Positions 1 through 64,000 of a stretch of 64,000 bases of DNA are shown here, in pieces; within the stretch, counting starts at the first letter, position 1, and the number at the start of each line of letters is the position of its first letter. The DNA is from Echinococcus granulosus. Its lineage: Eukaryota > Platyhelminthes > Cestoda > Cyclophyllidea > Taeniidae. The translations under genes were made by a program, and so were the position numbers. The DNA lies in contig NW_020170394.1 in NCBI RefSeq assembly GCF_000524195.1, positions 1,322,527-1,386,526 on the forward strand, in the 5' to 3' direction. Below the pieces are notes generated by a model. That model worked only from the letters and a program-made list of their open reading frames with translations, was not told where the DNA came from and did no database searches.

Positions 1-1496
1 TGATCAACAGTGTTGCAGCATGGCTAACTGATGGTCGACAACTGATGGATTGCCAGTTTGGTTTCCATGTGATCCCGCATAGTATTGATATCGTTGTTAT
101 CAATTTCTGTTCACGGAACAAGTGATCATTTGTGATAACTAGCCAGAAGTAACCAGAACTTGTCGATAAAAATCGGCCCCGATGCAGATACGGTACTTGA
201 GGATGGAAGATTTTAGAGCCTGCTGTGTGCGCTTGGGCGGGTAACTGAATCTTCAAATCAAGCATGGTGACAACTGCTATTTATTTAAAAGTAGTATTGC
301 TATTTCGGGTAATCATCTTAGGTATATGTAATCAAAATGGACCCAAAACTTCACTGACAACTCATTCTTAGTCACTGATAGCCAGTGTACGTAATCTTCA
401 GGTAAAAGCAAAATCTAGAAACTCATATACAGCAGGGATTTTCCTCTGAAACACTTTTTGTAGAAAAAAAAAATGAATGGCTTCGTGATCGATGGAATTC
501 AATCACGTGCAGGGTGCTAATGCAACTAACGCGCCCCGTCTGTGTAAAAGCGCTTAAGTGCCCTGCAAATGGGGAATTCTAGGAGCGAACCCAAATACAG
601 AACGCGTCTATCGAAAGAATTTAATCTCCAAGGCTCACATGAGAGATTTGAGGTGAAGAAAAAATGCCTACAGTCCCAGCGAAAGGCCCACGTGATCCGC
701 CTTCAGGGCTAAGCCACCGGAATACTAATGGGGAGAGAGAAATTGGTGATGAATGGGATGTGGGACATGGGAGCATGGACAACACATCGACCTCATGCAT
801 ACAATGTGGTTTTACAGCGAGGATCGAGACCTTTTATCAACGACGCATTTACGGCCATTTGGCTAGCCGTACAAAGACTTCACAATATCACCACTTTCAG
901 AAAGTTACCAAAAATAAAAGTAAGCGCCAATCATATTTCCAAAAACGGTCCGCCTCATTCAGGTGAAAATAATTCCGACTCATGGGAAAGACTGCATTAC
1001 TACAAATCTGTTTGCCGATTTACTAATTTAACCCAGAATAAACATGTGGCCTCCGTAAACGGCCAGGAGGGTGCATTAATTTTTCAGAAAATTCCCAACT
1101 ATGGCGGGGAATTAGTGCCTTAGGAAAGAGAGTAGCGATTAGCTAAATCAATCAACCAATCAGACTTTTGCCATCTGACGTCAGCAGAGATTAGCAAATG
1201 TATTTTATAAAATTGCAAACTTTAATCAGATTAAACAAAAAATTGACTTAAGACGATTCGGACCAAATTAATCTAAGCAAGATTTCGACTACCCCCTAAA
1301 ATAATAAGTGAGTGACGCATGCCCGTTTAATGGTGGATGTCAAAACATTTAGACGAGCTATATTAAAGTTCTCCTTCATAATTGGAGTTTATAGGGAGGC
1401 ATTTTATATGGACAAGGGTGTGGAGATAGTTATGCCTCTCCAACAACGTGAGCCGCAAGCAAATTGTCAACACAAAATATTCAACATTGCAAACCA
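1..1496. other. Intergenic, no supported gene
   Basis: AT-rich sequence without a recognisable gene. A 131-residue reading (728-1123, +) and an overlapping 100-residue one (664-966, +) are open, but neither shows a family motif, and no splice-consistent partner exon was found. I treat them as chance or decayed sequence. A short A-run lies near 460-475. Confidence 0.5.
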
Positions 1497-2261
1497 TGTG
1501 TAATACGATAGTGGTTTATCCCTCGGTTCTGGTGAGGCGCCACTTTTGTACTTCGAATTAGCCCCCTTGTACCTCGTTGGGTGGGCTGGCCTTTTGGGTT
1601 ATGCCAATAGCCCAGACACCTTCTCCGTGCTGAATATATATATTCTGCCCGAGTATTTTGTCTTCTTTCGTCTTCAGGGAGTCTCGGGACGCTACACATG
1701 ACCATGCAAGACAATGAAGCGGTGATGTACACCTAATTAACCAAAAGACACCTAATAAAAACATGGATTTTTTTAAAACACATAACATAGCATAGAATAT
1801 TGGAACATTTTACAGGTGCAATTTTAGAACGTGACACTGCCTGTAGATTACACTTATAGCCTCTTGGCTTCCTTGGAAAACTTGAGTAGGCACATAAACA
1901 CGTAGTGAGTAAATGTGGGCTAGCAGTATATTTGCACTAAGATAAAGGGGAAAAATCGAGGCAAAACGTTGACCTTAATATAGATAAAATAACCAGGTGC
2001 AACGACACTTGAGGAAAAGAAGCGAAATCAGGTTATCTCGTAGAGAGTGCTAAGGTGAAATATAGCGTCCCAAGACTCCCTGAAGACGAAAGAAGACACA
2101 ATGCCCGGACAAAATATATATTCAGCGCAGAGAATGTGTCTGGGCTACTGGCATGGCCCGAAGGTCAGCCCACCCAACAAGATACAAGAAGGCTAATTTA
2201 AATCACAAAAGTGGCGCCTCACCAATACCGAGGGATAAACCACCATCGTCTTACAGATATG
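1497..2261. repeat. Long imperfect inverted repeat (foldback element)
   Basis: A left arm at about 1497-1693 is matched by the reverse complement of a right arm at about 2065-2261. Shared blocks include the outer GTGGTTTATCCCTCGG, the inner GAGGCGCCACTTTTGT and the loop-proximal CTTCTTTCGTCTTCAGGGAG. By eye the arms are roughly 85% alike over about 190 bp and enclose a loop of about 370 bp. No transposase reading frame is visible inside, and no clear target-site duplication was found because the similarity fades gradually at the outer ends. The layout fits a non-autonomous foldback element or MITE, or two old copies of one dispersed repeat inserted in opposite directions. Confidence 0.75.
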
Positions 2262-3270
2262 TTGTCAATTTCTACTTATTAGCACTTTATAACAGGAATA
2301 AATCATGAGTGAAACCATTATTATACTGCCAATAATTAAAAATGATTGACAGCTATAGCTAAAAAAAGTAATCGCATTTTAGGATTAAAGATTTTTGCCT
2401 ATTTCCCCTACTCTTTTATACAAGGAAGTGAATATATTTCAGAGGAGTGTAGATTTTTGGAGCTCTAATGCACACATGTGGCAAGATTAAAAAATCCAAC
2501 TGCAGACTTACGATAACGTACGTGTTTTAAAAGGCTTATGCAGTGTTGAGAGATTCATTTAAGGACATTGTTAGTTTTTGTTTATATGGACCAGATTGTC
2601 AAATTATGACCCTTTAAAATTTTGCGGATTGGAGCAATCTTGCGCGCAAATAGGTTACTGAATGGTCACTGATCATTGTAAAACCGCTTAGAATAGTTAC
2701 ATGGTATGTTAAAAGTAATCGCTAATATCACGTTTTTGATTTAACTTAATGCAACGCCACCAAAACATGTACTTGAGCTTTATATAATTGAATGTTTGAC
2801 CAACCATCAGACTTTAAATTTATCTTTCGTAATCTAAAAGAGTAATACGTGCAATTTATAAATTTTACCTCAATACTAAGGTGTGTGTGCATCTTGTTTG
2901 CAAAACTTAAGAATTCTTGCAATTTTTTATGATGGGAGATTGCCTTCTCATTGGCAAATAATATTTCAAATTTATAAGACAGGAATAATATCTTAGACAA
3001 CTTAAGGCTTGCACTAAAGGCATGTGGTAGTACCTACTTAGAAAATTTGATTTTTTTAACGTTACTTTCTGGCACTTTCAACTGTTAATAGGCCGATGCG
3101 TAGTCACCAACCATTCTAAACGTCGCTATTTGACTGAGGCGTAAGTCAACAAAAATTCGATGCTTTAATTTCTTCATTCAGAATACCCCTTTCTAGGACT
3201 CTTGTCATCTTTTAATCAGTATTGAAATGCGACTTTTTGGAACTTTGAAAAAGAGCGCAAGCTGTTGAAG
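2262..3270. other. Upstream region of the OXR1-like gene, nothing recognised
   Basis: AT-rich DNA between the inverted repeat and the first ATG of the OXR1-like gene. It holds no supported coding exon. A promoter is expected here because the gene starts at 3271, but no convincing TATA or CCAAT arrangement was seen close to the ATG. Confidence 0.4.
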
Positions 3271-6200
3271 ATGGATGTTGCACATGTTCAGGTCTCTGAT
3301 GAAGAACTCAAAAAACGGGCTTTCTATATCGTAAGAATGAAAGCTTGAACTGCAAACAGGTTTATTTGCCTTATTTGTTTAGGTAGAAAGTGGTGATTCT
3401 CTTGCAAGCATCGCAGCAAGGTTTGATTTAACTCCTTCTCGCCTATGCCAGATAAACAAACTCCGGAGCAATCATCTTTTTACTGGTCAACGTTTAAAGG
3501 TAGGTAAAGAAGAATTTGGGTGCCAAAAAGCAAAAGATGGGACTGCGGAACAAACCGAGGACCCTTGTGACTTCCAAGGTATAGCTTAGGACGAATAGTT
3601 ATGGGTGAACTTGGAGAGTTCATTTCAAAGTTTGCTCTTTTAGTATTGTCTGACTGTTTATATAAATTATTTAGAAATGTTTGATTTAAATATAAAAGCT
3701 TTGTGCCATTTCTGCAAGTGCTTAACTAATGTGAGAATATTGAATAAATTCGTACTATTTATTTAAAATGATGGTCTTTGATGAATGTTTGAAAGGCAAC
3801 AATATAAATTTCTTTTTAACAACAGTTTATATGGATGATATTTCTAAGATAATTTAACTTGTCAGCTGGACTTTGAGGCAGTAAAGTGGTGGAAAAAATT
3901 AGATCAGCTTAGGACACTAAATTAATCAAAAATTAATTTGCTTTAGTTGAGTCACACAGACATTCGTTGCATCGCGATTGTATCTTCAAGGTTTTCTTAA
4001 CTTGTCGATGCAATTTTCTTCGCCCTTAGAGTATTGTATTGTAGTGATCAATTAGTAATAACTGCGAGGATATTGGGTGCTCTTCTCATATTTTAGCTAC
4101 AAACGTTGTAGCAGCCGCGCCTTCTCAGGAAAAAAGGTATAGACAAATATTCAAGCGACTTATTGGAGTAGAGTGGTTGGAAAAGTCACGCACAGTCAAA
4201 GTCGTCCAGGTGAGAACAAGAAGTGAACAATTACTTAGATTGATTCGTGCTCAAAGTACGTGGTAAAAAGACTCACCGCCTGCGGAACTTTCTTTCCATT
4301 CAAATTCTATGCCTTGATCTGCATATAGCTTTATTCTTGATGGAATAAATATTATAGGACTTAGTATTTTTCATGCATAGTTTGATAAATTCTGTACGTT
4401 GCCTCTTCAGTAAGTTGATATGCACTTGACTGACAATACCGTCTTTTTGACCACTTAGGCTGAAAACATCAAAACCAATGATGCCTTAGCTGCTGGCCGC
4501 CTGGAAGTAGATGCACGATTTTGCCACGATTTGCATGTGAGATTTGTCGTTTCTCAAGACCTCTCTGAATATTTACTGGTGAAAATGCTAATTTTCATTA
4601 AAGTTGAGCTATCAAAAAGTAAGAGCAGTTAAACGTTGGATGGGAATACGCTTTATTACAATAGCAAATTTGTTAAAGACAAAATATGATTTTTAATAGC
4701 CACAGGAGCAAAATTCTACAATCTGACCTCAAATAAACTGTTTACTTTAAAATATTTGAATGGCTCTCATATCCAAACAGCAAAACCTTTTTCAAGATTT
4801 AAAAGGATTTGTCCACCTATCCCTTGTATTTATTTATCGATATAACAGTAGACAAAAGGAAAAACAAGTGGAATCATCCAAAAGTGGACTACAGATGCCA
4901 GATATGTGTAATTTTGCGTTTGCAGAGATGCGTTAGGGGAACATTGATCGCTACCATTGAGACCATCATGTTTCTACCGTTGAGCGAATGTGAGCATACG
5001 GCTGCTCTTTGCCAGGCAGCCATGGAAATGCGCTACGAAAATGTTCGTTCTGTTGCTGCATATGATGACGCCTCAGTTTTTGTCTTCACAAAGCGACCGA
5101 GGTAAGCACCAGCGGTCCTTCTCCTCTAATGCAATTCTTCATTCCATAGACCACTTTCTCTCTCCAGTACCTAACTATTATTATTGTTATCAGATCAGAC
5201 TCACTCAAATTCTACCTACCTCTTACTTTTTCGATTTTTAAAACCTTTACTTTAAGAGAGAATCAGGAATGAATCAACCGAAGACGATGACAAATAAATA
5301 TGCAAAGAAGAAGAATTAAAGGTAGTGGAATAAACGGAGAAGTTTGGACTTAGCAAAGATCGTAATATAACCATTTTAGACTTGTAACGCACATCAACTA
5401 AAAGCTCTCAAATTGATGTGTTTAATTATAAACTGACCATAGATTTAAGTGGTTAAGCATGAAAGCCAGTAGTAAATAAAGCACGTTGTTGAAAAATTTG
5501 TGACGATTTTTTGCAATTAGGATAAAAAGGTTTATTTGCAAAAGGCCAACAGAGGTTAAAAATGTTAAAGTTTGGGTAATTTTTCTTCCAGGCCTGTTAA
5601 TATGAAGTTCTTACATGAAGACACTTGCTAAAAGTGTTACCTGTTATAATTACTTCCACATGCCCAGATTACTGAGACAATGCGCCGACGGCCCCCCCTC
5701 TGAGGAAATTGAGCACCACATTCTTTCCACGGCTACGTTTTCATCAAGCACCATAGCACCGGGTGAAGGCAAGTTCTTTAACTATTGGACTTGATTACGT
5801 CATGCTTCTTGCGTCCATTTGAATGCTTTCCAGATGAAATAATGATAACTCATAATGCAGTTGTTGTGATAAACGACTACGAAAACCATAAGTGGTGCCA
5901 CAAACTAATATCCATAGATACTAACACAAACTGGTAGTTAATCTGCACTATAAACACAAAGTTTTACGCAATTTGAGTCATCTCGGCAGAACTTTGCCAT
6001 TTGCAAACAGCACTGTCTAATATTGAATGCGTTGTTACGAGTCTGCGACAATTTCAGTAATCTCAATGCAATACTTTTGTGCTTTTGTTTTATGCATCCT
6101 ACAGCAGCCTTTGCAGTAAATATGTTAAAAATTATCGAGAGGAAGGTAAAGTTATTGAGTGGTGCTTAATGAAACCAACCGTATAATTTTTTTCAATTAA

Positions 6201-9200
6201 CTACCTGTAGAATATGCGTCAGTAAAGTAACAAAGCAGTGTGTGTCCATCCTGCATTCCCCTGCCAGGAATTGAATATGGAAGACTTACTGGGAATTTAG
6301 ACAGTTGTCTTGAAACTTTATTACCTGTTACGCTATTCAAGTGCTAGAAGAGGCATGGCATATGGTTCAAATTATGAATACCATCCCTTTGAACAGTGAG
6401 CACATCACGTACAATGAAGTATTTTCCCAAAATAGGCATACGTGTTCAACAAAATCAAGCAAGATAGTTAATTTCCGAAAACAGTAATGTTCCAGTATTT
6501 GCATAGCATAAATTTGTTTTGCTCCCGCACATCGATTTAATAAACGAAACGTTCCGATGGCGTTAAATTGGGTCGTGCATGTCTGTCTTAATTTTTACGG
6601 AGGAAGTGGTTTGTGTAGTAAGTTAATCCATGGCATTTGTGGTGGCGATTTCACCACTTCGAGAAAATGTTGCATACAAATAGGCTAAAAGGCTCCTTTT
6701 GTTAAAAATAAAGGTAATCGTTTGAATTAATCTCGTGGAATTCACTGAGGGTTTTGTAAAAAAATATGACTTATTTTTCCACTTTTAAAAAACTGTTAGT
6801 TTTGACTGCTGTTTTAGCGGAACAGCCTTTGGGAACGGTGCTGCTGGAAAACGAGGCATTTCTATGCTGTACAGTCAGACGAAACCGACTGGTTTCAGGA
6901 GATTCCATTAGTCCGTCGTCAAGCCCAGCAGGAGCCCAGTGGTTCATCGTTTCCAGGCGAAGGTGTGCTTTTACACTTACACAGTTTTTCAGACAATGAG
7001 GTGTTTAAAGTGAAAATAGTGCAACGTTACTGACTGACATGAGAGCTTGCTAATTTGTCGTGCTTTTCTAGACCTCTTCATAAAATAGGAAACCCTTTCA
7101 CACTTAAGCTGTTAAAATAGTTCCGCTGAAAAGAAATGCAGTTTATAAAGCTAATGTTCCTTGCATTGCAGAAGGTTAAACAAACCTGAACTGAGAGCTG
7201 AATTTGACTGCTCGTAATAGCGAATAAGATCCTTGGAATTTATAAAAGGTTGATTCTAATGAATATCCTTATCTTCACAAGGTTTCAAGCTTTTCTCTGT
7301 TTTGATTCACATAGACGCCATTTGTCTTGTTGCTGATAATACTACGGTGATTTATTCGTAGAAAGTGTGTTTCCTATTTGGAACAGTGTACCCCTTATTA
7401 AAGCGAGTAAATCAAACTATGCAATTTGATCCCTTTTAAAGTGGAACCTTTACGTCTATTTGAGACAGGCAATTGTTGTATGCCGAAGCCACTCTGACTT
7501 GGTATCACGCAGATCACGAAAAGGCGTGAATTTTGACTTACTTCGCATTTAAAATTTAACTGAGCATCAATAAATTGATTTGTTGTTCTTCCAGTGATCT
7601 ACGAGGTTAATACATAAAGAACCTCAAAAGTGAGTTTCTTAGGCTTCATGTGTGTACTAACTTGTTTTCTTTAATAAGAAACCGCAAAAGTACGAAATAT
7701 TATCTTTCCAAGTCCTTAATTCTTTGTAGGAGAAATTTCATTCTTTATCCGATACAATACATGGATGTAGGTAGATACTCCGATCTTACCGTCAGCTCCC
7801 CATCTTTTCATTTCCTAAATCAGCTAAATTAGTTTTTTGGGTCCTTACTGTTTCGCATACCGGCTGCAAATTTTCGTTTTATATTTCTCCCGAAATAAAT
7901 CTGCTGATATTTTCTTAAAAGCTGATACAAAATTATGTCATGCAATAGTAAACATATTTGGTGCTCTGGGTATCCTCAGGGAAAGTTTATAACACTCACT
8001 TATCTACATGAAACAGAAAAGTAGGGTCCATGTAAATGACTTACTCGCTCAAGTAAAGAAGGGGCATAAAACGCCAAGTGGACCCCTCCTCTGTCCTCGC
8101 AGGAAAGTTACCTCAGACACACATCCTTTTCTTATTTCTCGATACTGATCATTGAACCTTTTTAGCAGACGCCGGCTTGAAATGGCATTTAGAAAGTGAC
8201 ATCCCATAATGTAATGGGCAATGCATTTGCGTGTAGCAAACTGCAATGCCATTCGTCTACAGCAGAGGCCTTCACAAAGAGCCACTGCACCCACAATTAA
8301 TATGGCGGGTAACTTTACGAATATTAACATAAATTAGGTGATCAGACTGCAGTCAACCTTGGGAATAACAGTGTTTAAGACACTTTAGCTTATCAACGAT
8401 ATCGCCTAGAAACTGCGATAGGATCGTGATCGGCGGACAGGATGTCGATGCCGATTTATTTAATTTCATAAATACCTTTGGCATAAGAATTCTAATGAAA
8501 AATTAGGACTTGTGATGGGAAATTAGTAAGTCGACAGACATCTTTACCAAAAGTTTATGGTTAATACAAAGGGGATTGTGGTAAACTACTGAGTCTTTTA
8601 TTTAAAGAGAGCGTATGCCACGTGTCACCAAATTATTTCACTCATTTGCTATTTCAGCATTGAAGACCTTGAAAAATTCCTGACTGGCAGTAATCTTGGC
8701 TTTGCATCTGTTATACCGATGGACAATTCATCGCATAAGATAATGGGAGAGAAGAACAAGAGAGAAAGTGAGAAGCTTAACAGCATTCCTGATGCTATTG
8801 GGTCACTCGTCGCTCGGCAAATGACCCTGCATTTCTGCAGTCCGGAGTCCAGCATCACCTCCTCACAGGGCTACATCAGCCGTAGTCTCGGCCGGCTGAT
8901 GCAGCGCACCGCGTCTGCCCGCAGCAAAGCCAACTTCGTCACTGCCGGTGGCCCCATGAGTGAGCGACGCAGGAACCTCTCCGCAGGCTGCAGTGAGGAG
9001 CTGTTCTCCGATCACGCGGCGATCGATGTGAATTCCGTTGTCAAAAAAACTGGCGACGAATCCGACAGCATTATCTTTGATCAATCCTCTTCCAGCATAC
9101 CGTCATTTGCTGATGAGAAGGAAGTCTTCGATATGCTGCGACAGTCATCTCTGGCTTGGGAGGTGCTTTTGTACATTTTCAGATATCTACTTTTTAATTT

Positions 9201-12200
9201 AGTTGCATGTTATAGCCTTTCAGGGCGGAGAATGGGTGCTTATTCCTGAGCCTTGTACAAAGATCTAAACGCTTTTGCGTTAATTGTTTTTTAATTCACC
9301 CGCAATTATTTTACGCACCTGAGCAATAAAAGCAAGTTCCTATGATAAAAAGAACAGGGAATACTTAGTTTATCCTGTGAATGGCAGTGCCTTTAAGTCA
9401 TGCTAAGTTTTTCCAACTCTTAGCGATGGTAATACCAATTTCCACTCACAAAAAGGGATTTATTCTGGTGCAAAATATTTGTTGGAATAGACTTGATTGT
9501 TTTGTACTACTAATATGACACCTTATTCTACCGAATAATTTCTCTAAATATGACAGTAATCGTCTACTTGTTTTATTATCGAAATCTTTTCCTACTTTGA
9601 ATTTTTCTACAAACAGCTGAACGAGCTCTGTCATATCACTCTCAGTAAAATGTGGTCTCTCTTCATTTCATTGCCTAAGAATACTACAGCCTATTCAACA
9701 CTACGAACAGCTTTTGCTACGGGAGAGGTTAAAACATTAAAATGAGTTCCGCTTAAATAATTGACAAATGTGTTAATCGAATTGTGAAAGGCTGATGGGT
9801 TGATATGTTGATGGGAGGCAACATTGAAAGAAACTAAATTTCGGAAAAAGCTTAAAAGCTCACTTTCATCAAACTGTGATTGGAATAGATTAAAGGCAAT
9901 TGTGGATAAGGTCACAGCACCGAATCAACCAGAGAGATACATGAGTTGGTGATACTATGAGAGGCCGAATACTCTTCCCTTAATGCACCTCTGCAGCCTA
10001 GGCTGGCTGAGGTTAGTGATGTGGCTATGGCTCACTCTCACCCGTCTTCTTCATTTTATTTCAGCTGGTTAGCGAGCAGGAGTTTATACAGACGTGTGTT
10101 CTGGCTGAGGGAGAGAAGGAGCAAGTTGGTAGCTGCGAGACAACAGAATCGGCAGTTTTCACTCTCCTCTCACCTCCTGCTTCTCTCCTACAGAGTTGCA
10201 TCCTCACCAGCCAAACACAAGTTCATGAAGTGAGGATCACGCAATGTTTTGAAAGTTTGTTACTCTTTTGTCCTCCACTTTCTTAGTAACAGCGTCAAAT
10301 GAAGCGCAAACCCAACCTTTGGTTCAGATCAATCCAGCCTCGATAGTGTCGAACCGCCTAGATTAGAATTTTTCAGTTGAGGGGATTTAGCTATATTTTC
10401 AATTATTTTAGTATATCCTTCAAACATTATTTGCGTGTAGGCAGATGACAATGATCATTTGTATGTGATTTACTAATACACTCCAAAAAGACCACAGATT
10501 ATCCGTCCTCTCTGAGTATCTCCTGACCTTACTTTAAAGTTCATTCTTATAGCAAAAAATCCATTACAGTGTTATCAACTAATATATCGTCGTTATTTGA
10601 TAATGGACTAAAGTTATCGAAGGGTTGCTCAGTAGCATTTGACAAAGTGATTTTCTTCTACACTTCCAATCATCTAGTAGAGAAAAAGATAGTTACTTGT
10701 GGTCTGAGTAATGCCGCCATTAAATTTGCACGATTTTTGTCCACCACCACGTGACAGAAATAGCGAAACTGTACGTATAACTATTAATATAAATGTGTAT
10801 ATCGTTATATGTCTATAAATTTATGATTATTCGAATAGGCATTCATTTTTACAATTATTTAACATACAGGACTTTGTCGAAAACACTGACCATTATATCC
10901 GAGTGCTGGTTTTTACGAGAGGTCGTCTTGAGGAGGGCATTATTCATTGAGACGGTGGAGGTCAAGGTTATCTTTTTTGCCTTTTGAGTTCCCTTTCCGA
11001 GATCCCATTGGATCCTTTGTTTTTACCAGCATGCTTAAGGATTTTTGCCTGGTGCTGTGACAAAGCCGTCGGACTTCGTCACGAGGGTTGCAACACACTC
11101 TTCACATTTTACTTTGTGCCGATCCAATTCTGTGGCTATTTAATATTATCTTCAGTGGCACTTACTTGGACGTTATGATTTAGAAAATAAAGACTATTTA
11201 GTGATCATTTTAACTCTAATCGTCGCTAGCTAAGCTCACTTTCAACTGAAAATTATGCATTCCTAATGTGATTACAAGTGATTGCTGGACAGTAGATAGC
11301 TTTTTTGTTTCCTCGTTTATTCTTTGTAACTTTTCCCTATAACGACAATTGACAAACCCCGTAAAATTCTTATTAGAGCAAAAAGATTTCTCAATAAATT
11401 TTCGCTACCTTCGCATATTACTTTTAAGGTTGTTCAGTGACTCGACGCATTACGGAAGTCCGATTTAAACTTCAGGGCTAAATAATTATCCCCGCTTTGC
11501 TATTTACACAAATAGAAAATTTTTAGATTGGATTTTTTATTTTTTTCAGGGCAATTGGTGTATTTTTGAGCGATACTTTGCAGCAAGGTTCTCAAATGAA
11601 GTAACAAATTCTTACCTTGAAAAAATTAATTAAAATGACTGATTTATGCGAGTTGGTTATAGAAGTTGAGTCCATTCCTGTAGTTGTTTATTTTAATGCG
11701 AGAATCCGATTGTGTGTAAAGAAGCCCTATTATGCGAAGACAACGGTTTGAACCATGTGAGAATTGAGAACAAACACAAATTCTCATGCTACTTTTCTCA
11801 GCACCTTATTTGACTACTAGTTATAAAAGATTGTGAGGAAAAGTATTTCGACACTGCCGCCTCAAATAAAGAGGCAGGTCCTATGGTGGATGCTCTTAAA
11901 CTTATGCATAAAAAGCTCTAAACTACGATGTGGAACAAGGGTTGTCGAATGCTGGTAGGCTCTGAAACGCTTTCCTTGTCGTCTTAGAAACCACTCGCAA
12001 AAAATCACTCATTCTTCACAAAAGGCAGCTTATGGTGCAATTTACCCATTTAGTAAATCTATCCCCCCTTTTCAGAAGTCGTTTTTAAACATTTAAGGAA
12101 AGTCTGACGATTCGGTTATCCGGAATTTGAACGCTTTTGCAAAGACATGAAGATAATTCTTCAAACGCTTATAATACCAAAGCTCGCTTCCCTATTTGGC

Positions 12201-15043
12201 ATCAATGAAAATCGTAGCCATTTCAAGTCCCGCGGTTCCCAAATCTTGAATAAACCATTTTACTTATAGGAAATAAGCTGTGATATTTTATGCATAATAC
12301 AGATAACTCATGTTTAAAACGGCTGCACACAAGTGAAGGTCAGTATCAAGAACGGGATGATCCGCTCATTAATTTGGTTTGTGCATTATCGGCAATATTA
12401 GAGAATTGATTATAGTATACACATATTTATCATTTAAGCACATCTTCCAAACGATGGATCCTGGGATACACATTATTGAATTTTTCAATTTCTATAAGTC
12501 TTCGAATTTGTTTCCGCAACCAGTTGAATGCTTTTTGATATATTTTAGCAACGTCCTTCTTTCTATCAACTTTTTTTGCTAGCTTCTTGAAGCAATCCCT
12601 ACGGGAGCACAGTTCCTTGATTGGTTCCTGACTTTCAGCACTGAGTTGCACGGCTTCAGTCTGAAGACACTCTATCGCCGTTGCGAAGACTTTGTCAGCG
12701 GTGACCTGCATGTTAACGTCGACCCTGACCCTTATCACACAGTTAGTAACGTCGAAAAAATGTGTACCTTTTCAAAGCAAAGAGCCTCTTCCATTGCGCA
12801 GCAAAACCAGCCCTGCGTCCTGCTCATCAAAGATACAACTGATTGTGTGAGGCTCAACCTATTACTATCCTGCACTCTAGGTCATTAGCATTGTTACTAA
12901 ATATTCACAAAGTCAAAGAAAAATATCGTTTTCTTACTCCAATGAATTAAATATGTGCCTAAAAATTGTTCGCATATTTTTTGGTGGAGTAAAGTGTAGT
13001 GGAAGTGTAATTGATTATTCCTGTTGCAAACTCTTTTCAACCGGAGATAAAGTGAAAAAGTGATCTCCCTAAATCACGTTAATCTGTTATTCTTCCATCA
13101 ACCCCAAATTACTGATAAAAGTTGTGGCCATGCAATACAAAGGATAATATTCTTTTTCAGAACACAGAATAGCCAGCGCCACCACACTTTTTATGATACG
13201 ACTTGATTTTTACCACTCCCTCTAATCTCAAAAACACACTGCTTGGTAGGACGCATGGTTGCCAAACCACCTCTCTTGGTGACTCCGACCTCATAATTTC
13301 ACAACCTTTATTAAGTAAACGGAAGCCATACTCACCTTTGCTTCCAATCGTGGGATGTAAATGTTGGCTTTGCTTCTAGATAAATTTTTTTTTCAAAGTA
13401 CATGGTAATTAATGAAGCGTAACTAAGGTAATGCTTTGAATGTCTCAGTAGTAGGAAGAGTAAAAGGTGAATCATGTGGACTATTCCTTAGAGGGCGAGA
13501 AATCAAAGCGGCTGCCGAGAGGTTAGTCAAATTGCACGGCTAGTAAAAGCTTTTTATTCTCCACATTTGCTCTACAAACCGTGCAAGACACTCTACACCA
13601 CTGCCAGCCGAACAAAACTGCATAGCTATCTACTGGAGTATGCAATCCATGTACAAGTTATTTAACCTCGTTAACTGTAGCACTGATGTTACCGATGAAT
13701 AACTAGTGATTTAATTGTTCCATGACAGACTTTATCATTTTAGCTAATGGGAGCTTACCTAAGTTGCCATCCCCGGCTGAGCCGAGGTGTGTTTTATGGA
13801 ACAGGCGAGTCTTTTGTCTTTCACTGGACCCCAGTTCCTACATCACCATGCATGGAAGAGAGTCAGAAGGGGGAAATTACTGGTTTGGCTTTGAAGTCTG
13901 AAAATCCGTGTTTCCGAGTAAGTTTAATTTCTTATGCTCTAAAACTTACAACCGATTTCAAGTTGCTCAATCTGTATACTTGTGACATAAAAAATAGAAT
14001 TTATTCACCGGACGAATTTTAGGTGGCCATAAAAAATAGCTATGAATAATGCAGTCCAGACAAATCATTTTTACTGTAGATTCCAGTATGGGGTCACATG
14101 GATAGAAATAGCATAAACAAGTACGTTAAGTTTGAAGCGGATTATGGAAGCGGTGCACAAAATCTTATTTTTGTAAGCGTGGATTTTATGTCATCATTGA
14201 GATTTGTTTTATAGGGCTGACAATAACGAAATTATTTATTTCTACAGAATTTGTGGCTTATTAAGCACAAACATCTTTATAATGATTTAATGACAGCGGT
14301 TTCTTTACATAAATCGTCCCTTCAATCGTAGTAGATGTCACACACCTAACAGTATTTGCCAGATAGCTTCGGGCTTATGAAGATTTTTGTTCAAAATAAT
14401 AATTATTTTTTTTTAGAAATACTCGTGGTCTAGGAAAAACTCATTCTTCATTTCCGGCGAACCCGAAGTCATCCTCATCGGGTGTTCAAAGTAAGTTCCA
14501 ATGAAAGAAGCAATTTTCAAATATTTTCACGAGACTAACATTTAACACAGAATTTGAAAAATACTATATAAATAATTCACTTGCAAATTCATGTCGTAGT
14601 GCACTTGGAAATTGACCACTTTTTAGTTCAATACCACATTTTTCATTCCATTTGATGCCATTCCTGAACATGAGGTCAAAGTTCTGAGGAAATACGGAGG
14701 CTAAGCTTAACTAATTCAAAGGCTGCGATGCAAGCGCAGTGACCTGTGCTGCACTTGGCGCAACTCACGTTCTCGTGCGCGGCCTCAGCTCTACTTCGAG
14801 TGGCACATTTAATGTGGTGATTTTCAGGTAGCAGTAACTAAATTCCCTGAAGATTATAGGCTATAGGGATACATTGTTACAGTCTTTTGTGTTCTACGAA
14901 CTCAAAGCGCTAGCTCCGCACTGAGGATAGACGAGAGTCTCAACAGAGGTCGAAGTCAGACCTGCGAGACCTTTGACAATCCCGAACTGACCCCGGGTGG
15001 CGACTTCTTCATTCACACAATTGAATTGTGGTCTCTCGGATAA
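3271..15043 (+). CDS. OXR1/NCOA7-like protein with LysM, GRAM-like and TLDc domains
   Basis: Probable oxidation-resistance protein (OXR1/NCOA7/mustard family). TLDc proteins protect cells from oxidative stress and bind the V-ATPase. Thirteen exons join in phase: 3271-3330, 3383-3578, 4097-4209, 4459-4536, 4926-5101, 5668-5768, 6818-6962, 8658-9162, 10065-10229, 12583-12846, 13744-13917, 14417-14490, 14908-15043, giving 728 residues. A LysM domain spans about residues 19-60 (VESGDSLASIAARFDLTP, GQRLKV). A GRAM-like segment covers about 130-206 (GTLIATIETIMFLP). A serine-rich linker follows, then TLDc from about 500 to the end, with HGFSLKTLYRR, GVFYGTGESF, GRSQTCETFDN and the terminal IELWSLG. 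Exon 6 uses a GC donor (AAG/GCAAGT). Exons 9 and 13 lie in frames without their own start codon and are easily missed. The ATG at 3271 is chosen because exon 1 splices in frame into LysM. The exact orthology within the OXR1/NCOA7 group is inferred. Confidence 0.88.
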
Positions 15044-15197
15044 CCAGATTCTCTTCGCAAAAACTGCTCTTGACTCGATCATCCGCCCTGCTCACTTCAA
15101 AGTGTTGTGCGCTTCTGCTGTTGTCATTCATAGTTCATAGTAGTTCATAATCCCATGCCTTTCTACTTTCATGTTCAGAAAGATTCCGATCTCACAG

Positions 15198-15203
15198 AAT
15201 AAA
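15198..15203 (+). terminator. Poly(A) signal of the OXR1-like gene
   Basis: AATAAA about 155 bases after the TAA stop at 15041-15043, on the gene strand. It is the first canonical hexamer noted downstream and fits a short 3' UTR. Confidence 0.6.
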
Positions 15204-16102
15204 CTTTTTGAGTTTGTGTCATTTTCGATCCCAACAGTGCCAGAGGTACTAAATCATTGCCAAACTCTTAGCGTAAGTCAGTAAAAATATCAAAAGGTAT
15301 GCTTGAAATACCGTTTTAAAAGGTCAGTCTTACTGCAGTTAAAAAAATAGTTTTAATTTTTTTAGGATGCTGTGAAAATACCCCTCATTATTAAATGTTT
15401 GAATAAAGTTGACTGCAGTTTAAAGGGACATAAAAATGACATTGGAGATTATTCGTGTTAAAATCATCGGATACCATGTCTTCGCAACTGCAGGGCCAGA
15501 AGGACTACTCCAAAACCAACATTATCTGAAGGACAGTTGCAAATCCTAGGCATTGTGGCAAGAGGTGGAAGAATTTTTACCGACTTTGGTGTCTATAACT
15601 GTGACTTGTGTAAGTCATTTCCACATTAGATTTTACCTGCAACCGACAAAATTTTTCTGATACAGATTTAGACAAGACATATTTTGGATTCTGACGGTGT
15701 TATGTAATTAGTCATAATCAATGAAGTTCGCCTCTTGGGTCAGGTCAGGGAAAATGACTAGAATTTTTTTGATTTTGTTTTCCGGTACATTAACATTTCT
15801 TGTCCATCATTTAGTAGCATTTTGAGTGGAAATAGAGCGCTATTTGTACACACTCTACTTGGAAATTTGGTTTCAGTAAGTTACCACTTATTGAGAATAA
15901 TTGGAAAATGAAATTTGACCTTAAACTACGTTGCCTAGACTTAATCCACCTAATAAGGCTATATTATCACTTACTACTGCCACAAAATGTGGTAAATGTA
16001 CACACAACCGCGATGTGCTTACGATGACCACTTGTTTATACTGAAACAAAAGCAAGACGTCACGGACCATGTACTTGGAGGGGTGCTGGGTTTCTTCCAC
16101 AC
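15204..16102. other. Convergent intergenic region
   Basis: Sequence between the 3' ends of the OXR1-like gene (+) and the LIM-homeobox gene (-). No supported exon or RNA gene was seen. Confidence 0.45.
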
Positions 16103-16108
16103 TTTATT
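16103..16108 (-). terminator. Candidate poly(A) signal of the LIM-homeobox gene
   Basis: TTTATT on the plus strand, that is AATAAA on the gene strand, about 140 bases past the stop. A second AATAAA (16247-16252) overlaps the stop codon itself and is less likely to be used. Confidence 0.4.
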
Positions 16109-16247
16109 TGGCAAAAGAAGCTAAAACCCATTTGTAATTAATGTGAACAGTTGCTTAAAGAAATCCACTTTTCTGATAAAGGACAACTTAATCGTTGATA
16201 TTGCCATGACAACCATCGTATGACTACTTTCCTTTACTCAAAGTATT

Positions 16248-19200
16248 TTATTGTTGTGATGCCAAGCCAGCTGGGTTTAAGTATTTAAATTCAATGAGTG
16301 ATTTATGCGCTTCTACCTTAAGGTCTGCACTGGCAGATCTTCCGGATTTGTTTATTTTCTTTTCATTTTGGTCACAGTCATATCCACAACATGGCCTTTT
16401 AGAATTCCGGATCGCTGCAAAGTGTTTATCATCCAAAATGTGTTGAGTACGCGATGCTGCGGTTTCATGGTAATCAAAGCCACCTGACAAGATTAAATTC
16501 GCTTCCGTTTTCTGTGTTTAACGTGTTGTGAGCAATCCAGTCGTAGCATTGGGGAACGTGAACCACTGTAAGAATTCTCAGATTTATATAATTAGTTTGA
16601 TTTTATTTGGTAAACACATTTCGTTCATATTAATAAGACGGATATACACTGCTTTAACATCAAGCCAACTACGAGTTTGAATTGCCTTCTCTGATAACAC
16701 TGGAGTTTCGAAAACCTTCACATACATAAATTCAAGTACTTAGTTGTTCGAAAAACTCCAAAGGTACCGACTTAGCATGGTCTATGATACCAGGAAATCA
16801 AAGTGTCTTATTTGACGCAATTGATGTGCCGATGTCTCCTTACTTAGTACAGAGCAACAATATGTGGCTCGGGGCTTTCCTTTCGTTTACCCTTAGGTGC
16901 TAAAATAAAATCCGTGTAAAACAATTTTATGTCGAATATGCACTTTAGCTAACTTAATTTAATCATGAACAGTGGAGTTAGCGCTTTGTAAGTAGTTAAA
17001 AATGACCTGGACAGTCAAATAGTTTATGTAAATTCTCCTCTATATACGGATTAAATTTTGAAAATAGGGGATTCCGCGGAGTTACCATAGTTAAGTGCGC
17101 AAAAGAGAATTCAAAAGGGTACTTTGCATACGTAGCGTACCCTAAAAACAATGCCTTTAGAAACATTTTACTTAAAAACATGCAATTAAAGGTCCACAAT
17201 TGTTGTCACAAAACTGCAGCTTAAAAGTCCTTTCCATTGCATTCTTTACTCATACCATTGTAGTTTTACTGTACACTCTTTATTAACAAGGCAGAAGTTG
17301 GCACATTCTTCCAGAAATAAACACTAGGGATCAGAAGGTCAAATGGGTAGGCAGAACAGTTCTAGCATAATTACACCCTCAAATATTTAAAGAATACATT
17401 GGTGATGAACGTATTTATAAGCAAGGACCTAAAATGAGAAGAGAGTGATTTGAGCGTGTTAGCTGGGTGTGCAAATTAAAACCTACCTTTGCTAAAATAC
17501 GGTCCTAACGTAGCCTCTTCCAGCGTAGAGGTAAGCTGAGGAGACGGAGGCGATGATACCAAAACTTCAGAATCGTTACCTGCCATTTGATCACCTGTGC
17601 CAGTTAGTGGTGGGTTGGGAATGAATGCTTCCGTCACCTCTCCCTGAACACCAACAGATTGAGCTCGTGGACTTGGCTGTTGATGTTGCATGGAGTTTTG
17701 TACATTCTTCTTCTTTCGAGCTCTGGCATTTTGGAACCAAACCTTCAGGCAAATTTATCGTGACACCAAATGAGAAATACGCGAGGATAATGGACACTAT
17801 TATGCCACAATATTTACATGGGTGGGATACAAAATGACTTGGAACCAAAAGAAACGGAAACCACATAATTCGGGATTTTGCTGTAAATAATCTGGGCATT
17901 TTGCAAACTATTCGGGTTTAATTGGAGTAGTCGAGGAGTTATTAAAATCCTACTAACAAAACTTTTCTGTACTACATCACTGGAGCCAAACTAAAACGAC
18001 ATCTCCAAATTAGCCATTTTCACTGTTTCATTTTCACCATACAATTAGTATCAGGGGAACCCAAAGTACAGCCGCAATAAAAGTAAAATAATCATATTTT
18101 CCACTTAATAAATTTTATATAAGTAATTGATTTAACAAATGCCGCTTGTAGCCTGGAAATAAGGTTGCATTTATCAGTAGTGCGTGCATAATCTTGCATT
18201 GCCAAAACCCGAGTTTCCAGCTTACTTCCCTAGCCCGCCCTCAGCATTAATAATTTTATTTTGAAAATTGGTCTTAGACCCCGAATCGCGGACAATCGAA
18301 TGGTACCCCTTGAGATTTCGCAATAATTCTTATGTTTAGATAGGTACCACAGAGTAGACTAGTCACTCTAACCTTTACGATGGAATTCAATGTTCTCCCA
18401 CCTAACGGCGCGCTGGGCTAAATATAGCAACCCACCTCAAGCGAGCACCAAGACGTGAGCACTGGCTCTCCGTGGGCGCAATAGGAGGAAGTGGCAGTGC
18501 GTGGAGCAGGTAGTCAGCCAATCACACACAACTGTACGACGTCTGTGAGCCTTCTCAGATTGCTTGACGGGACAGACTCTCTGCGATCTGTCACGTGAGC
18601 TGCGCTTTTAGGTGTAATATTTGCCTCACATTGGGAATACGCTCTGTGTTAAGCAAAAGCACGCCAGAACACCTATTAGAATGGGAGCCTTTTAACTTCG
18701 CTAAGCCGCAATCGGTCTTCGTCTGTCTAGGGAACCAAAACGAGCAACCCTCATTTTTAAACACGATCGCTAAGAGGAATCGTCACAAGTTACAGGGCAT
18801 AGGGAAAGTAGAATGCTATTTGAATACTCTTTTCCAAAATTTTTAAACAAGTAAGCTTATGTTTTGACTACAAATGTCTTCCAATTTGCGGGCAGTTTAT
18901 TTCGAAATGGGTAAAAGAATTTCGGGAATGGTCTATCAACAAGTTGTAATCTAAATAGAGTGCGGATGCTTATAGGACTCCTGTAATCTACCATTGTTAA
19001 AAGTAGAACATTTTGAGGCTCTCTTGGAAGGACCTGTGTCTTTTTTAGATTTAGAAGCATCAGCTTAAAGCCATAATCAAAAGTTTTTGAAAAATGCCAA
19101 AAAGTAGAGTTTAACTCTGGCTTCATGATTGGTAAGTACAAGTTTTGAGTTAAAGTGCTGGAATTGTAAGTTACAGTATATTAGTCGATCTTTGCTTCAG

Positions 19201-22200
19201 TGATAGAGAAACGACTCATTCTTGCATACTATCCGGGCTCGTCAAGTGGTTCTCAGATGATATCAACCACCTTGGCAGTACTTTTGGAGAACTTAATACA
19301 CAGCTATATCTCAGGTGTCTGAATAGCTTTCAAAGAGCACGACTGATGCTTCTGCAGCATGAAGCAAAATTTTACATTTCACTCCAGTAATTTAAAGTGT
19401 TAGGGTGCCCTGAACTCCTAGCTTTGGATGTAAGAGACCTGCAGCTGTATGCTCCGGGGATTGGGAGGTTGTTAAGATATTTGAGTAGGCAAGTTGCCTA
19501 CTGCCTTGATGTTCACCGCCCAGTTTGCCACTAATCTAATCGCGTGTGCCAAAATTTAGTTCGATGCAAACTAGACACACCCCAAATCAAAATGTATGCA
19601 TTATTAGAACAGCCGATGGCACCAAAAAACTGGCTTGTTAAAAAAGAGGCACAAATGTTTCCTATATGGGTCTAAAACTTGATGCTGGCTTAATGTTACA
19701 ATAAGCTTTTTTTGCTACCACCTACTGTACTTCAACTCAAGCTCAGTGCATCACTTCATATTAAAAGCATTGCCATCGGTTTGGTTAATCAACACATCCT
19801 ACTAATTTGTATTGTTTTGTTGAAGTTTTAGAACAGCCGGCAAAAAAACAGTAGTTCGGTGACAAGATCGCACTAACAACACGACAACCCTCATTTAACG
19901 TGGCGCTTTTTTCATGTTAAAAGAAGCAACATTTGTGCATTGTTAAATCCTACTAGGTTGTAGATGATTAATTAGGGATATCGCTTAACTGTAAGATGAA
20001 TAAATAAGATCCTTTGGATTTTTTTCCTAAAAGATTGTGGGAAATCCACCCGCTGTTGTGGAATGTTATATTTTCCATCCCTTAATTAAGATCTATTTTA
20101 TCTTCAGTTTACCTACTGAAATTGTAATAGTAAAATGCACATTGGGAAAAAGTCCACCTGCGTGACGCGTTTGGTTAGAGAGGTGGCTTGAGCAATACGT
20201 TCCAATTCCTGTCCGTCAGGATTCGACACCGTTTTGAAGCTGGCCTGCAACACTGCAATCTGTTGTGGAGTGAAGCTGGTACGAACTCGCTTAGATCGCT
20301 GTTGGGGACCGCTGCTAGCGGAGGTGGATCGCGAGGAGGGTCGCTGTTGTTGCTGAAGGGCATGACCTTGATGTCCATGACTTTGGTGAGTGAATGAGCG
20401 GAGTGTAGTAGCTGGGATCTTCCCATTTTCATCAAAAACAGTGACTTCCTCAAATGCGAGCTCTGATCCACTTGAAGTTCGGCCCATGGAATTCGGTTTG
20501 GATTGAGAGGATTTGTCATCTGCACATAAATTGATGCATGACGTAGTATCACATGATATCCATCAATCTTGAGCAAATTCTAATTCTTTACAAGAATTTT
20601 ATTTCTAAGCATATCATTTCGATAAATAGCATAACTTTGATACTCTTCCATCTGCTTGATCGAATCACTAATTGCCAGTCTCGCAAAATTTCTGCATTAA
20701 ATGCGTCACCAGTGGACCCTAGCTTCTATCATATTCAGAGTTGGCTTCACGCCTTCTTCCATACTGCTTAATGAATTCCTTTGCTTTTAAGGTAATTTTG
20801 AATCAAACAATGTAAGAAACTGAGAGTGCATTTAAATGAGGAGCAAGCGCCTACATGTCGTTCCACCAATTAAGTATGGATGGTGCGTAACACACCGCAT
20901 TTTTACCCGATACTAACAAAAATTGGAACTACACAATTTGTGAATATATTTTAAAGAATCACACTTCCATTCAGTTTCGAAAATAACGTCTTCTAAATGC
21001 TGCTCAACGAGGTTCTTCGCGTAGGCATTTAGTAATTACATTATAAATATCAGAATGCATAACACGCTTTTTAAGTACTGGTGTACTAACGCATTCAAAA
21101 TAAGACAGAAACAGACTGAAAATCTAATCTGCTACCTTTAGGAGTATCAGGATACAATTTTTAGGGAGTTTTGGATCTCCTATACGCGACAAATTGCATA
21201 ATGCCTATTAATACAACATTTTATGGTTTCGTAAGAACATGACAATTTTATTGTTTGAAGTCAATATAAATTTAATCCTCCGGAATACAGTAACTGTTAT
21301 GCTAAAATAAGGCGTTGGTAAACTCTAACTTGTGGAAGCTGTTGGCTTGAGGCATTTGCTAATTAGACGTTTACCTCGTGTTTAGGCCAAATAGGACGCG
21401 CCTAGCTAATAAGTAGTTAGTACCTGCTGAGTGTGGAAATGAATGAAAAAGCATGTTTTAATGTCTAACCCACTTTCCTTAGTCAAGGGCCACGTCTGCC
21501 CTTTATGCTTGGCTGAGGTTAAAATGGTACTTTGATGCGCCAGTAAAGCTTTGACACTATAGTATGCTGGTAATGAACTTTAGACTGTCAATTGGCATGA
21601 CTTGGCCAGGCAGACTTAGTGACTATAATTAAAGCGACAGCCATCGCACAACTATGACAAGTTTGTCAATGAGGTTTAATAATTTTTCCATGGTAAGAAA
21701 ATGCTTAATGTCAGAGAAATTATTTACACGTACAAATAATTGAAGCAATACCCACCAAAAACATTTATGTACATACTGTGGAAGGTTTAAGTGACGAAAG
21801 TGCTTTGCATCATAGGAGGATACTTTACGTATAAACGAACCTCCGTCGAAGAATTCTTCAATCAAAGGGTTTTCAATAGAGTCAACATTTGTTCGCCCTG
21901 GATCACTCCACGATGTCTCTGGAAGCTCCGACTGCGGCTGCACAGATGCAGGTGGTGGAAGCGGACGGAGGTGCCAGGCGCAAAATACCTCACCTTTAGC
22001 AAAGGCGACATATTCACCAAATTGCAGTCTCCAGTTGCAGCGTGCGCAGGTGAAGCAGTCCAGGTGGAAGACGCAGTCGAATATGCGTTGTACCAACGAA
22101 CCCTGTGGCATTCGAACCTTGCACTTGGCGCAGTGCGTCATCCTGCAATGGTTCGGGAGAAGCTGTTAGTTATCAACGGCGATTAGAAGCACGCAATGAC

Positions 22201-22656
22201 ATATTTTGAGAAGTCGACTTTGTTTGAAGTTTATTCCATTTGATAATGGTTATTTGTTTGTATCGTTGTTAGAAGGAAATTGGGTGCCTACTTACATTTA
22301 AGCGCTCTTGCTTTTCTGCTGGCGATATTGGCGTAAAAAGGCGAAAACACTATATTCATAATGTGCTGGTAAACTAAAAATTCCAACGTTATTCTGGGAG
22401 AGTTAACCTACATTTTGTAGCACGACTGGCAAAGTACTCCGAAGTGACGGTTAGCCCAACATCTTCCGTAAGATTCGTCCAACTGGAAGCCGCACCGAGA
22501 GCAACGCAGACAAGTGACATGAAAATGGATTAGTTCTCCATCACCACCATCACTCGAAGCTTGCGAAAGTCCAAGAAGAAACTCGGAGTAAATTGAGCAA
22601 TGGCAGTTGGCACATATGGGGAGCGTGTTTTCTTCATGCAATTTGAATTTTTGCAT
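16248..22656 (-). CDS. LIM-homeobox transcription factor, Arrowhead/Lhx6-Lhx8 class
   Basis: DNA-binding nuclear factor with two LIM zinc domains and a homeodomain. Five exons on the minus strand join in phase: 22656-22412, 22142-21829, 20519-20158, 17742-17487, 16483-16248, giving 470 residues. LIM1 ligands visible are C15, C18, H46, C49, C52, C55, C76 and C79. LIM2 begins HCAKCKVRMP and has HLDC, CARC and CAWH. The homeodomain is about residues 262-321, from KRVRTSFTPQQ to VWFQNARARKKK, and is split by an intron just before VWFQN. The segment SNPDGQELERIAQ with TKRVTQ is close to the Arrowhead/Lhx6/8 type rather than apterous, islet or Lim1. The C-terminal tail is family-divergent. Introns are 269, 1309, 2415 and 1003 bp. 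The ATG at 22656 is the first in frame, but a further 5' exon cannot be excluded. In animals this class specifies neuronal and epidermal precursor fates; its role here is inferred. Confidence 0.9.
18430..18610. promoter_or_regulatory. GC-rich block in the third LIM-homeobox intron
   Basis: About 180 bp with clearly higher GC and more CpG than the AT-rich intron around it. It contains an AGCCAATCAC (CCAAT-type) site near 18510 and a CACGTG E-box near 18592. No coding exon in phase with the host gene was found. It could be an intronic enhancer or an alternative promoter; this rests on composition and motifs only. Confidence 0.3.
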
Positions 22657-23539
22657 TGTTATCACAGTTGGTGAGGAGGCAACTGGAAGCCCTTGAGTGT
22701 AATAGTGTTTTCTTCATCAACATTCACAGTGTTATAAGACGGAACATAAACGGTACCAAGTGCCAAAATGATCAGTAAGACAGAAATTTTTTAGAAATGC
22801 TATTGTGCTAGATAAATGGAATAAAACAGAATCACCTTGCTTGCTGAGGTTTTCACAAAAGACCCAATTTTATTTATTAATAAAGTTAAGTGCAGCACGC
22901 TGTTCAATATTTGCCAAATCCAATAACGATGCACGTCAAAATAGTCATCAATTAAAATGAAACATCTTAAGTCTCTAAAGAAGTGATTGTAAGGCATGGA
23001 CTCAGTGTTCTGTTTGTGTCCACTTGAATGAAGTTCCAAAAAAGGCATGTAATACGAGCAATAGTGGCGGTAGACTGTTTATACCTGTCTAGTTAACATT
23101 TCCAAGTTTATGTCATTACTAAAAGGTGTAATTAGCTATTGTTAGGCTTTTAGAGTTGTTACTTAATGGGGTTGCATTGCCTCAAATGGGTAATGCAATC
23201 GCTAACGGCTCACTGCATTTGAGAGTAAAATTTTTCTGACAGATTTTAAACATATTGGTACTGTATATTTGTGAATTAAGTGAAGGACAAGCTTAAAGAA
23301 CCTCGTGTTTCATTTTTGCAAGTATGCTACTAAATATGTTGAAGAGGAAATCTACGCCATAAAAATGTCAAATATTTGTCACGGTTTTTCGATTTCACAT
23401 TCGAGGTCAATGGGCAGTATTGCAGATAAGAAACGCCATTAATGAATTGACACTCACCGGATATGCATGTCAATCAAACGAGAAACATCTTTCGCTGAAT
23501 CCTCTTTTAGCCGGTGGTGCGCTTCATTAAAAACAGGTC
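22657..23539. other. 5' flank of the LIM-homeobox gene, nothing recognised
   Basis: AT-rich sequence upstream (on the minus strand) of the first recognised LIM exon. No further exon was found. The 5' UTR may lie here. Confidence 0.4.
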
Positions 23540-23815
23540 ACAGCCGCAAGTGTCCGCAAACCCACTCAAACTGACCAATGGGCGTGGCCTTGCTTCCCCC
23601 CTCGCTCGCCCTTAGAGGAAGTGTGCCGTCCCCTCCCTGGGTTGGAACAAAAGCATGGGTGAGACTGAGAGCTGTACATTGGCGTGAGCGTGCTCTTGAG
23701 CCCACTGACTCCCCCTTCTTCTTCTTCTTCTTCCTTCATCACCTTTCTCCCTTCTCCCTCTATCCCCTTAAATGCGTGCTCGCGAGGGCTCAACGAAAAT
23801 AACCCCGTGGTGTGC
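23540..23815 (-). promoter_or_regulatory. GC-rich promoter-like block upstream of the LIM-homeobox gene
   Basis: A compact GC-rich island about 0.9 kb upstream of the first LIM exon. It contains GACCAATGGGCGTGGCC near 23573-23590, which combines a CCAAT box with an Sp/KLF-type GGGCGTGG site, followed by several C-rich runs. It could serve the LIM-homeobox gene leftward, an unrecognised gene rightward, or both. No TATA box is evident. Confidence 0.35.
23715..23733. repeat. CTT trinucleotide microsatellite
   Basis: About six CTT units in the GC-rich block, next to C-rich and T-rich tracts. Useful as a polymorphic marker; no function inferred. Confidence 0.7.
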
Positions 23816-26800
23816 TCTTCTAATTAGACTGCGATGATGGTAGGAGAGCTAGAAGGACGCGAAATTCACGTGTATCATAATGTTATCATCAAATACTTGC
23901 GTGTTGCTCTATCTAATGCAAACATAGATGCCGGACATGTCGGCATGCTGGGATTCAAACTAAATTTCGAAGCGCACATCACGCAATGTGAGCATAGGTT
24001 CATAAAAACGACAGAAGAAAAGGTTAGAAATGTCTTCATTCTACAGAATAGAATAGCCGACAATCAGTTTGTCGAAGTAAATTATGAAAAACAACATCGG
24101 CTTTCCCATCAACTTACTCGTTTTATTACATTCTATTGTAATTAAGATTAAAACCATATATTACCTTACCTTTCCTGTGTCATTAAAGTGACCTACTCAA
24201 AATCTGTAAAAGCTGCAGGTACGGGCGCTGAAGTCGTATTTATTTACCACTTCCTTGCAAATATTTTGAGGTTATTCTAACATTCGAACCCTATTTCAGG
24301 CATTGTCCATGGAAGTTTTTTTAATGACATTCTCAGAGCGGGATGTGGAGAAGGAATCAAAAGCGCATAAATTAAATATCGGTGATGTCAAATTTTTCCT
24401 GTTTCAGCAAATCACCGAGAGGGTTGCGCATTTCATTTACTATATGGTTCTCTCTAGCTCGGGGCGTAATTAGCTCCTTTGTATCATAAGAGCATTGAAA
24501 AGCCAACAAAAATTGCTTTCAATCAACTACTAAGGCCAATTTAAAAAAAGGAGGAATCCGGAGCTATTTTTGATATTTCCCCAAAAAATTTGCATCCATT
24601 TTACGCACATCGGATTCACATTTTGCCATTAAAAGTCGACTTATAATTTAAGCCACTTAGCCATCACCCAGATTTAAAAGGAGAGCACTCGCTGTCCACC
24701 TCCTCCATTGTTATGTAAATCACAGATAAACTGCGTCATTTGAAGAATTTCTGCGAGTATGTTGTGGTCACCAACATTCGAATTGTTGTGCTGCGATTTG
24801 GGATTCTTAAAAGGATGGAGAGAAGCTGCACCCATGTTCCCTGGGGAGTGAAGTGGTGGGTTTAATTCACGTCGAGGCAGACACGTCCTTTTTCGCTCTT
24901 GCCCCCTCCTCAACCCTGTTGCCTACCGCTACTATTCTCTTCCTCTCAACATCTCTGTCTCATCGAATTCGCCGCAGGCTTCCAGAGTTGAAGGTGATTG
25001 AATTTTCGAGCGGGCTTGAAAATCTAAAATGCCTTTGTGGGCTCTTAGAACCCTGAGGCTATGTAAAGTAGGACCTATCCTTGAAACAATGCATATTTGC
25101 TGACTGAATTAAGGTCTTCCATTTCGTTTTTGTTTTGTTGAAGAGTACATTGTAAAGTAGGTTTCTTCAGCCTTCGCTCTTAGAATCACAAGACAGCTAT
25201 TAATGAAACTACAGTTTTGTGGTTGTTTTGAGCCTAAAGTAGCTGATTTTACAAAATAAATAATAATATTATTAAAACTATCAAAATCGTGGATGATTTT
25301 TATCGACACTTGAACACGCTCTGAATTGAAGGGAACAACTAAATCATGCAACCATAGATTCACATCTTGGTCTCAAAGATGAGTGCTTGGCATTATTTAT
25401 TCTCAAACGCACTTTAACTGAAAATATCCGTAGGATGTGTGGTTAAAAGCTGCTGCCCTACATCGACAAAATGATGGATTTCCACCTGACAGTACTTGAC
25501 TTAAACTCCAAGGCATAAACTGATGTAAGTGTGGAATAGTGTTCCTCATCAGGAGACATTAGCTCTTTGGCACGTCTTTTCGCAGGATAAATCGACAACT
25601 TTCTTTTTTTTTGTGAGTCTTTTGATAATTTCACCTATAGCAATGGTATATTAGAATGAATCGGTTAATCGTATTAAAATGGCAGAAATGGTATGGTGAA
25701 TTAGATGACTGAATTTTTAAGAAATTAGATGAGTAGTTTAATGTAAATTAAAGAGTTTCGTCACGTCTAAAAGCTTGTAACGTTGATTGGTCATTCAAAG
25801 ATGGTAAAAATGGTTTATCTCCTTTATCTACTATATGACGCCAGTTTTCTCAGTCTAAAGTATACTGACTCTCAAGTTAGTGGCTTGTGGCTCTCTTCGC
25901 ACTGCTAATGCTGTTAGCTTCTTGGCCATTCAGTGTCCCTTTTGTAAAACAAATTTCCACACATCTATGTACGTGACTAACACTGAGGGGGTGATTCGGG
26001 TGCCACTTGAACTTGGACTGATGGATAGCGGCAGCTGACCAATAGAATCGCGAATTGAAAACAGCCCCCACATATCCTGAATTGTAGGTGAAAGTGGAAG
26101 GGATCGCTTTCCCGAAAAGATCCGATTTCCGGAAGCCTATTCTTTACTCACTTTGTGTCAATTTAGTGGCATTAGTTTTTCCCTGACTAAACAGCGCAGT
26201 TTGGAATGAGGCCTTACCAAAGTTGACAATACCTACATAAAAAAATCAGGGGTGATAACCTAATCAGTGCACTTTTTCGGCGCCAAGACCCACAATGGTG
26301 TTATCAAGACCGAAATACTTATTATTTGGAATGTAATACTGTCAGGTCTCTCATCTCTTCGAACCACAGCCTTCGTGTGACGCCAAAATAAATCGGTTAT
26401 GAAATTATGGGACTGTCTATTAAACAATTAGGACAAGAAGCCGCTATTGAGACTAGTAATTGAAAAGGATTTCATTTTCGACTTTTTATTTTTATTTTAG
26501 ACTTCAAATCAACTTATTTGGAAATGTCAAGTTGAATTTAGAATGCAGTATTTCTGAGTTAATCGACTCAACTAAGAAGTTTAAGAATTAGGTAGAGAAG
26601 CACTTCATGCTTGATAAACGGAAGTTTTCTACGACTTGCGGATTAAGCTGTTGCAATTGGAAACATTTCGTGAATTTTACAATAGGCAAGTTTTAGCGCG
26701 TTGGAAATCATGCTACCGGTTCATTCAATAATGAATCGTTTTTTGGCCACAATGTTCCGATTCGACAAGAAACATTACCATGAACTGCATTGTGATTAAT

Positions 26801-26927
26801 TGATTCCTTATTTCTGCTGCCACACCCTGACAAGTCTCTATAAACAGATTGCATAACAACCAATCGCATATAATGGGTACTGAAAGAATCATGCATTTGC
26901 CCTGTACCGTCATTTTACTAATGCAGC
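23816..26927. other. Intergenic stretch without a supported gene
   Basis: About 3 kb of mixed composition. A 103-residue reading frame (23834-24145, +) begins just past the GC-rich block but shows no family motif or splice partner. Other short frames near 24.7-25.1 and 25.9-26.1 kb are equally unsupported. Confidence 0.4.
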
Positions 26928-27397
26928 AGGCTGTGGTCTACCTCCTGAAAATACGACCAAAATTGAGTTCCCTCCTGGCAAGTTACAACCTTACTTGCCA
27001 CTCCATTGGTACGACAGACGACTCGAATGAACTGAGGCACCGATGGACTCAGCAGAGAGGTGCCCTGATGACTGGATTGACAACGATCCAGGCGAACTTC
27101 ATTGTTGTCATTGAGGCACAGCGAAAGCGTCCTGCTCCGGAGACCACACTGTTTCAGCTTTGTGCCTACTATCTCGCCTTCCTCGACTTTGCGCTGCACA
27201 GCTTTCAGCGTGGACAGCAACTTCTGTTGGCGTTCCCTGACTTGCCAAGGAGTGGCATTAAGGAGAGCCGAATCCAGGAGCTGCCGAGTTTGGCCTCGCA
27301 GACTACCTCCGTATCAATCACTGTTATCAGCGAAAAAGAGCGAACCAATCTGATAGCTGATGTGACCACCATCAAGCTGTGCCGAAGTACCGTCAAA
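26928..27397. other. Coding-like segment open on both strands, strand unresolved
   Basis: On the plus strand the segment runs open from an acceptor (TTTACTAATGCAG, ending 26927 or 26930) to a strong donor (AAA/GTAGGT at 27397) and could splice in phase 0 into the exon at 27950. On the minus strand a hydrophilic, helix-like reading rich in Glu, Lys, Arg and Gln is open from about 27310 down to 26918, with a good donor (GCAA/GTAAGG) near 26985. Its upstream extension in the same frame meets one TGA near 27311-27313. The two readings are in exact antisense codon register, so openness alone cannot decide. I recognise no family in either. Confidence 0.35.
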
Positions 27398-27949
27398 GTA
27401 GGTGCAAGTTCCCACTTGACACCATGAATCGATCTGATTTTCATAGACAACCTAATCACCTGGATAAATTTGTTTACATTTTAAGCAGATTTGTTGCATT
27501 TGAAGTGTTGAATGCCATCATTTTAAACTCTAATGGAATGCAAAGAAGAAAAAGCTGGATGAAGATGGGTACATTATGCTCTGTTCAATAATAACATTCT
27601 TCGTAGAGTCCATTGCCCCTTTATTATAGTTCCATTAAAAAAAAAGATAGCTTTTCATCGCTTGATGGAGTTGAGACGGTTAGTAATTTAATCAATTTCG
27701 TCCGCAAATTTCGGTATTTGTAAAATCTATTGCTCTTACTTCTATTACTCGTCGTGTTGACCTGGTTCAAGCATAGTGACGGTTTTCACAACAGACTCTT
27801 TAGCTACACCCCCACTTCGCTCTGTATCAAGAATAAACTTTCTAAGGCTAATGTGTGGTGTGCGGAGTCACATTATTGAGTAAAGTAAGCCAGGATCCAA
27901 ATCGCAAATTATATGAAACGTAGGTATCATTACTGTTTTTTATCTGCAG

Positions 27950-28685
27950 CTCCTCAACAATCACCTAAGTTCTAGATACACTGCCGCAAATAGAATTTCG
28001 CGGCTGCTTTCCATCGTTCAAGCAACTGTTTCCAGGCACAGAGCATCTCGAGAACATAGGGATTCTACCTGGTCCGAATGGCGCATCGACACACCCCATG
28101 AATACACCCAAGCAAACAATGCCCCTCGTAATGAGGAAAAGTCACCATGGATCAGGGTAAGAAGCAACAAGCTGTTTGCCTTCTCAGCAGTCATTGCAGC
28201 TAGTGTACTCTTAATCTCCGTGTTTGTGGTAACATTTGTATTCGTATCAGTTGGATCGCAATAAAGGCATTAATGAGTTTTTCTAAACGATGAGTCTTGA
28301 TCTGATTAACAGAATCCCAAATAACGGAGTTCAACAATAAGCAGATAAATCTGAAGGTTTTATTAAACTTGGATAAAATTAGAATGCACACAAATATTTC
28401 TACCTCACTACGATCTCAAGCTCCAAACTCTTGGATCGAGAGGAATGTTTGGATGAAGACATCTAGCATTCTGTTCGACTTCAAGGGAAAACCACAGTTT
28501 GAATCCTCGTGGAAGTCGATAATGGCTTCAGAGTCACAAAATTGATACAAGTTGCCAGCTTGGCAATAAAAAATTGCGTATCCAAACAACCATCTGCTAT
28601 AATTCATTGCCGAGTCATGGAATACCTGGGAAGGCGTAAACGAGAAGGCATAAATCACGACAACTGGACAACCCAAGTGACTTAA
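27950..28685 (+). CDS. Candidate single-pass membrane protein with a polybasic site near the C-terminus (partial)
   Basis: I do not recognise this gene. Exon 27950-28243 follows a good acceptor (TTTTTTATCTGCAG). It encodes about 74 charged residues, then a hydrophobic membrane segment (NKLFAFSAVIAASVLLISVF and onward, about residues 75-98). A second exon (28330-28508) and a third (28532-28685) join in phase and end at TAA 28683-28685, giving 208 residues without the true N-terminus. The part after the membrane segment has an NIS and an NWT sequon, two cysteines 11 residues apart (NCVSKQPSAIIHC), and a GRRKRE site 12 residues later. This order (membrane anchor, ectodomain, two Cys, furin-type site, short tail) recalls BRICHOS-type precursors, but no diagnostic similarity is claimed. 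The last junction needs a 23-nt intron; without it the second exon ends at TGA 28543-28545. Confidence 0.4.
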
Positions 28686-29160
28686 AGAACCATTACTACA
28701 TAAAAGTAACCAATTCCGAGACAGTGTTTATAAAGAAGTGCTTTAAGAGTTCAAAAGGGCCTGGTATTAAGACATGTAAACAAGTTTCTTGCTAAAAACG
28801 AACTAATGTACAGTTTCATGATAGATTTAAAAGCGTGGCAAATAGCACTAACATATTACGGCAGTACCATTTAGGGAGAAGTTAGTTAAAACCAAATTTT
28901 TGCACTTATTTTTAATTGCAACCCAAGACTTACATGGATTCATACCTTAAAATACTTATACATAATATTGATGCAGCAGTAGTAATTCCTTCTCTCTAAT
29001 GGTAAATAGTAATTATTGTATATAACTTAAAATTAAATAGCACAAAAATATTTAAAGGCATAATTCAACGGTAAAAGCGTGTTACTGTGACCAATACTTC
29101 CACTTCTACTAGGAAAGTTGACTCTAGTTTTTTTTGTTTTAACTAATAGATTTTTAGCCA
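28686..29160. other. Intergenic, nothing recognised
   Basis: AT-rich spacer between the candidate membrane protein and the PDI promoter region; no exon or RNA gene seen. Confidence 0.45.
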
Positions 29161-29164
29161 CTGG

Positions 29165-29205
29165 CCAATAACCGTTGTCCACCACTTCATTACAATATTT
29201 AAATA
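29165..29205 (+). promoter_or_regulatory. Compact CCAAT + TATA promoter of the PDI gene
   Basis: CCAAT at 29165-29169 and ATATTTAAATA at 29195-29205 lie about 62 and 26 bases before the ATG at 29231. If the TATA-like box is used, the 5' UTR must be very short. Spacing and motifs are as seen; function is inferred. Confidence 0.4.
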
Positions 29206-29230
29206 GGTGTGCCTCGCCCCTGTCGCAAAA

Positions 29231-30882
29231 ATGTTCAGAACACTTTTATTTGCCCTACTTTTCCACTTGGTGTTTGGTACCGATGTGATTCCCCTAACAA
29301 AAAAGACGAGAAGTGAACTGTCGAAGCATCCAGTTGCACTCGTGAAGTACTACGCGCCATGGTAACTTATTTTCTTCGACGTGGATCTGTGCTTACAGGT
29401 GTGGCCGTTGCAAAGAACTTGCACCTCATTACGAAGAAGCGGCGGCGGAGCTCAAAATCAAGGAGCCCTCTGTACCTCTTTTCGAAGTTAATTGTGATGA
29501 GGAAACGGATATGTGCAACGAAGCAGGAATCAAAGGTTATCCAACCCTCAAGGTGTATAACTATGGCGAATACGCAGAAGAATTCGATGAAGGGCGAACA
29601 ACGGGTAGGAAACACTCTATACATGAGTTTACTCATCAGAAAATATTGTAAATTTTATGGTTCTGCGCTCCGGGCCCCCTGCTACTGAAATACTTGATGA
29701 GAGTCGGTATAAGGAACTATTCGAAGGTGAAGACTACATCGTTTCACTTCAATCTAAGAAGTCTGACGAGATTGACGAGTTTGAAAAACTTGCACGGAAG
29801 CTCAGAAAGTTCTTTAAATTTGTTTATACGAAGAGCAGTTTTTTGAGCTCATCGAAGGATTCGTAAATATTCGTTGTTTCAGTAGTTTCTTAGGCTTATC
29901 CAACTTTCACTGCCGAAGCAACTGGAGACGAAGTTAGAGGACAGGTCCAAGACATACGATGGCCCATTAAAGTCTGCTGATATTGAACAATGGATAAGGA
30001 AAAATGCGTAAGTCAGCCGTCAAAGCGGTTATTCTCTAGTGTTGGGACTGCTGGCATTCGTGACAAAAAGATGAAGGAGTTTTTCAAGAAGCCTTTGTTG
30101 GTGGTATATACTCAGATTAACTTCGAGCGAAACCCGTCAAACGTTCGCTATCACAGAAACCGTTTAATATCGGTCGCAAAAGATACCAAATCCGAGTTAC
30201 AGTTCGCTCTTTCGGACACATCAGCATTTTCCGATGAGCTGTATGAAATGGGTCTCACCGCAAATGATGAAGGTGCTATGGTGATTATTATGGGAGAAAA
30301 TGGAAAGAACTACTTGATGAGTGACAAATTTGGGTATGCTGCAAGTTTATTGTAACTAGCGGTTCCTTTTAGTGTGTCAGAGTTGAAGAAGTTTGTGAGC
30401 GACTTTGCTGCTGGATCTCTTGAACCATATATAAAATCGGAACCGATACCAGAGAAGCAAGAAGGTAGTGTCATGAAGGTTGTTGGAAGGACGTTCGAGA
30501 AGGTCGTTCTCGACGAGTCAAAAGACGTTCTTGTTGAGTTTTATGCACCCTGGTGCGGACACTGCGAAGCCCTGAAACCTAAATATGAAGAACTTGCCAA
30601 AAAACTTTCAAAGGAAAAGGATGTAATTGTTGCTGCAGTTGATGCAACAGCGAATTCCTTTCCACCCGCTTTCGATGTTCAAGGATATCCAACTATCTAT
30701 TGGGTTCCCAAGGCTTCCAAGGACAAGCCTATACCATATAAGGTACGCTTGAGTTATTCACCTAGTTTAGTATTTAGGGTGGTCGCGAGGTTGATGACAT
30801 GCTGAAATTTGTTGCCAAGTCGGCAACCGATGAACTGATCCACTACACCCGTGACGGCCAACTAAAACAGGAAGAATTATAG
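29231..30882 (+). CDS. Protein disulfide isomerase, ERp57/PDIA3 type
   Basis: Thiol-disulfide oxidoreductase of the ER lumen that helps glycoproteins fold. Seven exons join in phase: 29231-29361, 29399-29604, 29640-29862, 29894-30007, 30040-30333, 30373-30742, 30778-30882, giving 480 residues, near the family's usual 490-505. A signal peptide (MFRTLLFALLFHLVFG) is followed by thioredoxin domain a with APWCGRC (C45, C48), domains b and b', and domain a' with APWCGHC (C384, C387). The cis-Pro motifs GYPTLKVY and GYPTIYW are present. The linker KSEPIPE is typical of PDIA3. The tail KQEEL is a KDEL-like retention signal. The first active site has Arg where His is usual (codon CGT, one base from CAT). 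All six introns are only 31-39 bp. Confidence 0.93.
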
Positions 30883-30916
30883 GCATCTAAATACGTCGTG
30901 GTTTAACGGTTGTTTT

Positions 30917-31498
30917 CTATTCAACTTCATGTGTGTTGATAATAAATATGTCTACTTCGTTCCATACACCTGTCATTTTTTTTTTCTAACTCACCAATAA
31001 AACTTATTCTGTTCTTATTATAGCAATTCCTACCGGTTGGTCGGTGCCCCAAATAGATGTTAGTTCTTGGTGCCGATTGGTTCTCGTGGATCATTATAAA
31101 GGGTAGTCTAGCACACACATCTAGTGCCTTGATGCATGCCTGTAATTGATCACGTGATCTGGGAGGCTGTTTCAGGATTGCCCGCATATGACCGAGTACC
31201 CAACTGTCTACAAAGTGGAGTGTGGTTGGTTTCTTCTTGTCTTTGTTTGACGCACTTTTGGTCCAGCTGAAATAGTTGGCAAAGGCCTGGAAGTAGGATC
31301 GCTTAGGCGGTTGCGCCACCGAGCACTAAGGCGTTGATACATGAGCGGTGTGGGCATTCTTTGTCCGACGCGCGTCTGCAGCGTTGTGGGTAAATGGGAA
31401 TAATCTACTGGATAAGTGAAAGATCCTGAGATCGTGAATCCCCTTCGGTGCGATCGTTTGCTTAGCAATCTTGGGACGTTCTTATTGGCGTTAAGTAC
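30917..31498 (-). CDS. Unidentified candidate gene, convergent with PDI (partial)
   Basis: Family not recognised. A minus-strand frame is open for over 110 codons and reads like real protein (SWVLGHMRAILKQPPRSRDQ, LPFIMIHENQSAPRTNIYLG). A phase-consistent model is 31498-31409, 31325-30995, 30969-30917, giving 157 residues. It follows an acceptor (AATTAG) without its own ATG, so a 5' exon is missing. The first intron (83 nt, GTAGAT donor) and the second (25 nt, GTGAGT...CAG) are inferred. Without the 25-nt intron the frame ends at 30927 with a different tail. An overlapping minus-strand frame (31208-31468) shares the 5' part and shows the splice choice is uncertain. Confidence 0.4.
30941..30946 (+). 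terminator. Poly(A) signal of the PDI gene
   Basis: AATAAA 59 bases past the TAG stop at 30880-30882. It lies inside the 3' part of the candidate gene on the opposite strand, so the two transcripts would overlap tail to tail. Confidence 0.65.
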
Positions 31499-31549
31499 CT
31501 AATTTTTGGACGCCTACTGCTGTTTTGACTTCCATCTGATGATAGAAGT

Positions 31550-32329
31550 ATGGTTTACCCACTTCTAGGCTGTGGGGTGCTATACGTCACTACATTTGTG
31601 GCCCACGGTCAGGCGAATAGACAGGAGGCCTCTGAACGCCGCGAAGCAATCGCGCCGCGTGCGCTCCGTCACCCGATCAGCAGAGCGCACGCCTGACGCT
31701 GCGTGGACCCACACGACTGGCGGATCTCGAGCGCTATTGCAAGTAGTAACTCATCTGCAGGTTTGATGAAAAGATTGTTTTCCAAATGTTGCTTTTCTTA
31801 AATAAAATTCAAAAAGACGGCTGGCAGGAGATCCACAGTTCGAAAGCTAACATGCACATTGATAGTGGAGTTAGGGTTTTGCAGGCTACCGCAATAAATC
31901 ATGGAAATGACCTCGTTTTGGACGGGAATAACATAGAGTACCATGTAAGAGACAAGAGATTTGGTTATGCTATCCAAAAAATGGCGCAGTATTACTACCA
32001 GACTATGTGATATTGCAAGCCGAGTATATAGTGAGTTGTACTTAGAAGTTCAAATAATGAATTAACTAAGGAATTTGCTTATCTAAGCTCGGCAAGGTGG
32101 CACCACTAAAATTTAGCCACTTAATGACTTTATTGAAGAAGTGCGTCCGCTTAAGTATCCTCGGAAATTTGTATTTCAAAACCGACCAAAGTCTTCTTCG
32201 AAGCCGCAACAAGTAAGTCGCCTACAGAGGAAGCAAGGGGTATTAGCCCAACCCCGAGGCCATGGGAAGAAGCAGTACAATCAACGAAAATTAGAGTGTC
32301 GCGTAGTAAAACAGCTAAATAACATATGA
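31550..32329 (+). CDS. Unidentified candidate gene, divergent from the previous one
   Basis: Family not recognised. Two well-supported exons, 31761-31944 (after CATCTGCAG, ending CAT/GTAAGA) and 32117-32329 (after AAATTTAG, ending TGA), join in phase 0. They encode about 131 residues with a basic C-terminus (VLAQPRGHGKKQYNQRKLEC). The 5' part is unresolved. A 48-codon frame with ATG at 31550 and a hydrophobic start (MVYPLLGCGVLYVTTF) precedes it, and a frame ending LADLERYCK runs to an 18-nt GT...AG segment (31743-31760) whose removal would join it in frame to FDEKIVFQ. Composition is GC-rich at 31600-31740. Start and gene structure are tentative. Confidence 0.35.
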
Positions 32330-33379
32330 AACCGCTAGAAATAGGGTCTGTAGTGTTTCGAGCCCATCATTTACTCACCACAACTCCTAATATTTCTGCC
32401 AAATCAGATCATTGAACCCTTTTATGCCACGTAACGAAATATTCATACTTGCCTGTTTCAATTTGCAACCAAAGATTGAAAAAAGATTGTTTATTTGTAT
32501 ACATCTACTGAAAACACGTAACACACCTTTCACGTTTTAAACACGAAGGAGCCACCCCACGAAAACATACAATCACACGGATTATGGGTTGTATTTCTCA
32601 CTACAAATCTGCTATTGGGCAGTTAGATAAATGCGATGTAATAACGAATTAATTGTCCGCCTAAATCAAAATACAGAAACTGTAGTGATTTATTCTTGTT
32701 TATTCTAACTTCTAATTTTGGCTTCACGCCTTTAGATTGAAAATTCTGATTAAAGAAATGCATGCTATGGTTTTGCAGTGTGAGGTGTTCAGGGGTGATC
32801 AAATTTGCGTGAAAGACTCAGTGTTTGTGTTCAGACCGTGATCCAACAAATATGGGCATCATCAGATGCTATCAAAGCCAAACGTATTCCTTTATTTAAA
32901 AAACTGGAGTCAAAAGACATGTCAGAATAATCTTCTGTCCTTGCACTCATTGCAGTTGCTATTTAGGCATTAAAGCGGTGAAAAAACAACTATTACGATT
33001 ATGGCTTTCACGCACGACTTGTCAAACAGCGTCTCGAAAAAAGTTTTTACTAAAAAACAGTATAAGAACTTGGACATACTTTCAGCAGAGTCCCTGCATA
33101 GAAAATAAATATACTTACAATACAAAAAATATGTAAATTCCAAAATTAAAAGACCAAAGAATTTTAGATCAAAAAAGTTCAAATTTTGTCAAGTGCTTGC
33201 GTTAAAAAAAAAAATAAAAAACTATTCAATAAAATACTAACGATTCGCCAGGGAGCAGTATGGTTTCGGGAATGCAATGATTGAATGGACTTTCGTGGAA
33301 TTACTTTCTGCGTTTTCTACCAACTATTCCTTATGTGCTTGTTAGTACTTTTCGTATCATGGTGTCGTGTTTCACACAG
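32330..33379. other. Region where the 5' exons of POLR1A are expected but not seen
   Basis: About 1 kb of AT-rich sequence with no coding exon that I can support. The N-terminal zinc-binding part of RNA polymerase I subunit 1 should precede the exon at 33380, yet no Cys-rich CxxC / GHxGH pattern was found here on either strand. Confidence 0.5.
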
Positions 33380-36300
33380 CGGCTTGTCTTCTCTACCAAT
33401 TTGCACCCTTCTACCGTAGAGTTGGTGCGAGATATGCTGCGTTGTGTTTGGATGCAGGATTCGGCCATTCTTCGAATCGTTCTCCCCTTCTTGCATTCTG
33501 CATCGGCGAAATTTCACCACCCAACTGACGTGTGTTTTATGGATGTGATGCCTGTCTCACCGACCATGTGCCGATGGGTAAGTTTGTGTGTGTGCGTGTG
33601 AATGTGTGCTCGGTAAGCTCAGAAAGTGGACTTGGGTTTTGTTGTGTTCTTAGCCTCGTATGATTGGTCGTCAGGCGTTCGAACACCCGGCCACCGCAAT
33701 CTATTCTCGGGTCATCAAACGAGCAGCTGCACTGCGTCAGATTGCCGAGTACACAAGGGAGAACAACTTAGTTACTCCGCAGGGTCTTCCCAAGACCTCG
33801 GGTGGAGGTCTGCTCGCGAAGCAGTCGCAACAGGTTCAGCAAACGGAGAACGGTTCAATTGGCCACAACATAACTCCAGGTCTCATGACTGCCGAGCGCG
33901 CTGCTGCAGCACTTCAAGTGAGCCTACCACTGCTAACATCTTGTTGTCTTTCATCTCTTCACCTCTCGTAGGCGGGTTTTGCTCACTGGTACCGTTTGTC
34001 ATAATGAATGCAAGGTCCCTCCACACATTGGGCAATTTTAAGACCCGTTGTACAACAATGTGGATCCTGTTCATAATGCTTATGCCTGCATTCTGTATGC
34101 CACTCGAAGTGGCAAATCTGCGCTTTATCGCAATCGCTCTGACAGCAAGGAAGGAAAGATCCTACTTATAAGCAATTAGTAAGTAGCTTTCCAAACAGCA
34201 TCGGACGAAGGTTTCGATGGAGGAATTGAAAAACACGTATCATTTATCCTGAGTTGCAATTAGCACTAGATGGTAACGTTCCAATCCCTTTTCGACTTTA
34301 CTAGCGAGACCGTAGTTGTTGGTTTATGTGAGTTTGTACTATGAAGTGGGCATAACTGTCGTGAGATGCATTTGTCTATGGTAAATGCACTCGGTATTGC
34401 TACTTGCGGCGTTTTGTGGGGCTGAACCGTTTTGTGCTAGGATCGTAGATGTATGCTATTTAAAGTGAATGAAAGGATGTTAGTGATCAGCAAGAATTAG
34501 TCCGACTACGTTTCTTTCAATAAGGCGTCTCGTATATTTGCACTGCATCAATGTTTAGGCCTCGGTAATCTTTTTGCAAGCCGCAGTGAACGCGGTATTC
34601 GATGTGAATACGAGTGTGCTACCGACTGGGTTCGAGCCGCGTCTCCGTAGGTCTGGTGACAGTGTGCAACTACCGGGGTTGAGGCAACGTTTGGAGAAGA
34701 AGGAGGGTCTGTTCCGCATGTACATGATGGGCAAGCGTGTCAACTACGCCTGCCGCTCCGTCATCAGTCCCGACCCCAATCTCCGAGTATTTGAGGTAAC
34801 TTCGTGTCCCGAGTGCACATACCATTACCTTGCACTCCAATTATGGGTGGAATTGTCCTCCTCACCGGATAACTTTTGCCATCTCTGTTTCCACGCTTAA
34901 TTAACCTCAAGAAATAAGGCAAAATAGCTATGGACTACGGTCCTCCGGATTACTGGGAAGTTAGTGCATTGTAATTTCGCAACAAAATGGTAGTGCTTTT
35001 TTCCACATTAGAGTCTTAACATTTTCAAATGCAATATTGCTTCGCCTTTTATAGAGTGGACTCTGAAAGCAGCTTGATTGGTGCGTACAGAGGATATGTG
35101 TAAGCCATCGAGCAGAATCTTTTGCAAACGATTAGTATGCTCTCCCATCAAACAAGGGTTGAACTCTTGGAGGAGTTGAAGTTCTCAGTGCTCTTATCCA
35201 AGTGGTTAGGTTTCGTGAACTGCTCAGTGTTTACACTGTGGTAATCGGGATGGTTTCCTTTGTGTTGTGGTGATTCCAATTTTGATGCCCTCCACCCCCT
35301 GACTCGTGGAAATATGGACGTTTGGAATAGTTACAGAGACGGCCGGTTAAGTAGGAATAAATTGTGGTAAGCGATATCAGTCACGCAACGCACAGCTGGC
35401 TATGCATTAAGAGGATTACGGTGATTATCTTGAACACGAATGGGTATTTGCATGACAACCACCTCTTCGTCTTGGATGGAAGATATAGAGCAGTTCATGT
35501 AAGGTCTCTTAGCGGTATCTGTCCCAATCTAAAAGAGCCTTCACCCAAAAGCCTGGCGATTGGAGGGATTAGTCGACACTGATGCGTCGATTTGGCGCTT
35601 TCTTCGCTAAGGTGGGAGTGCCTCTTTTCATTGCCCACAAACTCACATTCCCGGAGCCGGTGACGGCAGAGAACATATCCAAGCTGCGCAAGCTCGTGAA
35701 AGCGGGCCCTGATGTGTACCCGGGTGCCAAGTTGGTGCAGATGGCCGATGGATCGAAGCAGATAATTCCACCGGGCAACTCTGAGACTGCTTTCACGCGT
35801 CGACTCGCTATTTCCAAGCGCCTCGCTGTTCCGCATCCCGAACTGCACGGTGGAATGCCTATGGTTGTGAGTGCTTTCTCATCCTTTCCTCCCCAACTCC
35901 CCCTCCTTAGTCTACCTCTCCAACGGGCAAAAATTAGAATTCCCTTTTTTTTTCAGGCAGCACAGTAGAAGATGGTCAAAACATGCTTTGAACGATGGAA
36001 CGAATATTGCCCATTGCGATTTCTCACCGTTTGTCAAGTCTATTTACGAATGAGGTCCTGGTAATTGTGCAAGTATCAATTAGCATCATCAACTCCAGTT
36101 GGATATGTGTATGCATTAGGAGGTACTTTGTACCGGTGCAGACCTTGAGTGCCATTCCAAGTAGACCTCAGTCTACTTGTTTTGAAGTGTCGAAGGAAAT
36201 CAGTGAAAATTGAGTTGTCCCTTGTGTAGCGTCCTGAGTTTTTTGTGAAATCGTAAGAAGTCATAGTGCTATGGCAGAAATAGTCTTACTGGCGTGCAGG

Positions 36301-39300
36301 AGGGCTGAAAGGCTACTGGTCCGATTTGGCCCTACCCGGAGACATGCCAGTGGGTGGAGGTACACTCCTCGGGGACGTAATTACTCACATAGCCAACCGT
36401 GGGGTTAAGCGCTGTGAAAATATTACGCCTTCTTCGTTGGCATGTAGCGCTTAATTGCTGGCTTGCAATGACACTTTTTACGGTGAAACGGTCAACTTTA
36501 TTGGACGTTAGCAGCACTGTTTAACGTTGAAAAAGCTCATTTGCAGGAGTACCCTGCACAAAAAGTCATTACATTGTTGGCGCTAATAGCTTGACCGAGT
36601 AGTTATTTGGCGAATGCTTTTATTCGCGAAGCACTGGAGTAGGTATATTGCAGTACTGCATTGAACAGGAAGTCGCCAAATGTATTGTTCCAGTTTGTAT
36701 TAACCAGTTCCCTCAATTTTCATTCGCATAGGACGTATTCTAGTTGTTGAAATTCGTCAAATTTAGTTCCAATTGTTCTTGTATCGTATCGAAATGCTCA
36801 CAATACTCGAAACTACTTTAACAGGTGCATCGTCATCTGGAGGATGGTGATTTCTTGGTAATGAATCGCCAGCCCACCCTCCATAAGCCCTCCATGCAGG
36901 CTCACAGGGTGCGCACCATTCGTGCTCCCGGTGCCAAAACTCTACGTCTGCACTACGCCATCTGCAAGGCTTACAACGCCGACTTCGACGGTGACGAAAT
37001 GAACGGGCATTTCCCCCAAACCTACCAGGCTAAAGCCGAAATGGCACATTTGGGTAGGCTGTTTTGCCGTCTGTACGGGTCAAATTTGACATTAAAGTCC
37101 AGTTTAGGATAGAGTCACCTGCGTTTCAGTGCTGTCACTCTTGATCAAATTGCTGCCTTCAATTGGAGGTCCTTCTCAACTCTTTTTTTGGCAAATATTA
37201 GCCGCCGTGCCCTACCAGTACCTGACGCCGAAAGACGGCTCTCCTTTGGGTGGTCTCATCCAGGACCACGTCATTGCTACAGTGAAGTTGACCATTCGTG
37301 ATTGCTTCTTCGACGAGGACGAGTACCTTGATCTCGTCTACAATGGCCTCTACGCTTCTGTCGCTGAGGATGGCTGTGTTCCCGATGCCATTCTCCTACC
37401 CCCGGCTATTCTCAAACCGAACCGTCTGTGGACCGGAAAACAGGTCAGGTCATTTAAAAAGTATCCTGCTTTCAACTGTTCATCTTTCGCACTCAATCCA
37501 AATCAAGATGTCTTTTGAGTTTGCAAGCCAGGCAAGCTGAATTACACACCAAATGCTTTGAACTTGTAGTCGAAGTCTCTTTTGTAATGGCTGAAAGACT
37601 CGAAAAGTGCATCAATTTAAATGTCTCTTCCGGGAGGGAAGCTGTTGCTGCGATAAGCTACTGAGTTTGCAAGAAGAGTAGCTAATAGCTCACCATTTAT
37701 TCGGGTGTTTTTTTGATGGAGATGGTATTGGCGTCCATTGTCATTTGTAATTGTGGGTGGCTCTTATGAAACGCCTTGTTAATTTACACTGTTAATCATA
37801 TATTTAATCAACTACCTCGTGATGAACTTTCACTCCTTGTAACTAGATCATTCGGAATCATTGCGGATTAGTTTTTAGTCAAGACAGGCGTGGTAGTTTA
37901 TGATTGGGAATTCGGTTTGTTGTATCTGTGAGCATTGCTTTTATTCATTCAAAACGCAATGCGTAAGATGGTGGATTATCGATGGCGTGGAGCATCCTCG
38001 TTCCCGAGGTACTGCGGCAGCGAAGTGGGTAGTTGTGAATTCCTGCCTTACCTTTATCCAGGTGGTGTCCACATTGCTCATGAATATCGTGCCTGTGGGA
38101 CTGCCACAGCTCAACGCGTGCCTAGAGGGAAGACGCACAAAGGTAGAGCTGTGGGCGGGCGCACCGTTCGCGATTGCGCGCGTCCTCTCTGACGTCGACC
38201 TCGTGATCGTGGGGGGCTATGTCGCCTCTGGCCTCCTTGACAAGGCTCACATTGGTTCGGCCTCGGGGGGTCTGGTGCACTGCTTCTACGAGGCCTACGG
38301 ACCCTATGCCGCCTCACAGCTCCTCTCCGGCATCTCGCGCGTGGCCGATCGCTTTCTCAAAATCACAAGCTTCTCCATGTCCCTCGCCGACATAATGCTC
38401 AGCGAGAAGGCGGACAAAGATAGGCGCAGGCGCTTCAAGGTTGGCTCTCGTGTCCTTCTGCATGCCCGTGATAGTCCACTTGCGTTCCCACGAGCTGTTA
38501 TGTGATTACAAGAGCAGTCACACTAGTGTCAACTAATCAAAATGACATGATTGTTGTGCATCAGATGGGATGGGAGGTCAGCACGAACTGTCTTCGAAAT
38601 TGCGACTGTGCTATGCAACACGCCATCCCCGCGGAAGTTGCGTACTTTGCACCACCGAGGCAACCACTTTTGTATTTCAGAAAATCTACGATAGTGTTGA
38701 AGGTAGTAGAAATGTCCCCAATAAAGTGAGTGTAATAGAATGACTGAGGGAGTGTTTACTACTTCCCACGCTACACCTAGTGCATGTGTTGGACAGGAAA
38801 AAGTAAAGCGTTGACTTATTCTTTTCGGTTTTCAATGAGACTGGAAATGCAAACCTGTTGCCTATTTGGGACAATTTGAACATGTATGTAGAGTGAAGCC
38901 GTGCTGCTTTCATCTATTTCATGCACTATCTATTGACAGTTTTTTTTCTGAGGAGTCATTAGATTGGCCCACTAGCAGACGATTTGGGTGGCAAAAAGTT
39001 TTTGGAATCGCATCACGAGTTTTCAATCCAGTTTTACTATCTGCACTTTTGAAAGGGAATGCAAACCCTCGGTTTGTGTGCCTTCGCTGATGCCTTCGGC
39101 CTGACCGCGGACACGTTGACGGAGGAGAATGTGAAGCACCTCTATAGGATGGCTCACTTTGCACCGAAGACAGACGAGGTGCTCGGTGGCAAAATGGCTG
39201 CTCTTGACTGTGCTGTAAAGGACAGGATCAAACACTCCCAAGATGCTGTCTGCGAGTAAGTTCTGCGCTTTGGTTTGCAGTTCAATCCTCCTCGATGGTG

Positions 39301-40636
39301 GCTGGTTAATCCAAGCTCCCACTACGCAGCCGACGCTTTGTTTCTTTGTAATAAATACTACTTTGAGTGATGTTTGCACTTTTAAGCTCCAACCTTGAAC
39401 AGTTCACCTCCAATACACTGACCGCATCTTCTTTTAAGCGCTGCCATTCCGTCGGGTCTTTATATACCCTTCCCAGCCAACGCATTGCAACTGATGGTTC
39501 ATGTCGGTGCCAAAGGTGGAATAGTAAGCTTTCTTTAACATTTCCATTCATACCATTGCACTGTCTGATCCGCTCGATACAGGAAGTTGATTTCGCCCCC
39601 AAATTTTCATTTTGTAGCCAAGTTTCGTAATTCACGCCGTTAAATGAATCCTTCGACTTTCACGTGTTTTAAAGCCACTTTCCATGCAAACGCATAACAC
39701 CATCATCGAGGCAGTCTTGTTTCGGAGCACGTAATGTATGCAATTGTTGCAGTTATGTGCCTCAATGGAGCTTATTACTATTTCAGACGTCGTTGGTATT
39801 CCTACCTCGTACTTGATTCTCCAACCTTACGAGCTAGTGTTAATCCCTCTCCTGTTGGTTCATGCACTTGTCCATCGTTTATGCTATACGTGCTGCCCGA
39901 CGTCGGTAGTGAGACAGAGTGACTGCTTCTCTCCTCAAGTATGATTGGACTACTTTCTCCTCACCTTTTGCCTCATTTCGCTCTGCAACTATTACCATTA
40001 TAAGGAGGAAGCACCACTCACTATTTCCCTGCTCTAATTTCTCACCACAGATGGTAGCAATGAGCCTTCACAAAAGCTTTCACCGCCTTGCACTATTTGA
40101 AGGCATTTCGTAGAAAGTCTCACATGCCCTAATTGCATGATGCATTTCTACTACATTGATCAATCAGTTGACTTCATTGCACCTTCCAAAAATCTCCTAG
40201 CGATATTTGGGGTTTGGTGCTGGAATAATTGATACCGAATTTTGCCACGTAGTTGCTGATATTGAAGTGAAATTGGTCAACTGTTGCATTATTCCTCGTT
40301 CGGTCTGGGTAATGCTGACTCGCCCCTTGAGTGTGAGGTCTTCTACCGACTGGATTTCTGTAGGTCAACGCACAACAGATGTCAGTGGCCCTGGGTCAGA
40401 TAGAGTTGGAGGGTCGTCGGGTGCCCCTCATGCTGAGTGGTCGCTCTCTGCCTTCCTTTCCGCCCTATGACGTGCGTCCGCGCGCCGGTGGCATGTGTAC
40501 CCACCGCTTCCTCACCTCGATGCCTGCGCAAGAGCTGTTTTTCCACTCCATGGCTGGTCGGGACGGTCTCATCGACACAGCGTGCAAGACCTCTCGCTCC
40601 GGCTACCTTCAGCGCTCCCTCATCAAACACCTCGAA
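33380..40636 (+). CDS. RNA polymerase I largest subunit, central part (N-terminus missing, 3' part beyond gap)
   Basis: POLR1A/RPA190, the catalytic subunit transcribing rRNA in the nucleolus. Ten exons join in phase: 33380-33577, 33654-33917, 34559-34795, 35612-35866, 36825-37053, 37202-37443, 38062-38439, 39056-39255, 39439-39523, 40364-40636, giving 787 residues. Landmarks are [20 protein letters not shown], then [10 protein letters not shown], then the Mg-binding [51 protein letters not shown], and the bridge-helix region [29 protein letters not shown] and GQIELEGRR are the Pol I versions rather than Pol II or III. Roughly 250-300 N-terminal residues are not found upstream. Exon 10 ends KHLE in phase 0 at a GTGAGC donor 40 bases before the gap. 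The rest of the protein lies on the minus strand after the gap. Confidence 0.93.
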
Positions 40637-40676
40637 GTGAGCTTCCTTGCTAAACAATATTCCTCCATCCCACCCT

Positions 40677-40776
40677 NNNNNNNNNNNNNNNNNNNNNNNN
40701 NNNNNNNNNNNNNNNNNNNNNNNNNNNNNNNNNNNNNNNNNNNNNNNNNNNNNNNNNNNNNNNNNNNNNNNNNNNN
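40677..40776. other. Assembly gap, exactly 100 N
   Basis: A run of exactly 100 N inside a POLR1A intron. A round number indicates a gap of unknown size between two joined contigs. Confidence 0.99.
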
Positions 40777-40906
40777 CCCATATTATCCATATCCTGAAGA
40801 ATTTTGTTTTTTTTGCAGCAGAGTTGGCTACAAATTGGACTTTATGTTTTGTCTACTCCTTATTAAATTGGTCATTTCAATTGTATTTTGCTTCAACTCG
40901 ATAATA
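40777..40906. other. Unique 130-bp segment between gap and tandem unit
   Basis: AT-rich sequence seen only once in the window. It borders the first base of tandem unit A (40907). No gene is visible in it. Confidence 0.6.
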
Positions 40907-42403
40907 TCCAAAGCAGATTACGGTAAACGCTTTGAATTTCAGTACATGATGTTACTACTTTTTTTCGTTTTATACAGGGGAGTAGGCCTTTAGGTTCTCT
41001 CCCTATACGCTAGGAAAATCGTGCTGCTTTAAGATGTATGTACGCAATAAGTCTCTGTCTGACGAGCGTACCTATATGAAGCAGCTAAAATTGGACAACT
41101 CTTTCCTCGTGGTAGTGTTTGTGGTCACGAGGAGTTACAGTGTGTTTGTTTTCAACTCTAATGCGAGTGTTAAAGTGCGAATTCGATATATTATGCTATA
41201 ATTTCAAATTAACGCATCCTTGCTGAATCACATTGGCAAGATCCCTTTTCGCATGCTCAAAGGGAGTGATACTACCAATTACTTTGGATCGTCGAGGCAG
41301 GTTTCGCAGCCTTCGTCGCGGGGCCCATCATATGAGTATTTGCACCAAATAAAGCTCCTATTTCCTTTTTGCACTATGCCTCCTATATCGTTACGGCAAA
41401 TTTGAAATCAGAATACCCGCACATTCACAGCATATTATACGGCTGTGTGATTCCTCCAGAGACTGCTCAAGACTGAAAAATAAATATTGCAATAGTAACC
41501 GCTCGATAGCATTATGACAAAGCGGTTAACGGTTTTGGTGACACTAATGGTTGTAAAAGCTATTCTAGAAGGGCAATTGATTGCATTTTGGGAGTTATTA
41601 GCACCCAACCTCTTAACACCTCAAACTGAGTGTCCATGAACACAGGGTACGAAAAGCGCCCCACGACGTCAACCATTCATTCCCTATTAAATTAATCCTT
41701 ACACCCAGACTACCTATTCCTTTGATTGCAACACCGCCCAGAGAAAATACCACTTTATAGCAAAAGGTAACGAAGAACGTTATCTATAGACCTGACCGAC
41801 GACGTTTTACTTGACAATACTTTCCCCACATGATGAGCCAGGCGAAAAAAAGGTTTGTTACCGGTGTACAGGAATGAAGATCACAGATACGACTGCAAAG
41901 CACCCTGCTAAATTGAGAGTGTAAGCAAGAGATCGAAGAATCCATGCACACCAATTAAAGCAAGCACCACCTCGGAGCATCACCCGATCTAACTATTCAA
42001 ATTTAGAAAGCACAGACGGGAAACCCCAGATGGATGCTCACTGAAATGGAGTAATTCCTCCCAGTCACTGATAGCAGAAGCAATGTAAGCGCACAATCTA
42101 GATGCAGAAACAACTGCAAAGATGGCAACTCCGAATGACGGCCTCTTGCAGGGTGTTTACAGAAGCTTGAGTTATGAGTCACCTGTTCACTTATCCCCAA
42201 ATTTAGGCCCCGGATAAACATTTCTTACTAGGCCACCTTAAACGTGCCATTCCTAAGGCCCACTATCCGAAGATGTTTATAATGAGTGTTGGACATTTGC
42301 AAGTGTTATTAACAAATTCAACTTTATCTCGTCATTACAGATTTAAGATAGGGGTGAAATTAAAATCATTTTTTTAAAAACGTGTGCCCTCGATAGTTGC
42401 TAT

Positions 42404-42409
42404 TTTAAT
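42404..42409 (-). terminator. Possible poly(A) signal of POLR1A, copy A
   Basis: ATTAAA on the gene strand about 100 bases past the stop at 42510. It is a common variant hexamer; no AATAAA was noticed nearer. The same site lies in copy B at 53951-53956. Confidence 0.3.
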
Positions 42410-42509
42410 GTACGTGTCCCTCCACCTCCTTAAGAAGTGTAAAAAAATCCATTTCCGTGCTTTACACAATCAAATCTACCACATCTTCGCAAGTACATCT
42501 TCGGTCGGG

Positions 42510-45500
42510 CTAAATTGACAGCTGGGATAAGAGGTCAAAGCAAGTAGTTCCGTAACCGCGTGTAAGCTGACCAGCGGTGAGGCTGGCGGACGGCGAAACG
42601 GTGTTTTCAACCAAATCTAAAATCGTAAAACGCACATTTTGAAAAGATGTACGTAGTTACAGAGACCTTACGATTTCGTGCTTAATATAAATGTCATATT
42701 TATGTAAACAGAATCTAAACTCCTGTGTCTACAAGATTTTTAATAGGAATCAAATGAAGGCAGGCTGTGATGGGCTCGATTCAGTTACTTGGCAAAGCCT
42801 CAGTACCCAAGAAGGTGCGTCAATATAGAAGAGCAATCAACCGAAAACACCAGGTTGATTGTTTTCCACAGGCAATTGGTTTCATAAGTTCTGGTTATGG
42901 GTATCTTTTCGAGAATACTCGTCCAAGTAATTGTTTTAGTACATTATGATCTATCGTCGCGACCATTGTTTGCAGAGGAGCCCCCGACGATAGTTTCATT
43001 TTTTATGACACCATCCTCAACGTTGCACGGAATGCCAGACAAAAAGAAAATTATATTTAATTTAAAAAATTGCCCAAAAGATGATTTTTGTTTGCCTAAA
43101 CAAATGGTACCCATAAAAGGCTTTTGTGTGTTCTAGGATTAAAATATTTAGTATCATAGCTGCGATGTAGAGGTGACTCAGGCGTGAATTCCTGACTAAA
43201 CAAAATCGCATCAAAGCCTGGACATTAGTGCCTTCAGACCATTGAATTACCCCCTGGTTGAAAACTGATATATAGTTGTGAGCAATGCCTACTTTCTTGA
43301 ATGACCGATTTGAGCACATTGGTGGCGGTTTCAAAAGTGATGCGTTGCATAGGCGAGGGGTGGAAGTCCATAGTACGTCGATTAAAGGCGCGATAAGCAC
43401 CGGTTTTGGTGAGGTAGTCTGCCACCAGCCCAAGATGACGCGAGTTCACACTGATGCCGTAGTGACTGAACACACTGGAGATTTCGCGCTGCAGAGAGGC
43501 CCGAGCCGCCTCGATACCAAAGTGAGCTTGCATCGCTGGTACGTGGTTGGTGTAGAGTCGACTGAGATCGAACACATCACCATAGCGATAGAGCACCTAA
43601 ATGGAAATATGTTATGCTGCTATTTGCCTACGATGAGTTGCATTCATTGAAGCCAAATCCTTCAGCTATTTTCAGAAGGAACCAGCAGTACCAGTCAGGA
43701 TATTAGGTATACAGTACAAATTTTTAGACGCCGAAATTTGCATTGAAAAAAGAACAAGCAACTTAAAGGAAGGATATTGTCGAAAACTATCTTAACGTGT
43801 ATTTGCACAGCAAAACATTTTCATTATTATTAACAATAGTGCTCATTTATACTAATTCAAGCGATCAAGGAAAATGACACGTTAATCTAAAGCTTACTGT
43901 TCTTGAGGTTTTCATGGCGGCGATAAAAGTAATAAGTGGAAATAAAATTCCAATTATATTAATCTTTTAAACTAGCACAAGTGATCAAACTTAAAATCCA
44001 AACAATTTAGCTATTAAGAGTCTTGACAAATTTAAAAGGCCAAAATTTTCCGAATATGAATGATGCGTTGCAGCATAGGGTAGAAGACGACAAGACTTTG
44101 GAATACTGAGCAATATAATTGTAAACATTGAGGACAACATAGGAGAGATAAAATTACATAATGTGAAAAGTCAAAATTTTCATCGGAAAGGACTCGTAGC
44201 CGGCTCATTATCTTACAGGAGTGCATTGCTAAAGTTGCACGCAAAAATGCTAACTCTCATGAATATTTCGATGTATTTTAATGTGTTTTTTCACGAAGGG
44301 AATAAAAGTACACTACCGGAAGAATTTCCTCCATTTGCTCATTATTTGTCTGAAGAAGAAAAGACACACTAATGCTAAACTTTGGTCGCATTTTTTTGAG
44401 TGAAAACAAAGCGCGGAGCCACTGGTCGCGCAGTGTGAGGGGAACTTTTAGACTCGCCAACAAAGCGATTACCGTAACGGACGCAATAAAAGCAGTGAAA
44501 ATTTTTTTTAGCAAAACGATTGGCTGGATCGCCTCACAAACAAAAATAATAGCGAAGAACAAGCATCGTTAGGAAACGCTAGCTAATTAAGCCAATCCGT
44601 TGAGCGAAATACTTCACAACCAAAAGCCAATGAAGAAACCAGTAGAACTATGAAGTCAAACAAGACCATTTCAAAACTGAAGGCTAGTGCAGTAAAAGTC
44701 ATAGTGAAGGAGAAATGAAACAGTTTTTAATCCCTTAAAAAAGATTAGCTCAGCAATTTCAGCTCGACGCTAAATTTGAGTGCTTGGGGAAGAAGTAAAG
44801 CTTCTAATGCACCACCATCCGCGGAGACAACAAATTCGACAATACAAAATTAAAAAAGTGGGTATGATAGAAAAATAACCAATAATAAGCGCACACGGTG
44901 CAATCATGAAATCTGAGGAGATGCATGATGTACAAACAGCTTAGACTAACGATCAAAGAGGTGCTTCTAAAAAAGACAAGTTTAAGATGAACATTCTACT
45001 TGTGAAGCATTGAGAGGAAACGTTAAGTTATTGAAGATGAAATATTTGCCGTCTTTAATTGAAAGTGTTTTCGATGCGTTCTAATACCGGTAGGATCAAA
45101 AAGAGATCCACAGTAGCCGTTATTGACAGACAAAAGGCATTCAAGTGCATACCTTAATATTTTCACCTTCAACACGCAGAATCCACTCCTTAGGATCAGT
45201 TTTATCAATGAAAGCTTTTCGAATATTTGGAACAAAGGAGACCACACTCTTTGAGATAATGCGTTGTACCAGAGTGCGTAAATCAATTGAGATACGACCG
45301 TCTTTGGGATCAAACATCTGAAAGAATGAGAAAACCTTAAAAACGCACTGAAAATAATGTCACCTTCGGAAAAAAGTCACTCAGATTCTCCAAAAAGCTA
45401 AAATTTTGGTTAGCAAATGATGAACTTGCACAGAAAAACTGCCCAACACAGCAGGTGATGTACGTCAAATAACAGTTCCGCCGTTCATAAGCCATAGGAT

Positions 45501-48500
45501 GATACAGAACAACTAAGCCTACAAAAGTGGCTGGCGGAAGCTACAACGATCTACTAATGCACCAAAGGAACAACGTGAAAAGTCTAATCAAGCAAGCCAT
45601 ATCGGAAAATAGTGAAAATTAAGAACCGGTTAAACATACAGATATGGTCAATTTCACCCATGACGGAGTCTCACTAGTATCGTAAGCGTAGTCAGTGAAG
45701 CGATGATGTAGACTCATTACAAACTAAAAGAGGAAAAGAATAAGAGTTCATTACCAGGCCTTTGTGGAAGGAGAAAGCTAAATAGTATTAGCCGGTAATA
45801 AGAAGCTATATAGTAAGTTAAACTAGCCAAATCATCTTGGGGTAGCCAGGATCATGAAAACATAAATGTGGAAATGTTTGGTCCTCCACTCACATTGATT
45901 CGTCTTGAGTCCATGCCCTTTGCAGAGCTCTGCGTCACCTCGACCACATCTCTGTCGAGCACAAGTTCTTCGCCATGGTCTTCATCGTCTTCCTCACCGC
46001 GTTCCAATTCGACCACCTCTGCGCCGCCGATCTCAGTGACTGGTTTGGAAACGGAAGTGGACCTCTCAGGGCACGGTTCGGCAGCAGCATTGGAGGTGGA
46101 GGGTCCAGCAACATCCTGCCATGAGTCTATCTCGTCATCACCACCGGCGGCCTCTTGGTCCTCCGATGCGGCTGCAGCTGCCTCCAAATCGACACCGATT
46201 TCACGAAGCTCCGCCACCTCATCGTCGTCCTCATCAATTGCCTCGCAGCCTGCGTTTACACCACCCTCTGCGGCTCTCTCTCCTCCAGTCTCGTCCTCGG
46301 CTTCAAGTCGACGTCTGCGCACTGCCTGTGGAGGAGGGAATTGGAGTAAGACTATGGTTTCTGCCCTTGTGGCTTAAAGTACAATTGTGTATTAATGAAC
46401 GGTGTATCAGAAGCAGTAGTAGATTACAAAACTACTGAATATTTTAAATTCTAAAACAGCAATTACGGAACCTACTTGTACTTTTTTCAAAAGATAATTG
46501 AGACCGATGAAATAAGAAAAGAAACACAATGAAGATTTCTTGGCCAATTTTGCAAGAAAAACTTTGATAATATTGTCTTATGAGGTGATTTCAAGCAAGT
46601 ATTTTGTGATTAAAAATGCATAATATGGTGATGATAGAACACAAACAATAAAAAGGTAATTACCTCCAAACATATTATAATTTGGCTAGCATAAATTACT
46701 AGTATTAATTGTTGCCCATTTTTACGTTATTGTGCCCCTTCTCAACCTCTGTGACTTGTATGGATCATTGCCCTCTCCATAACTGGACGGCACTCATAGT
46801 CGGCAATGGTACCATCTTGAGTTACTGAACGGCACTCGGCCCGCCGATTCTGATATTTCCCTTTGTTCCTTATGAGATTGGTTGCCCAGCTGGCTGCAAG
46901 TTTTCCGCTTGTCTTTAACCTCTGCACAGTCAGAACCGCAAAACAACGCTGGATCGAATAAACGCGGCTCCCTACCTGAGGTATTTTCTGGCGGATTCCA
47001 TGGGTTTAAGCTAACGAGACTAATTTACTGCAGTAACATATGGGTAACAACGCAAAGTTATCCTATGTTTCAAGCTGCGATTTCAAAAGGGCAGACAGAT
47101 GTTTTTTAATGGTGTAATACTTAAGTTGTCATTTTTTGGGAAATGGACAAAGGTCCAAATGTTAACCATAAAATCTTTTAGTACCTTTTCGCAACTTTCG
47201 CTAAAATGGACAAGTAGTGGGATATAATTTCGTGGTTTTTTTATCCTTAAGTAACTTGCAAAATCCAAAACCCCAAAAAACCCAACGTTAAATTTTATAC
47301 AGAAAACCGTTGAATTCTTATAGAAGCCCAAATTAACTTCTACTTCTTTTTCAAATGAATCACGCCTCGTGATATACTCGCCATATCAGAAGACGGGCCA
47401 CTTTCTAAGTGCATCTCACGACACCAGAAACGGAGTACTAGAAGATGGAAGCATGCTTACCTCCGCTCCGTCGTCCTCACCCCACTCATCGCGACCTGTT
47501 GTCCGACGTTCATCGTTCGCGTCGCCTCCATCCATTCCCTCTGCCTGTTGCTGTTGCTGACGTGCCAACGCCTTCAGGTTAAATGTTGCAATCTCGCTGA
47601 ATGGATACAGGCACAAAATTAATATTTTTACTACGTGCTTTCGAAGTCAAAACTACTGCAAATTTACGAAGCTTTATGGCCACCTTGGATGGTCGCATGA
47701 ATATCTGATGAGAAATTTACTAATTTAGACAGACTTTCAAGAAGCCCACAAGGGCACAAATATCATAGTTCATATAGAATTACACCACTAATCCCAAGGA
47801 TGGCCGGAAGCCTCCATTGCATGGTCAAAATAATCGTAATCGTAATACCAAAGATCAGATGCAATGATACTTGATTCAAAATAATTTTGCAATATTATTC
47901 CATAAATAATTAGGATTAAACCATATTTGGAGAAAAAACCGCAACTCTCTAGTAGGAAAGAAAAACAGTGCAAAAAAGGTGAAGTGGTTTATGTGCATGC
48001 ATGAAACTAATTTCCAAAGCTGTAAAGGCTTCTAGTCAGGCTTGTTGTATGGCATCTGGAGGCGGTGCGGCGTGGTAGCAGAACGAATTGCCCGGTACTA
48101 GTTCAAACAAACAATAGGATTTGAATCAGTCCAAGTTACGTGCACCATACTTAGGAAGATCCTCTATTCGCTACATCAGTGGGGACTTAAATGTAGCCAT
48201 CAATAAAAATAATTTAAAAATAACTAGCCAAAGAAGTAACTGAAAATAATGTTTAGGGTTATGCTGACGAAAGAATTCGTCTATATCTGCATCGATTGCA
48301 AGCGGGAAGTTGTGGAAGCTGCTAAGGCAGCAAGTCTCACTCTCATCTACTAACACATGACAACAAGTTTTCAAAAAGTCAACTTGTCCCTCACCCCTTT
48401 CACACACATTATAAAACTCGCCGGGCACTATAAATTACTGGCTGATTGGCCCGTGATGAGAAATGCCTTTTGCGCCCTTATCTCAATGCTTGTTGGAGGC

Positions 48501-51500
48501 GCGGACATAGCGTCGGTTATCTTCAAACTTCTAAGGTAAACCCCATCTTACTCCCACAACACTGCTTTGTGTGCGTATGTATGCCTTGCTAAGGGTCGAA
48601 CAATCACAATTGAGATTCACTTTGGTGAAACTACCCGCTGCAACTCGCGGGTGTGCAATAAAACCTTCCTATTGAGAAACAGCCCAGGACCAGCCAATCA
48701 GTTGGAAAAAGTCCCCATTCCCACAAGTCGACGCAGGACCTTATGCCGCAAAACTATCCGTGGAAGTTACACTGTTAGGACGAAAGGAGGTAGAAAAGCA
48801 CTGCCTCGTCATTACTCGCCGCATTCTGTTGCCATTTCTTCAAGTGATGGTTCTATTTTCTCTGCACTGGCATTAGACAATTACGTACAAAGTAAAATAG
48901 ATTTGGGGATTAAAAGTGTAATTAAAACGTGGATGGCCAGGGGTGGTTTTTTGCTTCTAGAGAGAAAACGCCTTGGGAATGTGGGATTCGCAAGCCTGTA
49001 TTGCCCTGAGAAATGAAAACGGATCTTAACTTGTCAATAACGACTACTTTAAGAAATAAAGTATTTATCAAAGCTTCTCGCTGAAGGCTAATGTTATTTA
49101 TAAAAACCTTGCGGACTTATCTGACTACCTTACAGATGAAAGTTTATAATAAAATTACGCTGCGTTGCATTAATTCAACGCCGCTACGGTGAATAAGAAG
49201 TAGCAATTCAGAGACACTTCTAGGCGCCTCCCTGTGAATAAAACTAATTTCCTAACAAATGATCTGGATACATCATGCAGTCAACCTGCTTTGCAAGAGA
49301 CTAGTCAGCCAAGTGATATATTTAAGAAGTCCGCGGAACAACTTGAAGAGACTTCAAGTAGCAAAAAAAAAGTGAATATGCATGGGACATGGAGCCACAC
49401 CACCACAAACAGCCCATCTGGGGAGGTAAACCATTCCCATTAAAAACGAGCAGTGAAAAGCTCACATTTGAAGGAAGTTATTAAAGCAGTGATCTCCACT
49501 ATCCCTACACCGAATTCAAAATTAAAGCGAGGCGCACCTTGATTTGCATTGATCTTTGAGCTCTTGCGTCAGGCGTTTGCTCAAGTCGACGAAGAGAACG
49601 CGCTCAAAAAAGTGAATGATGCGACGGGCACCGACATTAGTGCGCGACTGGTATGACGAGGGAGGCAGAAGATTAAAAGTGAGCGAACATGAGTCCGACG
49701 AGTAGTCAACCTCCATGCTGAGGGGCAATTTGATAACCTGCAAACGCATCAATAATGCATAAATGGTGATTTACCGATTGTGTCACAAACGAGCTAATAT
49801 ATTCAACGCTACTTATTCCATTTACAATGCAGAAAATTCAATCCTCGAATTTACAAGATATGAACCAATTCAAAGATGACAATCTCTGTGGAAGTATGCA
49901 AGAAATTAGTGATCAAACCAATTGAAATGAGAAATATAAAGCTCCAGGCCATCCCCGAAGACGTAATGAGGCATATCGGGATGAATGAATGAAATACTAC
50001 GGCAGTAAGGTGGGGAAGTTAAAACAAAGAGCCCTCTGTGATAGGAAACCACCCAAACTTATGAATGACTACCATTGATGTAAAAAAACGCTCGCACATG
50101 GGCCTAAGGGCTAGCAAGCCTAGACGGATAGCTCACCTCAGCAAGACGCAACCTGTACATCTCACGGGCAATGTGCTCAGCCCTGGATTTGGCCCCGGAA
50201 GTGGGTAGAATAGGCACCTCCATGCAGGGTGTGGCGATAACCGCAGAACCGGACATCAGCACCTCCCGAAGGCGAGGAATGCCCAGAGTGACGTTCATTT
50301 CACCACGACCAGCAAAGTGGAAGGTATTTAGCGTCATCTGGGTAGAGGGCTCACCCACTGACTGGGCCGCTAATAGACCCACTGGCTCTCCAGGCGGAAC
50401 CTACAGAAAGTGCGCTCGTGAGATTTCTGCAAATCAAAGTGAGTGAGGGAGCATCCACGCAAACCGCACCTCATGGTAGAATGACAGTTAAAACTTAGGA
50501 TGGTGTGGAACATCTTTTTCTGCGCCAAACGCAAAACTGAAATTGAATTAATCTAGTCGTCTCCAATGGCCATATACACTGCACTGTTGAGCTCACTAAA
50601 ATTGCCATGATAAAACAATTGTTTGCAATGAGCACACAATAGCAATATAACAAGCAAGTGAAAAATATCGGTGTCGCTTAAAGACTTGCCTGTCCCTGTG
50701 TAATTTTGGCTGTGACAATGGTTCGTAGATCCGCCGCCATAGTACAGGGAGGTTCCGAAAGAGTGCTCAAAGATGCAGTTTCGGTGAGTTTTCGCTGAGC
50801 ACGATCCCTGCGCTTCTTTAAGTGGGCCAACTTCTTGGCGCTAAGCGATGTCTGTAAGATCTACAAAAGGAAGTCCGCTTTGCAATGAAAAGGAAAGGCC
50901 TCTCGTTAATACCTTGCATCTAAAATGCGAGCTTCGATTACGCGATGGAATACAAGATGACTATCATAACCACCATACTAATTGTAACTTGTACCCGATG
51001 AAAATGTAAATCGAGTGCTTGTTAGAAAAGAGTTCATGGTTTGGTAGTAAATAACGCTGGAGGGAACAATAGTAAATGGTAGATAACAGATTGGCGGTGA
51101 GAACATTAGCAGCCATCGTGCAATTGCGTGATGAGCAGTGATGAAAAACCCCCTCCCAAAAGAGTGATCGGCCTAAATTGTGGAGTCGTTTCCCTTTCAG
51201 GAAGCCAAATTTTCACCAATTCATGTCAATTAAGGAATCCAGTTATATACTGTTTTCAAACTAAAACACTCGAGAAAGCGAATTTGTTAAAAATAATAGA
51301 ACAACTATCGAACCACATTTAAACGCAGCCACAACAAGGTGAAGCCAAAGTCAAAGGAGTAACTTAACTAATCGCATCCCGTAAATTACACAAGTGTTAA
51401 AGGCGCTTTAAAATTTAAAGCATCATAGTAGTTCCAGCAGAGAGTTCCAACATGAAAATTCGTTAAAGGATACTCACAGTGAGTCGTTTGACGGCCACTT

Positions 51501-51744
51501 CATCTACCTTTCGAGCAAGTTCCGGAGAGAGGGGATTTTGCTCGGTCAGTTTGCGGTAGAGCTCAGGATCTAAGGGGCAACGCCAACGCTCTGCCAGCAG
51601 TTCTGCATTCTCTGCAAAGAAATGGAAGCCCTCAGGCTTCAGAAAAGTCGATTGGCAGACGTCAAGGCCATCGTCACCGTAGCGAAACTGGATCACCGAA
51701 CCACCAGAGTCGCGAACCGTTCCATCGTACTGTACGGAGAGGTC
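42510..51744 (-). CDS. RNA polymerase I largest subunit, C-terminal part, copy A
   Basis: Nine minus-strand exons in phase: 51744-51478, 50860-50690, 50400-50137, 49737-49538, 47596-47461, 46325-45894, 45317-45153, 43596-43293, 42616-42510, giving 681 residues and a real stop (TAG, 42512-42510). They start [19 protein letters not shown], directly continuing KHLE of the plus-strand part. The trigger-loop region is [20 protein letters not shown] with [18 protein letters not shown]. An acidic, alanine-rich stretch fills the exon 46325-45894. The cleft-closing C-terminus has [26 protein letters not shown] and, in the last exon, [11 protein letters not shown]. One intron uses a GC donor (CAG/GCAAGT at 50689). 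No N-terminal half adjoins this copy on the same strand. Confidence 0.92.
48594..49016 (+). CDS. Unrecognised frame inside a POLR1A intron, opposite strand (copy A)
   Basis: A plus-strand frame of about 140 codons following CTTGCTAAG and ending TGA at 49014-49016, inside the POLR1A intron 47597-49537. It is basic ([20 protein letters not shown]) and ends with a short hydrophobic stretch ([14 protein letters not shown]). An upstream frame (to 48538, donor AAG/GTAAAC) would not join in phase. No family is recognised; it may be a nested gene, a decayed insertion or chance. Confidence 0.2.
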   Translation, partial: GRTITIEIHFGETTRCNSRVCNKTFLLRNSPGPANQLEKVPIPTSRRRTLCRKTIRGSYTVRTKGGRKALPRHYSPHSVAISSSDGSIFSALALDNYVQSKIDLGIKSVIKTWMARGGFLLLERKRLGNVGFASLYCPEK

Positions 51745-54056
51745 CTTTTACAGATAGCAAAGAACATTTAATCACCTTCCTTGCACCAATACTGATCTAA
51801 GGATTTATCAGCTAGAAACCAACTTAAGGTCACGTATGATTGTTTTACTCCACGTTAGTACTAAAAGGTAGGGCATACTACCCGTAAAAATACGATAAGA
51901 ACCGCGCTGGAACAAAATGACCAAGAATATCTTATGGCAAAGTGATGCGACTGGGTTCAAATCATCAGCACAAATCTAGCAATATTTTTAGCCAAAAAAT
52001 AATTCCATGAATGGTAAAAAAGTGAGTGACAAGCCGGGTTAACATATGAATATGATGTTCAATGATGCGTAAAGGAGAATCAGATACCAACATTTTCAGC
52101 TAATAAAAGGTACTTAGAGGTGAAAGTAGCAGTGAAATAAATTTTTAAAAAACCAACTACCAAAGCTGCTTAGATTAGTTGAGGCCCCAAAAAAAACCCG
52201 AATAAACCATTACAAGCGTGGTGAGACAAAAAGCATCAAAAAGAAATGATAAAGTAAGACCTGGTTCAAACTATCAAAACAATTTTTTCCAAAAACGAAA
52301 TTCAAGGATTGCAAAAGAACGCAGTATATTCATCTGAAGAGGTGTACTTGCCTCTACGGGCGTCAATCAAAACATTACCAAAAAAACGCTACCCATGACC
52401 GTAATGAGGGAGACTACAACTGGGTGCTTTCAACAAATGCCTATGGAATGCAGTCCAAAGCAGATTACGGTAAACGCTTTGAATTTCAGTACATGATGTT
52501 ACTACTTTTTTTCGTTTTATACAGGGGAGTAGGCCTTTAGGTTCTCTCCCTATACGCTAGGAAAATCGTGCTGCTTTAAGATGTATGTACGCAATAAGTC
52601 TCTGTCTGACGAGCGTACCTATATGAAGCAGCTAAAATTGGACAACTCTTTCCTCGTGGTAGTGTTTGTGGTCACGAGGAGTTACAGTGTGTTTGTTTTC
52701 AACTCTAATGCGAGTGTTAAAGTGCGAATTCGATATATTATGCTATAATTTCAAATTAACGCATCCTTGCTGAATCACATTGGCAAGATCCCTTTTCGCA
52801 TGCTCAAAGGGAGTGATACTACCAATTACTTTGGATCGTCGAGGCAGGTTTCGCAGCCTTCGTCGCGGGGCCCATCATATGAGTATTTGCACCAAATAAA
52901 GCTCCTATTTCCTTTTTGCACTATGCCTCCTATATCGTTACGGCAAATTTGAAATCAGAATACCCGCACATTCACAGCATATTATACGGCTGTGTGATTC
53001 CTCCAGAGACTGCTCAAGACTGAAAAATAAATATTGCAATAGTAACCGCTCGATAGCATTATGACAAAGCGGTTAACGGTTTTGGTGACACTAATGGTTG
53101 TAAAAGCTATTCTAGAAGGGCAATTGATTGCATTTTGGGAGTTATTAGCACCCAACCTCTTAACACCTCAAACTGAGTGTCCATGAACACAGGGTACGAA
53201 AAGCGCCCCACGACGTCAACCATTCATTCCCTATTAAATTAATCCTTACACCCAGACTACCTATTCCTTTGATTGCAACACCGCCCAGAGAAAATACCAC
53301 TTTATAGCAAAAGGTAACGAAGAACGTTATCTATAGACCTGACCGACGACGTTTTACTTGACAATACTTTCCCCACATGATGAGCCAGGCGAAAAAAAGG
53401 TTTGTTACCGGTGTACAGGAATGAAGATCACAGATACGACTGCAAAGCACCCTGCTAAATTGAGAGTGTAAGCAAGAGATCGAAGAATCCATGCACACCA
53501 ATTAAAGCAAGCACCACCTCGGAGCATCACCCGATCTAACTATTCAAATTTAGAAAGCACAGACGGGAAACCCCAGATGGATGCTCACTGAAATGGAGTA
53601 ATTCCTCCCAGTCACTGATAGCAGAAGCAATGTAAGCGCACAATCTAGATGCAGAAACAACTGCAAAGATGGCAACTCCGAATGACGGCCTCTTGCAGGG
53701 TGTTTACAGAAGCTTGAGTTATGAGTCACCTGTTCACTTATCCCCAAATTTAGGCCCCGGATAAACATTTCTTACTAGGCCACCTTAAACGTGCCATTCC
53801 TAAGGCCCACTATCCGAAGATGTTTATAATGAGTGTTGGACATTTGCAAGTGTTATTAACAAATTCAACTTTATCTCGTCATTACAGATTTAAGATAGGG
53901 GTGAAATTAAAATCATTTTTTTAAAAACGTGTGCCCTCGATAGTTGCTATTTTAATGTACGTGTCCCTCCACCTCCTTAAGAAGTGTAAAAAAATCCATT
54001 TCCGTGCTTTACACAATCAAATCTACCACATCTTCGCAAGTACATCTTCGGTCGGG

Positions 54057-57000
54057 CTAAATTGACAGCTGGGATAAGAGGTCAAAGCAAGTAGTTCCGT
54101 AACCGCGTGTAAGCTGACCAGCGGTGAGGCTGGCGGACGGCGAAACGGTGTTTTCAACCAAATCTAAAATCGTAAAACGCACATTTTGAAAAGATGTACG
54201 TAGTTACAGAGACCTTACGATTTCGTGCTTAATATAAATGTCATATTTATGTAAACAGAATCTAAACTCCTGTGTCTACAAGATTTTTAATAGGAATCAA
54301 ATGAAGGCAGGCTGTGATGGGCTCGATTCAGTTACTTGGCAAAGCCTCAGTACCCAAGAAGGTGCGTCAATATAGAAGAGCAATCAACCGAAAACACCAG
54401 GTTGATTGTTTTCCACAGGCAATTGGTTTCATAAGTTCTGGTTATGGGTATCTTTTCGAGAATACTCGTCCAAGTAATTGTTTTAGTACATTATGATCTA
54501 TCGTCGCGACCATTGTTTGCAGAGGAGCCCCCGACGATAGTTTCATTTTTTATGACACCATCCTCAACGTTGCACGGAATGCCAGACAAAAAGAAAATTA
54601 TATTTAATTTAAAAAATTGCCCAAAAGATGATTTTTGTTTGCCTAAACAAATGGTACCCATAAAAGGCTTTTGTGTGTTCTAGGATTAAAATATTTAGTA
54701 TCATAGCTGCGATGTAGAGGTGACTCAGGCGTGAATTCCTGACTAAACAAAATCGCATCAAAGCCTGGACATTAGTGCCTTCAGACCATTGAATTACCCC
54801 CTGGTTGAAAACTGATATATAGTTGTGAGCAATGCCTACTTTCTTGAATGACCGATTTGAGCACATTGGTGGCGGTTTCAAAAGTGATGCGTTGCATAGG
54901 CGAGGGGTGGAAGTCCATAGTACGTCGATTAAAGGCGCGATAAGCACCGGTTTTGGTGAGGTAGTCTGCCACCAGCCCAAGATGACGCGAGTTCACACTG
55001 ATGCCGTAGTGACTGAACACACTGGAGATTTCGCGCTGCAGAGAGGCCCGAGCCGCCTCGATACCAAAGTGAGCTTGCATCGCTGGTACGTGGTTGGTGT
55101 AGAGTCGACTGAGATCGAACACATCACCATAGCGATAGAGCACCTAAATGGAAATATGTTATGCTGCTATTTGCCTACGATGAGTTGCATTCATTGAAGC
55201 CAAATCCTTCAGCTATTTTCAGAAGGAACCAGCAGTACCAGTCAGGATATTAGGTATACAGTACAAATTTTTAGACGCCGAAATTTGCATTGAAAAAAGA
55301 ACAAGCAACTTAAAGGAAGGATATTGTCGAAAACTATCTTAACGTGTATTTGCACAGCAAAACATTTTCATTATTATTAACAATAGTGCTCATTTATACT
55401 AATTCAAGCGATCAAGGAAAATGACACGTTAATCTAAAGCTTACTGTTCTTGAGGTTTTCATGGCGGCGATAAAAGTAATAAGTGGAAATAAAATTCCAA
55501 TTATATTAATCTTTTAAACTAGCACAAGTGATCAAACTTAAAATCCAAACAATTTAGCTATTAAGAGTCTTGACAAATTTAAAAGGCCAAAATTTTCCGA
55601 ATATGAATGATGCGTTGCAGCATAGGGTAGAAGACGACAAGACTTTGGAATACTGAGCAATATAATTGTAAACATTGAGGACAACATAGGAGAGATAAAA
55701 TTACATAATGTGAAAAGTCAAAATTTTCATCGGAAAGGACTCGTAGCCGGCTCATTATCTTACAGGAGTGCATTGCTAAAGTTGCACGCAAAAATGCTAA
55801 CTCTCATGAATATTTCGATGTATTTTAATGTGTTTTTTCACGAAGGGAATAAAAGTACACTACCGGAAGAATTTCCTCCATTTGCTCATTATTTGTCTGA
55901 AGAAGAAAAGACACACTAATGCTAAACTTTGGTCGCATTTTTTTGAGTGAAAACAAAGCGCGGAGCCACTGGTCGCGCAGTGTGAGGGGAACTTTTAGAC
56001 TCGCCAACAAAGCGATTACCGTAACGGACGCAATAAAAGCAGTGAAAATTTTTTTTAGCAAAACGATTGGCTGGATCGCCTCACAAACAAAAATAATAGC
56101 GAAGAACAAGCATCGTTAGGAAACGCTAGCTAATTAAGCCAATCCGTTGAGCGAAATACTTCACAACCAAAAGCCAATGAAGAAACCAGTAGAACTATGA
56201 AGTCAAACAAGACCATTTCAAAACTGAAGGCTAGTGCAGTAAAAGTCATAGTGAAGGAGAAATGAAACAGTTTTTAATCCCTTAAAAAAGATTAGCTCAG
56301 CAATTTCAGCTCGACGCTAAATTTGAGTGCTTGGGGAAGAAGTAAAGCTTCTAATGCACCACCATCCGCGGAGACAACAAATTCGACAATACAAAATTAA
56401 AAAAGTGGGTATGATAGAAAAATAACCAATAATAAGCGCACACGGTGCAATCATGAAATCTGAGGAGATGCATGATGTACAAACAGCTTAGACTAACGAT
56501 CAAAGAGGTGCTTCTAAAAAAGACAAGTTTAAGATGAACATTCTACTTGTGAAGCATTGAGAGGAAACGTTAAGTTATTGAAGATGAAATATTTGCCGTC
56601 TTTAATTGAAAGTGTTTTCGATGCGTTCTAATACCGGTAGGATCAAAAAGAGATCCACAGTAGCCGTTATTGACAGACAAAAGGCATTCAAGTGCATACC
56701 TTAATATTTTCACCTTCAACACGCAGAATCCACTCCTTAGGATCAGTTTTATCAATGAAAGCTTTTCGAATATTTGGAACAAAGGAGACCACACTCTTTG
56801 AGATAATGCGTTGTACCAGAGTGCGTAAATCAATTGAGATACGACCGTCTTTGGGATCAAACATCTGAAAGAATGAGAAAACCTTAAAAACGCACTGAAA
56901 ATAATGTCACCTTCGGAAAAAAGTCACTCAGATTCTCCAAAAAGCTAAAATTTTGGTTAGCAAATGATGAACTTGCACAGAAAAACTGCCCAACACAGCA

Positions 57001-60000
57001 GGTGATGTACGTCAAATAACAGTTCCGCCGTTCATAAGCCATAGGATGATACAGAACAACTAAGCCTACAAAAGTGGCTGGCGGAAGCTACAACGATCTA
57101 CTAATGCACCAAAGGAACAACGTGAAAAGTCTAATCAAGCAAGCCATATCGGAAAATAGTGAAAATTAAGAACCGGTTAAACATACAGATATGGTCAATT
57201 TCACCCATGACGGAGTCTCACTAGTATCGTAAGCGTAGTCAGTGAAGCGATGATGTAGACTCATTACAAACTAAAAGAGGAAAAGAATAAGAGTTCATTA
57301 CCAGGCCTTTGTGGAAGGAGAAAGCTAAATAGTATTAGCCGGTAATAAGAAGCTATATAGTAAGTTAAACTAGCCAAATCATCTTGGGGTAGCCAGGATC
57401 ATGAAAACATAAATGTGGAAATGTTTGGTCCTCCACTCACATTGATTCGTCTTGAGTCCATGCCCTTTGCAGAGCTCTGCGTCACCTCGACCACATCTCT
57501 GTCGAGCACAAGTTCTTCGCCATGGTCTTCATCGTCTTCCTCACCGCGTTCCAATTCGACCACCTCTGCGCCGCCGATCTCAGTGACTGGTTTGGAAACG
57601 GAAGTGGACCTCTCAGGGCACGGTTCGGCAGCAGCATTGGAGGTGGAGGGTCCAGCAACATCCTGCCATGAGTCTATCTCGTCATCACCACCGGCGGCCT
57701 CTTGGTCCTCCGATGCGGCTGCAGCTGCCTCCAAATCGACACCGATTTCACGAAGCTCCGCCACCTCATCGTCGTCCTCATCAATTGCCTCGCAGCCTGC
57801 GTTTACACCACCCTCTGCGGCTCTCTCTCCTCCAGTCTCGTCCTCGGCTTCAAGTCGACGTCTGCGCACTGCCTGTGGAGGAGGGAATTGGAGTAAGACT
57901 ATGGTTTCTGCCCTTGTGGCTTAAAGTACAATTGTGTATTAATGAACGGTGTATCAGAAGCAGTAGTAGATTACAAAACTACTGAATATTTTAAATTCTA
58001 AAACAGCAATTACGGAACCTACTTGTACTTTTTTCAAAAGATAATTGAGACCGATGAAATAAGAAAAGAAACACAATGAAGATTTCTTGGCCAATTTTGC
58101 AAGAAAAACTTTGATAATATTGTCTTATGAGGTGATTTCAAGCAAGTATTTTGTGATTAAAAATGCATAATATGGTGATGATAGAACACAAACAATAAAA
58201 AGGTAATTACCTCCAAACATATTATAATTTGGCTAGCATAAATTACTAGTATTAATTGTTGCCCATTTTTACGTTATTGTGCCCCTTCTCAACCTCTGTG
58301 ACTTGTATGGATCATTGCCCTCTCCATAACTGGACGGCACTCATAGTCGGCAATGGTACCATCTTGAGTTACTGAACGGCACTCGGCCCGCCGATTCTGA
58401 TATTTCCCTTTGTTCCTTATGAGATTGGTTGCCCAGCTGGCTGCAAGTTTTCCGCTTGTCTTTAACCTCTGCACAGTCAGAACCGCAAAACAACGCTGGA
58501 TCGAATAAACGCGGCTCCCTACCTGAGGTATTTTCTGGCGGATTCCATGGGTTTAAGCTAACGAGACTAATTTACTGCAGTAACATATGGGTAACAACGC
58601 AAAGTTATCCTATGTTTCAAGCTGCGATTTCAAAAGGGCAGACAGATGTTTTTTAATGGTGTAATACTTAAGTTGTCATTTTTTGGGAAATGGACAAAGG
58701 TCCAAATGTTAACCATAAAATCTTTTAGTACCTTTTCGCAACTTTCGCTAAAATGGACAAGTAGTGGGATATAATTTCGTGGTTTTTTTATCCTTAAGTA
58801 ACTTGCAAAATCCAAAACCCCAAAAAACCCAACGTTAAATTTTATACAGAAAACCGTTGAATTCTTATAGAAGCCCAAATTAACTTCTACTTCTTTTTCA
58901 AATGAATCACGCCTCGTGATATACTCGCCATATCAGAAGACGGGCCACTTTCTAAGTGCATCTCACGACACCAGAAACGGAGTACTAGAAGATGGAAGCA
59001 TGCTTACCTCCGCTCCGTCGTCCTCACCCCACTCATCGCGACCTGTTGTCCGACGTTCATCGTTCGCGTCGCCTCCATCCATTCCCTCTGCCTGTTGCTG
59101 TTGCTGACGTGCCAACGCCTTCAGGTTAAATGTTGCAATCTCGCTGAATGGATACAGGCACAAAATTAATATTTTTACTACGTGCTTTCGAAGTCAAAAC
59201 TACTGCAAATTTACGAAGCTTTATGGCCACCTTGGATGGTCGCATGAATATCTGATGAGAAATTTACTAATTTAGACAGACTTTCAAGAAGCCCACAAGG
59301 GCACAAATATCATAGTTCATATAGAATTACACCACTAATCCCAAGGATGGCCGGAAGCCTCCATTGCATGGTCAAAATAATCGTAATCGTAATACCAAAG
59401 ATCAGATGCAATGATACTTGATTCAAAATAATTTTGCAATATTATTCCATAAATAATTAGGATTAAACCATATTTGGAGAAAAAACCGCAACTCTCTAGT
59501 AGGAAAGAAAAACAGTGCAAAAAAGGTGAAGTGGTTTATGTGCATGCATGAAACTAATTTCCAAAGCTGTAAAGGCTTCTAGTCAGGCTTGTTGTATGGC
59601 ATCTGGAGGCGGTGCGGCGTGGTAGCAGAACGAATTGCCCGGTACTAGTTCAAACAAACAATAGGATTTGAATCAGTCCAAGTTACGTGCACCATACTTA
59701 GGAAGATCCTCTATTCGCTACATCAGTGGGGACTTAAATGTAGCCATCAATAAAAATAATTTAAAAATAACTAGCCAAAGAAGTAACTGAAAATAATGTT
59801 TAGGGTTATGCTGACGAAAGAATTCGTCTATATCTGCATCGATTGCAAGCGGGAAGTTGTGGAAGCTGCTAAGGCAGCAAGTCTCACTCTCATCTACTAA
59901 CACATGACAACAAGTTTTCAAAAAGTCAACTTGTCCCTCACCCCTTTCACACACATTATAAAACTCGCCGGGCACTATAAATTACTGGCTGATTGGCCCG

Positions 60001-63000
60001 TGATGAGAAATGCCTTTTGCGCCCTTATCTCAATGCTTGTTGGAGGCGCGGACATAGCGTCGGTTATCTTCAAACTTCTAAGGTAAACCCCATCTTACTC
60101 CCACAACACTGCTTTGTGTGCGTATGTATGCCTTGCTAAGGGTCGAACAATCACAATTGAGATTCACTTTGGTGAAACTACCCGCTGCAACTCGCGGGTG
60201 TGCAATAAAACCTTCCTATTGAGAAACAGCCCAGGACCAGCCAATCAGTTGGAAAAAGTCCCCATTCCCACAAGTCGACGCAGGACCTTATGCCGCAAAA
60301 CTATCCGTGGAAGTTACACTGTTAGGACGAAAGGAGGTAGAAAAGCACTGCCTCGTCATTACTCGCCGCATTCTGTTGCCATTTCTTCAAGTGATGGTTC
60401 TATTTTCTCTGCACTGGCATTAGACAATTACGTACAAAGTAAAATAGATTTGGGGATTAAAAGTGTAATTAAAACGTGGATGGCCAGGGGTGGTTTTTTG
60501 CTTCTAGAGAGAAAACGCCTTGGGAATGTGGGATTCGCAAGCCTGTATTGCCCTGAGAAATGAAAACGGATCTTAACTTGTCAATAACGACTACTTTAAG
60601 AAATAAAGTATTTATCAAAGCTTCTCGCTGAAGGCTAATGTTATTTATAAAAACCTTGCGGACTTATCTGACTACCTTACAGATGAAAGTTTATAATAAA
60701 ATTACGCTGCGTTGCATTAATTCAACGCCGCTACGGTGAATAAGAAGTAGCAATTCAGAGACACTTCTAGGCGCCTCCCTGTGAATAAAACTAATTTCCT
60801 AACAAATGATCTGGATACATCATGCAGTCAACCTGCTTTGCAAGAGACTAGTCAGCCAAGTGATATATTTAAGAAGTCCGCGGAACAACTTGAAGAGACT
60901 TCAAGTAGCAAAAAAAAAGTGAATATGCATGGGACATGGAGCCACACCACCACAAACAGCCCATCTGGGGAGGTAAACCATTCCCATTAAAAACGAGCAG
61001 TGAAAAGCTCACATTTGAAGGAAGTTATTAAAGCAGTGATCTCCACTATCCCTACACCGAATTCAAAATTAAAGCGAGGCGCACCTTGATTTGCATTGAT
61101 CTTTGAGCTCTTGCGTCAGGCGTTTGCTCAAGTCGACGAAGAGAACGCGCTCAAAAAAGTGAATGATGCGACGGGCACCGACATTAGTGCGCGACTGGTA
61201 TGACGAGGGAGGCAGAAGATTAAAAGTGAGCGAACATGAGTCCGACGAGTAGTCAACCTCCATGCTGAGGGGCAATTTGATAACCTGCAAACGCATCAAT
61301 AATGCATAAATGGTGATTTACCGATTGTGTCACAAACGAGCTAATATATTCAACGCTACTTATTCCATTTACAATGCAGAAAATTCAATCCTCGAATTTA
61401 CAAGATATGAACCAATTCAAAGATGACAATCTCTGTGGAAGTATGCAAGAAATTAGTGATCAAACCAATTGAAATGAGAAATATAAAGCTCCAGGCCATC
61501 CCCGAAGACGTAATGAGGCATATCGGGATGAATGAATGAAATACTACGGCAGTAAGGTGGGGAAGTTAAAACAAAGAGCCCTCTGTGATAGGAAACCACC
61601 CAAACTTATGAATGACTACCATTGATGTAAAAAAACGCTCGCACATGGGCCTAAGGGCTAGCAAGCCTAGACGGATAGCTCACCTCAGCAAGACGCAACC
61701 TGTACATCTCACGGGCAATGTGCTCAGCCCTGGATTTGGCCCCGGAAGTGGGTAGAATAGGCACCTCCATGCAGGGTGTGGCGATAACCGCAGAACCGGA
61801 CATCAGCACCTCCCGAAGGCGAGGAATGCCCAGAGTGACGTTCATTTCACCACGACCAGCAAAGTGGAAGGTATTTAGCGTCATCTGGGTAGAGGGCTCA
61901 CCCACTGACTGGGCCGCTAATAGACCCACTGGCTCTCCAGGCGGAACCTACAGAAAGTGCGCTCGTGAGATTTCTGCAAATCAAAGTGAGTGAGGGAGCA
62001 TCCACGCAAACCGCACCTCATGGTAGAATGACAGTTAAAACTTAGGATGGTGTGGAACATCTTTTTCTGCGCCAAACGCAAAACTGAAATTGAATTAATC
62101 TAGTCGTCTCCAATGGCCATATACACTGCACTGTTGAGCTCACTAAAATTGCCATGATAAAACAATTGTTTGCAATGAGCACACAATAGCAATATAACAA
62201 GCAAGTGAAAAATATCGGTGTCGCTTAAAGACTTGCCTGTCCCTGTGTAATTTTGGCTGTGACAATGGTTCGTAGATCCGCCGCCATAGTACAGGGAGGT
62301 TCCGAAAGAGTGCTCAAAGATGCAGTTTCGGTGAGTTTTCGCTGAGCACGATCCCTGCGCTTCTTTAAGTGGGCCAACTTCTTGGCGCTAAGCGATGTCT
62401 GTAAGATCTACAAAAGGAAGTCCGCTTTGCAATGAAAAGGAAAGGCCTCTCGTTAATACCTTGCATCTAAAATGCGAGCTTCGATTACGCGATGGAATAC
62501 AAGATGACTATCATAACCACCATACTAATTGTAACTTGTACCCGATGAAAATGTAAATCGAGTGCTTGTTAGAAAAGAGTTCATGGTTTGGTAGTAAATA
62601 ACGCTGGAGGGAACAATAGTAAATGGTAGATAACAGATTGGCGGTGAGAACATTAGCAGCCATCGTGCAATTGCGTGATGAGCAGTGATGAAAAACCCCC
62701 TCCCAAAAGAGTGATCGGCCTAAATTGTGGAGTCGTTTCCCTTTCAGGAAGCCAAATTTTCACCAATTCATGTCAATTAAGGAATCCAGTTATATACTGT
62801 TTTCAAACTAAAACACTCGAGAAAGCGAATTTGTTAAAAATAATAGAACAACTATCGAACCACATTTAAACGCAGCCACAACAAGGTGAAGCCAAAGTCA
62901 AAGGAGTAACTTAACTAATCGCATCCCGTAAATTACACAAGTGTTAAAGGCGCTTTAAAATTTAAAGCATCATAGTAGTTCCAGCAGAGAGTTCCAACAT

Positions 63001-63291
63001 GAAAATTCGTTAAAGGATACTCACAGTGAGTCGTTTGACGGCCACTTCATCTACCTTTCGAGCAAGTTCCGGAGAGAGGGGATTTTGCTCGGTCAGTTTG
63101 CGGTAGAGCTCAGGATCTAAGGGGCAACGCCAACGCTCTGCCAGCAGTTCTGCATTCTCTGCAAAGAAATGGAAGCCCTCAGGCTTCAGAAAAGTCGATT
63201 GGCAGACGTCAAGGCCATCGTCACCGTAGCGAAACTGGATCACCGAACCACCAGAGTCGCGAACCGTTCCATCGTACTGTACGGAGAGGTC
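54057..63291 (-). CDS. RNA polymerase I largest subunit, C-terminal part, copy B
   Basis: Identical to copy A at +11,547: exons 63291-63025, 62407-62237, 61947-61684, 61284-61085, 59143-59008, 57872-57441, 56864-56700, 55143-54840, 54163-54057. If the sequence after the gap is reverse-complemented, this copy comes first after the plus-strand exon ending at 40636 and would complete the gene with an intron of at least about 750 bp plus the gap. The copy is intact; nothing marks it as a pseudogene. Confidence 0.92.
60141..60563 (+). CDS. Unrecognised frame inside a POLR1A intron, opposite strand (copy B)
   Basis: Identical repeat of the frame at 48594-49016, offset by 11,547; the same doubts apply. 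Confidence 0.2.
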   Translation, partial: GRTITIEIHFGETTRCNSRVCNKTFLLRNSPGPANQLEKVPIPTSRRRTLCRKTIRGSYTVRTKGGRKALPRHYSPHSVAISSSDGSIFSALALDNYVQSKIDLGIKSVIKTWMARGGFLLLERKRLGNVGFASLYCPEK

Positions 63292-64000
63292 CTTTTACAG
63301 ATAGCAAAGAACATTTAATCACCTTCCTTGCACCAATACTGATCTAAGGATTTATCAGCTAGAAACCAACTTAAGGTCACGTATGATTGTTTTACTCCAC
63401 GTTAGTACTAAAAGGTAGGGCATACTACCCGTAAAAATACGATAAGAACCGCGCTGGAACAAAATGACCAAGAATATCTTATGGCAAAGTGATGCGACTG
63501 GGTTCAAATCATCAGCACAAATCTAGCAATATTTTTAGCCAAAAAATAATTCCATGAATGGTAAAAAAGTGAGTGACAAGCCGGGTTAACATATGAATAT
63601 GATGTTCAATGATGCGTAAAGGAGAATCAGATACCAACATTTTCAGCTAATAAAAGGTACTTAGAGGTGAAAGTAGCAGTGAAATAAATTTTTAAAAAAC
63701 CAACTACCAAAGCTGCTTAGATTAGTTGAGGCCCCAAAAAAAACCCGAATAAACCATTACAAGCGTGGTGAGACAAAAAGCATCAAAAAGAAATGATAAA
63801 GTAAGACCTGGTTCAAACTATCAAAACAATTTTTTCCAAAAACGAAATTCAAGGATTGCAAAAGAACGCAGTATATTCATCTGAAGAGGTGTACTTGCCT
63901 CTACGGGCGTCAATCAAAACATTACCAAAAAAACGCTACCCATGACCGTAATGAGGGAGACTACAACTGGGTGCTTTCAACAAATGCCTATGGAATGCAG

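What the first reader, a model, noticed from the sequence alone, without database searches (positions are those of the whole stretch)
40364..64000. POLR1A is split across a gap onto opposite strands, yet the exon junction is perfect: the scaffold after the gap is inverted
The plus-strand exon 40364-40636 ends ...KHLE in phase 0 at GTGAGC. The minus-strand exon starting at 63291 (or 51744) follows an acceptor AAAAG and opens in phase 0 with [13 protein letters not shown], which is what the RNA polymerase I family has next. All nineteen exons keep phase through this join. A real animal gene cannot continue on the other strand, so reverse-complementing 40777-64000 is the simplest repair. Any annotation of this scaffold will show two broken genes.
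Basis: partly seen in the sequence, partly recalled or inferred. Interest (0 to 1): 0.75.

Follow-up and report, generated by a model that had tools for sequence, protein, structure and literature searches.

The report
Tapeworm RNA polymerase gene scrambled by assembly
One ordinary tapeworm gene, the largest subunit of RNA polymerase I, is most likely broken into three pieces by errors in the genome assembly, one piece being back to front and present twice, so this is a data-quality problem and probably not biology.

Summary
POLR1A exons run on the + strand up to 40636 and continue in phase 0 on the - strand at 63291 (identically at 51744). In a relative, Echinococcus multilocularis, the protein is continuous across this join. 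"Inverted component" is the best reading of that join, but it is incomplete in three ways.
(1) The component 40777-64000 is 130 bp plus two head-to-tail copies of an 11,547-bp unit that are 100% identical. Each holds all ten 3' exons and the stop codon, so flipping the component leaves a spare 3' half.
(2) The first four exons lie on another scaffold, C270, at the edge of a 30,541-bp run of N. That edge shares a 14-mer with window 33240-33253, so 33239|33240 looks like a misjoin without Ns.
(3) The displaced sequence (30,647 bp without Ns) has about the size of that C270 gap.
The 24 exons spell one open 1,758-aa protein, identical to E. multilocularis RPA1 at 1596 of 1607 residues. No second complete gene was found, though the C270 gap cannot be searched.
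Verdict: assembly artefact, low interest. Whether the tandem copy is real is open, because the gap size fits two copies better than one.

The parts
29317..30879 (+). Thioredoxin-domain gene (protein disulphide isomerase type), the last gene that I recognised on the original side of scaffold C259 before the suspected misjoin
   Evidence: Two open stretches match Pfam Thioredoxin, 1.1e-16 and 1.2e-23; frames. The name PDI is inferred from two thioredoxin domains; the exact ends are approximate.
33240..33253 (+). 14-mer shared with the edge of the 30,541-bp N run on C270; suspected misjoin without Ns at 33239|33240
   Evidence: Two places in the genome: here and C270:292208-292221(-); the reversed control pattern also had one hit. 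Local alignment score reached by 0 of 200 shuffles with one scoring and 3 of 200 with a looser one; without the 14-mer, 198 of 200 shuffles score as high.
33420..40636 (+). POLR1A middle exons, 10 exons: 33420-33577, 33654-33917, 34559-34795, 35612-35866, 36825-37053, 37202-37443, 38062-38439, 39056-39255, 39439-39523, 40364-40636
   Evidence: 770 of 773 residues identical to E. multilocularis RPA1 residues 126-898
40677..40776 (.). Assembly gap of 100 N
   Evidence: two other 100-N gaps seen in the part of C270 that I read
40777..40906 (.). 130 bp of single-copy sequence before the first copy of the repeated unit
   Evidence: In a search with 40777-42500, bases 1-130 match once in the genome and 131-1724 twice
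40907..52453 (-). First copy, in + strand order, of the 11,547-bp unit, with the second set of ten POLR1A 3' exons (51744 down to 42513)
   Evidence: 100% identical over 11,547 bp to 52454-64000, no mismatch or gap; exons equal the other copy's minus 11,547
52454..64000 (-). Second copy of the unit; ends exactly at the scaffold end. Ten POLR1A 3' exons: 63291-63025, 62407-62237 (GC donor), 61947-61684, 61284-61085, 59143-59008, 57872-57441, 57270-57187, 56864-56700, 55143-54840, 54163-54060; stop TAG 54059-54057
   Evidence: 702 of 709 residues identical to E. multilocularis RPA1 residues 899-1607, its C-terminus; scaffold ends at 1386526 = window 64000

Best explanation
This is one ordinary, intron-rich POLR1A gene of an Echinococcus tapeworm, damaged by assembly. 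The true order is most likely: C270 exons 1-4 (- strand), then window 33240-40676, then the reverse complement of 40777-64000, and then on to an AP-endonuclease-like gene on C270. The middle and 3' pieces ended up at the end of C259 and not on C270, where a 30,541-bp N run stands in their place. The first join was made at a 14-bp overlap without Ns. The 3' component was added across a 100-N gap in the wrong orientation. It also contains one unit written out twice, as happens when an assembler walks a looped node twice. Shown: the exon layout, phases, exact duplication, exact end at the scaffold end, the 14-bp overlap, and the absence of another Pol I gene in the searchable assembly. Inferred: that the faults are computational, and the order in which they arose.
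For: The 24 exons from the three places concatenate to 1,758 aa with 0 stops. They match E. multilocularis RPA1 (a 17.6-Mb record) at 1596 of 1607 residues with no gap, and Mesocestoides corti RPA1 at 1387 of 1751. The C270|window intron is phase 1 and comes out at 122 + 180 - 14 bp; the window join is phase 0. Of 9 PF04998 matches, 5 are on C259, and 1 on C272 and 3 on C263 belong to Pol II and Pol III-like genes; of 6 PF04997 matches, the only Pol I one is on C270. DNA searches agree: middle exon 1 place, 3' exon 2 places, C270 exons 1 place. The 14-mer is found at just these two places. The 30,541-bp N run compares with 30,647 bp of displaced sequence (arithmetic).
Against: No reads, map or transcript could be examined. 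A real, recent duplication or translocation would give the same consensus. The 14-bp overlap is short: about 0.8 chance hits of a 14-mer are expected in a genome of this size (my arithmetic), and the reversed control had 1 hit, so its weight comes from its place at both edges; with a looser scoring 3 of 200 shuffles reach the alignment. No end-to-end overlap supports the other joins (10 of 10 end pairs without one of 4 bp or more). The N run on C270 could be a stretch withheld by the operators and not an assembly gap. The gap size fits two copies of the unit (30,647 bp) and not one (19,100 bp), which speaks against a purely artefactual second copy if the gap was sized independently.
Confidence: 0.78

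Rival explanations
1. A genuine rearranged partial duplication. The intact gene sits in the C270 gap, and the end of C259 carries a second, recent copy of the middle and 3' exons with a true inversion and tandem duplication. The assembler collapsed the copies and left Ns on C270.
For: The 33240 boundary has two different left neighbours (C270 and the thioredoxin-gene side), as at the edge of a duplicated segment; the 3' unit is written twice; the N run on C270 has about the size of the displaced piece.
Against: The middle exon tested is found once in the assembly, although a collapsed copy would look the same. The two units have 0 differences in 11,547 bp, as expected if one consensus was written twice. 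The unit ends exactly at the scaffold end. The coding pieces fit into one gene with nothing left over except the second unit.
Confidence: 0.13
2. The inversion and misjoin are artefacts, but the 11,547-bp tandem duplication of the 3' half of POLR1A is real. It would be a 3' copy without the gene's own start, downstream of the gene. (A variant of the best explanation, not exclusive with it.)
For: 30,541 bp of gap against 30,647 bp with two units and 19,100 bp with one (arithmetic). A real tandem repeat would also explain why the contig broke there.
Against: 100% identity and the exact stop at the scaffold end are what double traversal of one node gives; how the gap was sized is unknown; E. multilocularis has a single 3' half in its predicted protein, which does not exclude a separate copy beside it.
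Confidence: 0.35
3. The gene is truly split and its mRNA is made by trans-splicing of separate transcripts from two or three loci on both strands.
For: Parasitic flatworms carry out spliced-leader trans-splicing (opening of the abstract of PMC12582326 in a search listing); the exon ends are splice sites of the normal kind.
Against: Relatives have one continuous predicted protein across both breaks: E. multilocularis, Taenia crassiceps and M. corti. Both breaks coincide with N runs. Spliced-leader splicing adds a short leader and does not join two coding halves (recalled).
Confidence: 0.01
4. Simple inversion of 40777-64000 only, with the rest of C259 correct.
For: Phase-0 join and a single break explained.
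Against: The N-terminal exons are on C270 and none was seen in the window between the thioredoxin gene and 33420; the second unit is unexplained.
Confidence: 0.07

Closest known systems
POLR1A / RPA1, largest subunit of RNA polymerase I (E. multilocularis protein P0001; human in PDB 7vba, 7ob9)
   Same: Same domains in the same order; 1596 of 1607 residues identical to the E. multilocularis protein, with no gap across either break
   Different: Here the exons lie at three places and on two strands of the assembly; the E. multilocularis prediction lacks the first 151 residues that are found here on C270
Scaffolding errors: wrongly oriented small terminal component, misjoin, false duplication
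   Same: 100-N gap, a small component at a scaffold end, an exact repeat ending at the contig end, relatives colinear. A paper on false gene duplications in assemblies (PMC9516828) was seen only as a search listing with the opening of its abstract.
   Different: Three faults fall on one gene, and the gap on C270 has nearly the size of the displaced sequence
Split genes joined by trans-splicing (for example mod(mdg4) in Drosophila; recalled, no call)
   Same: Exons of one mRNA on opposite strands
   Different: Relatives encode the gene in one piece and both breaks sit on assembly edges

Membership tests
POLR1A / RPA1 | Rpb1 domains 1, 2, 4 and 5 present | tested here: met
   PF04997 on C270; PF00623, PF05000 and PF04998 in the window exons. 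Domain 3 (PF04983) was not scanned for here; it is listed for the relatives.
POLR1A / RPA1 | Closer to Pol I than to Pol II or Pol III largest subunits | tested here: met
   Best PDB hits of a rough concatenated model are Pol I chains, 852 bits against 493 for the best Pol II and 438 for Pol III; the genome's other two genes score best with Pol II (C272, 891 bits against 180 for Pol I) or, among eukaryotic chains, with Pol III (C263)
POLR1A / RPA1 | Full-length open frame | tested here: met
   1,758 aa, 0 stops, only when three separate places are read in the inferred order
Inverted scaffold component | Colinear gene in relatives, strand switch exactly at a gap | tested here: met
Inverted scaffold component | Read or map evidence against the present orientation | not testable with these tools
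   No reads, Hi-C or optical map available
False duplication | Copies identical, and no extra read depth | tested here: inconclusive
   Identity 11,547 of 11,547; depth not available
Trans-spliced split gene | Loci truly separate in the genome and the two halves joined in RNA | not testable with these tools
   No RNA data; relatives are colinear in their predicted proteins

The most novel reading that the evidence does not exclude
The end of scaffold C259 is a real, very recent rearranged copy of most of POLR1A (partly inverted, its 3' half in tandem), while an intact gene sits in the C270 gap: a young segmental duplication of a core transcription gene in a tapeworm.
Probability: 0.13. Interest if true: 0.35.

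Novelty: not a real feature. Interest (0 to 1): 0.14.

Why it matters
For users of this assembly: POLR1A is probably not missing or broken in the worm. One scaffold end should be checked for moving and turning, and the apparent duplication of the 3' half should not be counted until read depth is checked. It also shows that gene colinearity with a relative can reveal a join without Ns that a gap list would miss.

Tried and rejected
Looked for the missing 5' exons of POLR1A upstream of 33420 in the window: none seen by eye in the three-frame translations of 30900-33700. They are on C270. A first query from that locus was a piece on the wrong strand and gave 0 hits.

Looked for sequence overlap between the other loose ends (left contig end, both ends of the 3' component, both edges of the C270 gap): no exact end-to-end overlap of 4 bp or more in 10 of 10 pairs. 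So the 40676 join and the C270 far edge are not confirmed by overlap.

Looked for which published assembly this is: '272 scaffolds' with Echinococcus gave 0 papers; two wider searches were read as listings only. From PMC8894454 (passages) I take that earlier E. granulosus assemblies were short-read and that one was scaffolded on E. multilocularis; from PMC5327563 (passages) only that the E. canadensis assembly used ABACAS among other tools. The species is not settled beyond genus Echinococcus, by protein identity. That reference-guided tools can leave both 100-N and sized gaps is recalled. The Nature 2013 tapeworm genome paper is not held.

Looked for half-length Echinococcus RPA1 proteins in public sets: none so named among the 120 listed of 792 hits. 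Clustering at 90% identity and missing names may hide them.

The tandem repeat finder gave 0 rows, because its longest period is 500 bp; the 11.5-kb repeat was found by self-BLAST.

Early script models were imperfect: one search gave a wrong frame for the later + strand exons, corrected; the C270 part failed and was done. The concatenated query was a rough model lacking some exons.
Full report
What was claimed. A POLR1A gene runs on the + strand to a gap at 40677-40776 and continues on the - strand beyond it with a perfect exon junction; the scaffold after the gap is inverted.

The observation. It holds. The only N run is 40677-40776. Exon 40364-40636 ends KHLE in phase 0; the - strand exon at 63291 opens [15 protein letters not shown] in phase 0 after an AG. 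The joined peptide aligns to human Pol I RPA1 without a gap at the join, E = 5.7e-55. In Pfam RNA_pol_Rpb1_5 the two exons meet at profile positions 40|41, the second one weakly (E = 0.0017, below the cut-off).

Positions 40907-52453 and 52454-64000 are identical over 11,547 bp. The window end is the scaffold end, so the component after the gap is 130 bp plus exactly two units. Each unit holds ten exons, from DLSVQ to the stop codon. Flipping the component therefore gives a complete 3' part followed by a second one. A contig that stops exactly at a repeat boundary, with no difference between the copies, is what an assembler writes when it walks one consensus node twice (inference). It does not tell whether the genome has one copy or two.

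The + strand exons begin, after a split codon, at residue 277 of the 1,758-residue protein. A genome search with PF04997 found a Pol I N-terminus on scaffold C270 (- strand, 293079-293336), besides hits on C272 and C263. C272 is the Pol II gene (891 bits to RPB1 chains, 180 to the best Pol I chain). Two pieces from C263 match Pol III RPC1 best among eukaryotic chains, and Pol I weakly or not at all. C270 carries four exons, 293375 down to 292329, and then runs into an N run of 30,541 bp, 261666-292206. The last bases before the Ns contain TAACGATTCGCCAG, which is also at window 33240-33253; these are its only two places in the genome, with 1 hit for the reversed control. The local alignment score was reached by 0 of 200 shuffles with one scoring and by 3 of 200 with a looser one; without the 14-mer there is no similarity (198 of 200 shuffles as high). 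The first window exon starts at 33420. So the intron is 122 bp on C270 plus 180 bp in the window, less the overlap, and its phase (1) fits. The window has no Ns there: 33239|33240 is probably a misjoin, with a thioredoxin-domain gene at 29.3-30.9 kb on the other side. Window 31000-33400 occurs once in the genome.

The gene as a whole. Four exons on C270, ten at 33420-40636 and ten at 63291-54060 translate to 1,758 aa with 0 stops. Identity to E. multilocularis RPA1 is 1596 of 1607 residues without a gap (the reference lacks the first 151), to Taenia crassiceps 1428 of 1619, and to Mesocestoides corti 1387 of 1751. The E. multilocularis and T. crassiceps proteins come from records of 17.6 and 14.4 Mb. 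Against E. multilocularis no residue is missing or repeated at either join.

No second gene found. The middle exon occurs once, the 3' exon twice, both in this component, and the C270 exons once. PF04998 gave 9 matches: 5 on C259, 3 on C263, 1 on C272. PF04997 gave 6: 2 on C272, 3 on C263, 1 on C270. The C270 N run itself cannot be searched.

Where the pieces belong. On C270 the far side of the N run has frames that I read as an AP-endonuclease-like gene in the same direction as POLR1A. Pfam support is weak: one of two pieces gave 0.0055, below the family's cut-off, and the other matched nothing. The displaced sequence (33254-40676 plus 40777-64000) is 30,647 bp; the N run is 30,541 bp. With a single unit it would be 19,100 bp. 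In the 80 kb of C270 that I read there are two further gaps, each 100 bp, and none in C259:1292527-1322526. So the 30,541-bp run is unusual. It may be sized by a map or a reference, or it may be a withheld stretch. If it was sized independently, it favours two units.

Rivals. A real rearranged duplication at the end of C259 cannot be excluded without reads; I give it 0.13. A real tandem duplication within an otherwise misassembled locus is more likely, about 0.35, and is compatible with the main explanation. Trans-splicing of a split gene is about 0.01, because relatives have the protein in one piece and both breaks lie at N runs.

Verdict. The finding is most likely an assembly artefact on an ordinary housekeeping gene. 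Interest is low; the practical value is in correcting the assembly and not counting the second 3' half as a duplicated gene before depth is checked.

Noticed in passing
G000:C270:261666-292206: A 30,541-bp N run directly after POLR1A exon 4, about the size of the sequence displaced to the end of C259
   Followed up: partly
window 1499-1694 and 2063-2255; C270 about 293771-294993: Dispersed repeat of about 200 bp: two inverted copies in the window, 86% alike, and copies 79-90% alike to them upstream of POLR1A on C270
   Followed up: no
L005, G000:C272:332680-334467: The Pol II largest-subunit gene on C272 lies here in an open frame of 1,736 codons, in contrast to the 24-exon POLR1A
   Followed up: partly
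window 62237 (and 50690): GC-AG intron in POLR1A (exon 62407-62237) among GT-AG introns
   Followed up: no
P0001 (E. multilocularis RPA1): The public prediction starts at a methionine 151 residues downstream of the start inferred here from C270, so its first exons are probably missing
   Followed up: partly
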